From Martelella limonii (GTDB lineage Bacteria; Pseudomonadota; Alphaproteobacteria; Rhizobiales; Rhizobiaceae), in the NCBI RefSeq assembly GCF_013344475.1, contig NZ_JABUOU010000005.1:210741-274740 (forward strand): a stretch of 64,000 bases of DNA, read 5' to 3'. Made by a program: the position numbers and the translations under genes. Positions 1-64,000 of this stretch are shown here, one piece after another (position 1 is the stretch's first letter; each line of letters begins with the position of its first letter). Below the pieces are notes generated by a model. It made no database searches, was not told the DNA's origin, and saw only the letters and a list, made by a program, of their open reading frames with translations.

Positions 1-560
1 TCGAGGAAGCCTTCGCGCAACTGGCGTCAGGCGGCCCGCTTGCCGGCTTCGTCAATCTGGCGGGCTACAACGCGGAGCTGATACCGCTTGCCCAGACCCC
101 GACTGACTATTTCGACGACATCATTGCCGGCAATCTGCGCGGGGCGTTTCTCGCTGCGCGCGCGGCAATTCCGCTTCTTACCGCGCCGGGGGCTGCGATG
201 GTGATGGTCGCCTCCGGTCTCGCCCATCATGTCCGCCCCGGCTATACCGGATATTCCGCCTCCAAGGCCGCGCTGATCGCCATGACCAAGACGCTCGCGC
301 TCGAATGCGCGCCGTCGTTGCGGGTCAATGCCGTCGCTCCCGGCCTCGTCGATACCGCTTTCGTGCGCGGTGGCACCGGCCGCTCGGATGAGAGCGCGGC
401 TCCCGTGGTCGATCTTTCCGCCTATGGCGCAATGACCCCGCTCGGCCGTGTCGCAACGCCCAGGGACGTGACGGGGCCGATCCGCTTCCTGCTCGGTCCC
501 GATAGCGGTTTCATGACGGGTCAGGTCCTGTGGATCAATGGCGGCGGCTATATGCCGTAA
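1..560 (+). CDS. SDR-family oxidoreductase, C-terminal part (5' end outside window)
   Basis: An open frame enters from the left edge (first full codon at base 3) and stops with TAA at 558-560, leaving about 185 residues. The visible part is the C-terminal two thirds of a classical short-chain dehydrogenase/reductase. It has NLAGYN (an NNAG-like element), the catalytic serine region VMVASG, the YSASK box with catalytic Tyr and Lys, and the late VNAVAPGLVDTAF segment followed by INGGGYMP. The cofactor-binding N-terminus is missing, so NAD or NADP preference cannot be read. It converges on the ABC permease gene at 707, so it probably belongs to the same catabolic neighbourhood but not the same transcript. 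Substrate unknown. Confidence 0.85.
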   Translation, partial: EEAFAQLASGGPLAGFVNLAGYNAELIPLAQTPTDYFDDIIAGNLRGAFLAARAAIPLLTAPGAAMVMVASGLAHHVRPGYTGYSASKAALIAMTKTLALECAPSLRVNAVAPGLVDTAFVRGGTGRSDESAAPVVDLSAYGAMTPLGRVATPRDVTGPIRFLLGPDSGFMTGQVLWINGGGYMP

Positions 561-706
561 GGGCCGGCCTGCGCTTCCCCAAGGGTTTCCGGCAGCAATC
601 GTCCGCCTGAGCGCGATCAACGCTCAAAGGGTCGTCGCGGCAGGTCATGGCTTCACGCTTTCCTTGGAGAAGACGCGGCCGAGAAACCCGGCCGCAACGG
701 CGCCTA

Positions 707-1690
707 TCACCCGATATCGGTCGCCTCGCGTCCACGGGTAAGCTGGGAAATCGTGACGGCGAGGATCAGGGCGCCGCCGTTGAAGACATTGGTGACCCAG
801 AGCGGGATGCCGAACATGGTGAGCCCGGTGATGCCGGTTCCCAGAAAATAGACCGCGACCATCGCGCCCCACGGATTGAACCGGCCCGGCATCAGCGTGG
901 TCGAGCCAAGGAAGGCGGCGGCAAAGGCCGGCAGCAGATAGTTGAGGCCGGAATAGGGATCGGCAGAGCCGAGCACCCCGGCGTAAAGCACACCGGCCGC
1001 AGACGCGATCACCGAGGAAGTGACCAGCGCGCCGATCCGCACATGTTCGACCGCGATCCCGTTCAGCCGCGCCACTTCCCGGCCGCGGCCAACGAACAGC
1101 AGGCGGCGGCCAAGCGGCGTGAAGTCGAAGACGTAGCCCATCACGACGGCTGCGGCGAGCGCGTAGTAAAACGCGTAGGGAACGCCGAACAGCCTTCCGC
1201 CGACGACCGCCATGATCAGCGCATTGTCGATGCCGCCGATGGTGGAAGAATTGGTGATGAGCTGGACGAGGCCGGACATCAGCGATGTCGAGCCGAGCGT
1301 CACCACCAGCGAGGGGATGCGGAAATAGACGATGAACAGCGAATGAAACAGGCCGACCACCACGCCGGCGCCAAGCGCGATCACGATGCAGCCGAGGATC
1401 GGGATGCCGTACCAGACATTGAGGACGCCGACGAGGCAGGAGGAAAGCGTCATCGTCGCGCCGACGGCAAGATCGTAATCGCCCGCCGTCAGCGGCACGA
1501 TGATGCCGAGCGCCAGCAGCGCCGCCGGTGCATAGGAGGCGAACATGATCGAGAAATTCCCCCAGCGCAGGAAGGAATTCGGCATGGCGATCGAAAAGCC
1601 GATGATCAGCAAGGCCCAGACGAGAATGAGGGCATAGCGCTCGAACAGCCGCATGTAGCGGCCGCTGTGATGGGGGTTGGCGTTACGCAT
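707..1690 (-). CDS. ABC sugar-type transporter permease (RbsC-like)
   Basis: 327 residues from the ATG at 1690; a longer upstream frame exists but would run far into the ATPase gene. The protein is a string of about 8-10 hydrophobic segments, with a family-typical segment near residue 80 (PLTAGDYDLAVGA) and GRGREVARLNGI near two thirds. This is the pattern of BPD_transp_2 permeases for ribose/xylose-class importers. The start overlaps the end of the ATP-binding gene by 8 bp (ATGCGTAA), indicating translational coupling in the order binding protein, ATPase, permease. Only one permease gene is present, so it presumably forms a homodimer. The substrate is not readable; see the shared operator finding. 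Confidence 0.88.
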   Translation of the reverse strand: MRNANPHHSGRYMRLFERYALILVWALLIIGFSIAMPNSFLRWGNFSIMFASYAPAALLALGIIVPLTAGDYDLAVGATMTLSSCLVGVLNVWYGIPILGCIVIALGAGVVVGLFHSLFIVYFRIPSLVVTLGSTSLMSGLVQLITNSSTIGGIDNALIMAVVGGRLFGVPYAFYYALAAAVVMGYVFDFTPLGRRLLFVGRGREVARLNGIAVEHVRIGALVTSSVIASAAGVLYAGVLGSADPYSGLNYLLPAFAAAFLGSTTLMPGRFNPWGAMVAVYFLGTGITGLTMFGIPLWVTNVFNGGALILAVTISQLTRGREATDIG

Positions 1691-3299
1691 GGTCTGGTCC
1701 TGTGGCTTCGGCGGCTTTGGTTTTGTCGAGGGAGGCGTAGCAGGCAGCGGCAATCCGGTCCTTGGTGACGTCGGGGCCCTTCAGTTCACCGACCACGCGG
1801 CCGCGGGCGAAGACAAGCACGCGGTCGCAGATCTCGGCGAGCTGTTCTGCATCCGAGCTGGCGCAGACCACAGCCATGCCGTGGCTCGCGGCTTCCTTCA
1901 GCGCTTCGAAAATGTTGGCGCGGGTGCCGACATCGACGCCCTGGGTCGGCTCGTCGAGCAGCAGCAGCCTGGGCTTGCGCTTCATCCAGCGCGCAATCAG
2001 CACCTTCTGGGCGTTGCCGCCGGACAGCGCGCCGAGATTGAGATCGGGATTGTTGGGGCGGACCTCGAACACCTCGCCGAGGCGATGGGCCTCGCGCCGC
2101 ATCGCGCCGCTGCGCAGAAAACCGCCGCGATAGTAACTGCCGATGTCCGGCAGCAGCATGTTTTCAAAGATCGAGATGGCCGAGACACCGCTCTGGCGCG
2201 GGCGATCGCCCGGCAGAAGCGCGAAATTGGCGGCAATTGCCTTGGCGGGCGTCATCGAAGGCAGCGAATGCGTCTCGGCTCCGTCGATCGCCATTTCGCC
2301 GGCCGTCGTCTTTTCGGCGCCGAACAGGAGATAGGGAACCTGGTCATAACCGGCGCCGATCAGCCCGGTGAGGCCAACGATCTCGCCACGGCCGATGACG
2401 ATGTCGAGCGGCGGAATACCGCCGCCGGCAAGGCCGCTGACCTTGGCAAAGGGCTTGAAATCGCGGGTCTGGCGCGCCGCCTCGTCCTTCCTCAGCGAGC
2501 GGCCGATGATCATCTCGATCATTTCGTCGCGGCTGGTCCCGGCGGTGACGATTTCGCCCGAGACCTTGCCATCGCGCAGGATCGTGGCGCGGTCGGTGAT
2601 CTCCATCACCTCGTCGATATCGTGGGAGATGAAGGTCACGGCCGAGCCGGAATCGGCGATCTGGCGCATCAGCCGGAAAAGCTTGGCAACGCCTTCCTTC
2701 GGCAGGAACGGCGTCGGCTCGTCGAGAAGGACAAGGCCGGGTTTGCCGGTGCGCTCGCATTCGGCGCGGATCTCCTCGAAGGCGCGCACGATCGCCAGCA
2801 GCGCGCGGTTGACGGCGGAAAGCTCGTCCACACGGCGCCAATGCGGAAAGTCGAGCTCGTAGCGCTCCAGGATCTCAGCGGCTGCCCGCCGTTCGGCGCG
2901 CCAGTTGATCACCGGGCGGTGGCCGAGCGCGATATGGGAGAGGCGCAGGTTCTCAAGCACCGTCAGCGATGGCACCAGGCCCAGGTTCTGGTGCACGAAG
3001 CTCATGCCGAGACGGCGGAAATCGCTGGCCGACAGCGGCAGGTTCACCGCCTCGCCGTTGAACAGCATCGTTCCGCCCGGATCAGGCGCGTGAAAGCCTG
3101 CGAGGATCTTGATCAGCGTCGACTTGCCGGAGCCATTGGTGCCGAGCAGGCCGTGGACCTCGCCCGGCATGATCGACAGCGAGACGTCGTCAAGCGCCCG
3201 GGTGGAGCGGAAGGTCTTCGAAATATGTTCGACACGAAGTGTCGGCGGCGCTCCTTCAAGCGTCGCCGACCGGATCGCGCGGAGCGCCGGTTCTGCCAT
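1683..3299 (-). CDS. ABC sugar-type transporter ATP-binding protein, two ATPase domains (RbsA/MglA-like)
   Basis: 538 residues with two fused ABC domains, as expected for the ribose-class ATPase. Domain 1 has Walker A GTNGSGKST near residues 53-61 and Walker B LVLLDEPT near 187. Domain 2 has the usual degenerate P-loop (GLIGAGYDQ) but a good signature LSGGNAQK and Walker B LLLLDEPTQG. The signature of domain 1 reads LSAVNRAL rather than the LSxGxxQ form common in this family, so domain 1 may use a relaxed signature. The gene lies 5 bp downstream of the binding-protein gene and overlaps the permease gene. It energises import at the cytoplasmic face of the membrane. Confidence 0.9.
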   Translation of the reverse strand: MAEPALRAIRSATLEGAPPTLRVEHISKTFRSTRALDDVSLSIMPGEVHGLLGTNGSGKSTLIKILAGFHAPDPGGTMLFNGEAVNLPLSASDFRRLGMSFVHQNLGLVPSLTVLENLRLSHIALGHRPVINWRAERRAAAEILERYELDFPHWRRVDELSAVNRALLAIVRAFEEIRAECERTGKPGLVLLDEPTPFLPKEGVAKLFRLMRQIADSGSAVTFISHDIDEVMEITDRATILRDGKVSGEIVTAGTSRDEMIEMIIGRSLRKDEAARQTRDFKPFAKVSGLAGGGIPPLDIVIGRGEIVGLTGLIGAGYDQVPYLLFGAEKTTAGEMAIDGAETHSLPSMTPAKAIAANFALLPGDRPRQSGVSAISIFENMLLPDIGSYYRGGFLRSGAMRREAHRLGEVFEVRPNNPDLNLGALSGGNAQKVLIARWMKRKPRLLLLDEPTQGVDVGTRANIFEALKEAASHGMAVVCASSDAEQLAEICDRVLVFARGRVVGELKGPDVTKDRIAAACYASLDKTKAAEATGPDHA

Positions 3300-3304
3300 G
3301 GGCC

Positions 3305-4411
3305 TTAGTTCATGCCCCAGAGTTCATGGAAACCGGAGATGTACGCATCGCCATAACCGGTATCGAACTGCGCCGGCGTTCCGGCTTCCGAGACGTTTTC
3401 GGCATCGAAGATGTAGAACGGCACGTTGAGCTTTTCAGGCACGTCGAGGCCGCAGAGATCGCGCATATGGGCGTCGATCGTGGCATAGGCGATCCAGTCG
3501 AGGCTTTCGCCGATATCCATGGAGACGGCGCCCTGCTGGATGAAATCGAGCACGAAGGGCGTGCCGTTGAAGGTCGCAACCTTGACGTCGCCGAGGCGCC
3601 CGGTGAGGCGGAGTGCCGGCACCACGAATTGCGACATGGAGTCGTAGATCGGGATGATCACGTCGATATCCGGATGCGCCTGGAGGGCGGACTGGACGGA
3701 GGGCTGGATCTTGGTGCCCCATTCGGCGACGCCGACATTGATCTCCTGCACGATCTCGCAATCCGGGCAGTTTTCCTTGAGCTCGCTTTCAAAGCCGTCG
3801 ACCAGCGGGATCGTCGGCGGTACCTCGCGCGAGACGATGGTGAGCACCTTGCCCTTGCCGTCGGTGTTCACGGTGACCCAGTTGGCGAGGATCTTGCCGA
3901 TTTCGTTGAAGCCGACAGGCAGCGTGCTCGAAAGCAGGGGGTTCGGTTCGAAGGACGGATCGTAGAAATGCGAGGTCATCACCTTCACGCCCGCCTCGTT
4001 CGCCGCCTTGATCTGCGGCTCGACGGTATCCGGCGAAATGCCCGAAATAAGGTCGATGACGTCGAACTTGTCGCGGATCGCGAAATCGAAGCCCTGCACC
4101 CACTGGCTCGGCTGGCCCTGGTTTTCCCACTCGACCACTTCAAGGCCGATGTCGTCGCCCACAGCCTTCATCCGGTCGATGATCCCCTTCAGGAAGGGGT
4201 TGGCGCTGTTGTTCGGAATCGACAGCATCTTTTTGCCGGATGCGCATTCACGAATATTGAAGGGCTCGCCCGGCGCGGTGAAAACCGGCTTTTCCGAATA
4301 GACGGAAAGCCGCTCCTTGGCGGTATCGATGCCTGCGGCAAGCGCCGTCGAGGCTGTAAGCGAAAGAAGGACGCCGCACATGATCGTGCTGGCTTTGCTG
4401 ATGCCTGACAT
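3305..4411 (-). CDS. ABC transporter periplasmic substrate-binding protein (RbsB/type I fold)
   Basis: 368 residues from the ATG at 4411, which is preceded by AGGAGAAACC; the frame remains open 29 codons further upstream without a better ribosome site. A signal peptide ends near LTASTALAA. The mature part has the periplasmic-binding-protein-1 pattern: IPNNSANPFLKGI near the start, then DVIDLISGISPDTVEPQIKAA, later VDGFESEL and DVIIPIYDSM. It is the first gene of the importer operon and is divergent from the lacI-type gene. Family members bind pentoses, hexoses, sugar acids and other small polar ligands. The ligand here is not predictable from the sequence. Confidence 0.88.
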   Translation of the reverse strand: MSGISKASTIMCGVLLSLTASTALAAGIDTAKERLSVYSEKPVFTAPGEPFNIRECASGKKMLSIPNNSANPFLKGIIDRMKAVGDDIGLEVVEWENQGQPSQWVQGFDFAIRDKFDVIDLISGISPDTVEPQIKAANEAGVKVMTSHFYDPSFEPNPLLSSTLPVGFNEIGKILANWVTVNTDGKGKVLTIVSREVPPTIPLVDGFESELKENCPDCEIVQEINVGVAEWGTKIQPSVQSALQAHPDIDVIIPIYDSMSQFVVPALRLTGRLGDVKVATFNGTPFVLDFIQQGAVSMDIGESLDWIAYATIDAHMRDLCGLDVPEKLNVPFYIFDAENVSEAGTPAQFDTGYGDAYISGFHELWGMN

Positions 4412-4470
4412 GGTTTCTCCTGTTCCCCATCCGGTGTTTTCCGGTGATGCGCATCGCTTGTTGTTTTTGT

Positions 4471-4484
4471 TGAATACGCATTCA
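4471..4484. promoter_or_regulatory. 14-bp palindromic operator candidate, importer promoter
   Basis: TGAATACGCATTCA is an inverted repeat with 5-bp arms (TGAAT/ATTCA). It lies 60 bp upstream of the binding-protein start, in the region divergent to the LacI-type regulator. The identical 14-mer in the opposite orientation lies at 9644-9657 between hyuA and leuC. An imperfect palindrome of this size with a central CG is typical of LacI-family operators. Assignment to the adjacent regulator is inference. Confidence 0.65.
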
Positions 4485-4633
4485 CATACTTCCCTCAATT
4501 TCGTGCGCTGTCAATCGCGCTCTTGAAAATTCGGGCCAAGACTTGAATTTTGGGGAAATCTCCTGAAAGGGAGAGACATTGCCTGCATTGATCGCCGTAT
4601 GCGCGGAGCTTTCGCCCGCCTTTGGAAGTAACC

Positions 4634-5665
4634 ATGCCGCCCAGAAAATCCCGCGCCACCTCCTTCCAAGTTGCCCGCCTTGCCGGCGTTTCGCAGCCGT
4701 CGGTGTCGCGTGCCTTCACGCCGGGGGCAAGCATATCGAAGGAAAAGCGGGACAAGATCCTGGCAGCAGCGAAAGAGCTGAACTACGTGCCGAACGTGTT
4801 CGCCTCCTCGTTGTCATCGGCGCGCTCCAACATGGTGGCGGTCATCAGCGGCAGCCTCAGCAATCCGTTCTACTCGGAAAGCATGCAGGTGTTCATCGAA
4901 CAGTTCCAGGATGCCGGGCGGCAGGTGCTGGCGTTTTCGGTGGAGGCGAACCGCGACTGTGACGAGGCGCTGATGCTGGCGATGCGCTATCCCGTGGACG
5001 GTATCGTGGTCACCTCGGCCAGCATGTCGTCGGAGGTGGTGCGCATGAGCGAGGGCCTCGGCATTCCGATCGTGATGTATAACCGGCGCGTGGTCGGCTC
5101 CAATCTTGCCAATGTGCGCTGCGACCATGAAGAGGGCGGCGCGCGCATCGGCCGCTTCATGCATGCCGCCGGCGCCCGCTCCTTCCTGATCGTGCGCGGC
5201 GATCCGCAGGGCTCGTCGAGCGGCGACCGCGAGCGCGGCTTCCGCGAAGCGGTGGAGCGGCTCGGCACCCGCGGCATCGAGGATCTCGCGGGCGGTTCAT
5301 CCTATTCCGGTGCGCGCAATGCGATGATCCGTTATTTCGGCGGACCCGCTCCGCATTTCCCGGACGCGATCTTCGCGGTCAACGACATCATGGCGATCGC
5401 CTGCGCCGACGTGCTGCGGGAGATCCACGGCCTGCGCATTCCCGAAGATATCATGCTCGCCGGCTTCGACGGGATCCGCGAGGGCCAGCGCCCGGCCTAT
5501 GGCCTCACCACCGTGCGTCAGCCGATCGAGCGCATGGTCCGGGAGACGCTTGAGCTCCTGGCGCTCGATGGCGGTCCGATTCCCAACGGCGATCGCAAGG
5601 CACGGCTCATTCCGGGCGATTTCATACCGGGCAAGACCGTGCCGGGTTTGGCGGCCGGGACATGA
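4634..5665 (+). CDS. LacI-family transcriptional regulator
   Basis: 343 residues from the ATG at 4634, with GGAAG 6-10 bases upstream; an in-frame TTG at 4622 is a less likely start. The N-terminus is a LacI helix-turn-helix: FQVARLAGVSQPSVSRAF, then the hinge ILAAAKELNYVPN. The remainder is a periplasmic-binding-protein-like effector domain (MVAVISGSLSNPFYSE, NRRVVGSNLANVRCD, FAVNDIMAIACADVL, LTTVRQPIERMV). It is transcribed divergently from the ABC importer. The shared palindromes at 4471 and 9644 make it the obvious controller of both the importer and the hyu/leu gene groups, probably as a repressor released by substrate. Confidence 0.9.
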   Translation: MPPRKSRATSFQVARLAGVSQPSVSRAFTPGASISKEKRDKILAAAKELNYVPNVFASSLSSARSNMVAVISGSLSNPFYSESMQVFIEQFQDAGRQVLAFSVEANRDCDEALMLAMRYPVDGIVVTSASMSSEVVRMSEGLGIPIVMYNRRVVGSNLANVRCDHEEGGARIGRFMHAAGARSFLIVRGDPQGSSSGDRERGFREAVERLGTRGIEDLAGGSSYSGARNAMIRYFGGPAPHFPDAIFAVNDIMAIACADVLREIHGLRIPEDIMLAGFDGIREGQRPAYGLTTVRQPIERMVRETLELLALDGGPIPNGDRKARLIPGDFIPGKTVPGLAAGT

Positions 5666-5726
5666 TGACGGGTTCGCCGGGATGGCCCTGCGGTCATCGT
5701 TTGAAACGCGGCTGAAGCTCTGAATG

Positions 5727-5760
5727 AAAAGGCCCCGGCGTTGCCGCCGGAGCCTTTTTT
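5727..5760. terminator. Rho-independent terminator, bidirectional
   Basis: GGCCCCGGCG, loop TTGC, CGCCGGAGCC, then six T. The stem is 10 bp with one imperfect pair, and four A precede it, so it can also act on the minus strand. It sits between the convergent lacI-type gene and hyuB. Confidence 0.85.
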
Positions 5761-5762
5761 GT

Positions 5763-7535
5763 TCACTGACCCGTAATGCCGGGAATGAAGCCGAAATCGA
5801 AGGGCGCCGGCGCGCCGCGTTCGGTGCGCATCGCGCTCCGCAGCGTTTCGGTGGCACCGGTATCGAGCTTCAGATCGCTGCCGATGACGACGCCGTAGTC
5901 GCTCCTCGCCTTCTCGGGCGAGACGAGGTCGGCCTTGACGTCCTTAAGTACCTTGTCAGCCGGACGGTCCAGCGGATCGCCCCAGCCGCCGGAGCCGGCG
6001 GTGATGAAGATGATCCGGTCGCCGGGCTCGACCTTCAGATTGTCGAGCTTGGAAGCGATGCGTTCCGGCTCGGCAGCGCCGGCGCGGTGCAGCCACTTGC
6101 TGGAGGTACCGCCATGCAGGCCGCCATTGATGCCCCATGGCGGCACCTTTTCGCGGTCGTCATGGATCGAGACCGAGCCCTTTTCGAGCACGCGGTAGAC
6201 CTTTTCGATGCCCGCGCCGCCGCGGTGAAGCCCGGCGCCGCCGGCATCCTTCACCGGCCGGTAGCTTTCCACGATCACCGGATAGTAGTTCTCGATGTAT
6301 TCGATCGGGGTTGCCGAAAACAGCGGCCACCAGGCATGGCCGTCGAGCCCGTCGCCGCGCGGCCGGCCCGGAACGCCGCCGAAAAGGAGTTCCATCAACT
6401 GGAAATACTTGCCGTTGCCGTCCTGCCCGGTGAAGATGAAGTGCGGGCTGGTGCCGTAGCCGGCGGCCATCGACAGATGCGGCGCCCGCTGGCCGAGCGC
6501 GCCGGCCTGGCAGTCGAAAAAGCGGGTGTGGGTGTTGAGGCGGTTCGACAGGGCGGCGGGGAAGCGCGGGTTGAGCAGGCTCCCCTCCGGCAGCACGACT
6601 TCGAACAGGTCGTAGAAGCCCTCGTTGAACATGATCTTCGGATCGAAGGCCATGATCATGTAGACCCCGAAGAACAGCTTGCAGAGCCCTTCATGGATGT
6701 GGAAGTTGATCGGGCCCTCGGCCTGATCGTCCGTGCCGGTCCAGTCGAACACGGCGATATCGCCGCGTCGGTAGATCGACAGGTGCATCTTGAACGGGCC
6801 GTTGCCAACGCCGTCATCATCGACATAGTCGGTGAAGGTGACGGGCTCTTCCGGGATATACTTGTTGATCAGAACCCGCATCGCTTCCTTGGTGCGGTCG
6901 AGCAGCAGGCCGCAGGCTTCGAGATAGGTCTCGCGGCCGAAGCGGTCGCAGATCTCGATCACGCGCTTGGAGGCGGTCCGGCATCCGGCGATCAGCGCCA
7001 TCAGGTCGGCGCGGTTCATGTCGGGGGTGCGGGTGTTGTTGAGCATGATCTGCAGCACGCCCTCGTTCATCACGCCCTTCTCGAAGATCTTGACCGGCGG
7101 CACGCGCAGGCCCTCTTCCCAGATCGAATAGGCATCCGACGGCATCGAGCCCGGCACCTTGCCGCCGACATCGACCATATGGCCGAAGATCGAGGAGAAG
7201 CCGACATGGACGCCCTCGTGGAAGATCGGCAGCATCACGCACCAGTCATTGTTGTGCGAGATCGAGCCCTTGCAGGCGTAGGGATCGTTCCAGACGAAGA
7301 TATCGCCCTCGTGGATATTGTCCTTGTACTGGTCGACGATCGCCGGGATGTAGGAGCCGAACTGGCCGACGATCATCTGTCCCGCCGGGTTGCAGATCAT
7401 CGGGAATTCGTCGTGCTGCTCGCGGATGACCGGCGACAGCGCAACGCGGACCACGACGCTGTCCATCTCGAAACGGGCGTTCAGCAGCGCGTTTTCGATG
7501 AGGTCGAGGGTAATCGGATCAATGGTTCTGGTCAT
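5763..7535 (-). CDS. hyuB: Hydantoinase B / oxoprolinase-family subunit
   Basis: 590 residues, the usual length for HyuB (hydantoinase_B family). Recognisable elements are IDPITLDLIENAL at the start, an NDPY motif near residue 92, GNGPFKMHL in the middle and, at the C-terminus, GGLHGGTSSKW followed by AGSGGWGDPLDRP. It follows hyuA with a 3-base gap. HyuA/HyuB pairs perform ATP-dependent opening of hydantoins, N-methylhydantoin or 5-oxoproline; related pairs form the core of acetone and acetophenone carboxylases. The stretch after NDPY (ACKGSISHNNDW) differs from the GGTHLPD form I associate with oxoprolinases, so the substrate may be different. Cytoplasmic. Confidence 0.85.
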   Translation of the reverse strand: MTRTIDPITLDLIENALLNARFEMDSVVVRVALSPVIREQHDEFPMICNPAGQMIVGQFGSYIPAIVDQYKDNIHEGDIFVWNDPYACKGSISHNNDWCVMLPIFHEGVHVGFSSIFGHMVDVGGKVPGSMPSDAYSIWEEGLRVPPVKIFEKGVMNEGVLQIMLNNTRTPDMNRADLMALIAGCRTASKRVIEICDRFGRETYLEACGLLLDRTKEAMRVLINKYIPEEPVTFTDYVDDDGVGNGPFKMHLSIYRRGDIAVFDWTGTDDQAEGPINFHIHEGLCKLFFGVYMIMAFDPKIMFNEGFYDLFEVVLPEGSLLNPRFPAALSNRLNTHTRFFDCQAGALGQRAPHLSMAAGYGTSPHFIFTGQDGNGKYFQLMELLFGGVPGRPRGDGLDGHAWWPLFSATPIEYIENYYPVIVESYRPVKDAGGAGLHRGGAGIEKVYRVLEKGSVSIHDDREKVPPWGINGGLHGGTSSKWLHRAGAAEPERIASKLDNLKVEPGDRIIFITAGSGGWGDPLDRPADKVLKDVKADLVSPEKARSDYGVVIGSDLKLDTGATETLRSAMRTERGAPAPFDFGFIPGITGQ

Positions 7536-7538
7536 GTC

Positions 7539-9596
7539 TCATTCCCCCTTGTTTTCGGGCCAGATCATCAGATTGCCGAGGTCGTCGACATCGGCGTAGT
7601 GGCCGGGCAGGAGCACGGTCGTGGTGTCGTACTGGCGAATGATCGCGGGGCCGGTGACGCGGGCGCCGGCGGCCAGCCGGTCGCGGTCGATATGGGGCGT
7701 GTCGACCCACGCGCCGTTGAAATAGCCCGGCAGCGTCTCGATCACGGCATCCGCCGGATCGGTGGTGCCCGAGGCGGGGGCCGCGATCTCGACCGGCGGC
7801 GTCGCACCGGTCGCGACCACGCGCAGCGCCACCAGTTCGATCGGCAGATCGAAGCGGACGCCGTAGAGCCGCTCATGGGTGCCATGGAAATCGGCGAGCA
7901 CGGTCTCAAGGCTGCCGCCCTTGGCGATCAGGTCTTCCGGAACGCTGATCGTCACCTCGAAACCCTGCTGCTCGTAGCGCAGGTCGAGCGAATAGGCGAT
8001 GCCGCGATCGGCCTCGGCGACTTCCTGTTCGTCGAGCCAAGCAAGCGCCCGGGACTTCAGCTCGGAGAACTGCTCGAACACATGGGCGTCGTCCATGCCG
8101 GCGATCGAGCCGATCAGGGTGCGCACGAACTCGTTCTTGAACTCGGCCTCGAGGAAGCCGAGTGCCGAGAGTACGCCCGGATTGTTGGGCACGACCACGG
8201 GGTAGCAGCCGAGAAGTGCGGCCATCGCATTGGCGTGCAGCGGGCCGGCGCCGCCGAAGGCGACGATGCCGAAATCGCGCGGGTCGAGACCGCGCTGGAC
8301 GGTGATGACGCGCAGCGCGCCGAGCATCACCTCGTTGGCGATGTCGAGAATGCCCTGGGCTGCGGCTTCCGGCGAAAGGCCGATCGCCTTGCCGATGCCG
8401 GCAACCGCTTTGCGCGCGCCCTGGATATCCAGGCTCATGTCGCCGCCAAGGAGTTTTGGCGGCAGGTAGCCGAGAACCACATTGGCATCGGAGACGGTCG
8501 GCTCCGTGCCGCCGCGGCCGTAGGCGACCGGTCCCGGCATGGCGCCGGCCGAACGCGGGCCGACCCGCAGCGAACTGGTGAGTTCCGAGACTTCGGCAAT
8601 TGAGCCGCCCCCCGCGCCGACGGAGCGGACGTCGAGCGTCGGCACCTTGGCGGGGAAGAAGCCGACCTCGGTGGAACGCGAAATCGTCGGCTCGCCGTCG
8701 ATGATGACGGAAACGTCTGTCGAGGTGCCGCCCATGTCGAAGGCGAGCAGCTTGTTGAGGCCGGTGCGCCGCGCCGTCATCGCGGTCGCGGTGACGCCGC
8801 CTGCCGGACCCGAAAGCACGGTGTGGACCGGGCGCTGGGCTGCGGCCTCCGCGCTCATCAGCCCGCCATCGGAACGCACGATGTGGAGCTTCGCCTTGAC
8901 GCCGCCTTCCGCCAGCCGGTTTTCGATGCGCGAGAGATAGCGCGTCATGATCGGGCGGACGTAATCGTTCATCACCGTGGTGATCGCGCGGTCATATTCG
9001 CGAAACTCCGGCAGGATGTCGGAGGAGAGCGACACATGCATGTCGGGGAAGCGCTCGAGCACCATCGCGCGCAGGCGCTGCTCATGGGCCGGATTGGCAT
9101 AGGAGTGCATCAGCGAGATCGTCAGCGCTTCGATGCCGGAGCCGCAGAGATCCTCGATCAGCGCGGCGGCTGCCGCCTCATCGAGCGGCGTCACGACATT
9201 GCCACGGGCATCCATGCGCTCGGGAATGCCGCGCGTGTCTTCAAGGGCCGCGAGCGGATCGGGCTTGTCCATCACGATCCAGCCGAACAGCGGACCGGGC
9301 GTCCAGGACTTGGCGAGATGCAGGACATGCTCGAAGCCCTTTGTCGTCAGAAGACCGACGCGGGCGCCCTTGCCTTCCAGCACCGCATTGGTGGCGACCG
9401 TGGTGCCGTGGAGGACGAGCGCGATGTCCTCCGGCTTCACGCCGGCCTTCTCGCAGATCAGGCGCACGCCTTCGGCAACGCCGATCGACTGGTCCTGCGG
9501 TGTCGACGGGGTCTTGGCCCGCCAGGTGGTTCCAGTGGTGTCGTCTTGAAGCAGCAGGTCGGTAAAGGTACCGCCCACATCAACGCCTAACCTCAT
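7539..9596 (-). CDS. hyuA: Hydantoinase A / oxoprolinase-family ATPase subunit
   Basis: 685 residues from the ATG at 9596, chosen because GGAG lies 8 bases upstream; the frame also allows an ATG at 9620 with no ribosome site. The N-terminus MRLGVDVGGTFTD is the ASKHA phosphate-binding motif of HyuA. Further family elements are LVLHGTTVATNAVLEGKGA, AGGVTATAMTA, LLAFDMGGTSTDVSVI and FGIVAFGGAGPLHANAMA. It is the first gene of a two-gene operon with hyuB, divergent from leuC. The likely reaction is ATP-dependent hydrolysis or carboxylation of a ring amide or ketone with HyuB. The exact substrate is undetermined. Confidence 0.88.
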   Translation of the reverse strand: MRLGVDVGGTFTDLLLQDDTTGTTWRAKTPSTPQDQSIGVAEGVRLICEKAGVKPEDIALVLHGTTVATNAVLEGKGARVGLLTTKGFEHVLHLAKSWTPGPLFGWIVMDKPDPLAALEDTRGIPERMDARGNVVTPLDEAAAAALIEDLCGSGIEALTISLMHSYANPAHEQRLRAMVLERFPDMHVSLSSDILPEFREYDRAITTVMNDYVRPIMTRYLSRIENRLAEGGVKAKLHIVRSDGGLMSAEAAAQRPVHTVLSGPAGGVTATAMTARRTGLNKLLAFDMGGTSTDVSVIIDGEPTISRSTEVGFFPAKVPTLDVRSVGAGGGSIAEVSELTSSLRVGPRSAGAMPGPVAYGRGGTEPTVSDANVVLGYLPPKLLGGDMSLDIQGARKAVAGIGKAIGLSPEAAAQGILDIANEVMLGALRVITVQRGLDPRDFGIVAFGGAGPLHANAMAALLGCYPVVVPNNPGVLSALGFLEAEFKNEFVRTLIGSIAGMDDAHVFEQFSELKSRALAWLDEQEVAEADRGIAYSLDLRYEQQGFEVTISVPEDLIAKGGSLETVLADFHGTHERLYGVRFDLPIELVALRVVATGATPPVEIAAPASGTTDPADAVIETLPGYFNGAWVDTPHIDRDRLAAGARVTGPAIIRQYDTTTVLLPGHYADVDDLGNLMIWPENKGE

Positions 9597-9643
9597 TGTT
9601 GTTCTCCAGTTCCCCATCATCCGTTGCCCGGACGATTTGATGT

Positions 9644-9657
9644 TGAATGCGTATTCA
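9644..9657. promoter_or_regulatory. Second copy of the 14-bp palindromic operator (hyuA/leuC intergenic)
   Basis: TGAATGCGTATTCA is the exact reverse complement of the site at 4471-4484. It lies between the divergent hyuA (start 9596) and leuC (start 9757) and could control both directions. Confidence 0.65.
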
Positions 9658-9665
9658 TAAAATAG

Positions 9666-9679
9666 TATGTTCGGACATA
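9666..9679. promoter_or_regulatory. Additional inverted repeat in the hyuA/leuC intergenic region
   Basis: TATGTTCGGACATA has arms TATGT/ACATA around TCGG. It is placed 9 bp from the first palindrome. It has a different sequence from the 14-mer, so it may bind another regulator or be an RNA-polymerase-proximal element. Confidence 0.35.
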
Positions 9680-9756
9680 TTGCAAGCGGGGATCGATCGT
9701 CATCTTGCGTTGGTCCCCTGCCCCATCCTGTAATTCAGCATCACGAAGGCACGTCC

Positions 9757-11160
9757 ATGGCCGGGCTCTCCCTCTATGACAAACTCTGGAACGCCCATGT
9801 GGTGGCAACCGCCGAGACCGGTGAAAACCTGCTCTATGTCGACCGCCACCTGGTCCACGAGGTTTCGACCCCGCAATCCTTCGCCATGCTTGACCAGACC
9901 GGCCGAACCGTGCGTGTTCCCGAAGCCCAGCTTGCCGTGGCCGACCATGCCGTGCCGACGCGGCGCGCCGGCCACGCCTTTCCCGATGGACCGGCGCTGA
10001 AGCAGGTCGAGCGGCTGAAGCGCAACGTCTCCCACTACGGCATCACCTATCTGCCGCTCGACGGGCCGCATCACGGCATCGTCCATGTCGCGGGCCCGGA
10101 ACTCGGCTTTACGCTGCCGGGCGCGCTGCTCGTCTGTGGCGACAGCCACACATCCACGCACGGCGCCTTCGGCGCGCTTTCCTTCGGCATCGGCGCCAGC
10201 GAATGCGGCACGGTGCTTGCCACCCAGACCATCTGGCAGAAGAAGCAGAAGACCATGCGGATCCGGATCACCGGCACGCTTTCGCGCGGGGTGACGGTCA
10301 AGGATGTGGTGCTCGGCCTGATCGCCGAGATTGGCACGGGCGGAGGGGTCGGCTACGCGCTGGAATTTGCAGGACCCGTGGTCGAGGCATTGTCGATGGA
10401 ACAGCGCATGACGCTCTGCAACATGGCCATCGAAGCCGGCAGCCGCGTCGGTCTGGTCGCACCCGACGAGACCACGATCGCCTATCTCAAGGGCCGGCCG
10501 CTCGCGCCTGAAGGCGCGCTCTGGGAAGTAGCCGTTGAAGCCTGGCGGGCGCTGCCGAGCGACCCGGACGCCGTGTTCGACCGCGAGATCACATTCGACG
10601 TCACCAATCTCGGCCCGCAGGTCTCCTGGGGCACGACGCCGGAGCAGACGATCTCTATCGGCGCCATGGTGCCGGAGCCCGCCGCATTCGAAGATCCTGT
10701 CCGCCGCAACAAGGCTGCAGAAGCCCAGCGCTACATGGGCCTTGAGGGCGGCAGGCCAATTGCCGGCACCCAAATCGACCGGGTGTTCATCGGTTCCTGC
10801 ACCAACAGCCGGATCGAGGACCTGCGCGCCGCCGCCGCCGTGCTCGATGGCCGCAAGGTCGCGCCCAATGTCGTCGCTATCGCCGTGCCCGGCTCCATGC
10901 AGGTGCGCCGTCAGGCCGAACATGAAGGCCTCGACGCGATCTTCCGCGCCGCCGGTTTCGAATGGCGGGAATCCGGCTGCTCGATGTGCGTCGGCATGAA
11001 TGACGACCGGCTTGAGGCCGGCGAGCGCTGCGCCTCCACCTCCAACCGCAATTTCGAGGGCCGGCAGGGCAAGGGCGGGCGCACCCACCTCGTCAGCCCG
11101 CAAATGGCCGCAGCCGCCGCGATTGCCGGCTGTCTTACCGATGTCCGGGAGTATCTCTGA
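9757..11160 (+). CDS. leuC: 3-isopropylmalate dehydratase-type hydro-lyase, large subunit
   Basis: 467 residues from the ATG at 9757, the standard length for bacterial LeuC. Three cysteines for a [4Fe-4S] cluster are visible: one in [15 protein letters not shown] and two in [32 protein letters not shown] and [12 protein letters not shown] are all LeuC-like. Aconitase-superfamily LeuC/LeuD pairs isomerise 2- and 3-isopropylmalate, and close relatives hydrate maleate, citraconate or dimethylmaleate. The gene is next to hyuAB, a C-C lyase and an amidohydrolase and away from leuA/leuB, so a catabolic maleate-type hydratase role is at least as likely as leucine synthesis. That is inference. Confidence 0.9.
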
Positions 11161-11163
11161 TCC

Positions 11164-11805
11164 ATGATGCGTGCATTCAGTTCCGTCACCAGCGTTGCAG
11201 CCCCGCTTCTCGAAAACGCGATCGACACCGATGTCATTTTCCCGGCCCGCTTCCTGCTTCTCATGGACCGCGACGGGCTTGGCCAGTATGCTTTCAAAGA
11301 GCGCCGCAGCAACACGTCTGCGCCCTTCATTCTCGACACGCCCCCCTATGACAAGGCCGAGATCCTCGTCACCGGCGAGACCTTCGGCACGGGCTCCTCG
11401 CGCGAGCAGGCGGTCTGGGCGATTGCCGGTCTCGGCATCCGCGTGGTGATTGCCCGCTCATTCGGCGAGATCTTCGAAAACAACTGCTTCAAGAACGGCG
11501 TGCTCGCGATCACGCTTGCCGACGCCGCCATGGCTGCCGTCGAACGGGCAGCGATTGCCGGTGAACCGGTGACCGTCGATCTCGAAACCCAGAAGGTTCT
11601 GGTCGCCAATGGCGAGGCCTTCGCCTTCGACGTCGATCCGGCGCGGCGCACGGCGCTCTTGAAGGGCCTCGACGAGGTCGGCCTCATTCTCGAGCTGCAT
11701 GAACAGGACATCGCCGCCTTCGAGGCGAAACGATCGGAAACCGCCCCGTGGCTTGCCATCGACCCGGCCCGGCTCGCTGCGGTCGCCGCTGACGATACCG
11801 TATAA
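11164..11805 (+). CDS. leuD: 3-isopropylmalate dehydratase-type hydro-lyase, small subunit
   Basis: 213 residues, slightly longer than typical LeuD. It has the swivelling-domain signature: ENAIDTDVIFPARFL, then GTGSSREQAVWA and IARSFGEIFENNCFKNG. It starts 3 bases after leuC (an ATG at 11167 is an alternative start) and must form a heterodimer with it. It is followed after 15 bases by the TTG-started lyase gene, so all belong to one operon. Confidence 0.9.
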   Translation: MMRAFSSVTSVAAPLLENAIDTDVIFPARFLLLMDRDGLGQYAFKERRSNTSAPFILDTPPYDKAEILVTGETFGTGSSREQAVWAIAGLGIRVVIARSFGEIFENNCFKNGVLAITLADAAMAAVERAAIAGEPVTVDLETQKVLVANGEAFAFDVDPARRTALLKGLDEVGLILELHEQDIAAFEAKRSETAPWLAIDPARLAAVAADDTV

Positions 11806-11820
11806 AAAAGGAACACACAT

Positions 11821-12696
11821 TTGACCACCAGACCAAACCTCAGGGCCGCACTGGACGAGGGCCGGTTCATTCTCGCGCCCGGTCTCCACGACATGATCTC
11901 CGCCGTGGTGGCGAACAAGGTCGGCTTCGAGTTCGTCTATTCCTCGGGCTACTGGGGCACCGCCTCGGCCGAAGGCCTGCCGGATGCCGGCATCACCACC
12001 TATACGGAGATGCGTCAGCGCCTCGAAATCCTGTGCCGCACCGTCAATGCCGGCGTGATTGCCGATGCCGACACCGGCTATGGCGGGCTTTTGAATGTCG
12101 ATCACACCGTGCGCGGCTATGAGGCGGCCGGCGCGATCGCGATCCAGATCGAGGACCAGGAGTTTCCGAAGAAATGCGGCCACACGCCCTACAAGCGCGT
12201 GATTGCCCGCAAGGACATGGAGAACAAGATCCGGGTTGCCGTTGCGGCCCGAGAAAATCCCGATACGCTGATCATCGCCCGCACCGATGCCCGCCAGGTG
12301 GAGGGTTTCGACGGCGCGCTTGCCCGAGGCCTTGCCTTTCGCGAGGCCGGCGCGGATATCGTGTTCATCGAGGCGCTCGAGAGCGAAGAGGAAATGCGCC
12401 GCGCCTGCGAGGCGGTGGACGCGCCGATGATGGCCAACATGGCCGATGGCGGGCGTACCCCGATCCGCTCGGCCGACGAGATGAAGGATATCGGCTACCA
12501 GATGGCGATCTTCCCGGCGACGACCGCCCTTGCCGCCGCAGCTGCGGTGGAAAAGGCGCTGATGACGCTGAAGCATGACGGGACGTCGCTGTCGCCGGAC
12601 GTGCCGCTGTTTTCATTTGCGGAATTCAACGAGCTGATCGGCTTCCCGCGGGTGTGGGAATTCGACAGGAAATGGAACGAGGTGAAAGATGACTGA
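11821..12696 (+). CDS. Isocitrate lyase/PEP mutase superfamily C-C lyase (dimethylmalate-lyase-like)
   Basis: 291 residues from a TTG start at 11821 (preceded by AAAAAGGAACACAC). Superfamily hallmarks are the metal site DADTGYGG near residue 82, IQIEDQ, and the active-site loop KKCGHTP with the catalytic cysteine. Later come ARTDARQVEGFDGALARG and ADIVFIEAL. The KKCGH loop is shared by 2-methylisocitrate lyase and 2,3-dimethylmalate lyase, and argues against phosphonopyruvate-type mutases. Together with the LeuCD pair it would cleave a 2-alkylated malate to pyruvate or a 2-oxoacid plus a carboxylate, as in nicotinate degradation by Eubacterium barkeri (established). Oxaloacetate decarboxylase activity is an alternative. 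Confidence 0.85.
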   Translation: MTTRPNLRAALDEGRFILAPGLHDMISAVVANKVGFEFVYSSGYWGTASAEGLPDAGITTYTEMRQRLEILCRTVNAGVIADADTGYGGLLNVDHTVRGYEAAGAIAIQIEDQEFPKKCGHTPYKRVIARKDMENKIRVAVAARENPDTLIIARTDARQVEGFDGALARGLAFREAGADIVFIEALESEEEMRRACEAVDAPMMANMADGGRTPIRSADEMKDIGYQMAIFPATTALAAAAAVEKALMTLKHDGTSLSPDVPLFSFAEFNELIGFPRVWEFDRKWNEVKDD

Positions 12697-13324
12697 GGAT
12701 CTCGGCGAGAATTACAGCAAGGCCTATGGCAACAGCGTCGGTTTCGGTAAGCGGCCCGCGCTGGTGATGATCGATTTCGCCGAAGCCTATTTTGACAGGG
12801 ACTGCGAGCTTTATGCCGGCGTCGAGGACGCGCTTGCTTCCGCCTTGCGCGTGCGCGAAGCCGCCCACGCGGCCGGCGTTCCGGTGATCCTGACCGAGGT
12901 TGCCTACCAGCCGGGGCTTGGCGGGTGCGATGGCGGACGCTTCTATGAGAAGGCGCTGCCGCTCAAGAACTTCGTGCGCGGCAAGAAGACCGCCGGCTTC
13001 GCCAAGGGGCTGACGCCGCGCGAAGACGAGCTGATCGTCACCAAGCAATACCCCTCCGCCTTCTTCGGCACCTCGCTCGCCTCGACGCTGACGGCCGCTG
13101 GCCACGACAGCGTGATCCTCACGGGGCTGACGACGTCGGGGTGCGTGCGCGCAAGCTGCGTCGACGCCATGTCCTACGGCTTCCGCACCACCGTGGTCGC
13201 GGAAGCCTGCGGCGACCGCCACCCGGCGCCCCACGAGGCGAACCTGTTCGACATGAACGCCAAATATGCCGACGTCGTCTCCGAAGCGGCGATCCTTGAC
13301 TATCTGGCGGGGTTGAAGGCCTGA
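12689..13324 (+). CDS. Isochorismatase-family cysteine amidohydrolase
   Basis: 211 residues, overlapping the lyase gene by 8 bp (ATGACTGA). The Asp-Lys-Cys triad is visible: Asp in PALVMIDFAEAY, Lys in LIVTKQYPSAFFGT, and Cys in GLTTSGCVRASCVDA. A cis-peptide segment ILTGLTTSG precedes the cysteine. This subfamily contains N-carbamoylsarcosine amidase and maleamate amidohydrolase (NicF), which remove ammonia from an amide or carbamoyl group. In this operon it would deamidate a half-amide produced by ring opening and pass the diacid to LeuCD. The reaction is inferred from family and context. Confidence 0.85.
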   Translation: MTEDLGENYSKAYGNSVGFGKRPALVMIDFAEAYFDRDCELYAGVEDALASALRVREAAHAAGVPVILTEVAYQPGLGGCDGGRFYEKALPLKNFVRGKKTAGFAKGLTPREDELIVTKQYPSAFFGTSLASTLTAAGHDSVILTGLTTSGCVRASCVDAMSYGFRTTVVAEACGDRHPAPHEANLFDMNAKYADVVSEAAILDYLAGLKA

Positions 13325-13387
13325 GACGGCGCCTTCATAAACCACGAAAGTGCATGTAGAAAAACCGAGACGAAGGGGAGGAATGCC

Positions 13388-14515
13388 ATGAAAACGAGGA
13401 TCGCATTGCTGCGGGAAATGGGCGCGGCGCGGCCTTATGGTGAAAGCCGGCCGCTGGAGATTGTCGAGGCCGAGCTCGCGCCCCCCGGTCCGGGCGAGGT
13501 TCTGGTGAAGCTTGCCGCCGCCGGTATCTGCCACTCCGATCTCTCCACCATCAATGGCGACCGCCCGCGCGACATGCCGGTGGCGCTCGGGCATGAGGCA
13601 TCGGGCGTGATCGAGGCCGTGGGGCCGGGCGTCACAAGGTTTCAGCCGGGCGATCACGCGGTCATGGTGTTCGTCGCCTCCTGCGGCCATTGCGTGCCCT
13701 GCGCGGAAGGCCGGCCGGCGCTCTGCGAGCCGGCGGCGGTTGCGGCAGGGGCTGGAACGTTGATCTCCGGTGCGCGGCGGATCACCCTTGATGGCGCGAC
13801 AGTCCATCATCACCTCGGCGTTTCCGCCTTTTCCACCCATGCCGTCATGTCGGAAAATTCCTGCGTCAAGATCGACAAGTCGATCCCGCTCGACCGGGCA
13901 GCACTGCTCGGCTGCGCTGTGCTGACGGGGGTCGGCGCGGTGCTGAATTCCGGCGCGCTGAAGATGGGCCAGACGGCCGCGATCATCGGGCTCGGCGGCG
14001 TTGGCCTTGCCGGCCTCCTGGGCGCGGTCGCCGCCGGTGCGCGCACCATCGTTGCCGTGGATCTTTCCAAGGAAAAGCGTGACTTCGCGCTTGAACTCGG
14101 CGCAACCCATGCGATCGATCCGAGCGAGGAAGGCGCCATCGACAAGGTGAAAGCCTGGACTGGCGGCGGCGTCGATCTCGCCGTCGAGCTTGCGGGTGCG
14201 GTGCCCGCCCTCGAATTCGCCTTCGAGATCACGCGCCGCGGCGGCACCACGGTGACCGCCGGGCTTCCGAACCCGGCCGCCCGCCTCTCCTACGCGCCGG
14301 TGCGGCTGACGGCGGAAGAGCGCACGTTGAAGGGCTCCTATGTCGGCTCCTGCGTGCCGGTGCGCGACATTCCGCGCTTCGCCGACATGATGATGAAAGG
14401 CAAGCTCCCGATCGAGAAGCTGATGACCCATCGCCTGTCGCTCGACGAGATCAACGAAGGCTTCGAGCGGCTCGCCGCGGGAGACGCCATCCGCCAGGTC
14501 ATCGTGTTCGACTGA
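13388..14515 (+). CDS. Zinc-dependent alcohol dehydrogenase (MDR family)
   Basis: 375 residues, start ATG 13388 after GGGGAGGAATGCC. Catalytic zinc ligands are in AGICHSDLS and in GHEASG (GHE motif). A structural-zinc cysteine set CGHCVPCAEGRPALC is present near residue 100. The NAD fold has GLGGVGLAGLLGAV near residue 200, followed by Asp of VAVDLSKEK. It resembles class III/aryl-alcohol dehydrogenases. It is 63 bp downstream of the amidohydrolase and is probably the last gene of the leuC operon. It may oxidise an alcohol in the same catabolic route. Substrate unknown. Confidence 0.88.
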   Translation: MKTRIALLREMGAARPYGESRPLEIVEAELAPPGPGEVLVKLAAAGICHSDLSTINGDRPRDMPVALGHEASGVIEAVGPGVTRFQPGDHAVMVFVASCGHCVPCAEGRPALCEPAAVAAGAGTLISGARRITLDGATVHHHLGVSAFSTHAVMSENSCVKIDKSIPLDRAALLGCAVLTGVGAVLNSGALKMGQTAAIIGLGGVGLAGLLGAVAAGARTIVAVDLSKEKRDFALELGATHAIDPSEEGAIDKVKAWTGGGVDLAVELAGAVPALEFAFEITRRGGTTVTAGLPNPAARLSYAPVRLTAEERTLKGSYVGSCVPVRDIPRFADMMMKGKLPIEKLMTHRLSLDEINEGFERLAAGDAIRQVIVFD

Positions 14516-14531
14516 CCGGCGTCGCCGGCCT

Positions 14532-15020
14532 TCAGCTGTCCTGATAGCGATCGGGGCGCGGGAACGAGGTCCCGTGGCCCGTGGCCGGTTCGGTCACGCG
14601 GGCAATCGCCCGGTCGAGGGCTGCGACACCCTGTTCCAGCGCCGCGCGCTCCTCATCCGTCATCGCGTTCAGAATTTCGTCGGCCCGCAGCCGGACATTG
14701 CCGAAGGCCGCCTGAAACAGGTCCCGGCCTGCGGGCGTGATCGCGTAATTGCGCTTGCGCCGGTCGGCACCCAGCACTTCGCGCTCGATCAGTCCCTTGC
14801 CTTCAAGTCTTGCGGCGGCGCGGCTCACCTGCACCTTGTCCAGCGAGGTGCGCTGGGACAGGCGGTGGGAGTCGAGCGCGCCGGCATCTTCCAGCAGGAA
14901 GAGCAGCCGCCACTCTTCGCGCGTCAGCCCATATCCCCGCCCGTAGACATCGACGAGTTGGCGCGAGAAGGCCTCGGCAACGACGGCAAGACGGTAGGGG
15001 AAGAATGTTTCAAGACGCAT
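14532..15020 (-). CDS. MarR-family transcriptional regulator
   Basis: 162 residues with a winged helix-turn-helix: EWRLLFLLEDAGALDSHRLSQRT, DKVQVSRAAARLEGKGLIERE, then the wing DRRKRNYAITPAGRDL. It lies downstream of the TRAP transporter operon on the same strand and converges on the alcohol dehydrogenase. It is similar in layout to the second MarR gene at 23645 (both have PYRL near the N-terminus), so the two look like paralogues. Whether it controls the adjacent TRAP/homogentisate operon or the hyu-leu operon cannot be decided from the sequence. Confidence 0.88.
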   Translation of the reverse strand: MRLETFFPYRLAVVAEAFSRQLVDVYGRGYGLTREEWRLLFLLEDAGALDSHRLSQRTSLDKVQVSRAAARLEGKGLIEREVLGADRRKRNYAITPAGRDLFQAAFGNVRLRADEILNAMTDEERAALEQGVAALDRAIARVTEPATGHGTSFPRPDRYQDS

Positions 15021-15121
15021 ATTCGCTGTTTTCTGCTGGAATTTTAAAGTGATGGGAAAATCCTACAATGCCTTCCGGGTGACCGGAAGGCAAGCGGGCT
15101 GCAAGGACGCGGCCGCGACGC

Positions 15122-16432
15122 TCACAGCACCAGATAGAGTGACAGGATCGGCAGGGCTATGATCAGCCCCAGCCGCACGATATCCGCCATCCAGAAGACC
15201 AGCACGCCGCTGAAGATCGTGCGCAGCGATACATCCGGCTGCACCGAGCGCAGCACGAAGACGTTCATGCCGATCGGCGGCGTGATCAGGCTGATCTCGG
15301 TGACCACCACCACGATGATCGCAAACCAGATGACCAGCGCATCGGGATCCTGAAGGATCTCGAGGCCGAAATCGAGACCCGAGATCAGCGGATAGAATAC
15401 CGGAACCGTCAGCAGGATCATCGACAGGCTTTCCAGGAAGCAGCCGAGCACCATGTAGATCGCGACGATCAGAAGCATCACCGTCCAGGCGGAAAGCCCG
15501 TGATTTTCGACGATATCGGCAAGCGCATCCGGCAGGCCGGCAAAGGTCACGAAATTGCTGAAGATCTCGGCGCCGATCACGATCGCGAAGATCATGGCCG
15601 AGGCGGTGGCGCTGTCGATGAAAGAGCGCCAGAGCACGGCGTGGTTCAGCCGGCCGACGGCGAAGGCGATGACCACGGCGGCAGCGGCCCCCATGCCTGC
15701 GGCCTCCACCGGGGTGAACAGCCCGCCATAGATGCCCACCATGATGAACAGGAAGAGTGCGAGAACCGCCGCGACGCTCACCATGTCGGGCCGGCTGATC
15801 GGCTGCACTTCCTTGACCTTGGGCGCGAGCGAAGGTTTGATCCGGACGGCCACCATGACGGCGATCAGGTAGCCGATGATGCCGAGAATGCCGGGAATGA
15901 TGCCTGCAAGAAAAAGCTTGCCGATATCGGCCTCGGTCAGAAGGCCGAAGATGATCAGCACCACGGAAGGCGGGATCAGGATGCCGAGCGTGCCGCCGGC
16001 GGCAATCGCGCCGGTGGCGAGACTGTCGGAATAGCCGAAGCGCCGCATCGAGGGCATTGCGACCTTCGACATGGTGGCAGCCGTTGCGAGCGACGACCCG
16101 CAGACCGCCGAAAATCCGCCGCAGGAGAGGATCGCGGCCATGGCAAGCCCGCCGCGCATGCGTCCGAAAATCCGGTCGCCGGCGGCAAAAAGGCCATGGG
16201 CGATGCCGGACCCGGCGAGCACATTGCCCATGAAGATGAACAGCGGCACGACCGAAAGGGAATAGTTGAGGCCCGTCTCGAACACCGCATTGCCGATCAT
16301 GGCGCCGGCGGGCGCCACGCCCCTGAGCAGGGCAAAGCCGGCCCCGCCAACGAGCGCCATGGCAAAGGCAATCGGCACGCGGATGAACACGAGGATTAGA
16401 AGAACCGCAAGGGCAATCAGGGAGATGGTCAT
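15122..16432 (-). CDS. TRAP transporter large permease (DctM)
   Basis: 436 residues with about a dozen hydrophobic helices. DctM signatures include IRVPIAFAMALVGGAGFALLR at the start, VPLFIFMGNVLAGSGIAHGLF, CGGFSAVCGSSLATAATMSKV, and ITPPIGMNVFVL near the C-terminus. It begins inside the DctQ stop (4-bp ATGA overlap). This is the last gene of the fahA-maiA-dctP-dctQ-dctM minus-strand operon. It is the ion-coupled transport subunit in the inner membrane. Confidence 0.92.
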   Translation of the reverse strand: MTISLIALAVLLILVFIRVPIAFAMALVGGAGFALLRGVAPAGAMIGNAVFETGLNYSLSVVPLFIFMGNVLAGSGIAHGLFAAGDRIFGRMRGGLAMAAILSCGGFSAVCGSSLATAATMSKVAMPSMRRFGYSDSLATGAIAAGGTLGILIPPSVVLIIFGLLTEADIGKLFLAGIIPGILGIIGYLIAVMVAVRIKPSLAPKVKEVQPISRPDMVSVAAVLALFLFIMVGIYGGLFTPVEAAGMGAAAAVVIAFAVGRLNHAVLWRSFIDSATASAMIFAIVIGAEIFSNFVTFAGLPDALADIVENHGLSAWTVMLLIVAIYMVLGCFLESLSMILLTVPVFYPLISGLDFGLEILQDPDALVIWFAIIVVVVTEISLITPPIGMNVFVLRSVQPDVSLRTIFSGVLVFWMADIVRLGLIIALPILSLYLVL

Positions 16433-16944
16433 GGAGCCTCCCGGCGCAGAAGAACGGCGATGCTCGACACGAGGCAGCTTGCCGCGGCCAGAAAGGCAAG
16501 CGGCGCCATCGGGAGGGCAAGCGATGCGCTGCGCGTGCCGGCATGCAACTGGTCGAGGCCGATCAGGACGAGCCGATAGGCGAAATAGCAGAGCACCAGC
16601 GCAGAGATGATCCCTGCAACGCGGGCAAGCACGCTCTGCATCCGGGCTGAAAACAGATGAAGCGCCAGATCGACCTCCACATGGCCGCCGTCGCGGCTGG
16701 TAAGCGGCAAGGCGACAAAGACGAGCGCCGCGAGCAGGATCTGCGTCAGCTCATAGGCGCCGCCGAAAGGGCGGTTGAACAGATAGCGCCCGACCACATC
16801 GATACAGGTCACGCCGATGAGCATGATGATCAACAGGGCGGAGGCCGCGGCCAGCAGGCGGTACCAGACCGCCTGCCGATGTTGATGATGCCCACGCTCG
16901 GGCTCCGCTGCGGAGCCCTCATGCGTGTTCTCCGGGTGGCTCAT
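16429..16944 (-). CDS. TRAP transporter small permease (DctQ)
   Basis: 171 residues with four hydrophobic segments, the DctQ pattern: LLIIMLIGVTCIDVVGRYLF, then a Gly/Phe-rich segment leading to ELTQILLAALVFVALPL and GHVEVDL. It overlaps dctP upstream and dctM downstream by 4 bp each. A His/Gly/Glu-rich N-terminal tail of about 25 residues precedes the first helix. It bridges the binding protein and large permease. Confidence 0.88.
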   Translation of the reverse strand: MSHPENTHEGSAAEPERGHHQHRQAVWYRLLAAASALLIIMLIGVTCIDVVGRYLFNRPFGGAYELTQILLAALVFVALPLTSRDGGHVEVDLALHLFSARMQSVLARVAGIISALVLCYFAYRLVLIGLDQLHAGTRSASLALPMAPLAFLAAASCLVSSIAVLLRREAP

Positions 16945-17945
16945 TGCAGGTTCACGCCGGTGGTTTCGCGGAACTTGGCAAGCGCTGCAGCGCCGTCATA
17001 TTCGCTGCCGAGCGTTTCGATCCAGGACTGTTCGAGGACCTCGGCCTTTTCGCGCATGGCCGCAACCACTTCCGGGCTTGCGGAGTAGAACTCCACCCGG
17101 TCGCCGACTTCCTGCTTGGCGGCGTCATCGGCGTCGTTCCAGGCCTTGCCCACGCGCTCTGCGAAGGCTTCGCCCGAGATCGCGTCGATGGCGGCGCGGT
17201 CTTCTTCCGACAGGTTGTTCCACTTGTCTTCGTTGATCACGAAGAACCAGGTCGTGTTGTAGATGCCGCCCGGCACGGTCATGGAATACTTGATGTAGTC
17301 CACGAGGTTGAAGGCGGTCATCGCCTCGTAGGTGAAGGCGACGCCGTCGATCACGCCGCGCGACAGCTTTTCATAGACTTCCGGCGACGACATGAACAGC
17401 GGGGTGGCGCCGAGGGCAGACACGAGATCACCCACATAGCCGCCCGGAACGCGGATCTTCAGTCCCTCCATATCGGCGGGCGTCTCGATCTTGCGGACAT
17501 TGTTGTGCAACAGGCCGGGGCCATGCATGAACAGGCCGAGCAGATGCGTGCCCTTGTGCTCGTCGGCAGCATCGAGGTCGCCGCCATAGATCGTCCAGTA
17601 GGCCTTGGAATCGGCAATCGCGTCATCGCCGAGGAAGCTGAACTGGCCGAGGCGGGCACGGTTGAACCGGTCATCCTCGGTGAAGGAATGCAGGCCGTAG
17701 GTGATATCGGCAATGCCGTCACGCGCCATGTCGAAATGCGCCGGCGGGCTGCCGAGCGGTTTGCGGGTGATGCGCACCGTCACGCGCCCGTCCGTCACCT
17801 TCTCCACCTCTTCGGCCCAGGGCTCGAAGGCGTTGACAACGATCGGATGCTTGGGCGGCAGCCAGGATGACATGACCAGCTCTTCGGCCAGCATCGGCTT
17901 TGCAGACACGAGCAGCGCTGCAATCGCATATTTCACGTACTTCAT
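16941..17945 (-). CDS. TRAP transporter solute-binding protein (DctP)
   Basis: 334 residues with a signal peptide ending near KPMLAEE. It has the TRAP binding-protein pattern: SSWLPPKHPIVVNAFEPWAEEV, the central GLKIRVPGG with the arginine that usually pairs with a ligand carboxylate, and VIDGVAFTYEAM. The start overlaps the maiA stop by 4 bp, so expression is coupled to homogentisate ring-cleavage enzymes. The ligand is therefore likely an aromatic or related organic acid, for example a hydroxyphenylacetate. That is inference. Confidence 0.9.
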   Translation of the reverse strand: MKYVKYAIAALLVSAKPMLAEELVMSSWLPPKHPIVVNAFEPWAEEVEKVTDGRVTVRITRKPLGSPPAHFDMARDGIADITYGLHSFTEDDRFNRARLGQFSFLGDDAIADSKAYWTIYGGDLDAADEHKGTHLLGLFMHGPGLLHNNVRKIETPADMEGLKIRVPGGYVGDLVSALGATPLFMSSPEVYEKLSRGVIDGVAFTYEAMTAFNLVDYIKYSMTVPGGIYNTTWFFVINEDKWNNLSEEDRAAIDAISGEAFAERVGKAWNDADDAAKQEVGDRVEFYSASPEVVAAMREKAEVLEQSWIETLGSEYDGAAALAKFRETTGVNLQ

Positions 17946-18622
17946 CGTCTTTCCTCCTCGGTTACCCTCGCCTCCAGCGAGGGATCAAAATGATCGGGGT
18001 GCGCCGCCATGAAGGCCGGGTGCGCGGCACAGGTGCGCGCCACCGCCGAAATGCGCGGCAAATGGGTGTAGTCAACCTCCCAGCGGGTGGCGTTGTAAAG
18101 CTGGGGAACAAGCGCGCAGTCCGCCATGGTGGGCGTGTCGCCATGCGCGTAGCGTCCGGTGAAGGCCGGCCGGTCGAGCATGATCTCAACCGCCTCGAGC
18201 CCGGAGGCGATGTTGTCGCGGTTCCAGGCCGCGCGGGCGTCCTGACCGGCGAGCGCCTCGATCCGGGCCAGCACATGGAGGTTCGATACCGGGTGGATCT
18301 CGCAGGCGATGGCCTGCGCTATCGCCCTGATTTCCGCCCGCGCCTCAGCATCGCCCGGCAGAAGCTTCGGCCCGGCAACCGTCTCGTCGAGATATTCGAT
18401 GATCGCCAGGGATTGCGTGAGGCGGAGGCCGCCGCATTCGAAAACCGGCACCAGACCTTGCGGATTGCGTGCGAGATGGGCCTCGCCGCGCTGCGCGCCA
18501 GAGACGAGATCCACCGTCCGGCGCTCATAGGCGAGGCCCTTGAGCGCCAGTGCGATGCGCACCCGGTAGGATGCCGAAGAGCGCCAGTAATCGTAGAGAA
18601 CGCAGCTTGCCGTCATCTTCAT
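17942..18622 (-). CDS. maiA: Maleylacetoacetate isomerase (zeta-class GST)
   Basis: 226 residues. The N-terminal thioredoxin-like domain has LYDYWRSSASYRVRIALALKG, containing the SSCxWRV-like zeta-class glutathione site (here RSSASYRVR). NPQGLVPVFECGG and LTQSLAIIEYLDE follow, then an all-helical C-terminal domain. The start ATG overlaps the fahA stop by 4 bp; a second in-frame ATG lies 2 codons in. It converts maleylacetoacetate to fumarylacetoacetate using glutathione, the step between HmgA and FahA. Confidence 0.92.
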   Translation of the reverse strand: MKMTASCVLYDYWRSSASYRVRIALALKGLAYERRTVDLVSGAQRGEAHLARNPQGLVPVFECGGLRLTQSLAIIEYLDETVAGPKLLPGDAEARAEIRAIAQAIACEIHPVSNLHVLARIEALAGQDARAAWNRDNIASGLEAVEIMLDRPAFTGRYAHGDTPTMADCALVPQLYNATRWEVDYTHLPRISAVARTCAAHPAFMAAHPDHFDPSLEARVTEEERR

Positions 18623-19836
18623 GCCTTCGCCGGGAGGATCTTGCCGGCGCAGGGGCCGAAGCCGATGCGGTAGCCTTCGCCCTCGGCATAGGCATAAAGG
18701 CTCACCTCGTCGCCATCCTCGATGAAGGTGCGGCGCGCGCCGTTGACGGTAAGCGGCTTCTTGCCGCCTTCCGTCATCTCGAGCAGCGCGCCCGTCTCTG
18801 CGGAAGAAGGACCGGAAATCGTGCCGGACCCCAGAAGATCGCCGACGCGCATCGGGCAGCCCGAAACGGTGTGATGCGCCAGCTGCTGGGCGCTCGAATA
18901 ATACATGACGTTGTAATTGGTCTCGCCCATCTTCTGGCCGTTCATCTTCCAGCCGATCGTCATGTCATAAAAGCCGGGGCGTTCCTCCTGCAGATAGGGC
19001 AGCAGCGGCACATCGCGGGCAGCGCCTTCGCAGCGGAAGGGCTCGAGCGCGGCCTGGGTCACGATCCAGGGGCTGATCGTGGTGCCGAGCGCCTTCGCCT
19101 GAAACGGGCCGAGCGGCTGATATTCCCAGGCCTGGATGTCGCGCGCCGACCAGTCATTGAGGAGCACATAGCCGAAGATCATGCTTTCGGCGTCGGCAAC
19201 GCTGACGCGCTCTCCCATCTCGCTGTCGGCGCCGACGATCGCGCCAAGCTCAAGCTCGAGATCGAGCCGGCGGCAGGCGGTCCACTCAGGACCGTTTTCG
19301 CCCTTCACCTGGCCCATGGGGCGGCGGATGTCCGTGCCGGAAACCACCACGGACGACGCCCGTCCATTATAGCCGATCGGCATATGCGTCCATTGCGGCG
19401 GCAGCGCGTTTTCCGGCCCGCGGAACAGGACGCCGACATTGAAGGCATGGTTCTTCGAGGCATAGAAATCGGTAAACTCGGTCACGCGGACCGGCAGGTG
19501 CAGCCGGGCCTTTTCCATCGCCACGAGCGGGACCGTCTCGTCGCCGCCTTCGCCGAGGAGCTCGGTCAGCCGTGTGCGGACCTTCTCCCAGGTGTCGCGG
19601 CCAAGCGCGATGAAATCGTTGAGCTGCGGCGCGGAAAACGTGCCTTTCGCATCGACAAGGCCGCGCGCCTCGCAGGCGGCAAGATCGACGATCATGTCGC
19701 CGATCGCCACCCCGCATCGGGGCGCGCCGCCATCAATCGAAAAAATGCCATAGGGAAGGTTCTCGAGCGGAAAGTCACAGTCCTTCCGGTTCGCCGAAGC
19801 AACGAAGCTCCGGCGCGGCATGCCTGCCTGCACCAT
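18619..19836 (-). CDS. fahA: Fumarylacetoacetase
   Basis: 405 residues, close to eukaryote-like FAH length. It has the short N-terminal SH3-like domain (FPLENLPYGIFSI) and the catalytic domain: FTDFYASKNHAFNVGVLFRG (catalytic His and metal Asp), DLELELGAIVG, and NDWSARDIQAWEYQPLGPFQ with SPWIV. GSGTISGPSSAETGALLEMT near the C-terminus is typical. It hydrolyses fumarylacetoacetate to fumarate and acetoacetate. It is the first gene of the five-gene minus operon. Its promoter carries two copies of the GTTKC-N4-GMAAC motif, so it is probably under the local MarR regulator. Confidence 0.94.
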   Translation of the reverse strand: MVQAGMPRRSFVASANRKDCDFPLENLPYGIFSIDGGAPRCGVAIGDMIVDLAACEARGLVDAKGTFSAPQLNDFIALGRDTWEKVRTRLTELLGEGGDETVPLVAMEKARLHLPVRVTEFTDFYASKNHAFNVGVLFRGPENALPPQWTHMPIGYNGRASSVVVSGTDIRRPMGQVKGENGPEWTACRRLDLELELGAIVGADSEMGERVSVADAESMIFGYVLLNDWSARDIQAWEYQPLGPFQAKALGTTISPWIVTQAALEPFRCEGAARDVPLLPYLQEERPGFYDMTIGWKMNGQKMGETNYNVMYYSSAQQLAHHTVSGCPMRVGDLLGSGTISGPSSAETGALLEMTEGGKKPLTVNGARRTFIEDGDEVSLYAYAEGEGYRIGFGPCAGKILPAKA

Positions 19837-19921
19837 TGAATGTCTCCTCTTTTCCGGCTTCTCCCGAGGCCCTCAACGGCTGCGGGACGAAACCGGTTTT
19901 TCCGGAAACTGGCACGTAATC

Positions 19922-19956
19922 GTTTCATATGCAACCATTATCGTTGCAAGTGAAAC
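19922..19956. promoter_or_regulatory. fahA promoter with tandem MarR-type operators
   Basis: Two 14-bp sites, GTTTCATATGCAAC (19922-19935) and GTTGCAAGTGAAAC (19943-19956), start 21 bp apart, which is two helical turns. Each fits GTTKC-N4-GMAAC, and together they form a larger palindrome. The 7-base spacer read on the minus strand contains GATAAT, a plausible -10 element for fahA, 86 bp upstream of its start codon. Related sites occur in front of hmgA and the MBL gene. Confidence 0.65.
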
Positions 19957-19967
19957 TATTTTCTTCA

Positions 19968-20708
19968 TCAATTCACGACCGCGGAAAGCAGGTCCGAAGC
20001 CTTGGAAAAGCCGAGCTTCTGATAGGCCCGCTGCCGGTAGGTGAGCACGGTGGCGTGGCCAACCCCCAGTTCCGTGGCGATCTCCTGGGCGGTTTCCCCG
20101 GCCATCGTCCGGGCGCAGATCTGGCGTTCCCTTCCACTCAGCACCGGAAACGAATTGGCAAGCCGGCTTTCGAATTCCGCTGCAAGGGACAGTGGCGCGC
20201 GTTCCCGTCGGGCCAGCCGCGTCAGTCCGGTGATCGCCAGCTGCGCCAGCGCGCCAAGCGCCACCATGTCGATATCGGCTTGCGGGCGCGAGCGATGATA
20301 GAAGGTGACGACGATCGCGTGATCGTCGAAGCGCCAGCCGAAGCAGATCTTCTCGGAAAAGCGGGGGCGTTCGAAGCAAAGGTCGCGATAGGCCGCAAGC
20401 GCAATGCTCTCGGCCGGAAACCGGCGCAAGAACCCGCTGCCGGGGGCCGTCGCCTGGAGTGCGGCAAGGGCCGGGTCGCTCTTGTGAAAGCGGCGGGCAT
20501 GGGCGGCAGCGCGCTCGCGCGCGTCACCCCTCTCCCCCGACGAGGCCAGCATCCGGGGCGGCCCGCTTTCCGTTCGATAGGCATAGAGTTCCTCGACGCC
20601 GGCGACGCCGTATGCCGCTTCCAGCAGCCGCCCGGAAAAGACGCCGGGATCGCGCGCATCGAGCAATGCGGCCGCGCATTCCGGATCGATCAAACCCACG
20701 GATGTCAT
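19968..20708 (-). CDS. LuxR-type (GerE HTH) transcriptional regulator
   Basis: 246 residues from the ATG at 20708, preceded by GGAGGAGCGCAG; an upstream in-frame start at 20744 has no such site. The C-terminus has a LuxR DNA-binding domain: LSGRERQICARTMAGETAQEIATELGV, then THATVLTYRQRAYQKLGFSKASDLL (first residue G in this protein). The N-terminal 170 residues show no receiver or autoinducer motif that I recognise; a Cys/Arg-rich stretch lies near the middle. It sits between the fahA operon and the divergent hydroxylase operon, so it may provide a second control layer on either. Confidence 0.82.
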   Translation of the reverse strand: MTSVGLIDPECAAALLDARDPGVFSGRLLEAAYGVAGVEELYAYRTESGPPRMLASSGERGDARERAAAHARRFHKSDPALAALQATAPGSGFLRRFPAESIALAAYRDLCFERPRFSEKICFGWRFDDHAIVVTFYHRSRPQADIDMVALGALAQLAITGLTRLARRERAPLSLAAEFESRLANSFPVLSGRERQICARTMAGETAQEIATELGVGHATVLTYRQRAYQKLGFSKASDLLSAVVN

Positions 20709-20771
20709 CTGCGCTCCTCCACAAATTCCTCCATCCTTGTCCATACGCCTAATGACAGACAGGTCAAGATG

Positions 20772-20785
20772 GTTTCATTAGAAAC
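20772..20785. promoter_or_regulatory. MarR-type operator upstream of the hydroxylase operon
   Basis: GTTTCATTAGAAAC has perfect 5-bp arms (GTTTC/GAAAC) and matches GTTKC-N4-GMAAC. It lies 44 bp upstream of the MBL-fold gene start in the region divergent to the LuxR gene. Confidence 0.55.
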
Positions 20786-20828
20786 GAAATTGAACGGGTT
20801 GAACTCGGTTTTCAAGGGAGAGAACACA

Positions 20829-21788
20829 ATGTCGAAACCTTTCGCATCCTCGGCAGATACGAGCCAAAAGACCGATACGCTGGAAATTCTGGGCGATGGC
20901 GTCTACGCGCTGACCGCGGAAGGCGACCCCAATGTGGGCGCCGTCGAAGGCGAGAATTTCGTGGTCGCGATCGAATCCCGCGCCACGCCAGCCGCCTCGC
21001 GCGACTGGCTCAAGGTGTTGCGCGAACATACCGACAAGCCGGTCCGCTACCTTGTGCTGACCCACTACCACGCGGTGCGCGTTCTCGGCGCATCGGCCTT
21101 CGAGGCCGGCGATATCATCATGTCCGAAGCCTCCCGCGATCTCGTGGAAGAGCGCGGCGAGCAGGACTGGAAAAGCGAATTCGGCCGCATGCCGCGCCTT
21201 GCGAAGAACGCCGAGGAAGTGCCCGGCCTCACCTGGCCGACCATCACCTTCGAAAATTCCTACGAAATCCCACTCGGCGGCCACCGGGGCAAGCTTGAGC
21301 TGCGCTTCGTCGGCCGTGGTCACACCGGCGGCGATATCGTGGTCTGGCATGACAAGACCCGCACGCTTTATGCCGGGGACCTCGTGGAATCCAAGGCTGC
21401 GCTCTACACCGGCGACGCCTATCACTTCGACTGGGCGACGAAGACCCTCGACAATGTGAAGGCCTTCAAAAGCGAAAACCTGATCGGCGGTCGCGGCCCG
21501 GTCTCGCGCGGCGTTGCCGAGACCGATGCGGCGGTCGAGCAGACGCGCAAGTTCCTGAACGGCATGATCGAGAATGTCGGCCGCGTGCACAAGGCGGGCG
21601 GCACGCTGAGGGAAGCGTTCGAGGCCACCCGCGACGCCCTTGCCCCGGAATTCGGCGCATGGCCGATCTTCGAACACTGCCTGCCCTTCGATGTCCAGAG
21701 GCTCTGGGACGAGTGCGACGGCATCGAGCATCCGCGCATCTGGACCGCCGAGCGCGACCGCGAGGTCTGGGCGAAGCTTCAGGACTGA
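20829..21788 (+). CDS. MBL-fold metallo-hydrolase-like protein with altered HxHxDH motif
   Basis: 319 residues, start ATG 20829 after AGGGAGAGAACACA. The fold signature is visible: VRYLVLTHYHAVRVLGASAF near residues 73-92, FVGRGHTGGDIVVWH (third-site His), and LYAGDLVES (bridging Asp). The canonical HxHxDH is here H-Y-H-A-V-R, so the Asp and second-site His are missing and a full dinuclear site is unlikely. The C-terminus has WPIFEHCLPFDVQRLWDE. It is the first gene of an operon with the flavoprotein hydroxylase and the DUF2783 protein. A hydrolase of a pathway intermediate or a regulatory/binding role is possible. Function unknown. Confidence 0.8.
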   Translation: MSKPFASSADTSQKTDTLEILGDGVYALTAEGDPNVGAVEGENFVVAIESRATPAASRDWLKVLREHTDKPVRYLVLTHYHAVRVLGASAFEAGDIIMSEASRDLVEERGEQDWKSEFGRMPRLAKNAEEVPGLTWPTITFENSYEIPLGGHRGKLELRFVGRGHTGGDIVVWHDKTRTLYAGDLVESKAALYTGDAYHFDWATKTLDNVKAFKSENLIGGRGPVSRGVAETDAAVEQTRKFLNGMIENVGRVHKAGGTLREAFEATRDALAPEFGAWPIFEHCLPFDVQRLWDECDGIEHPRIWTAERDREVWAKLQD

Positions 21789-21820
21789 CAGGCCAAAGGC
21801 AAGGAGAAAGGGAGGAGCCC

Positions 21821-23398
21821 ATGGCAAATGTTGAAGGCATCCGGGTCTACAGGGAGATAGGCGCGAAGCCCGCTCCGGCGACCGCAGAGGACGAGGCGCG
21901 GGTGGTGGTGGTCGGCGCCGGTCCGGTGGGCCTTGCCATGGCGCTCGATCTTGGACGGCGGGGGCATGATGTAATCGTGCTCACCCGGCTCGATTTCATC
22001 GCCCACGCCTCCAAGGCGATCTGCTTTTCGAAGCGTTCGCTCGATATTCTCGACCGTCTCGGCGTCGCCGATCGGGCGATCGAGAAGGGCGTGACCTGGA
22101 ACACCGGCAAGGTGTTCTGGGGCAGCGACGACAAGCCGGTCTATCAGTTCGACATGCTGCCGGTGAAGGATCAGAAGCACCCCGGCTTCATCAACATCCA
22201 GCAATATTACATCGAGGAATATCTGGTCGAAGCCTGCGATGCCCTGCCCAATGTCGACCTGCGCTGGGGGCATTGCGTCGATGCGGTGAGGCAGCGTCCC
22301 GATGGCGTGGACCTTTCCGTCTCGACCAGGGACGGGGACTATCTGCTCAAGGCGGAGTGGCTGATTGCCTGCGACGGCTCGCGCTCCTCGATCCGCGAGA
22401 AGCTCGGCCTCGATTTCGATGGCCGGGTATTCGAGGACAATTTCCTGATTGCCGACATCCGCATGAAGAAGGAGATGCCCTCCGAACGCTGGTTCTGGTT
22501 TGACCCGCCCTTCAACCCCGGCCGGTCGGCGCTGATGCACAAGCAGCCCGACGATGTCTGGCGGCTCGATTTCCAGCTCGGCTGGAACATCGACCGGGCG
22601 GCGGCGACCCGTCCGGAAAATGTCGAGCCCTTCATTCGTGCCATGCTCGGCGATATCGCCTTCGAGCGCGAATGGTATTCGGTCTACACCTTCCAGTGCC
22701 GCCGGATGGCGCGTTTCGTCCACGGCCACACGATCTTTGCCGGCGACAGCGCCCATCTCGTTTCGCCCTTCGGGGCCCGCGGCTGCAATGGCGGCTTTGC
22801 CGATATCGACAATCTCGGCTGGAAACTCGACCTCGTGCTCCGTGGCGAAGCGGATGAAACGCTGATCGAGACCTATAACGCTGAGGCCATCGCCACGGCG
22901 GACGAGAACATTCTGAACTCGACCCGCTCGACCGACTTCCTCACGCCGAAATCAGAAGCGAGCCGCGCGTTGCGCAATGCCGTCCTTGAACTGGCGCAGA
23001 ACCACGCCTTTGCCCGGCCGTTCGTCAATTCGGGCCGGCTTTCGACGGCGGTGCGCTATCCGGAAAGCCCGCTCTCGACGCCTGACGAGGACGAATGGGA
23101 TGGCGGCGTCGCCCCCGGCGCGCCGATCCTCGATTCGCCTCACGGCGATGGCTGGCTGCTCGAGCAGCTGGGCGAGGAATTCGTGCTGCTGACACATGGC
23201 TGGACGGGCACTGTTTGTTCGGGGCTCAAATGCATCGCGGTGGAAGGGCCCGCAGCAGACAGGCTCGCGCTAGCGAGAGGTTCCGCCTGCCTTGTCCGTC
23301 CCGACCAGTATGTCGCAGCACGATGGCACAATCCCGATCCGGCACGGATCGAAGCGGCGCTCTTGCGCGCAAGGGGAGGCGCGAAATGGCTCAACTGA
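21821..23398 (+). CDS. FAD-dependent aromatic hydroxylase (MhpA/MhaA-like, PHBH fold)
   Basis: 525 residues from the ATG at 21821, right after GGAGGAGCCC. The three flavin motifs of single-component aromatic hydroxylases are present: VVVVGAGPVGLAMALDLGRR near residue 27 (GxGxxG), the DG motif LIACDGSRSSIREKLGL, and the GD motif IFAGDSAHLVSPFGARGCN followed by GGFADIDNLGWKL. The length fits 3-(3-hydroxyphenyl)propionate hydroxylase relatives. With homogentisate genes on both sides and a 69-aa partner gene overlapping its end, it looks like MhaA of Pseudomonas putida U, which hydroxylates 3-hydroxyphenylacetate to homogentisate (established there). The substrate here is inferred. Confidence 0.87.
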   Translation: MANVEGIRVYREIGAKPAPATAEDEARVVVVGAGPVGLAMALDLGRRGHDVIVLTRLDFIAHASKAICFSKRSLDILDRLGVADRAIEKGVTWNTGKVFWGSDDKPVYQFDMLPVKDQKHPGFINIQQYYIEEYLVEACDALPNVDLRWGHCVDAVRQRPDGVDLSVSTRDGDYLLKAEWLIACDGSRSSIREKLGLDFDGRVFEDNFLIADIRMKKEMPSERWFWFDPPFNPGRSALMHKQPDDVWRLDFQLGWNIDRAAATRPENVEPFIRAMLGDIAFEREWYSVYTFQCRRMARFVHGHTIFAGDSAHLVSPFGARGCNGGFADIDNLGWKLDLVLRGEADETLIETYNAEAIATADENILNSTRSTDFLTPKSEASRALRNAVLELAQNHAFARPFVNSGRLSTAVRYPESPLSTPDEDEWDGGVAPGAPILDSPHGDGWLLEQLGEEFVLLTHGWTGTVCSGLKCIAVEGPAADRLALARGSACLVRPDQYVAARWHNPDPARIEAALLRARGGAKWLN

Positions 23399-23595
23399 AC
23401 ACCAAGCCGAACCTCACCTGTCATGACGACATCTACGAGGCGTTGATCCGGCTGCATGATGGCCTTAGCGATGCGGAGAGCCTCGCCGCCTGGTCGCGGC
23501 TGACCCTGCTCCTGATCAACCATATTGGAGACCGGGAGGCGATCGACGAGGCGATTGCTCTGGCGCGTAGCCCGGAGCGGAAAGGCAAGGTCTGA
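23386..23595 (+). CDS. Small DUF2783-type protein, putative hydroxylase coupling subunit
   Basis: 69 residues, start ATG 23386 after AAGGGGAGGCGCGAA, overlapping the hydroxylase gene by 13 bp. The sequence is mostly helical with no signal or cysteines at functional spacing. DDIYEALIRLHDGLSD is the recognisable part. Genes of this size directly following the flavoprotein resemble the small coupling protein MhaB of the P. putida 3-hydroxyphenylacetate hydroxylase. The tight overlap indicates co-translation and probably a physical partner. Confidence 0.75.
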   Translation: MAQLNTKPNLTCHDDIYEALIRLHDGLSDAESLAAWSRLTLLLINHIGDREAIDEAIALARSPERKGKV

Positions 23596-23598
23596 CGC

Positions 23599-23637
23599 GC
23601 AATGTCCACGTCCGGAAACTCCGGCCGTGGACATTGC
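23599..23637. terminator. Long perfect hairpin between convergent genes
   Basis: A 12-bp perfect outer stem (GCAATGTCCACG / CGTGGACATTGC) encloses a CCGG-AAACT-CCGG inner hairpin. It lies between the stop of the DUF2783 gene and the stop of the convergent MarR gene. There is no T-run on either side, so it would be an atypical terminator or an mRNA 3'-end stabiliser. Confidence 0.6.
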
Positions 23638-23644
23638 ATCCCGT

Positions 23645-24079
23645 TCAAGGCTTTTCCAACCCGTCCGTCAGGCGCAAAAGCGCTTCATCGAGCACACCAG
23701 CACTTTCGCCAAGCTCGGCGATCAGTTCCGCCTGAAAGGCCTCGGCGATCCGGCCGAGACGCTCCATCAGCGCGGTACCGTCCGGCGTCAGCTCCAGCAC
23801 GACGAGCCGGCGATCATTCTCGTCCACGGCCTTGCGGACCAGCCCGCCCTCCTCCAGCCGGACGGCGGCGCGGCTGATCATCGATTTGTCGAGGTTTACC
23901 CGCGCATGGATTTCGCGCACGCTCACCTTTCCCGAATGGTTGAGATGCGCCATCACGCGCCATTCCGGGTTGGTCAGGCCGGCTTCGGCGGCGTAGCGCT
24001 CGGCAAAGCGGCGGCTGACCTGGGCGGCGGCAACCGACAGGCGGTAGGGCAGGAAATCGTCGAGTTGAAAGGTCATCAT
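23645..24079 (-). CDS. MarR-family regulator, probable homogentisate-pathway repressor
   Basis: 144 residues from the ATG at 24079 (GGAAGGAGCCC just upstream); the open frame extends 18 codons further without a good ribosome site. It has a winged HTH: EWRVMAHLNHSGKVSVREIHARVN, then DKSMISRAAVRLEEGGLVRK, and the wing DRRLVVLELTPDG. It is divergent from hmgA. The intergenic region holds two palindromic 14-mers of the type also found before fahA and the hydroxylase operon. That makes it the best candidate controller of the complete homogentisate regulon, presumably derepressed by an aromatic acid. Confidence 0.88.
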   Translation of the reverse strand: MMTFQLDDFLPYRLSVAAAQVSRRFAERYAAEAGLTNPEWRVMAHLNHSGKVSVREIHARVNLDKSMISRAAVRLEEGGLVRKAVDENDRRLVVLELTPDGTALMERLGRIAEAFQAELIAELGESAGVLDEALLRLTDGLEKP

Positions 24080-24151
24080 GGGCTCCTTCCGCCCAGAAAG
24101 CAGGATTTCATTGCTTTCACAACAAAAATCCACCCGCTTCCATCCGGCGCA

Positions 24152-24196
24152 TTGACTTCATTGCATATGCAACGATATATTTGTTGCTAGAGCAAC
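24152..24196 (+). promoter_or_regulatory. hmgA promoter with two MarR-type operators
   Basis: TTGACT (24152-24157) and TATATT (24176-24181), separated by 18 bases, form a good sigma-70-type promoter. ATTGCATATGCAAC (24160-24173) lies between these elements, and GTTGCTAGAGCAAC (24183-24196) lies immediately downstream of the -10. This is an arrangement expected for repression by steric block. A weaker copy (ATTGCTTTCACAAC) lies at about 24110-24123, nearer the divergent marR gene. Confidence 0.7.
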
Positions 24197-24220
24197 AATT
24201 TCGGGTGAGGAGACATCGAC

Positions 24221-25600
24221 ATGACCGCTCACGACCTGCCGAAGGGCATGATCCGCGCGACCGCAACGACCGGCACGCATGCAGGCTACATGCCCGGCTT
24301 CGGCAATGATTTCGAGACCGAAGCGCTTCCGGGCTCCCTGCCCCAGGGCCAGAACAGCCCGCAGAAATGCAATTACGGCCTCTACGCCGAACAGCTTTCG
24401 GGTACCGCCTTTACCGCGCCGCGCGGCCAGAACGAGCGCACATGGTGCTACCGCATCCGCCCGTCGGTGCATCACACCGGCCGCTTCAGTCCGATCGACA
24501 TGCCTTACTGGAGGACGGCGCCGAACGTGCTGCCGCATGATCCGAACCGGCAGAACATCACCAGCCTCGGCCAGTATCGCTGGGACCCGATCCCGGTGCC
24601 CGAGGAGGATCTCACCTGGATCACCGGCATGCGCACGATCACCACGGCGGGCGACGTTAATATCCAGGTCGGCATGGCAAGCCATGTCTATCTCGTGACC
24701 CGCTCGATGGAGGACGAGTATTTCTTCTCCGCCGACAGCGAGCTTCTGGTCGTGCCGCAGGAGGGTCGCCTCAGGTTCTGCACCGAGCTCGGCATCATCG
24801 ATCTCGAACCGCGCGAGATCGCCATTCTGCCGCGCGGCCTGGTCTACAGGGTGGAAGTGCTCGAAGGCCCGTGCCGCGGTTTCGTCTGCGAAAATTACGG
24901 GCAGAAATTCGACCTGCCCGGCCGCGGACCGATCGGCGCCAACTGCCTTGCCAATCCGCGCGACTTCAAGTGCCCGGTGGCAGCCTATGAGGACAAGGAA
25001 ACCCGCTCGCGCGTGGTCATCAAGTGGTGCGGCCAGTTCCACGAGACCTATATCGGGCATTCGCCGCTCGATGTCGTCGCCTGGCACGGCAATTACTGCG
25101 CCTATAAATACGACCTCAACACCTATTCGCCGGTGGGCGCGATCCTTTTCGACCATCCCGATCCGTCGATCTTCACCGTGCTGACGGCCCCTTCCGGCCA
25201 GGAAGGCACGGCCAACATCGATTTCGTGCTGTTCCGCGAGCGCTGGATGGTTGCCGAACACAGCTTCCGCCCGCCCTGGTACCACAAGAACATCATGTCC
25301 GAGTTGATGGGCAATATCTACGGCGTCTATGACGCAAAGCCGCAGGGCTTCGCGCCGGGCGGCATCAGCCTGCACAATTGCATGCTGCCCCATGGTCCCG
25401 ATCGGGATGCGTTCGAAGGGGCGTCCAACAGCGCATTGAAACCCGAAAAGCTCGACAACACCATGTCGTTCATGTTCGAGACCCGCTTCCCCCAGCACCT
25501 GACGGAATTTGCCGCCAAGGAAGCGCCGATGCAGCAGGAATATATCGAGGTCTGGCAGCATCTGGAAAAGAAGTTCGACGGCACGCCGGGCGAAAAATAG
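24221..25600 (+). CDS. hmgA: Homogentisate 1,2-dioxygenase
   Basis: 459 residues, start ATG 24221 after GGTGAGGAGACATCGAC. It is strongly typical of Hmg[20 protein letters not shown] and [20 protein letters not shown] at the N-terminus. Iron ligands are readable in [18 protein letters not shown] (His and Glu) and in [16 protein letters not shown] (His). Residues [14 protein letters not shown] are also conserved. It opens the homogentisate ring to maleylacetoacetate in the cytoplasm. MaiA and FahA from the upstream minus operon complete conversion to fumarate and acetoacetate. Confidence 0.96.
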
Positions 25601-25652
25601 CATCTGCGCCTGACGGTCACTGAGCGTCATTTACCGTCGTTGACCGAAATCG

Positions 25653-25688
25653 CGCCGTTCCCGGCTCTATGCCCGGAGCGGCGTTTTT
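25653..25688 (+). terminator. Rho-independent terminator after hmgA
   Basis: CGCCGTTCC pairs with GGAGCGGCG (9 bp, one G-U), followed by TTTTT at 25684-25688. It is located 53 bases after the hmgA stop. Confidence 0.75.
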
Positions 25689-25958
25689 GTCAGGCCGACC
25701 CTTGCCGCGACGAAACTGCCACACCGCAGCGCATGCGTTACAACATATCAAAACTTAAAAGAGTGTTAACTATAATTAACGCAATCAGGAATTGATTTTG
25801 TTATTTTAGACTTGATGTAAGTTGAAACTGCGCGTATCCGTCGCGGAATGGTGGCGCTATGCCGCGTGGGAGAGAGTTCGCTACCCCGTCAAGAATCTCC
25901 AGCCTGTCGCTTTCAGACTGGGCCGGGGCGCGCTGGGAACACTTACGAAAGCTTTGCT
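25689..25958 (+). promoter_or_regulatory. AT-rich leader region of the glycan operon
   Basis: The non-coding stretch 25601-25958 contains the hmgA terminator and then a notably AT-rich patch (about 25738-25830) in an otherwise GC-rich window. An exact TATAAT lies at 25771-25776 inside the inverted repeat GTTAA-CTATAA-TTAAC (25765-25780). No good -35 is seen at the expected distance, so the promoter call is tentative. I found no small gene or recognisable riboswitch here. Confidence 0.4.
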
Positions 25959-27104
25959 GTGAAAATCCTTTCTGTTTTCGGCACAAGGCCGGAAGCCATC
26001 AAAATGGCACCTTTTATACGCTTTGCGCAAAATGATAGCGCTATCACGTCTTTGACGTGTGTCACCGGACAGCATCGCGCAATGCTTGATCAGGTGCTGG
26101 ATCTGTTCTCCATCGTGCCGGATTACGACCTGTCGGTCATGGCGCCGAATCAGACGCTGAACAGCCTCACCTGCCGCGTCATTGCCGGGCTGGATGAGGT
26201 TCTAGAGAAGGTTCGGCCGGATTATGTGCTCGTGCACGGCGACACGACGTCGGCCATGGCAGCCAGCCTCGCTGCGTTCCACAGGGGCCTCAAGGTTGGC
26301 CATGTGGAAGCGGGCCTTCGGACCTACGACCTTGCCAAGCCCTGGCCGGAAGAAATGAACCGGCGGGTGATCGATGTGGTTTCGGCGCTGAAATTCGCCC
26401 CGACCGCCACCAGTGCCAGCAATCTGGAACAGGAGCATCTCGGCGGACGCGTGATCGTCACGGGCAATACCGTGATCGATGCCCTGAAGCATACGGTGGA
26501 GCGCATCGGCGCCGATGAGGCGCTCGGCGCTTCTCTGGCCGACCGGTTCTCCTTCATCGACCCGGCGCGACGGCTGTTGCTCGTCACCGGCCACCGGCGC
26601 GAAAGTTTCGGCGACGGTTTCGTCAATATCTGCAAGGCGCTCGCACGGCTTGCCGAACGCGACGATCTCGAGATCGTCTATCCGGTTCACCTCAATCCCA
26701 ATGTTTCCGGCCCTGTACACGCATTGCTCGGCGATCTCGGCAATGTCCATCTGATCGACCCCCAGGCCTATCTGGAATTCGTCTATCTGATGCAGCGCGC
26801 CGATATCATCCTGACGGATTCCGGCGGGGTGCAGGAGGAGGCGCCCTATCTCGCAAAGCCGGTTCTGGTGATGCGGGATGTGACGGAACGGCCGGAAGCC
26901 GTTGCGGCCGGCGCCGTCAAGCTTGTCGGCACGGAGCCGGACCGGATCGTCTCGGAAACGGCACGGCTTCTCGATGACAGGGCCTATTACGCAAGCTTTG
27001 CCCGCATCGTGAACCCTTACGGCGATGGCCATGCGGCTGAGCGGATCGCCGATGCCATCATGGGGCGTGCCTTCACCCCATTTCAGCCGAACCTGCAAGA
27101 TTAA
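25959..27104 (+). CDS. wecB: UDP-N-acetylglucosamine 2-epimerase (non-hydrolysing)
   Basis: 381 residues from a GTG at 25959; upstream the frame stays open but has no WecB-like sequence. It begins VKILSVFGTRPEAIKMAPFI, the diagnostic WecB N-terminus. HGDTTSAMAASLAAFH, VGHVEAGLRTYDLAKPWPEEMNR, VTGHRRESFGDGF and LTDSGGVQEEAPYLAKPVLVMRD follow. It interconverts UDP-GlcNAc and UDP-ManNAc in the cytoplasm. It is the first gene of a five-gene run and would supply UDP-ManNAc to the NfrB-like glycosyltransferase, as WecB does in the E. coli N4-receptor glycan pathway (established). The start is less certain than the identity. Confidence 0.93.
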   Translation: MKILSVFGTRPEAIKMAPFIRFAQNDSAITSLTCVTGQHRAMLDQVLDLFSIVPDYDLSVMAPNQTLNSLTCRVIAGLDEVLEKVRPDYVLVHGDTTSAMAASLAAFHRGLKVGHVEAGLRTYDLAKPWPEEMNRRVIDVVSALKFAPTATSASNLEQEHLGGRVIVTGNTVIDALKHTVERIGADEALGASLADRFSFIDPARRLLLVTGHRRESFGDGFVNICKALARLAERDDLEIVYPVHLNPNVSGPVHALLGDLGNVHLIDPQAYLEFVYLMQRADIILTDSGGVQEEAPYLAKPVLVMRDVTERPEAVAAGAVKLVGTEPDRIVSETARLLDDRAYYASFARIVNPYGDGHAAERIADAIMGRAFTPFQPNLQD

Positions 27105-27153
27105 TGCGCCTCAGAACGGCCACCAGCAATTGTGCCCATCAGGAGTTAGAACA

Positions 27154-29388
27154 ATGAACAAGACCGCCCTCATGGCATCACTCGGCCTGAGCCTGCCCTT
27201 GCTGATCGCACAGGGTGGACTGGAAGCCGCGCGGGCAGGCGCGATCGCCGATCAGCTGCAGGCGCTCGCCGGGAACGACGTCATCACCCGCAAGGTCTCG
27301 CTCGCCGATCTCGGCATGACCGAGCCGCTGGCGCTTTCCTCGTCTGCGGCAACCCGCAACATCTACATCCCCGTGCCCGCCGGCGTCGCGCTGATCGCGC
27401 CGACGCTTTCCTTCGACGGCAGCTATCTGCGCGCCGATGGCGGTACCACCACCTACGTGTTGTCGCTGGATGGCTACGCGGTGGCGGCGCGCTCGCCCGA
27501 AGATGAGCGCGGCGAGTCAAGGCTCGAGCTCGGCGTCGATGGCACGCCCCGCGACAATGGCTTCGTCAACCTCGGCATCGAGTGGTCGTCCGCAACCGGA
27601 CAATTCTACTGTGACGATGCCCGCCCGATCGGCAACCAGCTTCTGGTTCAGCCCGACACCTATCTCGAATACAGCTTTGATGCGGGCGATGTGACGACGG
27701 TTGCCAGCGCCTATGCGGCGCTGCCGCAGACCGTGACGCTGCTGGTCGGGGGCAACGCCCTTGAGCAGGACAGCTATGATGCCGCCTGGAGGCTTGGCGT
27801 GGCGCTGGAGCGGACCGGCAAGATGGTCGAGATCGTGACGCTGCCTGCAATCGGCGACACGGTGGATGTCACCGGGCTGAATGTTCCGGCGGCTTTGCAG
27901 GCGATCCCGGCCTTCGCCGCCCTCGCCGGCGCCGAAACGGTCAAGATCGAAGATGCGGCAGAAGTCGGCGCGCTTCTGCTTCTCGGCGGATCGATCGGCA
28001 AGGCCGATGTCGCTGTGGCCGGAAGTGGCCTGACGCAGGCAATCGACGCCGCGCTGAAGGCGCTTTCGACCGAGGTCACGGCGGCCGATCCTGATGCGCA
28101 GCAGGCATTCGAAGCGCTTGCCGCAAGCAGGGTTTCGCTCACCACACCGCTTGCACCCGGTGCGGTCAGTGTCGTGCGGATCGGTGGCAAGCCGGTGATC
28201 GCCGTTGCACCCGACGGCGCCAGCGAAGCCGCCGGGATGTTCTCCACCATCTGGCGCAAGTCGGCCGTTTCCGGGAACATGATCGTCAAGTCCGCCCAGC
28301 CGCCGGTGATCGACGGCGATACCGTGCCGCTGACATCGCTCGGCAATGCCGGCGGCAATCTCGATGTCGTCTCGCGCGGCGACTGGTCGACCACATTCGA
28401 TCTCGGCAGCGACATTCCGGCGGGCAAGGTGCCGACCGCGTTCAACCTCAATGTCTCCGCAGCGCCCGGCGCGACGGACACGAGGCCGGTCGCCTCGGTC
28501 TTCATCAACGGCACGCTGCTCGGCGCCAAGCAGCTGCGCGCCGATGGCACGCCGGAAAACATTTCGGTCGCCGTGCCCGCCTATACGCTGCAGCCACGCA
28601 ACACGATTGTCGTGCGCTTCCAGCGCCAGCCCGCCAGCGACCATTGCCGGGAGGTGCCGCAGGGCTATCCCGTCTCGGTCCTGCCCGGCAGCTCGATCCG
28701 GCTTGGACCAGCGCCGAAGCCTGATGATTTCGGCACGATCGCCCCGAGCCTTGCCGGAGACAGCACGGTCGTGGTCGCAGCCGGCTGGCTCGAGAATGCA
28801 GCCCTTACCTTGCCGGGCCTGATCGATATCGCCAATGCCAGCGGCATCTCGCCCGAGAAGGCTGCCTTCGCCGTGGCCGAGACCGCAACGATCGCCGTTC
28901 CCGAAACGCCCTTCCTGTTCCTTGGCGTCGGCGTCGAGGGCGGCCGTGAACGTGCTAGGATCGAGGGCGACACGATCACGATCACGACGGACAAGGACAC
29001 GTCTCTGTTCGATGCATCCGGCCTTGACGGTGTTGCCGTGCTGTCGGCCGAAACCGGCGGAAAGCAGCCTGGCCTCGTCTATCAGACGAGTGGCGCTGGC
29101 CCGATGATTGAAAAGCCGATCCTTCTCGGACGCGGCGATGTCGCGGTGATCGGCGCGAGCGGCGTGCTGAGCGAGGTCAATACCAGCGGCAGAACGCCGC
29201 CCGTGGACAAGACGACGGACAGGCTGTCGCAGGAAGACCACGGCTTCTCGCTCCGTCTCCTCACCAGCAGCGATTTCTGGCTGCATCAGGTTCCGGGCAT
29301 GCTGACGGCGGCGATCATCGGTGCGTTCGTGCTGCTCATTCTGCTTGCCCGCTCCGCACGGCGTCGCCACCGCGATGACAAGAGCTGA
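27154..29388 (+). CDS. BcsB-like periplasmic, membrane-anchored polysaccharide synthesis protein
   Basis: 744 residues, start ATG 27154 with AGGAGTTAGAACA upstream. It has a signal peptide (MNKTALMASLGLSLPLLIAQ), a large periplasmic region rich in beta strands, and a single C-terminal transmembrane helix near residues 712-732 followed by a basic tail RSARRRHRDDK. This topology, length and gene position match BcsB, the periplasmic partner of cellulose synthase. Segments such as RDNGFVNLGIEWSSATGQFYC and FNLNVSAAPGATDTRPVASV fit its carbohydrate-binding and flavodoxin-like modules. Direct neighbours are not BcsA but an NfrB-like synthase. Probably guides the nascent glycan through the periplasm. 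Confidence 0.75.
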   Translation: MNKTALMASLGLSLPLLIAQGGLEAARAGAIADQLQALAGNDVITRKVSLADLGMTEPLALSSSAATRNIYIPVPAGVALIAPTLSFDGSYLRADGGTTTYVLSLDGYAVAARSPEDERGESRLELGVDGTPRDNGFVNLGIEWSSATGQFYCDDARPIGNQLLVQPDTYLEYSFDAGDVTTVASAYAALPQTVTLLVGGNALEQDSYDAAWRLGVALERTGKMVEIVTLPAIGDTVDVTGLNVPAALQAIPAFAALAGAETVKIEDAAEVGALLLLGGSIGKADVAVAGSGLTQAIDAALKALSTEVTAADPDAQQAFEALAASRVSLTTPLAPGAVSVVRIGGKPVIAVAPDGASEAAGMFSTIWRKSAVSGNMIVKSAQPPVIDGDTVPLTSLGNAGGNLDVVSRGDWSTTFDLGSDIPAGKVPTAFNLNVSAAPGATDTRPVASVFINGTLLGAKQLRADGTPENISVAVPAYTLQPRNTIVVRFQRQPASDHCREVPQGYPVSVLPGSSIRLGPAPKPDDFGTIAPSLAGDSTVVVAAGWLENAALTLPGLIDIANASGISPEKAAFAVAETATIAVPETPFLFLGVGVEGGRERARIEGDTITITTDKDTSLFDASGLDGVAVLSAETGGKQPGLVYQTSGAGPMIEKPILLGRGDVAVIGASGVLSEVNTSGRTPPVDKTTDRLSQEDHGFSLRLLTSSDFWLHQVPGMLTAAIIGAFVLLILLARSARRRHRDDKS

Positions 29389-29402
29389 TCGGGACAGGAC
29401 AG

Positions 29403-31571
29403 ATGCAGCTTTATTGGCCCTATCTGCTAGCCGACTATTACCGGCTGTTGGAATACATGACCGTCATCGTGGCGGTCGTGATCCTGATTTCCTGCATCGA
29501 CGACCTGTTCGTCGATGCGGTCTTCTACATCCGGGCGATCAAGCGGCGACTGACGGCGGAGCGGCGCTATAGTCCCCTCACCCCGGAACAGCTCAAGAAC
29601 CGGCCTGAACAGCATATCGCGATCATGGTTCCGGCCTGGCTCGAAAGCGATGTCATCGCCGCGATGATCGAGGGCATGGTGCACACGCTCGACTATCGCA
29701 ACTACACGGTCTTCGTCGGTACCTACCGCAACGATGCGGCGACAATCAACGAGGTCGAACGCATGCGCAGGCGCTACCGCCAGCTGGTGCGCGTCGAGGT
29801 GCCGCATGACGGGCCGACCTGCAAGGCAGACTGTCTGAACTGGGTGGTGCAGGCGATCTTCGCGCATGAGGAAAAGCACGGGATCGCCTTTGCCGGCACG
29901 ATCCTGCATGACAGCGAGGATGTGCTGCACCCGCTGGAGCTGCGCTTCTTCAACTACCTTCTGCCGCGGATCGACCTGATCCAGATTCCGGTCAATTCGC
30001 TGGAGCGCAACTGGTACGATCTCGTCGCCGGCGTCTACATGGACGAATTCGCCGAATGGCACGGCAAGGATATCGTGGTGCGCGAGGCGCTTGCCGGCAT
30101 GGTGCCGTCAGCCGGTGTCGGCACCTGCTTTTCGCGCAAGGCGCTGCTGACGCTGTCCGCGGAGAACGACAATCAGCCCTTCAATACCCAGACGCTGACC
30201 GAAGACTACGACATCGGGGTGCGGCTTGCCGAGCACGGCATGCGCTCGATCCTTGCCCGCTTCCCGGTCGAGTACAAGGTCAAGCGCAAGACCTGGTTCG
30301 GCTTCGGCCGGGACAAGGACATGACCATCACCATGCCGCTCTGCGTGCAGGAATATTTTCCCAATACGCTGCTGACATCCTACCGTCAGAAGGCGCGGTG
30401 GTCGCTCGGCATCTGCTTTCAGGGCTGGGCCTATTTCGGCTGGCACGGCTCGCTGATCGATCGCTATTTCCTGCTGCGCGACCGCAAAGGCATGGTCACT
30501 GTGTTCGTGACGGTGTTCGCCTATGTTCTGGCGCTGCAATACATCCTGTTCCGGCTCGGCTTTTCGTTCGGGCTCCTGCCGCAGAACTATCCGCCTCTGC
30601 TCTCTCTCGATGGCTGGATCGGAACGGTTCTGATCCTGAACGCGATCGCGCTGATGCTGCGGGTGGTGCAACGCTTCTATTTCACCAGCCGCACCTTCGG
30701 CTGGGAGCACGGCCTCCTCGCCATTCCCAGGATGATTATCGGCAATCTGGTGAACTTTCTGGCGATGTCGCGGGCGTGGAAGCAGTATCTGGTCCATCTC
30801 GCGACCGGCAAGCGGCTCGTCTGGGACAAGACCATGCACGACTTTCCAACCGCCGAAGGCCTGGTCGAAGGACAGGCGAAGCTCGGCGAGCTGCTGGTGT
30901 CGTGGCACGCGATCGACGAAAGCCAGCTCGGCGATTCCCTGAAGGCGCAGGAAGCGAGAGATCTGCCACTCGGCCGCATCCTTCTCGACAGGGGCTGGCT
31001 CGAAGAGGACGTGCTTGCCGAAGCCGTTGCGTTCCAGTCGGGACTGGACATGATCCAGGTGAGCGAGGAGGAGGTGATCAGCGCCTATGATCGCTTCAGG
31101 CCGGATTTCTGCTTCCGTTTCCGGGTGCTGGCGATTGCCGATGGCGACAGCGACAGGCTTGCCCTTGCCACCGCCTTTCCGCTTACGCCAACGGCGCTGC
31201 AAGTCATCGCGGAAGAGCTTGGCTACCAGCCGCGCCAATATATCGTTCTCGACCGGGCCGTGGCGCGGGGCCTCAATCTCCTTGGCGCACACCTGCGTGG
31301 CGGCACCCGTGAGCGCGCGCTTGGCGAAGGCGTGCCGCTGCTTGGCGAAATGCTTGTGAACAAGGGTCTGATTTCCACCGAGGCGCTGCAGCATGCGCTT
31401 GCGGATTATGATCCCCAGCGCGATGGTCAGATTGGCGCCTATCTCGTTTCCCACGACATCGTCTTCAAGAGCGCCGTCGATCAGACTGTGGAGGAGCAGC
31501 GGGCGCGAATGGATAAGTGGGTCCATGAAATCACCGCTGCGGCGGATGACAACAGGAAGGCGCCGGCATAA
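29403..31571 (+). CDS. nfrB: NfrB-like membrane glycosyltransferase (GT2) with C-terminal MshEN-type c-di-GMP-binding repeats
   Basis: 722 residues. One N-terminal helix is followed by a GT2 domain with HDSED (residues about 169-173), TED (about 266) and QKARW (about 329), the processive synthase motifs. Then come membrane helices between about 360 and 460. The C-terminal 230 residues contain two paired LGxxLxxxGxI-type motifs: LGELLVSWHAI / LGRILLDRGWL (about 493-538) and LGEMLVNKGLI / IGAYLVSHDIV (about 646-690). These resemble MshEN domains that bind cyclic di-GMP. E. coli NfrB has the same order of domains and makes a ManNAc polymer under c-di-GMP control (established). Its start follows the BcsB-like gene by 14 bp; its stop overlaps the next start. 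Confidence 0.82.
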   Translation: MQLYWPYLLADYYRLLEYMTVIVAVVILISCIDDLFVDAVFYIRAIKRRLTAERRYSPLTPEQLKNRPEQHIAIMVPAWLESDVIAAMIEGMVHTLDYRNYTVFVGTYRNDAATINEVERMRRRYRQLVRVEVPHDGPTCKADCLNWVVQAIFAHEEKHGIAFAGTILHDSEDVLHPLELRFFNYLLPRIDLIQIPVNSLERNWYDLVAGVYMDEFAEWHGKDIVVREALAGMVPSAGVGTCFSRKALLTLSAENDNQPFNTQTLTEDYDIGVRLAEHGMRSILARFPVEYKVKRKTWFGFGRDKDMTITMPLCVQEYFPNTLLTSYRQKARWSLGICFQGWAYFGWHGSLIDRYFLLRDRKGMVTVFVTVFAYVLALQYILFRLGFSFGLLPQNYPPLLSLDGWIGTVLILNAIALMLRVVQRFYFTSRTFGWEHGLLAIPRMIIGNLVNFLAMSRAWKQYLVHLATGKRLVWDKTMHDFPTAEGLVEGQAKLGELLVSWHAIDESQLGDSLKAQEARDLPLGRILLDRGWLEEDVLAEAVAFQSGLDMIQVSEEEVISAYDRFRPDFCFRFRVLAIADGDSDRLALATAFPLTPTALQVIAEELGYQPRQYIVLDRAVARGLNLLGAHLRGGTRERALGEGVPLLGEMLVNKGLISTEALQHALADYDPQRDGQIGAYLVSHDIVFKSAVDQTVEEQRARMDKWVHEITAAADDNRKAPA

Positions 31572-33916
31572 TGGCCACCGTTCTGCACCTATCGAAGCAT
31601 TCGATTGCCGCGATCCTGATGGCAACGGCCGGAATTCTGCCGTTTTCAGGCCATGCCTTTTCCCAGGAGGAGGCCGATCCGCAGCCTGGGGTCGAGGTCG
31701 ATGCGCTTCCGCTCTCCGGGCCGGCGCTTCTTCTTTACCGCAATGCCGAGCTCGCGATCACCGATGGCAATCCCGGAAAGGCCGTCTCCGACCTCACCGA
31801 GGCGGTTCGCCAGCGGCCGGATTGCGCGAAGCTGCGTGCAGCCCTGGTCTCGGCCCTGCGCAAGGGGGGCCGCGATGGCGAGGCGACGGCTGCAGCTGGC
31901 GCGGCTGCCAGCGATGACCGGCTTCCCGCAGACGGCCGGCAGCGCCTGCAGGCCATGGCAGCCGGCGCGGAGCTGCGCGATGGCGCATCTGTGGACGCCT
32001 GCCAGATAGAGGTGCAGCCGGGAGCCCCGGCAGTCGCCGAAAGGCCTGTCGCAGTGCCTGGCCCTGCCGGCCCGCCGGCGAGCACCGAGGCCGCGTCTGC
32101 GGTTGCCGAAACCGATCCGGCCTACGAGGCGGCGGATGCCGCCTACCGCGCCTATGCCCGCGCCGATTATCAGGGCGCCGTGGCCGATGCCGAAAGGGCG
32201 GTCGCGCTTGCCCCCGACAATGGTGATTACCAGACGCTTCTGGCAAATGCGCGCGCCGCGCTGAAACGAAGCGAGGCAAAGCCCCCACCGCCGGATCCGG
32301 CCTTTGGAGCGGCGAGCGTCGCCTATGCGGCGCTGCGCGACAATGATCTCGACAAGGCTCTGAGCGCCGCGCGCCGCGCCGCAAGTCTTGCTCCGTCGAA
32401 CCGCGCCTATCAGCTGCTTCTGATCGATGTCTTGAACCGCTCCGGCCGGCGCGATGAGGCGCTGGCGGCCGTCGACCGCACGATTGCCCGTTTCGGCGCC
32501 GATCGCGCCCTTTTGAGCCAGCGCGGCGTGTTGCATCAGGAGGCAGGCGATCAGGCTCTTGCAAAGGCGGATTTCGCCCGCGCGTTGACGCTTCCCGGCA
32601 GAACGCCTTCCGAGGCCGATCTGCGCCTCGACCTTGCGACCACCGCCATGGCGCTTGATGCGCCTCAGGAAGCCTATCAGGCGCTGCAGCCGCTCGGCGA
32701 CAGCCGCAATGCAGCCGTCTGGCTGCTGCGCGGCCGGGCGCTCACCGCAACCGAAAACTACACCGCCGCCGCGACCGCGCTTCAACAGGCCGCGGCACTC
32801 TCCCAAACCGATCGCCAGCGCGCCGATATTACCGTCGCCCGGCTCGACCTGATCGACGCCGAGAGCGGCGAGCGGAGCGCGCGCGCGGCCTTTGGCGCTG
32901 CCGAGCAGGACGGTTCGCTCTCCGCCCTTTCGGCGACGGACACGGCCTATCTTGCGGCAAGGCTCGGCGATCGTTCGATTGCCTACGATGCCTTTGCCGA
33001 GGCCTATGGCGCGGGCCAGCTCGGCGACCGGCAGCTGATCGATGCTGCCTATGCGGCGCGGCGGGACTATCAGAACGATGCGGCCATCGCCTGGCTGAAA
33101 CAGGTCATCGACGCGGCCGACGCCGGACGGCTGCAGCTTTCGCCGGAAGAACTCTATGGGCTCAGGCGCCAGGTGTCGGATATTACGCGGCGCTGGGGCG
33201 CCAATATCGGCCTGTTCTACGGCAGCAGCGGCATTGGCGACGGCTATCTGACGCCGCCGGCGTCTGCCGGGCGGACCATGCAGCTTGGCACCGAGTTCTA
33301 CTGGCGGCCGGAAGCATTCGGCTACCGCGACGGCCGCACCGTCGATTTCTTCATCCGCCAGTTCACCACGCTTTACGATTCACTCGATGGCGCGATCGGC
33401 GCTTCCACCATGCAGGGAGCGGCAGGCGTGCGCGTCAAGCCGTTCACCAATCTCAACGTCATTGTCGAAGCCGCGCAATATTTCAAGATCGGGCGAGACA
33501 GCCGCGACGACTTCTTGCTGCGCGCGGCCATTTCCGGCGGCTTCAACAATGATCTCATGCCCTGGAAAGACCAGTGGTGGTCCGGCCAGTATTATGCCGA
33601 GGCCGGCAGCTATCTGGTAAGCGGCGAGAATTTCTGGGATGCCAATGCCAGTCTTGGCCGCAGCTACAGGCTGGGTGGCGACGGCGGCCGGCTGGTGGTC
33701 ACGCCCTTTGTCGGTGTTTCCGCCGATTTCGACAATCTGGATGCAAACACATTCGCGCTTGGCGCGGGCCCCGGCGTGAACGTTCGTTACTGGTTCCGCG
33801 AGACCAAGTACCAAGCGCCGATGTCGCATCTGGATTTCAACGTCCAGTACCGGGCGCGGCTTGGCGGTGATGACAGGGCGCGCGGATGGTTCGCCACTCT
33901 CAACCTCGCACTGTAA
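31571..33916 (+). CDS. NfrA/BcsC-like TPR outer-membrane glycan export protein
   Basis: 781 residues, start overlapping the nfrB stop (TAATG). A signal peptide ends near GHAFSQ. Residues about 45-500 are Ala-rich helical repeats of TPR type, e.g. ADYQGAVADAERAVALAPDN and [20 protein letters not shown]. From about residue 540 the sequence changes to alternating beta strands with many Tyr/Trp/Phe (FYWRPEAFGYRDGRTVDFF) and ends in LNLAL, an outer-membrane barrel. This is the BcsC/NfrA architecture: periplasmic TPR scaffold plus barrel for glycan secretion. In E. coli NfrA is the phage N4 receptor component. Gene order identifies it as partner of the preceding synthase. Confidence 0.8.
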   Translation: MATVLHLSKHSIAAILMATAGILPFSGHAFSQEEADPQPGVEVDALPLSGPALLLYRNAELAITDGNPGKAVSDLTEAVRQRPDCAKLRAALVSALRKGGRDGEATAAAGAAASDDRLPADGRQRLQAMAAGAELRDGASVDACQIEVQPGAPAVAERPVAVPGPAGPPASTEAASAVAETDPAYEAADAAYRAYARADYQGAVADAERAVALAPDNGDYQTLLANARAALKRSEAKPPPPDPAFGAASVAYAALRDNDLDKALSAARRAASLAPSNRAYQLLLIDVLNRSGRRDEALAAVDRTIARFGADRALLSQRGVLHQEAGDQALAKADFARALTLPGRTPSEADLRLDLATTAMALDAPQEAYQALQPLGDSRNAAVWLLRGRALTATENYTAAATALQQAAALSQTDRQRADITVARLDLIDAESGERSARAAFGAAEQDGSLSALSATDTAYLAARLGDRSIAYDAFAEAYGAGQLGDRQLIDAAYAARRDYQNDAAIAWLKQVIDAADAGRLQLSPEELYGLRRQVSDITRRWGANIGLFYGSSGIGDGYLTPPASAGRTMQLGTEFYWRPEAFGYRDGRTVDFFIRQFTTLYDSLDGAIGASTMQGAAGVRVKPFTNLNVIVEAAQYFKIGRDSRDDFLLRAAISGGFNNDLMPWKDQWWSGQYYAEAGSYLVSGENFWDANASLGRSYRLGGDGGRLVVTPFVGVSADFDNLDANTFALGAGPGVNVRYWFRETKYQAPMSHLDFNVQYRARLGGDDRARGWFATLNLAL

Positions 33917-34776
33917 CCCGCCGCAGCGTGATCGTCGGCCTGGCGCTTCTGGGGCTTGTCTCGGTGCTGGGCGTGTTGGCCGTCCTGCGCAATGCCCTGC
34001 CCCGCTGGCTCGGCGGCGGAGGCGTTGCCGGGATCGTCTGGCAGCTCGACACGTCGACCACGGCCCCGGAGGGAAACTGGCAGCGGCTCGGTGTCGACCA
34101 TCTTCTGATCCAGTGGAGCGAGGTTGATGGCATCGGCTTTGCTCCGGGGCTCGGCAAACGACCCGCAGAAAAGATGCCGGACTGGGCGCGGATCGGCCAA
34201 GAGCCCTGGGCGCGCTCCGTCATATTGGGCCTTGCCGGCAATTTTTCGGAAAGGGCATCGCGTGACAATGTCCTTGCGCTGGCGGATGCGTCTGCGGTGG
34301 CGGCGAAGGCAGAGCTGCCGCTGAATGTCGTTGGCTATTATTTCCCCGTCGAGGTGGACCCGACATGGAAGGAGGCGCCGGCCGTGATGCCCGAGGCGCT
34401 CGCCCGCCTGCCGCGGCCGTTGTGGATCAGCGTCTATGACAGCGCCAATATCGGCGGCGCGGCGCTTGCCGGGTGGCTTGCGGAATGGCTGCCGGATGAT
34501 GTCGGTATTTTCTTTCAGGATGGCGTGGGCGTCGAGGCCCGCACCCCTCGAACGGCGCGCGATTATGCCGATCAACTTGCCGCCCGCTTCGGCAAGCATC
34601 GCGTGCGCGTCATCGCCGAGGCGTTCCGCCCGCTGGGAAAAGGCCGTTTCCGCCCCGCCACCGCCGCGGAACTGGTGCCCCAGATCAGGGCGCTTTCCGG
34701 CTATCAGCTCTACCTCTTCGACGGTCCGCATTATGTCGATGACGCGCTTGTCGACGCGCTGGCTGAGAGGCTTTGA
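33886..34776 (+). CDS. YbcH-like (DUF4434) secreted or membrane-anchored protein
   Basis: 296 residues, start ATG 33886, overlapping the barrel gene by 31 bp. An N-terminal Arg-rich region is followed by one hydrophobic helix (SVIVGLALLGLVSVLGVLAV), then a soluble domain that begins GIVWQLDTSTTAPEGNW and LGVDHLLIQWSEVDG. The later pattern of hydrophobic strands each followed by acidic residues (NVVGYYFPVEVD, PLWISVYDSANIGG, DDVGIFFQDGVG, RVRVIAEAF) looks like a TIM-barrel glycosidase-like fold. E. coli ybcH lies next to nfrA and encodes a protein of similar size. It may trim or modify the exported glycan. Enzyme activity not demonstrable here. Confidence 0.68.
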   Translation: MVRHSQPRTVTRRSVIVGLALLGLVSVLGVLAVLRNALPRWLGGGGVAGIVWQLDTSTTAPEGNWQRLGVDHLLIQWSEVDGIGFAPGLGKRPAEKMPDWARIGQEPWARSVILGLAGNFSERASRDNVLALADASAVAAKAELPLNVVGYYFPVEVDPTWKEAPAVMPEALARLPRPLWISVYDSANIGGAALAGWLAEWLPDDVGIFFQDGVGVEARTPRTARDYADQLAARFGKHRVRVIAEAFRPLGKGRFRPATAAELVPQIRALSGYQLYLFDGPHYVDDALVDALAERL

Positions 34777-34809
34777 ACGCCCCCAGAGGGGCCTTCCGCG
34801 CGCCGGACG

Positions 34810-36447
34810 TTAATCTTCAACGCCCGAGAAGAACCGGATCACCCTGTCGCGCATCGTGTCCATGGTCGGATCGGGTTCATCGGCGGCAGGGATCATGCCG
34901 GGGGTGAACCATTCGGTTTCAAACCTTTCGACGAGATTCCGATCGCGGCTGATGATATGGACCGGCACATCGCGCGAGGCATCCGGACCGGTGATGATGG
35001 GGGCCGGCTGGTGATCGCCGAGCACGATGAAGACGCCGTCGTCCCCGAAGCGGGCAATATAGTCGCCGACCGTCTGCAGCGCGTAATCGATGGTGCCGAT
35101 ATACTGCCGCTGCACCCGTTCCCGGTCAGCCCAGACCACTGCGGGCGGATCGCCGCTCGTTGCCTGGGCGTCGAACACGCTGCCATCGCCGACATCGGCC
35201 CAGTCGATGAGGGTCGGAACGGGCGTCCAGGGCGCATGGCTGGAGATCAGGGCGATCTCCGCCATCACCGGGCGCGGGTCGCCGTCATGGCGGACCAGCC
35301 GGTCGAAGGCCGACAGCGTGTACTGGTCGGGCATCGTCACCCAGTTGAACGGCTTGCCCTTGTAGCCGAGGTCCTTGGCGGCGAAGATCGTCTCGTAGCC
35401 GTAATAGGCGCTCTCCGGCCAGTCCATGGTGATCGCCGGCATCACGGCGGCGGTGCGCCAGCCGTTTTCATGAAACAGCCGGTTCAGGCTCTTGCGACCG
35501 CTGATCATCAGACGGTCGTACCGCGCCTGGTTGTCGACCCAGAGGCCGGAAAGGAAGGTGCCATGGGCAAGCCAGCTCAGGCCCCCCATGGTCGGAGACC
35601 GGCTCCAGCCGCTTGCCGTGGCAAAGCCCGCCTTGGTCAATTCCTGTTCGATCGCGCCGAGCCGTGGATCGATCAGCGGCGCGTAAAGCGGGTCCTCGAT
35701 CGCGCTCCGGCCATAGGATTCGATGAAGATCAGAACGACATCGCGGCCCTTGACCGCCGAGAACAGGCTGTCGGTCTCTGCCGCAGGATCGTCTCCGGCA
35801 AGCGACTGGTCGAAGAGCTGCATGTCCTTGACGGAGCGCGCAACCGCCTCGACACGGTGAACGATATAGACGGAGCTGCCCGCATCCGCATAGGCGCGCG
35901 TTCCCGTGGCAGCGCCGGTGCCCCAGAGCACGATCCCCAGCGCGAGCAGGGCGGCGAAGCCGAAGCCGGCCGTCTTTTCCGCCCGGCCTGAAAGCCGCGC
36001 GAGTGCAGAAGCGGCGCGGAAAAAGACGGCAAGCACGGCAAGGAAGGCGAGGATCGTCAGGGCTACGGCAAGGCCCGCGCCAAGCGCGCCGACAGCGCCG
36101 GAAAACACGTTCCAGCCATCGGCAAAGATCCGGAGGTCGAGATAGGGGTTGAACGGGCGCTGAAACGCCGATTGCACGCCGATATCGCCGAGCCGAAGAA
36201 ACAGAACGATGCCCAGCGCAAGCGTCGCAAGCATCGCGAGCAGGCGCGCCAGCCGCGCGGGCAGCAGCACCAGAGCAAGGCCCAGGATCGGGACTTCGAT
36301 CGGCAGGTGCAGGAATGCTTTCGCCGAAAACGCATGCGGATGGTCCGGCAGGTTCAGCACGAAAACCGCGATGACGAGGAAGACAAGCGCGGCCACGAAT
36401 GCCCGTGCCTGCCGGTTTTGCTTGCAAGCAACCCGATCAGCCATCAT
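34810..36447 (-). CDS. Membrane sulfatase-family (alkaline phosphatase superfamily) transferase
   Basis: 545 residues (a second ATG is one codon in). Four to five transmembrane helices occupy residues 1-190, followed by an extracytoplasmic sulfatase-fold domain. VVLIFIESYGRS supplies the first metal Glu, SPTMGGLSWLAHGTFLSG the nucleophile region, and FIVLGDHQPAP the Asp-His metal pair. This is the architecture of LtaS, OpgB and lipid A phosphoethanolamine transferases, which move phospho-alcohol head groups onto glycans or lipids. It converges on the glycan operon and is divergent from the flippase-like gene, so it could modify either the exported glycan or a lipid from the downstream cluster. 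Confidence 0.8.
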   Translation of the reverse strand: MMADRVACKQNRQARAFVAALVFLVIAVFVLNLPDHPHAFSAKAFLHLPIEVPILGLALVLLPARLARLLAMLATLALGIVLFLRLGDIGVQSAFQRPFNPYLDLRIFADGWNVFSGAVGALGAGLAVALTILAFLAVLAVFFRAASALARLSGRAEKTAGFGFAALLALGIVLWGTGAATGTRAYADAGSSVYIVHRVEAVARSVKDMQLFDQSLAGDDPAAETDSLFSAVKGRDVVLIFIESYGRSAIEDPLYAPLIDPRLGAIEQELTKAGFATASGWSRSPTMGGLSWLAHGTFLSGLWVDNQARYDRLMISGRKSLNRLFHENGWRTAAVMPAITMDWPESAYYGYETIFAAKDLGYKGKPFNWVTMPDQYTLSAFDRLVRHDGDPRPVMAEIALISSHAPWTPVPTLIDWADVGDGSVFDAQATSGDPPAVVWADRERVQRQYIGTIDYALQTVGDYIARFGDDGVFIVLGDHQPAPIITGPDASRDVPVHIISRDRNLVERFETEWFTPGMIPAADEPDPTMDTMRDRVIRFFSGVED

Positions 36448-36499
36448 GACTTGCCTTCTCTAAGCGGCCGATGGGCTGCGACTTGGAAAGGAGCGGCTC

Positions 36500-37417
36500 T
36501 TGTCCGCATATGCAGTCCTCGCGGTGGTTTTCTGTCTGGCAATCATTGCCGGACTGGTCATGGCTGTCGATCCCGCCGATGTCCTGGCGGCGTTCGAAAA
36601 CGTGTCGCTTCCACCCGTCCTTGCCGCGCTTGCCATCGTCCAGGCCCAGGTCGTCCTGTCGGCGCTGCGCTGGCGGTTTACGGCCGGCAGGCTTGGGCAT
36701 GCAATCCCGATCGGCCTTGCGATCCGGGAATATTACATTGCAAGCTTGGTCAACCAGGTCCTGCCCGGTGGCATGGCGGGCGATGCGATCCGCGGCTATC
36801 GCGCCCGTACGGCGGATGACTGGAAACGCCCGGCGGCGGCGATCGTGCTGGAGCGGCTTTCCGGTCAGCTTGCCTTCTTCCTGCTGGCGGGTGTCGGGTT
36901 GTTTGTCTGGCCTCTGGTGCTGGCCGAAAGCCTGCCGCCCGGCTTCGGCCGTCTCGTTCTCATCTGCGCGGGGATATTGGCCGTTTTCGCCTGTCTCGGG
37001 CTCGTCATCGCCCGTTCGCGGCTGATGGCGCGGTTTGCCACGTTGAAGCCGGATCTCGCCGCCGTCTTCTGGCATCGCGGTGCATTTGCCGTGCAGTTCG
37101 GCCTCAGCATGCTGACGGTGCTGTCCTATATCGCCGTGTTCATGATCGCGGCGGCGGCCACGGGGGCGGCCCTGCCGCCGGTTGCAGCGATCACCATCAT
37201 CCCGCTCTGCCTGATGACGATGCTGATCCCGGCAGGCATCGGCGGCTGGGGAACGCGCGAGGCTGCCGCCGCGGCGCTCTGGCCGCTTCTCGGGCTGACC
37301 AGCGCCGAGGGGCTTTCGGCGAGCCTGCTTTACGGTCTGCTCTCGCTCCTGGGTGTCGCGCCGCAAGGTCTCCTGTTTCTGGCGATCACGTTTCGGCGCG
37401 GTCATGGCCGGCGGTAA
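36500..37417 (+). CDS. Lysylphosphatidylglycerol-synthase TM-domain / AglD-like integral membrane protein
   Basis: 305 residues from a TTG at 36500 with AGGAG 12 bases upstream. It has seven to eight hydrophobic helices. Conserved-looking segments of the family are LSALRWRF, YYIASLVNQVLPGGMAGDAIRGYR, ERLSGQLAFF and IPAGIGGWGTREAAAA. Members are proposed flippases or accessory membrane proteins for lipid-linked products. No catalytic soluble domain is attached. It is divergent from the sulfatase-family gene and its last 16 bp overlap the convergent CDP-alcohol transferase gene. Confidence 0.82.
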   Translation: MSAYAVLAVVFCLAIIAGLVMAVDPADVLAAFENVSLPPVLAALAIVQAQVVLSALRWRFTAGRLGHAIPIGLAIREYYIASLVNQVLPGGMAGDAIRGYRARTADDWKRPAAAIVLERLSGQLAFFLLAGVGLFVWPLVLAESLPPGFGRLVLICAGILAVFACLGLVIARSRLMARFATLKPDLAAVFWHRGAFAVQFGLSMLTVLSYIAVFMIAAAATGAALPPVAAITIIPLCLMTMLIPAGIGGWGTREAAAAALWPLLGLTSAEGLSASLLYGLLSLLGVAPQGLLFLAITFRRGHGRR

Positions 37418-38211
37418 CGCCGGCGGGCAAGGCCGAAGACATCGACGCCGAAGGAATAGGTGATCAGGATAAGTGCCGTTGCGGCAATCGCCGTCGAAAC
37501 CGGCGGCGCGATCGCCGGCGCGAGGATCAGACAGAGTGCCGCCACCTGAACGACGCAGATCAGCTTGCGGAGGAACGATGGCGGCAACGGCGCGGTGAGA
37601 AACGGCAGACATATCTGCCCCAGAACGAAGCCATAGCGCATCAGTCCGATCGCGAGCACCCAGATGCCGGCCTTGCCGAGAAGGAAGGCGGCGACGGACA
37701 GAAGCAGGATCAGCAGCGCATCGACCTCCATGTCGAAGCGGGTGCCGAGCGAAGACTGAAGCCCCGTGCGTCGCGCCAGGTTGCCGTCGATCCCGTCAAG
37801 CGCAAGCGCAAGGATCACGATCACGATCAGCCAGGTCAGCAGAGGATCGGCCTCTGCCGCCGGTTCTGCAAACAGGATTGCCGCGCCGAAAAAGCTCGTC
37901 AGGGATGCGCGGATGGCGGTGATGATGTTGGCGGGCCCGAACCGTTCATGCGGGTGGCCCGGCAGCGAGCGGATCACGATCGCGAAGATCGCAAGCAGCA
38001 GCAGCGCCGCCGCGATCGGGGTCGCAAGGCCTGTCTCGAAGTGATAGGCAAGCAGGCCGAACGCAGCAAGCGATACGGCGTAGACTGCGCCGAGCGCCAG
38101 CGCCGCATTCTTCAACCGGCGCCACGCCGCATCCCGGTCGCCATGACGGGCAGCAAGCGCGATGCGGTGAAGCTCTCCCGACCCGGCTGTCGGCGGTCCA
38201 AACGTGCTCAT
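37402..38211 (-). CDS. CDP-alcohol phosphatidyltransferase
   Basis: 269 residues with about six to seven transmembrane helices. The complete CDP-alcohol motif DG-x2-AR-x8-G-x3-D-x3-D is present, starting at DGNLARR and ending FDMEVD near residues 140-162. The first 35 residues are a soluble extension. Family enzymes transfer a phospho-alcohol between CDP-diacylglycerol (or another CDP-alcohol) and an acceptor alcohol in the inner membrane. It starts 6 bp after the ribA stop, so it is co-transcribed with GTP cyclohydrolase II, an unusual combination. The acceptor cannot be read from the sequence. Confidence 0.87.
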   Translation of the reverse strand: MSTFGPPTAGSGELHRIALAARHGDRDAAWRRLKNAALALGAVYAVSLAAFGLLAYHFETGLATPIAAALLLLAIFAIVIRSLPGHPHERFGPANIITAIRASLTSFFGAAILFAEPAAEADPLLTWLIVIVILALALDGIDGNLARRTGLQSSLGTRFDMEVDALLILLLSVAAFLLGKAGIWVLAIGLMRYGFVLGQICLPFLTAPLPPSFLRKLICVVQVAALCLILAPAIAPPVSTAIAATALILITYSFGVDVFGLARRRYRRP

Positions 38212-38217
38212 GGCGCC

Positions 38218-39324
38218 CTATTCTGCCGCAACCAGGCTCTCGAGCGTCAGGAGGTGCCCAGCCCTGATCGCCTTGGTCCGCAGGTAATTGACGTTTTCGC
38301 GGGTGACTTCGCCGGTCACCGTGACCTGCCCGACGACATCTATGCCGTTCTTCAGCAAGCCGTCGATCTTGGTCGGGTTGTTGGTATGAAGCACCACGCG
38401 CTGCATGCCGAGAAGCCGCAGCATGGCGGCCGCTGCCTCGTAGCGGCGATGATCGCTGGCAAGACCGAGTTCGGCATCGGCGTCGATGGTATCGAGGCCC
38501 TGGTGCTGATAGCCATAGGCGCGCATCTTCGCGCCGATCCCCGTGCCGCGCCCTTCCTGATCGAGATAGAGGAGCACGCCGCCGCCTGCAGCTTTCAGCT
38601 GCTTCAGCCCGTTGCGAAGCTGATCGCCGCAGTCGCATTTGAGCGAGCCGCAGAGGTCGCCGGTCAGGCAGGAGGAATGGATGCGCACCGCTACGGGTTT
38701 GGAAAGGTCCGGCTTGCCGACGATGATGGCGACCTGATCCTTCTGGGCGAGACCGCCCCGGAAGACCGCGAAATCCGCGTCTCCGATCTCCTTCAGCGGC
38801 ACGCGCGTGCGAACCACGGGCTGGAATTCCTGCCGCGCGGCATCGCTTCTTCCGAATGCAGTGACATCCAGGCTCTCGCAGGCCGCGAACCGGCTGTCGC
38901 CGGCCGAAAGCTCATGCGTCACCATGGCGGGCAGCAGCAATGCCAGCCGCGCGAGATTGGCCGATGAAGCCATCAGCGCTTCGGCCTGTAGAAAGGTCCC
39001 GGGCTTTTTCTCGCCGAGCGCATAGGCAAGGCGCGCGGCATCGTCGAAGCTCTTGCCCGCAAGCGGGACAGCGATCCCGCCTTTTGACGCGATGCCGAGC
39101 CGCTCGGCCCGCTCGTCCGTCAGAAACAGGCTGTGACGGTTTTCCGATGCGCGTGCGAAGCGGTCAAAGACCGCCGGTGTCACGCAGTCGAGCGCCAGTG
39201 TCGCAAGCCGCCGGTCGCCGTCGCGAAGGATCACCGGGCGTCCAAACCTCAGTTCGGCCACAGCCCTTTCCACCGCAATCTCGGGCGTAACCGACTGGAA
39301 ATCGCTGAAATCATCATTTGTCAT
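38218..39324 (-). CDS. ribA: GTP cyclohydrolase II with degenerate N-terminal RibB-like domain
   Basis: 368 residues from the ATG at 39324, with GGAGGAAACGAC upstream. The C-terminal half is a full GTP cyclohydrolase II: HSSCLTGDLCGSLKCDCG holds the three zinc cysteines, YLDQEGRGTGIG the catalytic region, and TNNPTKIDGL with NVNYLRTKA the remainder. The N-terminal 170 residues align in layout with DHBP synthase, but the acidic active-site stretch is replaced (VILRDGDRRLATL), so RibB activity is unlikely. It converts GTP to the diaminopyrimidine precursor of riboflavin. Here it heads a two-gene operon with a CDP-alcohol transferase and is divergent from the BchC-like gene. Confidence 0.9.
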   Translation of the reverse strand: MTNDDFSDFQSVTPEIAVERAVAELRFGRPVILRDGDRRLATLALDCVTPAVFDRFARASENRHSLFLTDERAERLGIASKGGIAVPLAGKSFDDAARLAYALGEKKPGTFLQAEALMASSANLARLALLLPAMVTHELSAGDSRFAACESLDVTAFGRSDAARQEFQPVVRTRVPLKEIGDADFAVFRGGLAQKDQVAIIVGKPDLSKPVAVRIHSSCLTGDLCGSLKCDCGDQLRNGLKQLKAAGGGVLLYLDQEGRGTGIGAKMRAYGYQHQGLDTIDADAELGLASDHRRYEAAAAMLRLLGMQRVVLHTNNPTKIDGLLKNGIDVVGQVTVTGEVTRENVNYLRTKAIRAGHLLTLESLVAAE

Positions 39325-39538
39325 GTCGTTTCCTCCGCGTCGTTCGCCCCGCCTGGCACCCATTAAAAGATGTGTCGGGGCAAACCGGATCATTGTGACG
39401 TCCGTTATAGAAACGTCTGATCTCTTTAAGTGGTTTAGTCTGCTCCACAAAAAAGATCATTGGAAGCTGAACTTTATGTGAGCCGGAACAATGCGCGTGC
39501 CATAAGCGTCTTTGGATTCACGGGGTTTGGCGAGACAA

Positions 39539-40549
39539 ATGGAGAAGAGCGTGCAGGAAAAAATACTGTCTGGAAGCCCGTCCTTTCCCTGTTCCGCGAC
39601 CGCTCTCTGGTTTCAGCAAGCCGGACAATGCGTCTTGCGCGAGGAGAAAATCGCCGCGCCCTCCGATGACGAGGCGCTGGTCGAGACACTGTTTACGGGC
39701 ATCAGCCGGGGCACGGAAAAAGTTGTCTTTCATGGACAGGTGCCTCAAAGCGAACAGGGCCGCATGCGCGGACCGAACATGGAAGGCGATTTTTCCTTTC
39801 CCGTAAAATATGGCTATGCCGCCGTCGGCCGGGTGATCGCGGGCCCGGCGGACCTTGCCGGTCGCTCCGTCTTCTGTCTCCACCCCCATCAGGACCGGTT
39901 CGTGGCCCCTGCCGCGATGATGACGCCGCTTCCCGATGCCCTGCCGCCGGAGCGTGCGGTTCTTGCGGCCAATATGGAAACCGCACTCAACATCGTCTGG
40001 GATGCAGGCATCCAGCCCGGAGACACCGTTGCCGTTTTCGGCGCCGGCACGGTGGGCGCGCTGGTTGCCTATCTCTCCAGCCGGATACCGGGCACCGAGA
40101 CGACGCTGATCGATCCGAACGAGAGCCGCGCCGGGCTGGCAGAAAAACTCGGGATCTCGTTCAGCACCGGCGCGTTTTCCGGACCTTTCGATGTCGCGGT
40201 CAATGCCTCGGGTTCGGAGCAGGCGCTTGCAAGCGCGCTCGGCGCTGCCGGCAAGGAAGCGCGGATCGTCGAGGCAAGCTGGCACGGCGAGGGAGAAACC
40301 ACCATCCCGCTTGGCGGTTCGTTTCATGCCATGCGGCTTTCGATCGTCAGTTCGCAGGTCGGCACATTGCCGCCATCGCACCGCGCCCGCTGGACTTTTT
40401 CCCGGCGCATGGCCAAGGCGCTCGCGCTTCTTTCAGATCCGCGCCTTGACGCCCTGATCTCGGGGCACACTTCATTCGGGGACATTGTTTCGGCCTATCC
40501 CGGCATCCTGTCATCGCCCGACACGCTCTGCCATCGCATCTACTACTGA
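39539..40549 (+). CDS. BchC-like MDR dehydrogenase lacking zinc-site motifs
   Basis: 336 residues, ATG at 39539 (an in-frame TTG at 39512 is the alternative). The N-terminal GroES-like domain has LFTGISRGTEKVVFHG, as in the bacteriochlorophyllide dehydrogenase BchC group. The nucleotide-binding domain has VAVFGAGTVGALVAYLSS near residue 170 and TTLIDPNESR. The GHE motif and four-cysteine structural zinc lobe of classical alcohol dehydrogenases are absent. It is the first of four coupled plus-strand genes with the pterin-synthase-like, glycosyltransferase and methyltransferase genes. Likely an NAD(P)-dependent oxidation or reduction of a pathway intermediate; substrate unknown. Confidence 0.78.
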   Translation: MEKSVQEKILSGSPSFPCSATALWFQQAGQCVLREEKIAAPSDDEALVETLFTGISRGTEKVVFHGQVPQSEQGRMRGPNMEGDFSFPVKYGYAAVGRVIAGPADLAGRSVFCLHPHQDRFVAPAAMMTPLPDALPPERAVLAANMETALNIVWDAGIQPGDTVAVFGAGTVGALVAYLSSRIPGTETTLIDPNESRAGLAEKLGISFSTGAFSGPFDVAVNASGSEQALASALGAAGKEARIVEASWHGEGETTIPLGGSFHAMRLSIVSSQVGTLPPSHRARWTFSRRMAKALALLSDPRLDALISGHTSFGDIVSAYPGILSSPDTLCHRIYY

Positions 40550-40561
40550 GGAAAAGAATTC

Positions 40562-40960
40562 ATGTTTGCAGTCGAGGTTCGCGATCACATCATGATCGCA
40601 CATTCGCTTCCGCGTCCGGTATTCGGACCCGCCCAGGCCATGCACGGCGCCACGTTCGTCACCGACGCGGCGTTCTTCACGCGCGATCTCGACGAGGACG
40701 GGCTTGCGGTCGATATCGGCGCGGCGACCACGGTTCTGGGCGAGGTGCTGAAGCCGCTCAACTATCAGAATCTCGATGAGGTCGAGGCGTTGAATGGCAA
40801 GGTAACGACGACCGAGGTGATCGCAAAGTTCATCTTCGACCGGCTCGCCGAAGCGGTTGCCGACGGCCGGCTCGGGCCTGGCAGCCACAGGATCTGCAAG
40901 ATCCGCGTGACCCTCCATGAAAGCCATGCCGCGCGCGGCTGGTACGAGGCCGAGCTTTGA
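40562..40960 (+). CDS. 6-pyruvoyl-tetrahydropterin synthase/QueD-family protein with altered active site
   Basis: 132 residues, 12 bp after the dehydrogenase gene. The T-fold pattern is clear: MIAHSLPRPVFGPAQAMHG at the start, DIGAATTVLGEVLKPLNYQNLDE and TTEVIAKFIFDRL in the middle, and VTLHESHAARGWYEAEL at the end. The family HGHxY zinc motif is HGATF here, losing one zinc His. The Asp-His pair in LDHxxLN is Asn-Tyr (LNYQNLD). The late Glu that grips the pterin ring is kept (HES). It probably still binds a pterin-like ring but should not run canonical QueD or PTPS chemistry. Its stop overlaps the next TTG start. Confidence 0.83.
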   Translation: MFAVEVRDHIMIAHSLPRPVFGPAQAMHGATFVTDAAFFTRDLDEDGLAVDIGAATTVLGEVLKPLNYQNLDEVEALNGKVTTTEVIAKFIFDRLAEAVADGRLGPGSHRICKIRVTLHESHAARGWYEAEL

Positions 40961-41991
40961 AACTCGTCTTTGCCTATCCCGGCAACCTCCAGCTTCGAAC
41001 CGGCGGCTATGGCTATGACCGGCGGTTGATCGCAGCGCTTGAGGATGCGGGATGGCAAGTCGAGCGTCTGCCGCTCGGCGATGGTTTTCCAGCCCCGGCG
41101 GCAAACGTGAAACGGGCGGCGGAACAGGCGCTTTCATCGCTCGCCGATGGCACGCTGGTGATGATCGACGGTCTGGCCTTCGGCGTGCTCGACGACTTTG
41201 CCGCGCGCGAGGCAAAAAGGCTGAGGCTCGTCGCCCTGGTTCATCACCCGCTATCGCTTGAGACCGGCATATCCGCGACGGAAGCGTCGCGCCTGCGCGA
41301 CAGCGAACGCCGCGCACTGTCCCATGTCCGCCATATCGTCGTCACCTCTCCGGAGACTGCGCGGGAGCTTTCAGCCGGTTTCGGCGTGACGCCGGAGAGC
41401 ATCACGGTTGCCGTGCCGGGCACCGATGCGGCCCCTGCGGCAACGGGAAACGCGCGCGGGCCGCACATCCTCTCGATCGGGTCGCTGACCGCGCGCAAGG
41501 GACATGATGTGCTGATTTCCGCGCTGAAGATGATCGAGGACCGCGACTGGACGGCGACGATTGCGGGGGGCCGCGATCTCGATCCGGCCACCGCTGCCGC
41601 ACTTGAGCGGCAGATTGCCGACAGCGGCCTTGCGGAACGGATTTTGCTGCCAGGATCGGTTGACGATACCGGCCCGCTTTACGCCGGCGCGGACATCTTC
41701 GCCCTTGCAAGCCGCTATGAAGGCTATGGCATGGTGTTCGCCGAGGCGCTGGCCCGCGGCCTCCCCATCGTCGCCTGCCGCGCGGGTGCGGTGCCCGATG
41801 TGGTGCCGGAGACCGCCGGCATGCTGGTGCCGGTGGATGATACCGCGGCCTTCGCCGATGCGCTGCGGCGCCTCATCACTGATCCGCAGCTGCGCCGGGA
41901 AAAGGCTGCGGGCGCGAGACAGGCCGGAAGCCGCCTGCCCGACTGGGCCGAAACGGGCCGGATCGTTGCAAACATGCTGGAGACAATTTGA
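40957..41991 (+). CDS. GT4-family glycosyltransferase
   Basis: 344 residues from a TTG at 40957 that overlaps the previous TGA. It has a GT-B fold with C-terminal GT4 motifs: ILSIGSLTARKGHDVLISAL, then LYAGADIFALASRYEGYGMVFAEALARGLPIVA with the E-x7-E pattern near residues 255-263. The N-terminal part has NLQLRTGGYGYDRRLIAAL, typical for acceptor-side GT4 domains. No membrane helix is visible. It is coupled to the pterin-like and methyltransferase genes and is likely to glycosylate the small molecule made by this cluster. Donor and acceptor unknown. Confidence 0.88.
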   Translation: MKLVFAYPGNLQLRTGGYGYDRRLIAALEDAGWQVERLPLGDGFPAPAANVKRAAEQALSSLADGTLVMIDGLAFGVLDDFAAREAKRLRLVALVHHPLSLETGISATEASRLRDSERRALSHVRHIVVTSPETARELSAGFGVTPESITVAVPGTDAAPAATGNARGPHILSIGSLTARKGHDVLISALKMIEDRDWTATIAGGRDLDPATAAALERQIADSGLAERILLPGSVDDTGPLYAGADIFALASRYEGYGMVFAEALARGLPIVACRAGAVPDVVPETAGMLVPVDDTAAFADALRRLITDPQLRREKAAGARQAGSRLPDWAETGRIVANMLETI

Positions 41992-42782
41992 TGAGCTTTG
42001 ACGCAGACTGGCTGAGCCTCAGGGAACCTGCGGACAGGGCCGCACGCCATCAGGGGCTGATGGAGACATGCGCGCGCCACCTCGCGCCGGTCGCCGATCC
42101 CCTGATCATCGATATCGGCTGCGGTACCGGCTCGACACTTCGCAGCCTTTCGAATGTCATGCCCGGCGACGCCCGGTGGCTGCTGGTCGATAATGATCCG
42201 CGCCTGCTCGATCGCGCGGCGGAACTCTCCGGGGATAAGGCCCGTGCCGACTACCAGCAGCTCGATCTCAACGCACTCGATCGGCTTCCGCTCGAGAGTG
42301 CAGCCATGGTGACGGCCTCCGCGCTTTTCGATCTCTGCTCCGAGGCTTTCACCTCGGCCTTTTCCGACGTGCTCTCACGCCATCGCATCGGACTTTACGC
42401 CGCCCTGAACTATAATGGCCGGATCGGCTGGTCCGTATCCCATCCGCTGGATGAAAGCGTGGTCGAAAGTTTCAACCGGCACCAGCAGACCGACAAGGGG
42501 TTCGGCGTGGCGCTCGGCCCGGCAGCGGCGGAGCGGCTTGAAGCTCTTTTGGAAAGCCGCGGCTTCAAGGTTGAAACCGGCGACAGTCCCTGGCGTCTGT
42601 CCGGGGAGAGCGCTGCCCTTCAAAAGGCCTTCGTCGAGGGCTTCCGCCAGCCGCTGCAGGAGATCGGCGGGCTGTCATCGGGTGAAATCGAGGACTGGAT
42701 TGCCTTCAGGATCGCAGCGACCGCGCTTCAGGACAGCCATTGCACCGTCGGCCACACCGATATCATCGCATTACCTGCCTGA
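41991..42782 (+). CDS. Class I SAM-dependent methyltransferase
   Basis: 263 residues; the ATG at 41991 overlaps the glycosyltransferase stop (TGATG), and a TTG one codon earlier is possible. Motif I is LIIDIGCGTGSTLRSL near residue 38, the acidic SAM-ribose contact is LLVDNDPRLL, and motif II-like DLNALDRLPLESAAMVTASALFDL follows. The C-terminal half lacks features that identify the substrate. It ends 12 bp inside the convergent RibD-like gene. It would methylate an intermediate of the cluster product. Confidence 0.85.
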   Translation: MSFDADWLSLREPADRAARHQGLMETCARHLAPVADPLIIDIGCGTGSTLRSLSNVMPGDARWLLVDNDPRLLDRAAELSGDKARADYQQLDLNALDRLPLESAAMVTASALFDLCSEAFTSAFSDVLSRHRIGLYAALNYNGRIGWSVSHPLDESVVESFNRHQQTDKGFGVALGPAAAERLEALLESRGFKVETGDSPWRLSGESAALQKAFVEGFRQPLQEIGGLSSGEIEDWIAFRIAATALQDSHCTVGHTDIIALPA

Positions 42783-43523
42783 GAGCGCGCAGTCGAACAG
42801 GATATCGCTGCCGAGATTGTAGATGTCGGCCTTTGGGCGTGGTGCGTCCACAAGCCGCGCAACGGGTGAAAGATTGAGCCCGCTCGGGCCCGCACCGATG
42901 ATCAGCGGAGAAATCGCGACATGCAGCCGGTCGACGTTGTTCTCTTCGATGAACCGGGCAATGGTGCGTGATCCGCCTTCCACGAGAATGCGGGAAAGGC
43001 CGCGCGCGGTGAGGACGTTGACGATATCGCGGGTCGCAAGCCCTTTGCCGGAGGGCGCGAGGCGAATGATCTCGGCGTTCGGCAGGATCCGCGTGTCCGT
43101 GGCCGTGCTTTCGATCACGATCACCGGCGCGCCGCCATCATGAAACAGGCCCTCGCTGCCATCCAGCGCGCCGTTGCAATCGATCACCACGCGCACGGGT
43201 GACGGACCCTCGACCAGCCGGACGGACAGACGCGGATTGTCGGCCTTCACGGTGTTGAGGCCGACGATCACGGCATCGACCAGCGCCCGGCAGCGATGCA
43301 GATGGAGAAGGCCGTCAGGGCCCGAGACATCCATGGCATCGCCGGAAGGCGTCGCGATCCGGCCGTCGAGCGACTGGCCGACCTGGGCAAGAACGAAGGG
43401 CCGCTTGGCGCCGGCAATCTTGCCGTAGAGCACTGTCGCTGGATCATCGCCCGATAAGGGCGCGCCACCGCGCACCGCCAGCAGACGTTCCCAGACGGAA
43501 GCGTTCAGTTCGATGGCTTTCAT
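42771..43523 (-). CDS. RibD C-terminal/dihydrofolate-reductase-like reductase
   Basis: 250 residues, only the reductase half of RibD; the zinc deaminase half is absent. Family signatures are FVLAQVGQSLDGRIATPSGD near residue 43, the HLHRCRALVDAVIVGLNTVKADNP stretch with the NADPH-binding region, VRVVIDCNGAL, and GLSRILVEGGSRTIARFIE. RibD reductase uses NADPH to reduce the ribosyl side chain of the GTP cyclohydrolase II product (established). The cluster thus has both the RibA and RibD-reductase steps of early flavin synthesis with no riboflavin synthase or lumazine synthase. It lies 3 bp upstream of the cytochrome b561 gene, so they are likely co-transcribed. Confidence 0.87.
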   Translation of the reverse strand: MKAIELNASVWERLLAVRGGAPLSGDDPATVLYGKIAGAKRPFVLAQVGQSLDGRIATPSGDAMDVSGPDGLLHLHRCRALVDAVIVGLNTVKADNPRLSVRLVEGPSPVRVVIDCNGALDGSEGLFHDGGAPVIVIESTATDTRILPNAEIIRLAPSGKGLATRDIVNVLTARGLSRILVEGGSRTIARFIEENNVDRLHVAISPLIIGAGPSGLNLSPVARLVDAPRPKADIYNLGSDILFDCALSGR

Positions 43524-43526
43524 GCG

Positions 43527-44084
43527 CTACAGGATCCGGTAGAGGGTGAAATCGCGGCGGATCACATGATGCATCAGCACCGCACCGATATGGAGCACGA
43601 ACAGGACGGCGAGGATCCACGCGGTCACCAGATGGATGGCGGACAGGGTTCCGGCAATATCGGGCGCTTTGCCGATCGGGCTCCAGATCGGCAGGACGCC
43701 GAACCAGGTGAACGGAAAGCCGTGTGCGTTCGTGGCCAGAAAGCCGCTCAGCGGCATGATGATCAGGAAAAGATAAAACATGCCGTGGACGGAAGCGGCC
43801 ACGATCTGTTCGATCCGTGGTCCATCTTCTTCCGGCTTGCGCGTCAGAAGCCGGTTGCCGACCCGCAGCAGCATCAGCCACAGGACCAGAAAGCCAAGGC
43901 TTTCGTGGATCATGTAGAAATCGAGCGAGACTTCGTTCTTCACGAATTTGATGACCATGCCGAGCGGCCATGTCAGCAGCACGAGAACGGCGATCACCCA
44001 GTGAAGGATGCGCGAGGTCGCGGGATAGCGCTCGACCTCTATTGCAAGCCGCGACGGCGTGCCCGGTCCTGTCTTTTCGTTCAA
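43527..44084 (-). CDS. Cytochrome b561-family diheme membrane protein
   Basis: 185 residues from a TTG at 44084, preceded by GGGAGAAAGAA; an ATG at 44165 gives a long extension without membrane sequence. Four transmembrane helices carry the heme histidines: RILHWVIAVLVLL, FYMIHESLGFLVL, AASVHGMFYLFLII and VLHIGAVLMHHVI. It follows the RibD-like gene with a 3-bp gap on the same strand. Family members transfer electrons from ubiquinol or to superoxide (CybB). The transcriptional link to the pterin-like cluster suggests, but does not prove, a redox role there. Confidence 0.83.
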   Translation of the reverse strand: MNEKTGPGTPSRLAIEVERYPATSRILHWVIAVLVLLTWPLGMVIKFVKNEVSLDFYMIHESLGFLVLWLMLLRVGNRLLTRKPEEDGPRIEQIVAASVHGMFYLFLIIMPLSGFLATNAHGFPFTWFGVLPIWSPIGKAPDIAGTLSAIHLVTAWILAVLFVLHIGAVLMHHVIRRDFTLYRIL

Positions 44085-44281
44085 TTCTTTCTCCCGATCT
44101 GCCGGCCGGCACGAATACAAGGCGCAATGCGCAGGCCGATCTGTCACGCGAAGATAGCAGTGCATGGTATCAGGGTAAATCAGACAGGTGGTAAAGTCTG
44201 TGCACAGTCGCGCAGAAGGCAAACCGTCCGCCCTCCGGCTTCATGCCGGAGCGCTGCGCGTAGCACCGGCCGACCGCCGGA

Positions 44282-44932
44282 CTATTCCGCCTTGCCCGGT
44301 GCAAGCCCCATCATGGCCGCATACCAGGATGCCTCGGCCCGCGAGGAGATGCCGAGCTTGCGATAGATCGACTTGATGTGGGTCGCGACGGTATTGCCCG
44401 AGAGGCCAAGCTGCTCGGAAACATCGACATTGCGCAGACCGCGACTGATGAGCGCCAGCACCTCCCGCTCGCGTTCGGTAAGGGCGCTCTCCGGTTCCGC
44501 CGCAGGTCCGGTCAGCTGAAAATGCTCCATGATCCGCCTTGCGATTGCCGGCGACAGCGCCGGAATGCCCTCCGCAAGCTGCTGCAGCTGCCTGACGATC
44601 ATGTCGGATGGCTGCTCCTTCAAGAGATAGCCATTGGCGCCGGCCGAAAGCGCCGAGACGATATGGGCATCGTCTCCCATCGCGGTGGTGATCACGCAAA
44701 GCGTCTGCGCGTTCCGCGACCTCAGCGCCCTGAGGACCTCGATCCCGGTGCCATCCGGCAGGCTGAGATCGATCAGCGCCACGTCGTAATCATACTCAGC
44801 CGCGGCTGCGAGCCCGGCTTTCATCGTGGTCGCGGCATCAACAGCATGCGGCGCGGGGAAGGCTTTCTTCGCAATGGCCGTCAGCCATGTCCGCGCCTCT
44901 CCCAGGTCCTCGACAATCAAGATGCGTGTCAT
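44282..44932 (-). CDS. LuxR/NarL-type response regulator
   Basis: 216 residues from the ATG at 44932. The receiver domain has ILIVEDLGEARTW with the acidic pocket, phospho-acceptor Asp in VALIDLSLPDGTG, and Lys in GYLLKEQPSD. The C-terminal HTH is LTEREREVLALISRGLRNVDVSEQLGL with NTVATHIKSIYRKLGISSR. The start overlaps the sensor kinase stop by 4 bp (ATGA), forming a classical two-component pair. The best local target is the divergent autotransporter gene. Confidence 0.92.
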   Translation of the reverse strand: MTRILIVEDLGEARTWLTAIAKKAFPAPHAVDAATTMKAGLAAAAEYDYDVALIDLSLPDGTGIEVLRALRSRNAQTLCVITTAMGDDAHIVSALSAGANGYLLKEQPSDMIVRQLQQLAEGIPALSPAIARRIMEHFQLTGPAAEPESALTEREREVLALISRGLRNVDVSEQLGLSGNTVATHIKSIYRKLGISSRAEASWYAAMMGLAPGKAE

Positions 44933-47082
44933 GGCTGGTGGTCCTCCGTCAGCGGAAAGCGGGCGCGAACGGAAAGGCCAGGCTGTCCATCGCAGAGATG
45001 CAGCGTGCCATGAAGCGCGACAAGGCGGGCTTCCAGATTGGCGAGGCCATTGCCGGTCCGCTCCGTCTGCGCGGAAAGCCCCCGGCCATTGTCGCTGACG
45101 TCGAGTTCTACGATGCCGTCTTTGACGCCAAAGCGCACCCGCATCCGCCCTGCCCCGGAGTGGCGGATGGTGTTGCTGATGATTTCGCGCAGAATGGAAC
45201 GCAACGCATAGGCGACGTTCGGCGCGAGCATGACATCGCCATCGTCGCTGGCATCCTGCCAGTCGAGCGTGATATCGGCCGCCGCCAGCCGTTCCAGCGC
45301 CTCGATCCTGAGATCGGCGAGCAGCTCGTCCAGCCTCTTGCCGCCGCGCGCTGCATTGTTGACGATATCGCGCAGGTCCGAAATCGTTTCGCGGATCAGC
45401 GTGTCCTTGCGTTCGGGAGTCTGGCTGTGAAGGGCGGAAAGCAGCTGTGCGCCCATATTGTCGTGCATGTCGCGGGCTATGCGCATGCGCTCCTCGCTCG
45501 CCCCCCTCTCGCGCGCATCGCGGCTCATGATGGCATGGCCGAGCATCGCACATATGTCGGCGGCAAAGCGGCGGTCCCGCGGGCTGAACAGCCGCCTGCC
45601 CCGATGGGCGTAGGTCAATTTCAGCGGAGAAAGCCCGGCAATGGCCGGCAGGCGAAGCGACAGCCCGTCATCGGCGATGGATGGTTCGGTTTCATGAGAA
45701 TAGCTGTCGACGGAGATCTGCAGCGGCTGAAACGCGTCCTGAAGGATCTGCCGCCAGCGTTCCTCCTGCACCCTGTTTTCGGCAAGGGCGATGTCGACGA
45801 TCCGTCCGAACAATGTTTCGCGGTCGAATGCGTGCCGCGCCATCAGCCGCCTTGCCATCCAGTCGCGGAAGGGCAGATAGACCAGCGCGACGACCAGCAG
45901 CGATAGCGCGAAGGCTTCCGACCGGTCGATGGCCATGAAATAGATCAGCGTCGCATCAAGCAGAAGCAGAAGAGCAAAGGCGCCGAGATAGGTCAGAACC
46001 GCAAAGGCCCAGCCTTCAAGCTCGAACAGCCGATAGCGGGCAACGCCCACGGCAACGCAAACGAACAGGAGGCCGAACAACACGAAGGCATAGCCCTGCT
46101 CGATCGTCGGGCGAACGCCGAACAGGTTTGGAAGGATGATGACCGAAACGAAGCTCCCCGCGCAAAGGCCGACGGACAGCGCAAACCAGCGGATCGCAGC
46201 ACGGCCCGCGGGGTCCCGGCGGCTCACCGCATATTGCACGGCAGCGCTGACAAGAATGCCAGCCATGAGGATCACCACGGAGACAAAGACGCCCTCGGTC
46301 GGGCTCGGGAACACGCGCTGCAGGCAGTCCAGTACCCAGACGGCCCCGAACAGGAGTGCCAGGACCAGGATAAGCCGGTTTGAAGCCAGCCTCCTCGGAT
46401 AGACGAGGAAGAGCCCGAGCAGGGCAACGCCGAAAGAGAGCGTTCCGAAGTGATTGAGCGCGGACAGCGCATGGAAGAGATCGCCGGGTAGCGCCAGTTC
46501 GCGCGTCGAATAGATGGCCGCCGGAAATGCCGAAACGGGGATCGATATCCCGGCTGCAGCCAAAAGCCGCGCGGCCATGTCGTCGCGGCGCAGGCTCCAG
46601 ACCCAGACGCCGATCAGAAGCGTTGCAAGCCCGGTCACGATCTGGACCCAGAACACGGCAGGCAGGCTGTCCATGGGGCGGTGCGGGGCAGGGGTGACCA
46701 GGAATTGCCGAACCTCGGGTTCATTTGCCGAAATGGTGACGGCATCGGCGGACAGGACCCGGTTCAGCAGCCTTTGCCGCTCGAAGAAGCGGGCAAGCGC
46801 CTTGTAGCTTTCCGCCACATCCGGCTCGTCGATCAGATCGCCCGGCTCCGGAACGACGTCGCCGATCGCCGAAACCGCCATGCCGGGCGGCAGCAGCCGT
46901 GCGGGACCATCGGGTGCCACGTCTTCGATGCGGACGATGGAAGACCAGTCTTCGACCGAGAAACGCAGCCCCAGCCAGGGGCGATCAAGCGCGACGGCAA
47001 GCGTTGCCAGGACTGCGGCAAGTCCAGCGAGAGCGGCAATGGCCAGAACAGTAAACGGCGTCAAACTTTTGAGCACCTGCAA
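44929..47082 (-). CDS. Membrane sensor histidine kinase (HisKA_3 type)
   Basis: 717 residues. One N-terminal helix is followed by a small PDZ-like or periplasmic domain (residues about 30-130: RFSVEDWSSIVRIEDVAPDGPA). Then about seven to eight helices (150-400) resemble a 7TM sensor. A cytoplasmic part carries RIARDMHDNMGAQLLSALHS with the phospho-accepting His, followed by a HATPase with NTIRHSGAGRMRV and DNGRGLSAQTERTGNGLANLEARL. It pairs with the overlapping response regulator gene. Signal unknown. It is divergent from the autotransporter, with 141 bp between. Confidence 0.9.
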   Translation of the reverse strand: MQVLKSLTPFTVLAIAALAGLAAVLATLAVALDRPWLGLRFSVEDWSSIVRIEDVAPDGPARLLPPGMAVSAIGDVVPEPGDLIDEPDVAESYKALARFFERQRLLNRVLSADAVTISANEPEVRQFLVTPAPHRPMDSLPAVFWVQIVTGLATLLIGVWVWSLRRDDMAARLLAAAGISIPVSAFPAAIYSTRELALPGDLFHALSALNHFGTLSFGVALLGLFLVYPRRLASNRLILVLALLFGAVWVLDCLQRVFPSPTEGVFVSVVILMAGILVSAAVQYAVSRRDPAGRAAIRWFALSVGLCAGSFVSVIILPNLFGVRPTIEQGYAFVLFGLLFVCVAVGVARYRLFELEGWAFAVLTYLGAFALLLLLDATLIYFMAIDRSEAFALSLLVVALVYLPFRDWMARRLMARHAFDRETLFGRIVDIALAENRVQEERWRQILQDAFQPLQISVDSYSHETEPSIADDGLSLRLPAIAGLSPLKLTYAHRGRRLFSPRDRRFAADICAMLGHAIMSRDARERGASEERMRIARDMHDNMGAQLLSALHSQTPERKDTLIRETISDLRDIVNNAARGGKRLDELLADLRIEALERLAAADITLDWQDASDDGDVMLAPNVAYALRSILREIISNTIRHSGAGRMRVRFGVKDGIVELDVSDNGRGLSAQTERTGNGLANLEARLVALHGTLHLCDGQPGLSVRARFPLTEDHQP

Positions 47083-47223
47083 CGCTTCTCCGTAGAACGG
47101 TTCTACTGGTTTTATACATGCGTGGCGCGCCGGAACCTCACCTGTTCAGGTGATGCCGCGACGCATTCTGCTCCGCTACTGCTCCTTGAGGCATTGTTGA
47201 CTCATCGGAAGGGCACTTTTTCA

Positions 47224-49584
47224 ATGACGGCGAAGACTTACAAGAGGTTTTTTCGATCCACCGCGCTGACCTCACTGTCACTTGTTGTGGTATCGGGCGC
47301 CAGTGCAGAAGAAACCGCCAGCATCCAGATCTTCAATCCGGCTGCGGAGATACGCGCCTATTACGGCGATCCCGAAGATACGACCTACGGCAAGGGCCTG
47401 ACCGACATGGCGACGATCGGCGGGATCACGGCCGACGGCAGCGCCTTTGTCGGCACGGTGTATCGCAGCTATGCCAAGAGCATCCAGAGCGGTTTCATAT
47501 GGGATGCCGCGAATGGCACGCGGCCTTCGGCCGACCGCCCCGCCAGTTCGCCGCTGGTGCAGGGACAGTCCTACACATCCACCGACATTTCCGAGGACGG
47601 CAGCGTCATCGTGGGCAAGGCCTCGGGCGATCTCTTCGGCACGGGCGGGGCCTATCGCTGGACGGAAGCTGGCGGGTTTCAAGCGCTCGGCACGCTCAAT
47701 GACGGCTTCACCTCGTTGGCGACGGCCGTTTCCGGGGATGGAAAGGTCGTGGTCGGCTATAGCGGCGGCCTGAACAATGGCGAAGGTTTCCGCTGGACCG
47801 CGGATAACGGCATGCAAAGCCTTGGCTTCCTTCCCGGCGGGGACACCATCAAGGCGGACCAGCCGCTTTCTGCAAATTACGACGGCTCGGTGGTCGTCGG
47901 CATGGCTATGACTGCCGGCAACCTTCAGAACGGGTTCCGTTGGACCGAGGCGACGGGCATTGAGGCGTTGCCCTCCCTTGAAAACAAGCTCACCGTTGCG
48001 ACCGACATTTCCTGGGACGGCAGCATCATCGCCGGCTACTCGCAAAAGGGATATGCGGCTCAAGCCGTCCGCTGGGTCAATGGCGAGATCGGCTCGCTGG
48101 GTGGACTTGATGGCGCGCCCTCGGTCCTGTCCTGGGCCCAGGGCATTTCGGGCAATGGCCAGGTCATCGTCGGCAATGTCAGCTATAATGGCGAGCACGG
48201 CTTCCGGTGGTCCGAGGACACCGGCATGGTGACGGTCGAGGACTGGCTGCGCGCAAGCGGCGCGGAGGTGCCTGCGAATTTCCCCGGCCAGTCGATCATC
48301 ACGGAGACCGCCGATGCCACCAATGAAGACGGCTCGGTCGTGGTCGGACGGACGCGCGATGACGAGGTCTACATCGCGCGCGGCAACGGGACCGGGCCAA
48401 GCGGTAATTTGCCAGGCGGCGGTACCGGCGGCGGCACGACAGGTGGCGGAAGCACGGGTGGCGGTTCGACCGGTGGCGGGTCCACTGGCGGGAACAGCGG
48501 CGGCGGAACGGCTGGCGGTGGAACAACGGGCAATGGCGGCACGGGCGGCGGCACGGGCGGCAATACCGGTGGCAACACGGGCGGCGGCGGCACAGGCGGC
48601 AATACCGGCGGCGGTACGGCCGGCGGCGGATCGGGCGCAGGCGGCGGCGCGGGCCTGATCACCGTCACGTCGCTCGCGGCAAGCCTTGGCACCACGGCGA
48701 CTGCCGCGACGGCCACGCTGAACAGCCTTGGGATCATCACCAATGGCGCGGGCTCCCGCCCGCTCGACCGGCGCGCGCCCGCGGGCAAATCGATCACCTG
48801 GGCAAGCGGCGACTGGGGCAGTGACGATCACGGCAGCCGCGACGGCACGCTCGGGCTTGGCGAATTCGGCTTCGGTCACAATTTTGGTCCCATCCAGTTG
48901 AACGGCATCGTCGGCTATACCGGTCTCAACCAGAACACGATGTTTGGTGGCAGCACCGATGTGAATGCCGGTTACGTCAAGCTTGAAGCCATGGGCCTTT
49001 TGGCGGGAGATGAGGTCAGCGGGCTCTGGGGCGTCGTCACCGGCGTCGGGCTCTGGGGCGAAGCCGATATCACCCGCAACTACGTCACCAATGGCGGCCT
49101 GATCGATAGCTCCGTCGGCAATACCGGTACGGAAGGCTATGGCATCCGCGGCCGTCTGGAGTGGGAAAACGCCCTGCCCTACCTCTCGCCCTATGGCGAG
49201 GTCTCCTTTGCGAGTAACTGCCTCAATGGCTACACGGAAACCGGCGGCGCCTTCCCGGCTTCATTCGACAGGCTGTGCGACGATACGACAGAGCTGCGTT
49301 ACGGCTTCGACACCACCATTCCGGTCAGCGAAAAGGTCAACCTGATCGGCACGCTCGAAGGCGTCCATCGGTTCCAGAGCCATGGTTCCAATGTCAGCGG
49401 ACAGGTGCTCGGGCTTGGCGGCTTCAACTTCGCAGGCGCTTCCTATCAGCAGGACTGGCTGCGCGCCGGGGCCGGTTTCGAGGTCGATATTGCGGGCTCC
49501 ACCCTGTCGATCATGGGCAATGTCACCACGCGTGGCGAATCGGCCAATGCCTGGGTTGCGGCTAACTGGCGCGTGACCTTCTGA
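47224..49584 (+). CDS. Autotransporter with HAF-type repeats and Gly-rich linker
   Basis: 786 residues from the ATG at 47224 (GGAAGGG 11 bases upstream). A signal peptide ends near VVSGASAEE. The passenger has at least seven HAF-like repeats centred on DGSxxVG, e.g. ITADGSAFVG, ISEDGSVIVG, VSGDGKVVVG, NYDGSVVVG, ISWDGSIIAG, ISGNGQVIVG and NEDGSVVVG, each followed by GFRW-like strands. A linker of about 80 residues of GGGT/GGGS (bases about 48415-48655) precedes an autotransporter beta-barrel ending NWRVTF with terminal Phe. It is probably exposed or secreted at the cell surface, regulated by the divergent two-component system. Confidence 0.87.
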   Translation: MTAKTYKRFFRSTALTSLSLVVVSGASAEETASIQIFNPAAEIRAYYGDPEDTTYGKGLTDMATIGGITADGSAFVGTVYRSYAKSIQSGFIWDAANGTRPSADRPASSPLVQGQSYTSTDISEDGSVIVGKASGDLFGTGGAYRWTEAGGFQALGTLNDGFTSLATAVSGDGKVVVGYSGGLNNGEGFRWTADNGMQSLGFLPGGDTIKADQPLSANYDGSVVVGMAMTAGNLQNGFRWTEATGIEALPSLENKLTVATDISWDGSIIAGYSQKGYAAQAVRWVNGEIGSLGGLDGAPSVLSWAQGISGNGQVIVGNVSYNGEHGFRWSEDTGMVTVEDWLRASGAEVPANFPGQSIITETADATNEDGSVVVGRTRDDEVYIARGNGTGPSGNLPGGGTGGGTTGGGSTGGGSTGGGSTGGNSGGGTAGGGTTGNGGTGGGTGGNTGGNTGGGGTGGNTGGGTAGGGSGAGGGAGLITVTSLAASLGTTATAATATLNSLGIITNGAGSRPLDRRAPAGKSITWASGDWGSDDHGSRDGTLGLGEFGFGHNFGPIQLNGIVGYTGLNQNTMFGGSTDVNAGYVKLEAMGLLAGDEVSGLWGVVTGVGLWGEADITRNYVTNGGLIDSSVGNTGTEGYGIRGRLEWENALPYLSPYGEVSFASNCLNGYTETGGAFPASFDRLCDDTTELRYGFDTTIPVSEKVNLIGTLEGVHRFQSHGSNVSGQVLGLGGFNFAGASYQQDWLRAGAGFEVDIAGSTLSIMGNVTTRGESANAWVAANWRVTF
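48415..48655 (+). repeat. In-frame GC-rich tandem repeat encoding the Gly/Thr/Ser linker
   Basis: Degenerate GGCGGC(A/G)(C/G) units encode runs such as GGGSTGGGSTGGGSTGG. Units of 12 and 15 bases are repeated with synonymous changes. Such tracts can vary in length by slippage, always in multiples of three here. It separates the passenger from the barrel of the autotransporter. Confidence 0.85.
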
Positions 49585-49609
49585 GAGATTTGAAACGGCA
49601 TTGATGCGC

Positions 49610-49639
49610 GGTAGGCGGGCTAACGGCCCGCCTACCTTT
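49610..49639. terminator. Bidirectional terminator after the autotransporter
   Basis: Perfect 11-bp stem GGTAGGCGGGC / GCCCGCCTACC with loop TAACG, followed by TTTCCGTTT. It sits between convergent stops at 49584 and 49651. Confidence 0.8.
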
Positions 49640-49650
49640 CCGTTTGTGGG

Positions 49651-50634
49651 TCAGCCCCAGACGGTGGCGAAGAGACGCATCCAGTTCCCGCCGAGGATCT
49701 TCAAGATGCGGGCATCAGACCAGCCCCGGCGCTGCATTTCCGCCGTCAGGTTCGGAAATTCGTCATTGCGGCGAATGCCCTCGGGCTTGGTGATCTTGGC
49801 AGAGCCGAATTCGGTCAGCGTGCGACCCGTGCCCTTGTCCTTGTTGGCCCACAAGAGCCAAGGGCCAGGGCGTGGCCGGTTGTGGTTGAAGTCGGTTCCG
49901 ATCGCGACATGGTCCTCGCCAACCAGATCCATGGTGTATTCCATGGCGTCGATGACATCGGCGACGGTCGCGTCATTGCCCTTCGCAAGACCCGGCGCAA
50001 AGAGCGAGGTGCCGATGACGCCGCCCTTTTCCGCGCATGCCTTGAAGACCTCGTCCGGCTTGTTGCGCGGCACATCCTTCAGGCTGCGCGGCAGGCAGTG
50101 GGTAATGGCAACCGGCTTTTGCGAATAGGCGATCGTGTCGAGCGCGGTCTGGACGCCGACATGGGAGAGGTCGATCAGGATGCCGCAACGGCCCATTTCG
50201 TCGACGGCCTCGCGGCCGAAGCCGGTCAGTCCGCTGTCCTTTTCTTCCAGATAGCCCGCGCCGAACAGCGTCTGGGTGTTGTAGGTCAGCTGCATGATGT
50301 TGACGCCGAGATCCTTGAAGATCGCGAAATAATCGAGCCGGTCCTCGACAGGCGACGTGTTCTGCCAGCCGAAGATGATGCCGACCTTGCCTTCCGCCTT
50401 GGCGCGGCGGATATCGTCCAGCGTCCTGACGGGCATGGCGATATCGGCGTTTTCGGCAAGTTTGTGCTTCCACATGATCACGTATTCGATCCCGCCCTCG
50501 AAATTCTCCCAGAGAACGGAAGAGGCGCTGATCGCGGTCACGCCGCCGCTCTTTGCTTCCAGAAGGATGTCGCGGTTGAAGTCAGAGCATTGCAGCGCGT
50601 CGATGACGATTGCGGAGGAATGAAGGTCGGTCAT
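49651..50634 (-). CDS. M19 membrane-dipeptidase-like protein with altered metal ligands
   Basis: 327 residues, within the family length. The layout is that of renal-dipeptidase relatives: GVNIMQLTYN, ILIDLSHVGVQTA (His retained), PVAITHCLPRSLKDVPRNKPDEV (His retained), GGVIGTSLFAPGL, and HVAIGTDFNHN (Asp retained). The N-terminal DGHxD is replaced (IDALQCSDFNRD) and the bridging Glu of the IEG motif is Gln (FGWQNTSP). The binuclear zinc site is therefore incomplete. No signal peptide is evident, so it is probably cytoplasmic. It follows the flavoprotein gene by 15 bp. It may hydrolyse an unusual amide or be a binding protein. Confidence 0.8.
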   Translation of the reverse strand: MTDLHSSAIVIDALQCSDFNRDILLEAKSGGVTAISASSVLWENFEGGIEYVIMWKHKLAENADIAMPVRTLDDIRRAKAEGKVGIIFGWQNTSPVEDRLDYFAIFKDLGVNIMQLTYNTQTLFGAGYLEEKDSGLTGFGREAVDEMGRCGILIDLSHVGVQTALDTIAYSQKPVAITHCLPRSLKDVPRNKPDEVFKACAEKGGVIGTSLFAPGLAKGNDATVADVIDAMEYTMDLVGEDHVAIGTDFNHNRPRPGPWLLWANKDKGTGRTLTEFGSAKITKPEGIRRNDEFPNLTAEMQRRGWSDARILKILGGNWMRLFATVWG

Positions 50635-50649
50635 GGGTCTTTCCTAAAA

Positions 50650-52080
50650 TCAGGCGGTGGCGGCAAGGTTGGTCGGGAGCCATTCCTCGCCGGTCATGTC
50701 GGGAATGTCGTAGTTGCGGAAGCGGGCCAGATGGATCGCCGCGTCCTCGGCCATGAAGGAGCGGACCAGACCGGATGCCAGCCGGCGCGCACCTTCGCTC
50801 GAGGAGGGAATGCCGGAGGTCACCTTGCCGTGGCTCGGAACCGAGGGGTAGGCAAAGCAGGCGAGCCTTGAAAGCGCGGGGCACGCCCCTTCCTGTTTCT
50901 CGAGGAAGGTGAAGTCGGGCGCGAGATAGGGATGGGCGGCAAGGCCCGGATTTTCCGCCGCCTTGTTGGCGCCCATGACATCGCCCCAACTGCGGATATG
51001 CGGCGCGAATTCCGCAAGCTCCGGGCGTTGGGAAAGGTCGATGCCGAAGCCCGTGGCAAAGATCGCGACATCGGCGTCGAGCGCGCCTTTGGGTGTCATG
51101 ACGCGGATGCCGTCTGCGCGCTCCTCGATCGCGGTCACCGGAGCCCCGACATGGAGAAAGGCATTGGCATGGCGGGCGACGCGTTCGACGGAATGTTTCG
51201 GCGGCGGCACGGGGAAACGGTCGCCCTCGTTCATGATTTCCCACTTGACCTCGTCAGGCAGGCCGACGAAGCCCGCCGTCATGCCGCGCGAGCCGGTTCC
51301 GGTGAACTTGTCGATGACGGGTATGGCAGGGCGGCGCACCAGAAGGTCGAGCCTCGCGCAGCCTTCTTCGAGCGCGGTTGCCGCATTGTCCATGGCCGAG
51401 GCGCCGGCACCCACGACGATCACCCGCTTGCCCCTGAGGGTCGCGGTGTCGAAGACATCGGCGGAGTGATAGACCTTGCCCTTCGGGATATGGCGCGCGA
51501 CCTCCGGAAGGCGCGGCGCGCCCATGGCGTCGAGCCCGGTTGCGATCACCACGCGGCGCGCATAGACCGGCCCTTCCGATGTCGTCAGTCGCAGAAGATC
51601 GCCCTCGGGCGTGATCCTTTCGACCGCGCATTTATTGACGACATCGGCCTCGCTCACGCGCGCAAACCAGTTCATGTAGTCCATCCACATGGTGCGCGGC
51701 GCAAGCTCCATCCGCTCCCAGGCATCGGCGCCCCACTGCGCCTCGAACCAGGCGCGGAAGGTGAGCGCCGGAATGCCCATCGCGGGACCGGCCGCCTGCT
51801 TGAGCGTGCGCAGCGTCTCCATGCGCGCATAGGTGACCCACGGCCCTTCCCTGCCCTTGCTGGCGCGGTCGAAGAGCCGGATCCTGAAAATTCCCTCCAT
51901 GCGGAGCGCAAGATTGGCGGCGAGGCCGCAAAGACCCGCGCCGACGATCGCCACATCCAGAACCTCCGCGCCCGCCGGCCCTTCCCTGCTCGGCATCCAT
52001 GCCTTCGGCGGCAGGTTCAAAAGCGTGCGTTGCCGCAGAAGTTCGGCCTCGAGGGCCGCAAGTCCGGACGGTTGCGTCAT
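50650..52080 (-). CDS. Flavin-containing monooxygenase-like FAD/NAD(P) oxidoreductase
   Basis: 476 residues. There are two dinucleotide-binding motifs: DVAIVGAGLCGLAANLALRM near residue 43 (FAD) and KRVIVVGAGASAMDNAATAL near residue 220 (NADPH). A later VAIFATGFGID (ATG motif) completes the two-dinucleotide-binding fold. PWVTYARMETLRT occupies the place of the FMO fingerprint region. It lies between the dipeptidase-like gene and lysR on the same strand. Likely oxygenates a nitrogen, sulfur or carbonyl group of the compound taken up by the divergent TRAP transporter; the substrate is not readable. Confidence 0.82.
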   Translation of the reverse strand: MTQPSGLAALEAELLRQRTLLNLPPKAWMPSREGPAGAEVLDVAIVGAGLCGLAANLALRMEGIFRIRLFDRASKGREGPWVTYARMETLRTLKQAAGPAMGIPALTFRAWFEAQWGADAWERMELAPRTMWMDYMNWFARVSEADVVNKCAVERITPEGDLLRLTTSEGPVYARRVVIATGLDAMGAPRLPEVARHIPKGKVYHSADVFDTATLRGKRVIVVGAGASAMDNAATALEEGCARLDLLVRRPAIPVIDKFTGTGSRGMTAGFVGLPDEVKWEIMNEGDRFPVPPPKHSVERVARHANAFLHVGAPVTAIEERADGIRVMTPKGALDADVAIFATGFGIDLSQRPELAEFAPHIRSWGDVMGANKAAENPGLAAHPYLAPDFTFLEKQEGACPALSRLACFAYPSVPSHGKVTSGIPSSSEGARRLASGLVRSFMAEDAAIHLARFRNYDIPDMTGEEWLPTNLAATA

Positions 52081-52098
52081 GAAGTTCGGTTCCTTGAG

Positions 52099-53064
52099 TT
52101 ACAGGCTGGACCGCTCCAGCAGGCGGACATCGGAGGGATCGTGAAACACGCAGTCGGGGATAATTTCAGAACAGGCGGCCTTGAAGCTTGCCGCAAAGGT
52201 GAGGAGTTCGCCGGGAAGCAGACGTCCGGCGGCACTGAAAAGGCCCCAGATATAGCTGAGCTCGACCGACAGGGGGCGGATCGAAACGCCTTCGACCGGA
52301 ATGCCGAAGGCCGTGATCGGGTCGATGATCGCGATGCCGAGCCCGGCGCGCGCAGCCATCATGGCATTGAGCGAGGAATTGGTGACGATCTCGCCAGCGG
52401 GCGCAATGTTCTGGCGGGCAAGCGCGCCATTGATCTTGCCACGGATCCGGTAGGCATTGCCGACGGTCAGAAGGCGGGCGCTTGCGAGAGCGCGGAGCGG
52501 AAGCGGGTCTCCGACATCGAAAGCGCCCCCCTTTTCGACGGCGGCGACCAGCCGGGATTCGCAGATCACCTTGGCTTCGAGCGTGGCATGTTCCAGGGGT
52601 AGCGCGGAAATGCCGAAATCTGCGGTGCGATTGGTGACTGCGCGCGCCACATGTTCGGCATTCATGGTCTCGATGTTGACGACGCCCGGGAGATCACCCC
52701 CCATGCGGGCAAGCGTGGGGCTCAAGAGACCGCCGGCCATGGTGGGGGTGGCGGCGATGTCGATGGCCGCGATCCGGCCCTCGCGGATGGCGGCCGCGCG
52801 TTCGCGGATCTGGTGCAGGCCCGCCATCAGCCGCTGCACTTCGCCATAGAATTGCAGGCCGCGCTCGGTGGGCGAAATGCGCGGACCGTTGCGGTGGAAC
52901 AGCGGGAAGCCGACGGCCTCTTCCAGCTCCTTGATCTGGCGCGTCACCGCAGGCTGGCCGATGCCCAGTTCCCTTGCGGCAGCCGTCATCGAGCCGCAGG
53001 CCATGGCGGCCTGGAAGGCTTCGAGCGATTTCACATCGGAAATTTTATCATTCGATATTGACAT
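52099..53064 (-). CDS. LysR-family transcriptional regulator
   Basis: 321 residues from the ATG at 53064; an ATG at 53085 is also possible and would add 7 residues. The winged HTH is LEAFQAAMACGSMTAAARELG, then IGQPAVTRQIKELEEAVGFPLF. The effector domain follows with IAATPTMAGGLLSP, FGISALPLEHATLEAKVI and AARAGLGIAIIDP. It is divergent from the TRAP operon and upstream of the flavoprotein and dipeptidase genes, so it probably controls both directions. Like other LysR proteins it likely responds to a pathway ligand. Confidence 0.88.
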   Translation of the reverse strand: MSISNDKISDVKSLEAFQAAMACGSMTAAARELGIGQPAVTRQIKELEEAVGFPLFHRNGPRISPTERGLQFYGEVQRLMAGLHQIRERAAAIREGRIAAIDIAATPTMAGGLLSPTLARMGGDLPGVVNIETMNAEHVARAVTNRTADFGISALPLEHATLEAKVICESRLVAAVEKGGAFDVGDPLPLRALASARLLTVGNAYRIRGKINGALARQNIAPAGEIVTNSSLNAMMAARAGLGIAIIDPITAFGIPVEGVSIRPLSVELSYIWGLFSAAGRLLPGELLTFAASFKAACSEIIPDCVFHDPSDVRLLERSSL

Positions 53065-53171
53065 ATTAAGCTCATCATTATCCATATATGTGATATTGGC
53101 AAGTGCAGATCGAGCCATTCATGCGCCAACCGCCTGAAGCGGGAAGGTGCAATAAAGAGAGGAATAGCAGC

Positions 53172-54179
53172 ATGTCTTTGATAACACGCATCGCGGGTAT
53201 CGCGACGATTGCAATCGGCACGATCGCGATGACGCAGCCGGCTGCGGCCGCCGATGTCTGGCGCTTGAGCTCCATGATGACGCCCGACAGCTTCGAAGGT
53301 AAGGCCTACCAGAAGTTCGCCGACCTCGTTTCGGAATATACCGATGGCGACATCGAGGTGAAGATCTATCCCAACGAGCAGATCGGCTCGATGGATTCGG
53401 TGATCGAGCAGCTGAGCCAGGGCATCATCCAGCTCGCGCCTTCGAGCCTGTCCTTCATGTCGCGCTGGGAAGACAGCATCCGCTATGCGTCCGCGCCCTT
53501 CCTGTTCGACAATTACGACCAGTGGTCGACCTTCATCGATGGCGACCTGTTCCAGTCATGGCTCGGCACGGTGGAGGAAAAGGCCAACATCACCGTTCTC
53601 GGCAATATTCCGGCTATGCCGCGGGGCACCTTCCGCACCCTTCTCTCCAACACCCCGGTGACCTCGGTGGATGACATCGAGGGTCTGAAACTGCGCCAGT
53701 TTCAGGATCAGCTGATCATCGACGCCTGGACCTATCTCGGCGCGGAAGTGCGCGTGCTTCCCTGGGGCGAGGTCTATGACGGCATCAATCGCGGCATCGT
53801 CGACGCCGTGACCTCGCCTGCGGAGCTGATCGAATCCACCCGTTTCTACGAGGTCGCGCCGAACATCATCCGTACCGATGAATATCCGCAGGCTGTGGCC
53901 TGGATGATGAACGCCAAGGCCTGGGACAAGCTTACGCCGGAACAGCAGGCCGCATTCGAGCGCGCCCACAGCGAAGCGTCCGCCTATTCCAGGGAGCTTC
54001 TGGAAGAACAGGCAGTCTCGCTGAAGTCTGACCTCGAAGCCAAGAAGGGCGTCAGCGTCAATTTCGACTTCGACACCGCGCCCTTCGTCGAGAAAATGGC
54101 TGTCTTCTATCAGGAACGCGCCGACAAGGGCGAATTGCCCGAGGGCCTGATGGACGCCGTCCAGGCTGCAAAGCAGTAA
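53172..54179 (+). CDS. TRAP transporter solute-binding protein (DctP), second system
   Basis: 335 residues from the ATG at 53172 (AGAGAGGAATAGC upstream). A signal peptide ends MTQPAAAAD. The pattern is LSSMMTPDSFEGKAYQKFADLV, IEVKIYPNEQIGS, GLKLRQFQDQ with the ligand-contacting Arg, INRGIVDAVTSP, and WMMNAKAWDKLTPEQQAAF. It is first in a run of seven plus-strand genes ending at 58550. The ligand is presumably an organic acid or amino-acid-like compound handled by the downstream RidA and PLP enzymes. Confidence 0.9.
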   Translation: MSLITRIAGIATIAIGTIAMTQPAAAADVWRLSSMMTPDSFEGKAYQKFADLVSEYTDGDIEVKIYPNEQIGSMDSVIEQLSQGIIQLAPSSLSFMSRWEDSIRYASAPFLFDNYDQWSTFIDGDLFQSWLGTVEEKANITVLGNIPAMPRGTFRTLLSNTPVTSVDDIEGLKLRQFQDQLIIDAWTYLGAEVRVLPWGEVYDGINRGIVDAVTSPAELIESTRFYEVAPNIIRTDEYPQAVAWMMNAKAWDKLTPEQQAAFERAHSEASAYSRELLEEQAVSLKSDLEAKKGVSVNFDFDTAPFVEKMAVFYQERADKGELPEGLMDAVQAAKQ

Positions 54180-54184
54180 GCCTC

Positions 54185-54706
54185 ATGCGCACGCTTGACG
54201 GTCTTCTCGACGCAATCGCCAGCCTCTTCAAGGGGCTGGCAACCCTCTGTCTTGCCGTCATGGTTGCCCTCAACCTCTTCAACGTCGCCTTCCGGGCGGT
54301 GTTTGATCACGCCTTCGGCTGGATTTTCTCCTGGACGCTGCTTCTGTTCATGTGGATGCTCCTGCTCGGCTTTTTCGTTTACATGCGCAGCCGCCGCGAT
54401 GTCGTTGTCGACATTTTCATGAGCCGTCTGCCGCCGTTCTGGCGCCGGATGGGCGGCATGTTTGCCTCAGCCGTCGGCATGGCCGTCATGGCCACGATCC
54501 TGCGCGGCGCGCCGGCGTTGATTTCCCTGCAGCGCGCGCCGATGGATGGCACCGGCCTTCCGATCTGGACCCAGTCGCTGCCGCTTTTCATCTCGGCGAC
54601 GCTGATTTTCCTGCATTTCCTGTTGTCCTTCATCGAGATTGCGACCGGCCGCGCGGATGCCTTTCCGCGCGACATCGAAACGGCGGAAAAAGGAGCGGTC
54701 GAATGA
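54185..54706 (+). CDS. TRAP transporter small permease (DctQ), second system
   Basis: 173 residues, 5 bp after dctP. Four hydrophobic helices are present: LCLAVMVALNLFNVAFRAVF, SWTLLLFMWMLLLGFFVY, MGGMFASAVGMAVMATIL and LPLFISATLIFLHFLLSF. RSRRDVVVDIFMSRLP is a family-typical cytoplasmic loop. It overlaps dctM by 4 bp (ATGA). Confidence 0.88.
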   Translation: MRTLDGLLDAIASLFKGLATLCLAVMVALNLFNVAFRAVFDHAFGWIFSWTLLLFMWMLLLGFFVYMRSRRDVVVDIFMSRLPPFWRRMGGMFASAVGMAVMATILRGAPALISLQRAPMDGTGLPIWTQSLPLFISATLIFLHFLLSFIEIATGRADAFPRDIETAEKGAVE

Positions 54707-55992
54707 TCCTCGGTCTGATCGTCATCGGCGGCTTCGTGCTCTTGATGCTCGTCGGCGTGCCGGTCACCGTCGCCATTGGCGCGGGCGCCATTATCGGTCT
54801 CTACTGGGCGGGTTTCGGCGACATGGCGATCGTCGTGCCGCAGCAGATCCTCGATGGTGCCGCAAAGCCGGCGCTGCTCGCGATCCCCTTCTTCGTGCTT
54901 GCCGGCAATCTGATGAACACGATCGGGCTGACGGATCGCATCTTCAATTTCTGCCTGGCGCTGATCGGCCATTTCCGGGCGGGCCTTGCCTATGTCAACG
55001 TCGTGGCATCGCTGCTTTTTGCGGGCGTCTCGGGCGCCGCAACGGCCGATATCGCCGGTCTCGGCCAGCTTGAGGTCAAGGCGATGCGCGAGCGCGGCTA
55101 TTCGCCGGAGTTTTCCGCGGCGCTGACCGTCGCGACGTCTCTGGTCGGGCCGATCGTTCCGCCCTCGATCAGCCTGATCGTCTACGCCTGGCTTGCCAAC
55201 CAGTCGGTTGCGCGGCTGTTCCTTGCCGGCATCGTGCCCGGCATTCTCGTCGCGCTCGCCTTCATCCTCTATATCCGCGTCGTGTCGACCTGGACGCCGA
55301 TGCCGCGGGAGAAGCGCGCCAGCATGCGCGATATCCGCCGCGCGACGATAGAAGGCCTTCCGGCCCTGATCGCGCCCGCGATCATCCTGAGCGCCATCAT
55401 CTTCGGCTTTGCCACTGCGACGGAAGCTGGCGTGATCGCCTGCGGCTATTCACTGCTGATCGGCCTGTTCTACCGTACTGTCACCTGGCAGGGCGTCCGC
55501 ACGGCGCTGACGGAAAGCGCGGTTCTTTCGTCCCTGATCATGATGATCATCGGCGTTTCCCAGATCATGGGCTGGCTGTTTGCCTTCGAACAGGTGCCGC
55601 AGGCCTTTGCCTCCGGCATTCTGGAGGCGATCAGCAAGCCCTGGATCTTCATGGCCTTTACCATCGTGCTGCTGATCATCATCGGCTGCTTCATGGAAGC
55701 GACGCCGGCCAAGATCATTCTCCTGCCGCTGCTTCTGCCTGCAGCCGATGCCTTCGGCATCGACCGGGTGCAGTTCGGCATGGTGATCACGCTTGCCCTG
55801 CTTCTGGGCATTGCCACGCCGCCGCTCGGCGTCGGGCTCTACCTGATGTCGGCTGTCTCGGGCGTCCGCTTCGAAAAGCTGGCGATTTCGATCCTGCCAT
55901 TGCTGATCCCGCCGATTGTCGTGCTGATCCTGCTCGCAGCCGTGCCCGAGATCACGCTCTGGCTCCCCAATCTCATCATGGGACCTCAATGA
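54703..55992 (+). CDS. TRAP transporter large permease (DctM), second system
   Basis: 429 residues from the ATG at 54703. DctM motifs are VGVPVTVAIGAGAIIGLY, IPFFVLAGNLMNTIGLTDRIF, FAGVSGAATADIAGLG, VGPIVPPSISLIVY and IATPPLGVGLYL near the C-terminus. It has about 12 helices. The stop overlaps the next start by 4 bp (ATGA), coupling the transporter to the CMD-domain gene. Confidence 0.92.
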   Translation: MILGLIVIGGFVLLMLVGVPVTVAIGAGAIIGLYWAGFGDMAIVVPQQILDGAAKPALLAIPFFVLAGNLMNTIGLTDRIFNFCLALIGHFRAGLAYVNVVASLLFAGVSGAATADIAGLGQLEVKAMRERGYSPEFSAALTVATSLVGPIVPPSISLIVYAWLANQSVARLFLAGIVPGILVALAFILYIRVVSTWTPMPREKRASMRDIRRATIEGLPALIAPAIILSAIIFGFATATEAGVIACGYSLLIGLFYRTVTWQGVRTALTESAVLSSLIMMIIGVSQIMGWLFAFEQVPQAFASGILEAISKPWIFMAFTIVLLIIIGCFMEATPAKIILLPLLLPAADAFGIDRVQFGMVITLALLLGIATPPLGVGLYLMSAVSGVRFEKLAISILPLLIPPIVVLILLAAVPEITLWLPNLIMGPQ

Positions 55993-56477
55993 CCATACAC
56001 CATGCCCGGCCTGACGCGCTGGATCGCGCAGCCAACCTTGCAGAAGGCGGCGCCGTCTTTGATCTTCGCGCGCTTCGCCCCGAATTCCTGAACGGCGCGG
56101 AAGATTGCCGCATGGCGGTGCTTACGCCCGATAACGATCTCGGCCTTTCGCCTTCGCTCCGTGCAGCCCTCGCCCGCCGCGTGGCCCTGACGGCTGAAAA
56201 TGACCGCCTGCTCGCCGATTATCCCGCGCCCGAAGATCAAGCGCTTGCAGCTCTTTCGCACGGGGAAAGGCCTGAGGACCGCCGGCTTGCGGCCATGGCC
56301 GACCATGCGGACATGATCGCGGCGAATCCGGGCGCGAGCAGCCGCGAGAGCCTCGAGGCATTGCTTGAGGCGGGCATGACCGTGCCGCAGGTGATCGCGC
56401 TTTCGGAGCTTCTCGCTTTCGTCTGCTTCCAGATCAGGGTCGCCCATGGCTTGCTGCTTCTGGAGCAGTCCGCATGA
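55989..56477 (+). CDS. CMD-domain-like protein (Avi_7170-type), partner of the AhpD-like enzyme
   Basis: 162 residues, coupled by 4-bp overlaps to dctM upstream and to the AhpD-like gene downstream. It is mostly helical, with a C-terminal half (TVPQVIALSELLAFVCFQIR) of carboxymuconolactone-decarboxylase-like helices. The CxxC redox pair of the superfamily is absent; single cysteines lie near residues 40 and 146. It looks like the non-catalytic half of a split two-domain alkylhydroperoxidase, matching my memory of the TIGR Avi_7170 family, which always accompanies an Avi_7169-type protein. Role unknown. Confidence 0.65.
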   Translation: MTIHHARPDALDRAANLAEGGAVFDLRALRPEFLNGAEDCRMAVLTPDNDLGLSPSLRAALARRVALTAENDRLLADYPAPEDQALAALSHGERPEDRRLAAMADHADMIAANPGASSRESLEALLEAGMTVPQVIALSELLAFVCFQIRVAHGLLLLEQSA

Positions 56478-57061
56478 CGAGGCTTGGTTCGATCCGCATA
56501 AAGCCGCTCACCTGGCATCCGCATCTGCCGCCCGTCGAGATCGCGGAGGCAACGGCGGAACAGCTCGAAGCCATGAAGGTGACGCCGTCGGCGAAGAAGG
56601 TCTCGCCCTATGTGCGCACGCTCGCCCATGACCCGGAAAGCTATGTGGCGCGCACCACGCTGTTCAATGCCATCATGTATGCCGAGGGTGGCCTGCCGCG
56701 CGCCGAACGGGAACTGGGGGCGCTTGCCGCCTCGATGGTGAATGGCTGTCGCTACTGCGCCAATGTCCATGCCCGCCAGCACATCCGCCTCTCCGGCTCC
56801 TCCGCGGTGATTGCTTCGCTCTGGACAGAAAACCGCGAAAGCCTGTCGGCCCGCGACGCCGCCATCGTCGCGTTTGCCGAAGCGCTGACGGCAACACCGC
56901 CCCGCGCCGGAGGCGATCATATCGCGGCGCTCAAGGCGGCCGGCCTCGAGCCGTTCGAGATTATCGACCTCATTCATGCTATTGCTATATTCGGCTGGGC
57001 CAATCGGCTGATGCATCCGCTCGGCCATTCGGACAATGAAGAAAAAGGGACGCCGTCATGA
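56474..57061 (+). CDS. AhpD-like peroxidase-related protein (Avi_7169-type)
   Basis: 195 residues. The catalytic helix is ASMVNGCRYCANVHARQH, containing CxxC and the following His of AhpD/CMD enzymes. RDAAIVAFAEALTATP and IDLIHAIAIFGWANRLMH complete the domain. It overlaps the CMD-type gene before it and the ridA start after it by 4 bp each. Known relatives reduce peroxides or act as thiol-dependent enzymes. In this operon it may protect against peroxide from the flavoprotein oxygenase or react with a thiol intermediate. Confidence 0.8.
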   Translation: MTRLGSIRIKPLTWHPHLPPVEIAEATAEQLEAMKVTPSAKKVSPYVRTLAHDPESYVARTTLFNAIMYAEGGLPRAERELGALAASMVNGCRYCANVHARQHIRLSGSSAVIASLWTENRESLSARDAAIVAFAEALTATPPRAGGDHIAALKAAGLEPFEIIDLIHAIAIFGWANRLMHPLGHSDNEEKGTPS

Positions 57062-57432
57062 AAGCCATCAACACCGACAAGGCGCCTGCAGCGATCGGCC
57101 CCTATAGCCAGGCCGTGCGCCACGGCGATCTGCTGTTCGTCTCCGGCCAGCTCCCGATCGATCCTGCGACGGGCGATTTCGTGGAAGGCGGCGCTGTCGA
57201 GCAGATGCGCCAATGCCTGAAGAACATCGCCGCGATTGCCGAAGAGGCAGGCGCCGACCTTTCGGCGACGATCAAGACGACCGTGCTGCTGACCGATCTT
57301 TCCGGCTTTGCCGATGTCAATGCGGAATATGGCAGGGCCTTCTCCGAGCCCTTCCCGGCACGCGCCTGTTACGAGGTGTCGGCGCTTCCCAAGGGCGCGA
57401 TGGTCGAGGTCGAGGCGGTGATCGCGCTATGA
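57058..57432 (+). CDS. ridA: RidA-family enamine/imine deaminase
   Basis: 124 residues, standard length. Signatures are [29 protein letters not shown] at the N-terminus and [26 protein letters not shown] with the catalytic Arg of the RxCxEV motif at the C-terminus. It hydrolyses reactive 2-aminoacrylate-type enamines/imines released by PLP enzymes. The stop overlaps the start of the PLP-enzyme gene by 4 bp, a coherent functional pairing. Confidence 0.93.
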
Positions 57433-58550
57433 GCGGCGACAATCTGCTTGCGGATTCACTGTCGATCGCGCTTCCGGCCTGCGCCGAGCGCGCCTGGGCG
57501 CGCCGCGCCATCGGCCTGCTGCAGGGCGACGCCCGCCGCTCCGCCGATACGCACCTGATCAAACCGGTCTTTCCCGGCCTTACCGGACTCTCGGTCTATC
57601 TGAAGGATGAAAGCACCCATCCGACCGGCAGCCTGAAGCATCGTCTTGCCCGTTCGCTGGTTCTCTACGGCATCTGCAACGGCCATATCCGCGAGGGCAC
57701 CACGCTGGTCGAGGCGTCTTCCGGCTCGACGGCGGTATCGGAAGCCTATTTCGCCCGCATCCTGCATCTGCCCTTCATCGCGGTGATGCCGCGGACCACC
57801 TCGCGCCAGAAGATCGAGGCGATCGAGCGTTTCGGCGGGCGCTGCCATCTGGTGGAGCGCTCCGGCGAGGTTTACGATGCCGCGCAGCAGATCGCCAACG
57901 AGACCGGCGGCCACTATCTCGACCAGTTCACCTTCGCCGAGCGCGCCACCGACTGGCGCGGCAACAACAACATTGCCGAGAGCATTTTCGCCCAGCTTGA
58001 GAACGAGGAGCATCCGACGCCCGAATGGGTGGTGATGAGCGCCGGCACGGGCGGCACATCGGCGACGATCGGCCGCTATATCCGCTATCGCAACCTGCCG
58101 ACGCGGCTCTGCGTTGTCGATGTCGAGAACTCCGTGTTTTACGACAGCTATGTCAGCGGCGACCGCACCGTCTGCCGCAATGACGGCTCGAGGATCGAGG
58201 GGATCGGCAGGCCGCGCGTCGAGCCTTCCTTCCTGCCGACGGTCATCGACCACATGATCCGCGTGCCAGACGTTGCCTCGCTTGCGGCGATGCACGTTTT
58301 GTCGAAGCGTATCTTCCGCCAGGTCGGTGGCTCGACGGGCACGAATTTCTTCGGGCTTTGCCAGATCGCCGCGCAGATGATGCATGAAAGGCGCGAGGGC
58401 TCGCTCGTCACGCTGATCTGCGACAGCGGCGCGCGCTATGCCGATACCTATTACAATCCGGACTGGCTCACTGAAAACGGTTTCGACATCGCGCGCCATG
58501 TCGACCAGCTCGAGCGCTTCCTCGACACCGGCCGCCTCCAGCCTGACTGA
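57429..58550 (+). CDS. Fold-II PLP-dependent lyase (cysteine synthase/desulfhydrase-like)
   Basis: 373 residues from the ATG at 57429. The PLP lysine is in [16 protein letters not shown] near residue 70, the substrate-loop [12 protein letters not shown] and phosphate-binding [14 protein letters not shown] are present, and a [19 protein letters not shown] stretch follows. The C-terminal [18 protein letters not shown] resembles L-cysteine desulfhydrase 1-type proteins rather than CysK. It would eliminate a beta substituent from a cysteine- or serine-like substrate, giving aminoacrylate for RidA. It is the last gene of the TRAP operon. Confidence 0.85.
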
Positions 58551-58765
58551 AGGCGACGGCCGCAGGGGCCGGTATTCAACAGACACTACAACGGGATCGT
58601 GCATCCGCCACAGCGAGACGGAGAGGGATTTGAGATCCCTGCCCGCCGCATGGGGGGCTCAAAAATTGCCGAGCCGTTCTTGGGTGAGACAGCCGGAAGC
58701 ACGAAGAAGATGGACCGTCTGCACGGATTCTTCGATCGGCAGCGGTTCCGGGTCCGCAGCCGGAA

Positions 58766-58789
58766 ACACCGGCCAGGGCCGGCCGGTGT
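58766..58789 (-). terminator. Stem-loop downstream of ftsK
   Basis: ACACCGGCC / GGCCGGTGT, a perfect 9-bp stem with a 6-base loop, lies 28 bp after the minus-strand ftsK stop, followed on that strand only by TTT. A weak terminator call. The rest of 58551-58816 shows no gene or RNA that I can recognise. Confidence 0.45.
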
Positions 58790-58816
58790 TGGCTTCTATC
58801 CCGGCGCAGACGCGTT

Positions 58817-61474
58817 TCAGCCGGCAGCGCCCGTGTCGAGGATCTCGCGCTTGCCGACATGGTTTGCCGGACCCACAAGGCCTTCCTTTTCCATGCGTTC
58901 CACCAGCGAGGCGGCACGGTTGTAGCCGATCGACAGGCGGCGCTGGATATAGGAGGTCGAGCACTTTTTGTCGCGCTGGACGATCTTGACTGCCTTGGCG
59001 AAGAGCTCGTCGGCATCATCGCCTTCGCTTGCCATCTCGGTGGCGTCGAAGACCGGCGTATCCTCTTCGCCTTCCTCATCCTCTTCCTCATCGACGACGA
59101 CGCTGCCGAGATAGGTGGGCGTGCCCTGGGTCTTGAGGTGATCGACCACTTTCTCGACCTCGTAATCGGAAACGAAGGGTCCGTGGACGCGGGCGATCCG
59201 CCCTCCCCCCTTCATGTGCAGCATGTCCCCCTGCCCCAGAAGATATTCCGCGCCCTGTTCGCCGAGGATCGTGCGGCTGTCGATCTTGGACGTGACCTGG
59301 AAGGAGATGCGGGTGGGGAAGTTGGCCTTGATCGTGCCGGTGATCACATCGACCGAGGGGCGCTGGGTCGCCATGATCAGATGGATGCCGGCCGCGCGCG
59401 CCATCTGCGCCAGGCGCTGGATCGTGCCCTCGATCTCCTTGCCGGCGACCATCATCAGGTCCGCCATCTCGTCGACGATGACGACGATATAGGGCAGCGC
59501 CGAAAGATCGAGTTCCTGTTCCTCGAAGATCTGCTCACCGGTGGTGCGGTCGAAGCCGGTGGGCACCGAGACCATGATCGTCTCGCCCGAGGCGCGCGCC
59601 TCCGCAACGCGCTTGTTGAAGCCGTCGATATTGCGCACGCCGAGCCGCGACATCTTGCGGTAGCGCTCTTCCATTTCCCGCACGGCCCATTTGAGCGCCA
59701 GCACGGCCTTTTTCGGATCGGTCACGACCGGGGTGAGAAGATGCGGGATGCCGTCATAGACCGACAGTTCCAGCATTTTCGGATCGACCATGATCAGGCG
59801 GCATTCTTCCGGGCGCAGATGATAGAGCAGCGACAGGATCATGGTGTTGATCGCGACCGACTTTCCCGAACCGGTGGTGCCGGCGACCAGCAGATGCGGC
59901 ATCTTCGCAAGTTCCGCCACGACCGGCTCTCCGCCGATATTCTTGCCGAGGCAGAGCGGCAGGCGGAAATCCGTCGTCATGTATTGGCGGCTTTCGAACA
60001 GTTCGCGCAGATAGACGGTCTCGCGCTCCTCGTTCGGCAGTTCGATGCCGATGACGTTGCGGCCGGGGATGACCGCCACGCGGGCGGACAGCGCCGACAT
60101 GGAGCGGGCGATGTCATCCGAAAGATTGATGACGCGCGAAGACTTCACGCCCGGCGCCGGCTCGAATTCATACATCGTGACCACGGGTCCCGGACGCACA
60201 TCGATAATCTCGCCCTTGACGCCGAAATCTTCCAGAATGCTCTCGAGAAGCCCGGCGCTCTGCTCCAGCGCTTCCTGGCTGAGCTCACTGGCCTCATCCG
60301 TGCGCGGCTGCTGCAGGAGCTCGATCGAGGGGAAGATGAAATCGGTTTCTTCATGTTTTGCCAGAACGTTGAGCGGAGAGACACTCGCGACATGGTTGAC
60401 CGGTTGAGGTGCAAAAACTTCATCATGCACGCTATCCGTGCTTTCGTCTGCCTCTGCCTCTGCCTCTGCCTCCGCCATGTGTTCCATGACGGGAGCGGTC
60501 TCTTCCGCGCTGTCATCGCATGCGGGCGGTGCTTCCGGCGCTTCGGCGATGGCCGCAGCGGCAGCACGGACCGGGCTGTGGAGCAGGACCTGGCGATAGA
60601 GCGCGACCGGCGACGGGCGGTCGCCCGTGCTCGGTTCCACTGCATTGACCACGGTCTCGATGTCATCCTGTGCCGCCGTGCATGAAGCGGTCCAAGGTGC
60701 GGTCATGAGAACGGCATCCATCGTCTCTTCAAGCGCCTCGGCCGGCGCCACCGGCTGCGGGGCGATCGTGGCGTGGCCTTCCTTCTGTGCCCGCCGTTCT
60801 GCCGGCCGGCGTTGCGTGCCGCCAAGCGCCATCATCTCGAAAGCAAGCCCGTCGGGCAGATAGGAAAAGACGTCGTCTTCGGCTTCTTCAAGAATGACAT
60901 CTGCTTCAGACACTACGGCACTTCCTCCGATCAATTCTTCATGCATGCCGGCTGTCGCCGGATCGGGCTCGGCGCTGACGGAATCACTGCCTCCGGTCTC
61001 AATCGCGGCATCGGCGGTGGCGATCCCGGTGTCGGCATCCGGCGAAAGATACCAGGGCATCGACGCCCCCTCTTCCGCTCTATCCAAGATGTCTTCGGCG
61101 AGGTCGTCGCTCTCTTCCCTCAGCGCTTCGATGTCCTCAGCGCCAGGCCTCGCCGCGGGCAGTTCTTCTGCGATCCGCTCCTGCAGCGCCGTTGCCGGTG
61201 AGGGCAGCTGCGGACCGAAGGCGACGTCTTCCGGATCATCGGCCGCTGCCATTCCGGGCTCGGGATGCTTGCGGTGCGGGGTGCGGGTGAAGCGCACATT
61301 CGGGCCGAGCACGAAGGGGCGCTGCCAGCTCGGCAGACGATCCGGGTCAAGGATGGCCGCTTCCGGATTGCGTCGCGAAGCCTCGGCGGTCTTTGCGCCT
61401 TCTGCTTCGGCGTTGTCCGTTTTTGTCGAATCGGCGGGTTTCGATTGAAGGCTGGGATAACGCGAAATAGGCAT
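58817..61474 (-). CDS. Soluble FtsK/SpoIIIE-type DNA translocase without membrane domain
   Basis: 885 residues from the ATG at 61474 (a GTG at 61504 is possible; neither has a clear ribosome site). The N-terminal 400 residues are acidic, Ala/Pro/Glu-rich and contain [11 protein letters not shown]; there is no transmembrane helix, unlike chromosomal FtsK with four. The motor follows: [21 protein letters not shown], Walker [18 protein letters not shown], Walker [15 protein letters not shown], and [15 protein letters not shown]. The C-terminal gamma winged helix [21 protein letters not shown] should read polar DNA motifs. It lies divergent to repA. Probably serves dimer resolution or segregation of this replicon. 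Confidence 0.9.
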
Positions 61475-62005
61475 GCTGATGAAGACCAATCTGAGAACTG
61501 TCACACAGTCAAAATCATAGGAAAAAAACGTTAACCAGTCGTTTCGTCCGGCCCGTTTTGCGGGGCTTGCAGAAGTCTGGCGCGGGCCTCGTGAATGAAC
61601 GCGCGCGCATGGGTGGGTGCCGGTCCCTCCCCGCTTTCATTGAAGCGTGCCGCCCGTTCACATTGTCCCCGACGGAAGCGCACTCCTTCAACACGGTGCG
61701 CGGCCATGTCGGCGCGCCCATACCGGTTGCCCTGTGATGGTTTGATTGCCAGCCGTACAGAATCGCATTATCTGCAAGAAAAAGAGAATGTTAGAGATAT
61801 CTCTGCGCGGCGTTTTTCGCACGGAGCATGACCGCACAGCGATGCATTTTCAGCGCGCTTCCGTTCCGCCGCCGGCGCTGTTTTTGCACTGTCGCAGGGT
61901 GGCCTGAGACGTTAACCTCTCATTAACTAAAAATGCCTTGCGCAGGCAACGAATCGGTCCATACTAATAACGCTTTTAAGGGCCACTCCGGGCAAAAAGC
62001 GTTCT
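61475..62005. promoter_or_regulatory. ftsK/repA divergent control region with several inverted repeats
   Basis: A 531-bp stretch without a credible gene. It contains AGAGATATCTCT (perfect palindrome, 61793-61804); CAGCGC/GCGCTG with a following T5 (61851-61885, terminator-like); GTTAA-N7-TTAAC (61911-61927); TGCCT-TGCGC-AGGCA (61934-61948); and AACGCTTTT/AAAAGCGTT (61969-61977 and 61995-62003) directly before the repA start. A possible repA promoter is TTGCGC (61938) with CATACT (61960), spaced 16. RepA and RepB autoregulate repABC operons, so some of these may be operators or partition sites. Confidence 0.55.
61746..61758 (+). repeat. 13-bp direct repeat, copy 1 (upstream of repA)
   Basis: TTGCCAGCCGTAC. 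An identical copy lies at 63247-63259 between repA and repB, in the same orientation. Both are in non-coding DNA flanking repA. Function is inferred only from placement. Confidence 0.6.
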
Positions 62006-63244
62006 TTGAGAATTAACCGAGTCGATGGCAGTGATTCCTTGACGACACAGTCCGTTCCAAACGCCGGCAAGACAGATTTTGCCGATGAGATCCTTGATCA
62101 GGGAAAGCTTATCTCGGATAAGCTCGACCTGCTGCGCATCGAGCAATTCCCGCCGAACGCCCAGAAGGGCCTTCGGCTTTTCGGCATTGCGGAGGTCGCC
62201 GATTTTCTCGGCGTCACCCAGAACCATATCAAGAAACTTCATCTGGAAGGCAAGGGGCCCTCGCCGGTCGTTTCCGCCTCCGGCCGGCGGTCCTATTCCG
62301 CCGAACAGATCCTGGAGCTTCGCCGGTTTCTGGACAAGAATGGCCGCTCGGAAAAGTTCTACGTCCCTCACCGCCGGCCAGGCGATGCGTTGCAGATCCT
62401 GTCGGTCGTCAATTTCAAGGGCGGCAGCGGCAAGACCACGACGACGGCCCACCTTGCGCAATATCTCGCGCTCACCGGCCACCGCGTGCTCGCCATCGAT
62501 CTCGACCCGCAGGCCTCGCTTACGGCGTTGCACGGCATTCAGCCGGAACTCGACAATTCCCCCTCGCTGTTCGAGGCGCTGCGTTATGATGACGAGATCA
62601 AGCCGATCAGCGCCATCATACGGCCGACGAATTTTCCCGGTCTCGATATCGTGCCGGCCAATCTCGAACTGCAGGAATATGAGTACGAAACGCCGCTCGC
62701 CGCCACCGACCGCTCGTCCCAGGAAGGCCGGCTGTTCTTTACCCGGCTGACGCGGGCACTGAAGGAGGTCGAGGACAATTACGACGTCGTGGTGATCGAC
62801 TGCCCGCCGCAGCTTGGCTATCTGACGCTGACGGCGTTGACCGCATCCACGTCGGTGCTCATCACCGTGCACCCCCAGATGCTCGACATCCTGTCTATGA
62901 GCCAGTTCCTGTTGATGCTCGGCGGCATTCTGGATTCGATCCGCAGCGTCGGCGCCAGCGTCAAGCTCAACTGGTTCCGCTATCTGGTGACCCGCTACGA
63001 GCCGACGGATGGACCGCAGGCCCAGATGGTCGGCTTCATGCAGGCCATGTTCGGCAGCCGCATGCTGAAGAACCACATGGTGAAGTCGACCGCCATTTCC
63101 GATGCTGGCATCACCAAGCAGACGCTTTACGAAGTCGAGCGCGTCCAGTTCACGCGCACGACCTATGACCGCGCGATCGGCTGTCTCAACGACGTCAATG
63201 GCGAGATCGCCGATCTGATCCACGAAGCATGGGGGCGAAAATGA
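62006..63244 (+). CDS. repA: Plasmid partitioning protein RepA (ParA-type ATPase of repABC)
   Basis: 412 residues from a TTG at 62006; a second in-frame TTG at 62039 would give 401 residues, and no ATG is available. The N-terminal half has an HTH: GIAEVADFLGVTQNHIKKLHLEGK. The deviant Walker A is VNFKGGSGKTTTTAHLAQYL near residue 136, then VLAIDLDPQASLT and the Walker B region VVVIDCPPQLGYLTLTAL. Length and the N-terminal HTH are typical of repABC RepA rather than chromosomal ParA. It acts with RepB on a parS site for segregation and autorepresses the operon. Confidence 0.94.
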   Translation: MRINRVDGSDSLTTQSVPNAGKTDFADEILDQGKLISDKLDLLRIEQFPPNAQKGLRLFGIAEVADFLGVTQNHIKKLHLEGKGPSPVVSASGRRSYSAEQILELRRFLDKNGRSEKFYVPHRRPGDALQILSVVNFKGGSGKTTTTAHLAQYLALTGHRVLAIDLDPQASLTALHGIQPELDNSPSLFEALRYDDEIKPISAIIRPTNFPGLDIVPANLELQEYEYETPLAATDRSSQEGRLFFTRLTRALKEVEDNYDVVVIDCPPQLGYLTLTALTASTSVLITVHPQMLDILSMSQFLLMLGGILDSIRSVGASVKLNWFRYLVTRYEPTDGPQAQMVGFMQAMFGSRMLKNHMVKSTAISDAGITKQTLYEVERVQFTRTTYDRAIGCLNDVNGEIADLIHEAWGRK

Positions 63245-63246
63245 TG

Positions 63247-63259
63247 TTGCCAGCCGTAC
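63247..63259 (+). repeat. 13-bp direct repeat, copy 2 (repA-repB intergenic)
   Basis: TTGCCAGCCGTAC begins 2 bp after the repA stop; identical to 61746-61758. Confidence 0.6.
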
Positions 63260-63316
63260 GACGCGGTGATTCTTGCCGTCACTTCAATCGCTTATCGCTG
63301 AAAAGGGTGGGCTGAC

Positions 63317-64000
63317 ATGGCACGAAAGCATCTCCTCAGCCAGCTCGGCGGACCAAAGGAAAAGCCCGAGGCGCCGGACGCCGCCCGCGACGGACGCTCC
63401 GCCTATGCGCTTCGCGGCGCGTCGCGCTCGATGCTGCAATCGCTGGAGGAAATGGCGGAGAATTCGCTGCGCGTCCAGGATGGAGAGATGATCGTCCTGC
63501 TCGACCCGAACGACATCGACCCGTCGCCTTATGTCGATCGCATCGAGGAGGATGGAGAGGCGTTCGACGTCCTCGTCGAAGCCATTCGCGAGGCGGGGCA
63601 GATTTCACCGGTCCTGGTTCGCCGCAATCCCGATATCGCCGGCCGGTTCATCCTGGTCTACGGCCATCGCCGCACGCGGGCGGCCAAGACGCTTGGCATC
63701 AAGGTGCGCGCGATCATTCGCGATCTCGAGGAGCTGGCGCATGTGGTTGCCCAGGGGCAGGAAAACACCGCGCGTGCAGATCTTTCCTTCATCGAGAAGG
63801 CGCTGTTTGCCAGCCGGTTGCTCGCCGCCGGCATCGACAGGGAGGCCATTCGCCAAGCGCTCAGCATCGACAATGCCATGCTGTCGCGCATGCTTTCGGT
63901 CGCCGACGGCATTCCGATGGATATTCTCGAGCAGATCGGCGCCGCCAAGGGCATCGGCCGGGATCGGTGGGATGAGCTCAAGCGGTTGCTGCTGCCGCCG
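63317..64000 (+). CDS. repB: Plasmid partitioning protein RepB (ParB-type), truncated by window end
   Basis: The frame opens at ATG 63317 and runs to the last base (228 codons visible). It begins MARKHLLSQLGG. A ParB-like nuclease-fold domain follows: DPNDIDPSPYVDRI, EAIREAGQISPVLVRRNPDI, then YGHRRTRAAKTLGIKVRAII with the CTP/DNA-contacting arginine patch. QGQENTARADLSFIEKALFASRLL, the start of the HTH, follows, with IRQALSIDNAMLSRMLSVAD. This pattern is diagnostic for RepB of repABC. repC, and the small antisense RNA usually found between repB and repC, would lie beyond the right edge. Confidence 0.94.
   Translation, partial: MARKHLLSQLGGPKEKPEAPDAARDGRSAYALRGASRSMLQSLEEMAENSLRVQDGEMIVLLDPNDIDPSPYVDRIEEDGEAFDVLVEAIREAGQISPVLVRRNPDIAGRFILVYGHRRTRAAKTLGIKVRAIIRDLEELAHVVAQGQENTARADLSFIEKALFASRLLAAGIDREAIRQALSIDNAMLSRMLSVADGIPMDILEQIGAAKGIGRDRWDELKRLLLPP

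Follow-up and report, generated by a model that had tools for sequence, protein, structure and literature searches.

A set of four genes, encoding an MDR dehydrogenase, a PTPS-family protein, a GT4 glycosyltransferase and a methyltransferase (MT), recurs in Alpha-, Beta- and Gammaproteobacteria, in Actinomycetota and, with a different type of PTPS, in haloarchaea, a recurrence that is new here. A CDP-alcohol phosphatidyltransferase (CDP-OH) is often found alongside. In Martelella limonii, where a window of 64,000 nucleotides of contig NZ_JABUOU010000005.1 was analyzed, the set lies beside a GTP cyclohydrolase II (GCH II, RibA) paralogue and a RibD_C reductase. We propose that this cluster encodes a dedicated GTP-derived pathway leading to a glycosylated, methylated and perhaps lipid-linked pterin-type compound, a reading to which we give a little short of an even chance, and that the pathway has probably spread by transfer.

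Genes of the Martelella cluster

All genes named by a sequence-only reading of this DNA were found where it had placed them, between 34810 and 44222, and the 6.1 kb that it gave is the span of the seven genes from CDP-OH through RibD_C (37402-43523). Matches above the Pfam cut-offs were obtained for LPG_synthase_TM, CDP-OH_P_transf, GTP_cyclohydro2, PTPS, GT4 families, Methyltransf_25, RibD_C and cytochrome b561. The MDR (39512-40549), PTPS (40562-40960; PF01242, 75 bits), GT4 (40957-41991; PF13692, 112 bits) and MT genes (41988-42782; class I SAM-dependent, PF13649 or Methyltransf_25, 39 bits) all lie on the forward strand. Since PTPS and GT4 overlap by 4 bases, as do GT4 and MT, while MDR and PTPS are separated by 12 bases, only three of the four genes that had been called translationally coupled are tightly coupled, the fourth being merely close. 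The MDR protein had been described as BchC-like, and BchC (bacteriochlorophyllide dehydrogenase, TIGR01202) is its top NCBIfam match, but at 64.7 bits against an equivalog cut-off of 291.25. Its ADH_zinc_N score is 23.2 bits against a cut-off of 31.8, relatives of it occur also in Streptomyces and haloarchaea, and when it is aligned with its archaeal and actinobacterial relatives it lacks the usual catalytic zinc ligands.

The RibA gene (38218-39450, reverse strand) scores 469.9 bits with NF006456, for which the cut-off is 464, and includes an N-terminal part without assignment; the true start is likely the ATG near 39324. The protein aligns with the GCH II chain 2bz0, cysteine motif included, and family score, cysteine motif and Tyr312 at the switch position all fit GCH II; a Met at this position, as Spoonamore is said to have reported in 2006, leads to a formyl product. 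RibD_C (42771-43523, reverse strand; PF01872, 122 bits) has as its best PDB match 6p8c, a 2,5-diamino-6-ribosylamino-4(3H)-pyrimidinone 5'-phosphate reductase, followed by 2azn, which is named for the uracil form. It scores higher with the bacterial RibD C-terminal model (138 bits) than with the archaeal reductase model (105.3 bits), both under their cut-offs; by sequence, either the non-deaminated or the deaminated ribotide may be its preferred substrate.

By family, the first enzymes of the cluster are like those that start riboflavin synthesis (GCH II or GCH III, BrbF/ArfB, and RibD_C or the archaeal reductase), but PTPS, MDR, GT4 and MT stand in place of a deaminase domain and lumazine synthase. 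The absence of these last two had been correctly noted: the cluster protein consists of RibD_C without the PF00383 deaminase domain, whereas a RibD with both domains is encoded beside RibBA elsewhere in the genome, with RibH also separate from the cluster. Since the genome has its own RibD, RibBA and RibH, RibA in the cluster is apparently a paralogue with a dedicated role, which supports the sequence-only reading.

The other genes lie nearby. CDP-OH (37402-38211, reverse strand; PF01066, 61.9 bits) has choline/ethanolamine phosphotransferases as its best, though weak, PDB matches, and D-x2-D-G-x2-A-R-x8/9-G-x3-D-x3-D, which we take to be the family motif, is present in 52 of the 53 loci with a CDP-OH match. 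Adjacent to it is an LPG_synthase_TM flippase-like protein (36500-37417, forward strand; PF03706, 137 bits). An accessory sulfatase/phosphoglycerol-transferase-like membrane protein (34810-36447, reverse strand) gave no Pfam or NCBIfam match at E 0.001 and a weak PDB match to lipoteichoic acid primase (E 0.002); the gene at the corresponding position in Rhizobium sp. SL42 carries a sulfatase annotation. Beyond RibD_C lies a frequent neighbor, cytochrome b561 (43527-44222, reverse strand; PF01292, 94.6 bits), present in 49 of 105 alphaproteobacterial loci. No Rfam family reached its gathering score in the window, and a promoter and terminator scan of it gave nothing exceeding shuffled sequence.

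PTPS-IV and the recurrence of its neighbors

The window PTPS had been assigned to the PTPS/QueD family. The family match holds, and the protein belongs more precisely to the described PTPS-IV subfamily: FGPAQ, the PTPS-IV signature of COG0720 (PMC5445326), occupies F21-Q25 and is invariant in 24 of 24 aligned homologs. Among solved structures the closest is that of SCO6650 from Streptomyces coelicolor (PDB 3d7j), with 55% identity and a TM of 0.93 to the structure model of the window protein. The PTPS-IV marker gene was confirmed in at least 587 contig stretches. Nothing is drawn from a PTPS tree, since its alignment was too short for deep branches and its two QueD outgroup rows were both long branches, one of them a wrong match. 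Apparent MDR-PTPS gene fusions in four genomes were rejected, as their long frames cross the MDR DNA in another frame.

The neighborhood of PTPS-IV with PF00925 and PF01872 was published in 2017 for a cluster of 561 sequences, its function not established in the section concerned (PMC5445326), so the earlier statement that no characterized pathway has this set was too strong. That section mentions only PF00925, there called FolE2, and PF01872; both are present in the window, and the present analysis adds the core of MDR, GT4, MT and CDP-OH as well as the form found in archaea. An involvement of PTPS-IV in F420 synthesis is stated in PMC5041015, citing unpublished work, and beyond this claim no established function of PTPS-IV was found in the literature consulted.

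Among 105 loci grouped as alphaproteobacterial and picked by PTPS, MDR was found in 100, MT in 99, GT4 in 94, RibD_C in 65, RibA in 40, CDP-OH in 34 and the flippase-like gene in 25. The corresponding matches in 79 control stretches of the Martelella genome (taken from two contigs, 78 being 20 kb and one 15 kb long, with the riboflavin-operon stretch left out) were 1, 0, 1, 1, 0, 0 and 0, and adding the riboflavin-operon stretch gives RibA and RibD_C one match more each. Because linkage is high in the alphaproteobacterial loci and the controls are nearly empty, chance is a poor explanation of the cluster. Three duplicates and one locus with a weak PTPS match and no other cluster genes had been removed before counting, and the 105 hold no further near-identical pair; the counts are lower bounds, since some loci end at contig ends. 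The neighborhood comparison in relatives proposed with the sequence-only reading thus returned one recurrent module and no scattering.

RibA of the window type (NF006456 at 240 bits or more; 16 of 297 exceed the 464 bits that the model itself sets) occurs in 53 of 297 genomes of the order. PTPS-IV (matches of at least 60 bits, with 9 genomes having weak QueD-like matches only excluded) occurs in 89 of the 297, including 46 of these 53 and absent from the other 7, although these genomes are related and not independent.

Outside the Alphaproteobacteria, the order MDR-PTPS-GT4-MT is common to Streptomyces, Microbacterium, Thiodictyon, beta- and gammaproteobacterial genomes and four haloarchaea. 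The CDP-OH and flippase-like genes that had been seen alongside recur in other phyla too, the latter in 8 of 14 beta/gammaproteobacterial and 3 of 7 actinobacterial loci, and after MT in Microbacterium and on two Streptomyces plasmids. On three Streptomyces plasmids, PTPS-IV occurs with no cluster around it (10 of 20 PTPS plasmid records examined). Distances among the four core proteins correlate at 0.75 to 0.85 across 47 loci, values compatible with co-transfer and with ordinary descent alike. As a matter of habitat, the gene block is seen in many soil and marine bacteria, and salt-loving archaea have a related form of it.

PTPS in the archaeal loci belongs to another subtype (24% identity, E 6e-4) in which the zinc histidines are kept; six haloarchaeal sequences have PGPEG or PGQEG instead of FGPAQ and keep H-S-H. 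The similarity of the archaeal MT is weak, and RibD_C was not detected around any of the 10 archaeal loci, which represent fewer independent cases because two pairs are 99% and 95% alike.

Three GTP-opening routes occur beside the core: GCH II with Tyr in 44 of the 48 loci having RibA, GCH II with Met plus a creatininase in both Streptomyces clusters having RibA, and archaeal GCH III in 4 of 10 haloarchaeal loci (PF05165 verified in one). A creatininase-like protein, BrbF, is described as removing formate from the formyl intermediate (PMC9478397). A strict rule pairing creatininase with Met-type GCH II was rejected, since a creatininase is also present in four Tyr-type loci and is missing from two Leu-type loci; creatininase matches 3 of the 79 control stretches.

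Candidate pathway and competing readings

In the proposed pathway, the GCH II paralogue would, judging by its family, open the GTP ring to give a 2,5-diaminopyrimidine ribotide, and the stand-alone RibD_C reductase may convert its ribosyl chain to ribityl. With the deaminase absent from the cluster, the 2-amino group is probably retained, which points to a pterin-type product. The zinc-less MDR dehydrogenase could then oxidize a secondary side-chain hydroxyl, with the PTPS-IV T-fold protein binding the heterocycle and guiding ring closure or side-chain chemistry, and the GT4 enzyme and MT would decorate the heterocyclic product. More speculatively, CDP-OH might join the product to a phospholipid, which the LPG_synthase_TM protein might flip. 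Such a link had been suggested before and is plausible, with CDP-OH nearby in just 34 of the 105 alphaproteobacterial loci. With phosphatidylinositol(-phosphate) and PIM pathways the cluster shares the pair of a CDP-OH_P_transf protein, here with an intact motif, and a GT4 enzyme, here one with distant similarity to PimA-type enzymes and with an inositol-phosphate glycosyltransferase among its PDB relatives; the head group here, in contrast, would be GTP-derived. Pterin glycosides occur in cyanobacteria (review PMC13259868), and those of cyanobacteria and Chlorobium, as described in PMC5683033, likewise pair a pterin-type compound with a glycosyltransferase. The pterins of those organisms start from GCH I products.

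The GCH II and RibD_C proteins are riboflavin-family enzymes, and the cluster might instead make a flavin, lumazine or deazaflavin (F420-like) derivative. We regard this as improbable, even though the genome's own RibD could supply a deaminated intermediate and the unpublished work cited in PMC5041015 ties PTPS-IV to F420. The deaminase-free cluster argues against flavins and against the deazaflavin-like product formerly envisaged; RibH is located elsewhere, and no radical-SAM domain was found among the 10 recurrent neighbor proteins scanned. Less credible still, indeed very improbable, is that PTPS is the queuosine enzyme QueD, with RibA serving riboflavin synthesis and the clustering incidental. 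Databases do annotate homologs as 6-carboxytetrahydropterin synthase, and the window PTPS is the genome's only PF01242 match, but its score with the QueD model is 32.1 bits, well under the 89.25 required, and RibBA, RibD and RibH lie elsewhere. At the aligned positions the protein has Ala24, H28-G29-A30 and Asn67-Tyr68, so that the QueD-type motif and triad are absent; Ala, Asn and Tyr stand where we take the catalytic Cys, Asp and His of QueD/PTPS-I to be, and Ala presumably replaces the third zinc-ligand His. The QueD/PTPS-I motif is CxxxHGH (PMC5445326).

A more serious contender, although still unlikely, is that the cluster consists of two independent modules placed next to each other, one pterin-type (RibA, RibD_C, MDR, PTPS) and one for a glycolipid or surface glycan (GT4, MT, CDP-OH, flippase, the sulfatase-like protein and often GT2 and FkbM). 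CDP-OH, flippase and sulfatase-like genes (the last in 31 of 105) are each in a minority of alphaproteobacterial loci, where GT2 is found in 47 and FkbM in 42. Against this, PTPS, GT4 and MT overlap as a chain in the window and are consecutive in most lineages seen, and CDP-OH is next to MDR in Streptomyces, Microbacterium and Natronorubrum and one gene off in Haloarcula pelagica. The earlier interpretation is upheld in part, as a recurrent module of GTP-derived type with a plausible lipid link, and not in its deazaflavin product or its claim of a set without precedent.

A possible bypass of GTP cyclohydrolase I

GCH I reaches a 2'-keto intermediate by Amadori rearrangement. In a bolder version of the pterin reading, the GCH II product, once reduced to the ribityl form, would be oxidized at the 2'-hydroxyl by MDR to the same intermediate, and ring closure by the T-fold protein would yield a 7,8-dihydroneopterin-type phosphate. 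This may receive a sugar and a methyl group and be attached to a phospholipid (in haloarchaea, an archaeol lipid), giving a membrane-anchored pterin that perhaps exchanges redox with cytochrome b561; where a lineage has neither FolE nor FolE2, the route might supply folate too. That such a GCH I-independent route is common to bacteria and archaea, with its product glycosylated, methylated and phospholipid-mounted, is a doubtful proposition, drawn by inference and from an excess of GCH I-less genomes among PTPS-IV carriers that is suggestive but non-independent.

It is decidedly unlikely that the cluster, without GCH I, supplies dihydroneopterin-type pterins both to its own product and to folate. 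FolE is absent from 15 of the 297 order genomes, of which 11 have PTPS-IV, and FolE2 is absent from all 12 FolE-less genomes tested, M. limonii included. Eight of the 11 carriers, however, are of one genus and two are only 89% complete; FolE is kept in 78 of 89 PTPS-IV carriers, M. radicis and M. mediterranea keep it, and of 49 named carriers (from 50 selected among 80 named loci, with an Acuticoccus locus outside the set) 11 lack FolE, yet 10 of these have FolE2. In 1.575 Mb of the 4.54 Mb M. limonii genome the folE motif, which did match in M. radicis, was not found, nor were folP and folK motifs, both scanned without a positive control. A folE gene is listed for Methylobacterium extorquens (PMC3621897), with no direct bearing on the cluster.

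The genes co-occurring with PTPS-IV now define a concrete, testable pathway. Should it lead to a lipid-linked pterin, membrane lipids would have a head group of a new class, and a bypass of GCH I, if true, would mean that the pterin ring has a second origin.

Composition of the cluster in Martelella limonii

Every gene named in the sequence-only reading was confirmed by gene calls and Pfam/NCBIfam profile searches, and the core, from the CDP-alcohol phosphatidyltransferase (CDP-OH) gene to ribD_C, spans 37402-43523. In the window, ptps overlaps the glycosyltransferase gene gt4 by 4 bases, as gt4 does the methyltransferase (MT) gene mt, and mdr, encoding the BchC-like dehydrogenase, ends 12 bases upstream of ptps. 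The CDP-alcohol gene and ribA lie on the same strand, 6 bases apart, and a 3-base gap separates cytochrome b561 from ribD_C. RibA, a paralogue of GTP cyclohydrolase II (GCH II), is listed at 410 aa with a family match from residue 55 onward; the listed protein is probably too long, with an internal ATG near 39324. A tRNA-Gln called by ARAGORN at 32858-32935 lies inside a long TPR-like frame (31571-33916) and is probably false.

The window RibA contains the cysteine motif of GCH II chain 2bz0 and has Tyr at the switch position. The cluster reductase lacks a deaminase domain by Pfam. Among PDB entries, its closest match carries a name referring to the non-deaminated ribotide and its second one referring to the uracil form, and it scores higher with the bacterial RibD C-terminal model than with the archaeal one, so judged by sequence either form may be the substrate. 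Bifunctional RibD, RibBA, and RibH are grouped together elsewhere in the genome. In the MDR alignment, SRGTE and YGY occupy positions that we take to be the ligand sites of zinc MDRs, and the invariant Asp201 suggests use of NAD+.

T-fold proteins handle pterin-type rings. FGPAQ, His9, His14, His28, Glu120, and His122 of the PTPS are invariant in an alignment of 24 homologues; two actinobacterial members lack His122. Compared with solved animal PTPS, Ala24 aligns to the Cys of the CxxxxxHGH-type stretch, Ala30 to the second His of HGH, and Asn67-Tyr68 to the Asp-His pair, presumably catalytic and zinc residues in the animal enzyme. The AlphaFold model (mean pLDDT 91.7) has as its top Foldseek match 3d7j, SCO6650 of Streptomyces coelicolor (TM 0.93, 55% identity), which reportedly lacks the zinc and the triad and does not catalyze the PTPS reaction, pterin binding being possible.

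The subfamily to which the PTPS belongs is already in print, along with a structure and part of the gene neighborhood. PMC5445326 gives FGPAQ as the mark of PTPS-IV and reports a 561-sequence cluster with neighbors PF00925 and PF01872, PF00925 being given there as FolE2. Pfam assigns PF00925 to GTP cyclohydrolase II and PF02649 to FolE2, so the PTPS-IV neighborhood described in that paper takes on another meaning. PMC5041015 states a role for PTPS-IV in F420 synthesis on the basis of unpublished work. Neither the MDR-PTPS-GT4-MT-CDP-OH set nor an established function was found in searches of an open-licence collection that holds few subscription papers.

Distribution of the core in bacteria and haloarchaea

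Within the order, 89 of the 297 genomes carry PTPS-IV (match of at least 60 bits), and within the phylum 28 of 398 do (E 1e-10; one match weak). A scan of genome contigs gave at least 587 confirmed relatives, of which 80 loci were kept. The 105 alphaproteobacterial loci, a group that takes in one record titled Aquiluna (L082), contained MDR (100), MT (99), GT4 (94), RibD_C (65), cytochrome b561 (49), GT2 (47), FkbM (42), RibA (40), CDP-OH (34), sulfatase-like (31), flippase (25), and creatininase (3) genes. Fourteen beta/gamma loci, assigned by record title or by shared phylum and different class, contained MDR and GT4 throughout, MT and RibD_C (13 each), CDP-OH (10), flippase (8), RibA and GT2 (6 each), creatininase (4), FkbM and sulfatase-like (3 each), and cytochrome b561 (1). 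Among 79 control stretches of the M. limonii genome, the same queries found MDR, GT4, and RibD_C once each, creatininase three times, and the others not at all; the stretch with the riboflavin operon, left out of the 79, adds one RibA and one RibD_C.

Seven actinobacterial plasmid loci contained MDR and GT4 (4 each), MT, CDP-OH, and flippase (3 each), and RibD_C, RibA, and creatininase (2 each); three of the seven are PTPS-IV alone. On the Streptomyces plasmids L138, L139, and L165, PTPS-IV (about 10001-10399) occurs without the rest of the cluster, beside genes for MBL-fold, cupin, sigma-70, and BTAD-regulator proteins; two of the three plasmids also have a MEKHLA-domain gene nearby. A family of about 343 aa is present at L090 (6053-7084), upstream of the MDR gene and beside a GT2 gene, and at 11 other loci; a Pfam scan of two members gave no match.

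Ten haloarchaeal loci, six picked by MDR and four by PTPS, contained MDR (10), PTPS and MT (9 each), GT4 (8), CDP-OH (6), GCH III (4), creatininase (2), and FkbM (1); RibD_C was found in none of the ten. L179 and L227 are near-identical and L224 and L225 are also alike, so both archaeal creatininase cases represent one lineage. Identity to the window protein is 38% for MDR (E 2e-68), 31% for CDP-OH (E 6e-15), and 24% for PTPS (E 6e-4), which retains H-S-H and lacks FGPAQ. The archaeal MT has hardly any similarity to that of the window. GT4 of Haloarcula pelagica gave no alignment to the window GT4 in this comparison, and GT4 genes of other haloarchaea align with it (32%). Judged by these identities, the archaeal module shares a homologous MDR and the same gene types rather than a complete set of close orthologues.

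Exchange of GTP-opening enzymes

At the 48 loci with RibA, the switch position is Tyr in 44, Leu in 2, and Met in 2. Both Met-type loci are from Streptomyces and each has a creatininase gene; the two Leu-type loci (L049 and L131) have none within their stretches. SCO6655, with Met120, reportedly yields the formyl intermediate. BrbF, formerly annotated as creatininase, deformylates this intermediate according to PMC9478397. GTP cyclohydrolase IIa is annotated at four archaeal loci, three from Haloarcula and one from Natrarchaeobaculum, with Pfam GCH_III confirmed for one. The occurrence of different GTP-opening enzymes beside one core is the strongest argument we have for placing the start of the pathway at the diaminopyrimidine ribotide. 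Creatininase is also present in 4 of the 44 loci with Tyr-type RibA, which do not fit this argument neatly.

Absence of FolE and a proposed route

FolE is absent from 15 of the 297 order genomes, and PTPS-IV is carried by 11 of these 15, compared with 78 of the 282 genomes in which FolE is present. The 11 include all eight sampled genomes of genus g63 (G064, G100, G159, G183, G206, G226, G245, and G262), which lack both FolE and FolE2; the nearest named locus to G245 is L131 (Acuticoccus yangtzensis). FolE2 was found in none of the 12 FolE-less genomes tested. The four FolE-less non-carriers are 61, 71, 76, and 93% complete. The M. limonii genome, rated 100% complete, has no match to FolE (PF01227) or FolE2 (PF02649), which may be an assembly gap or a true loss; two other Martelella genomes retain FolE. 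Among named carriers, 48 of 49 have FolE or FolE2. Independent losses are few, and we regard the link of PTPS-IV to FolE loss as a lead.

From the enzyme families and the gene exchange, GTP would be opened by the GCH II paralogue. Reduction by RibD_C might follow, then conversion by MDR and PTPS-IV, decoration by GT4 and MT, and lipid mounting by CDP-OH and the flippase. In our own proposal, RibA, the reductase, and the alcohol dehydrogenase may together reach the 2'-keto intermediate of GTP cyclohydrolase I by a different path.
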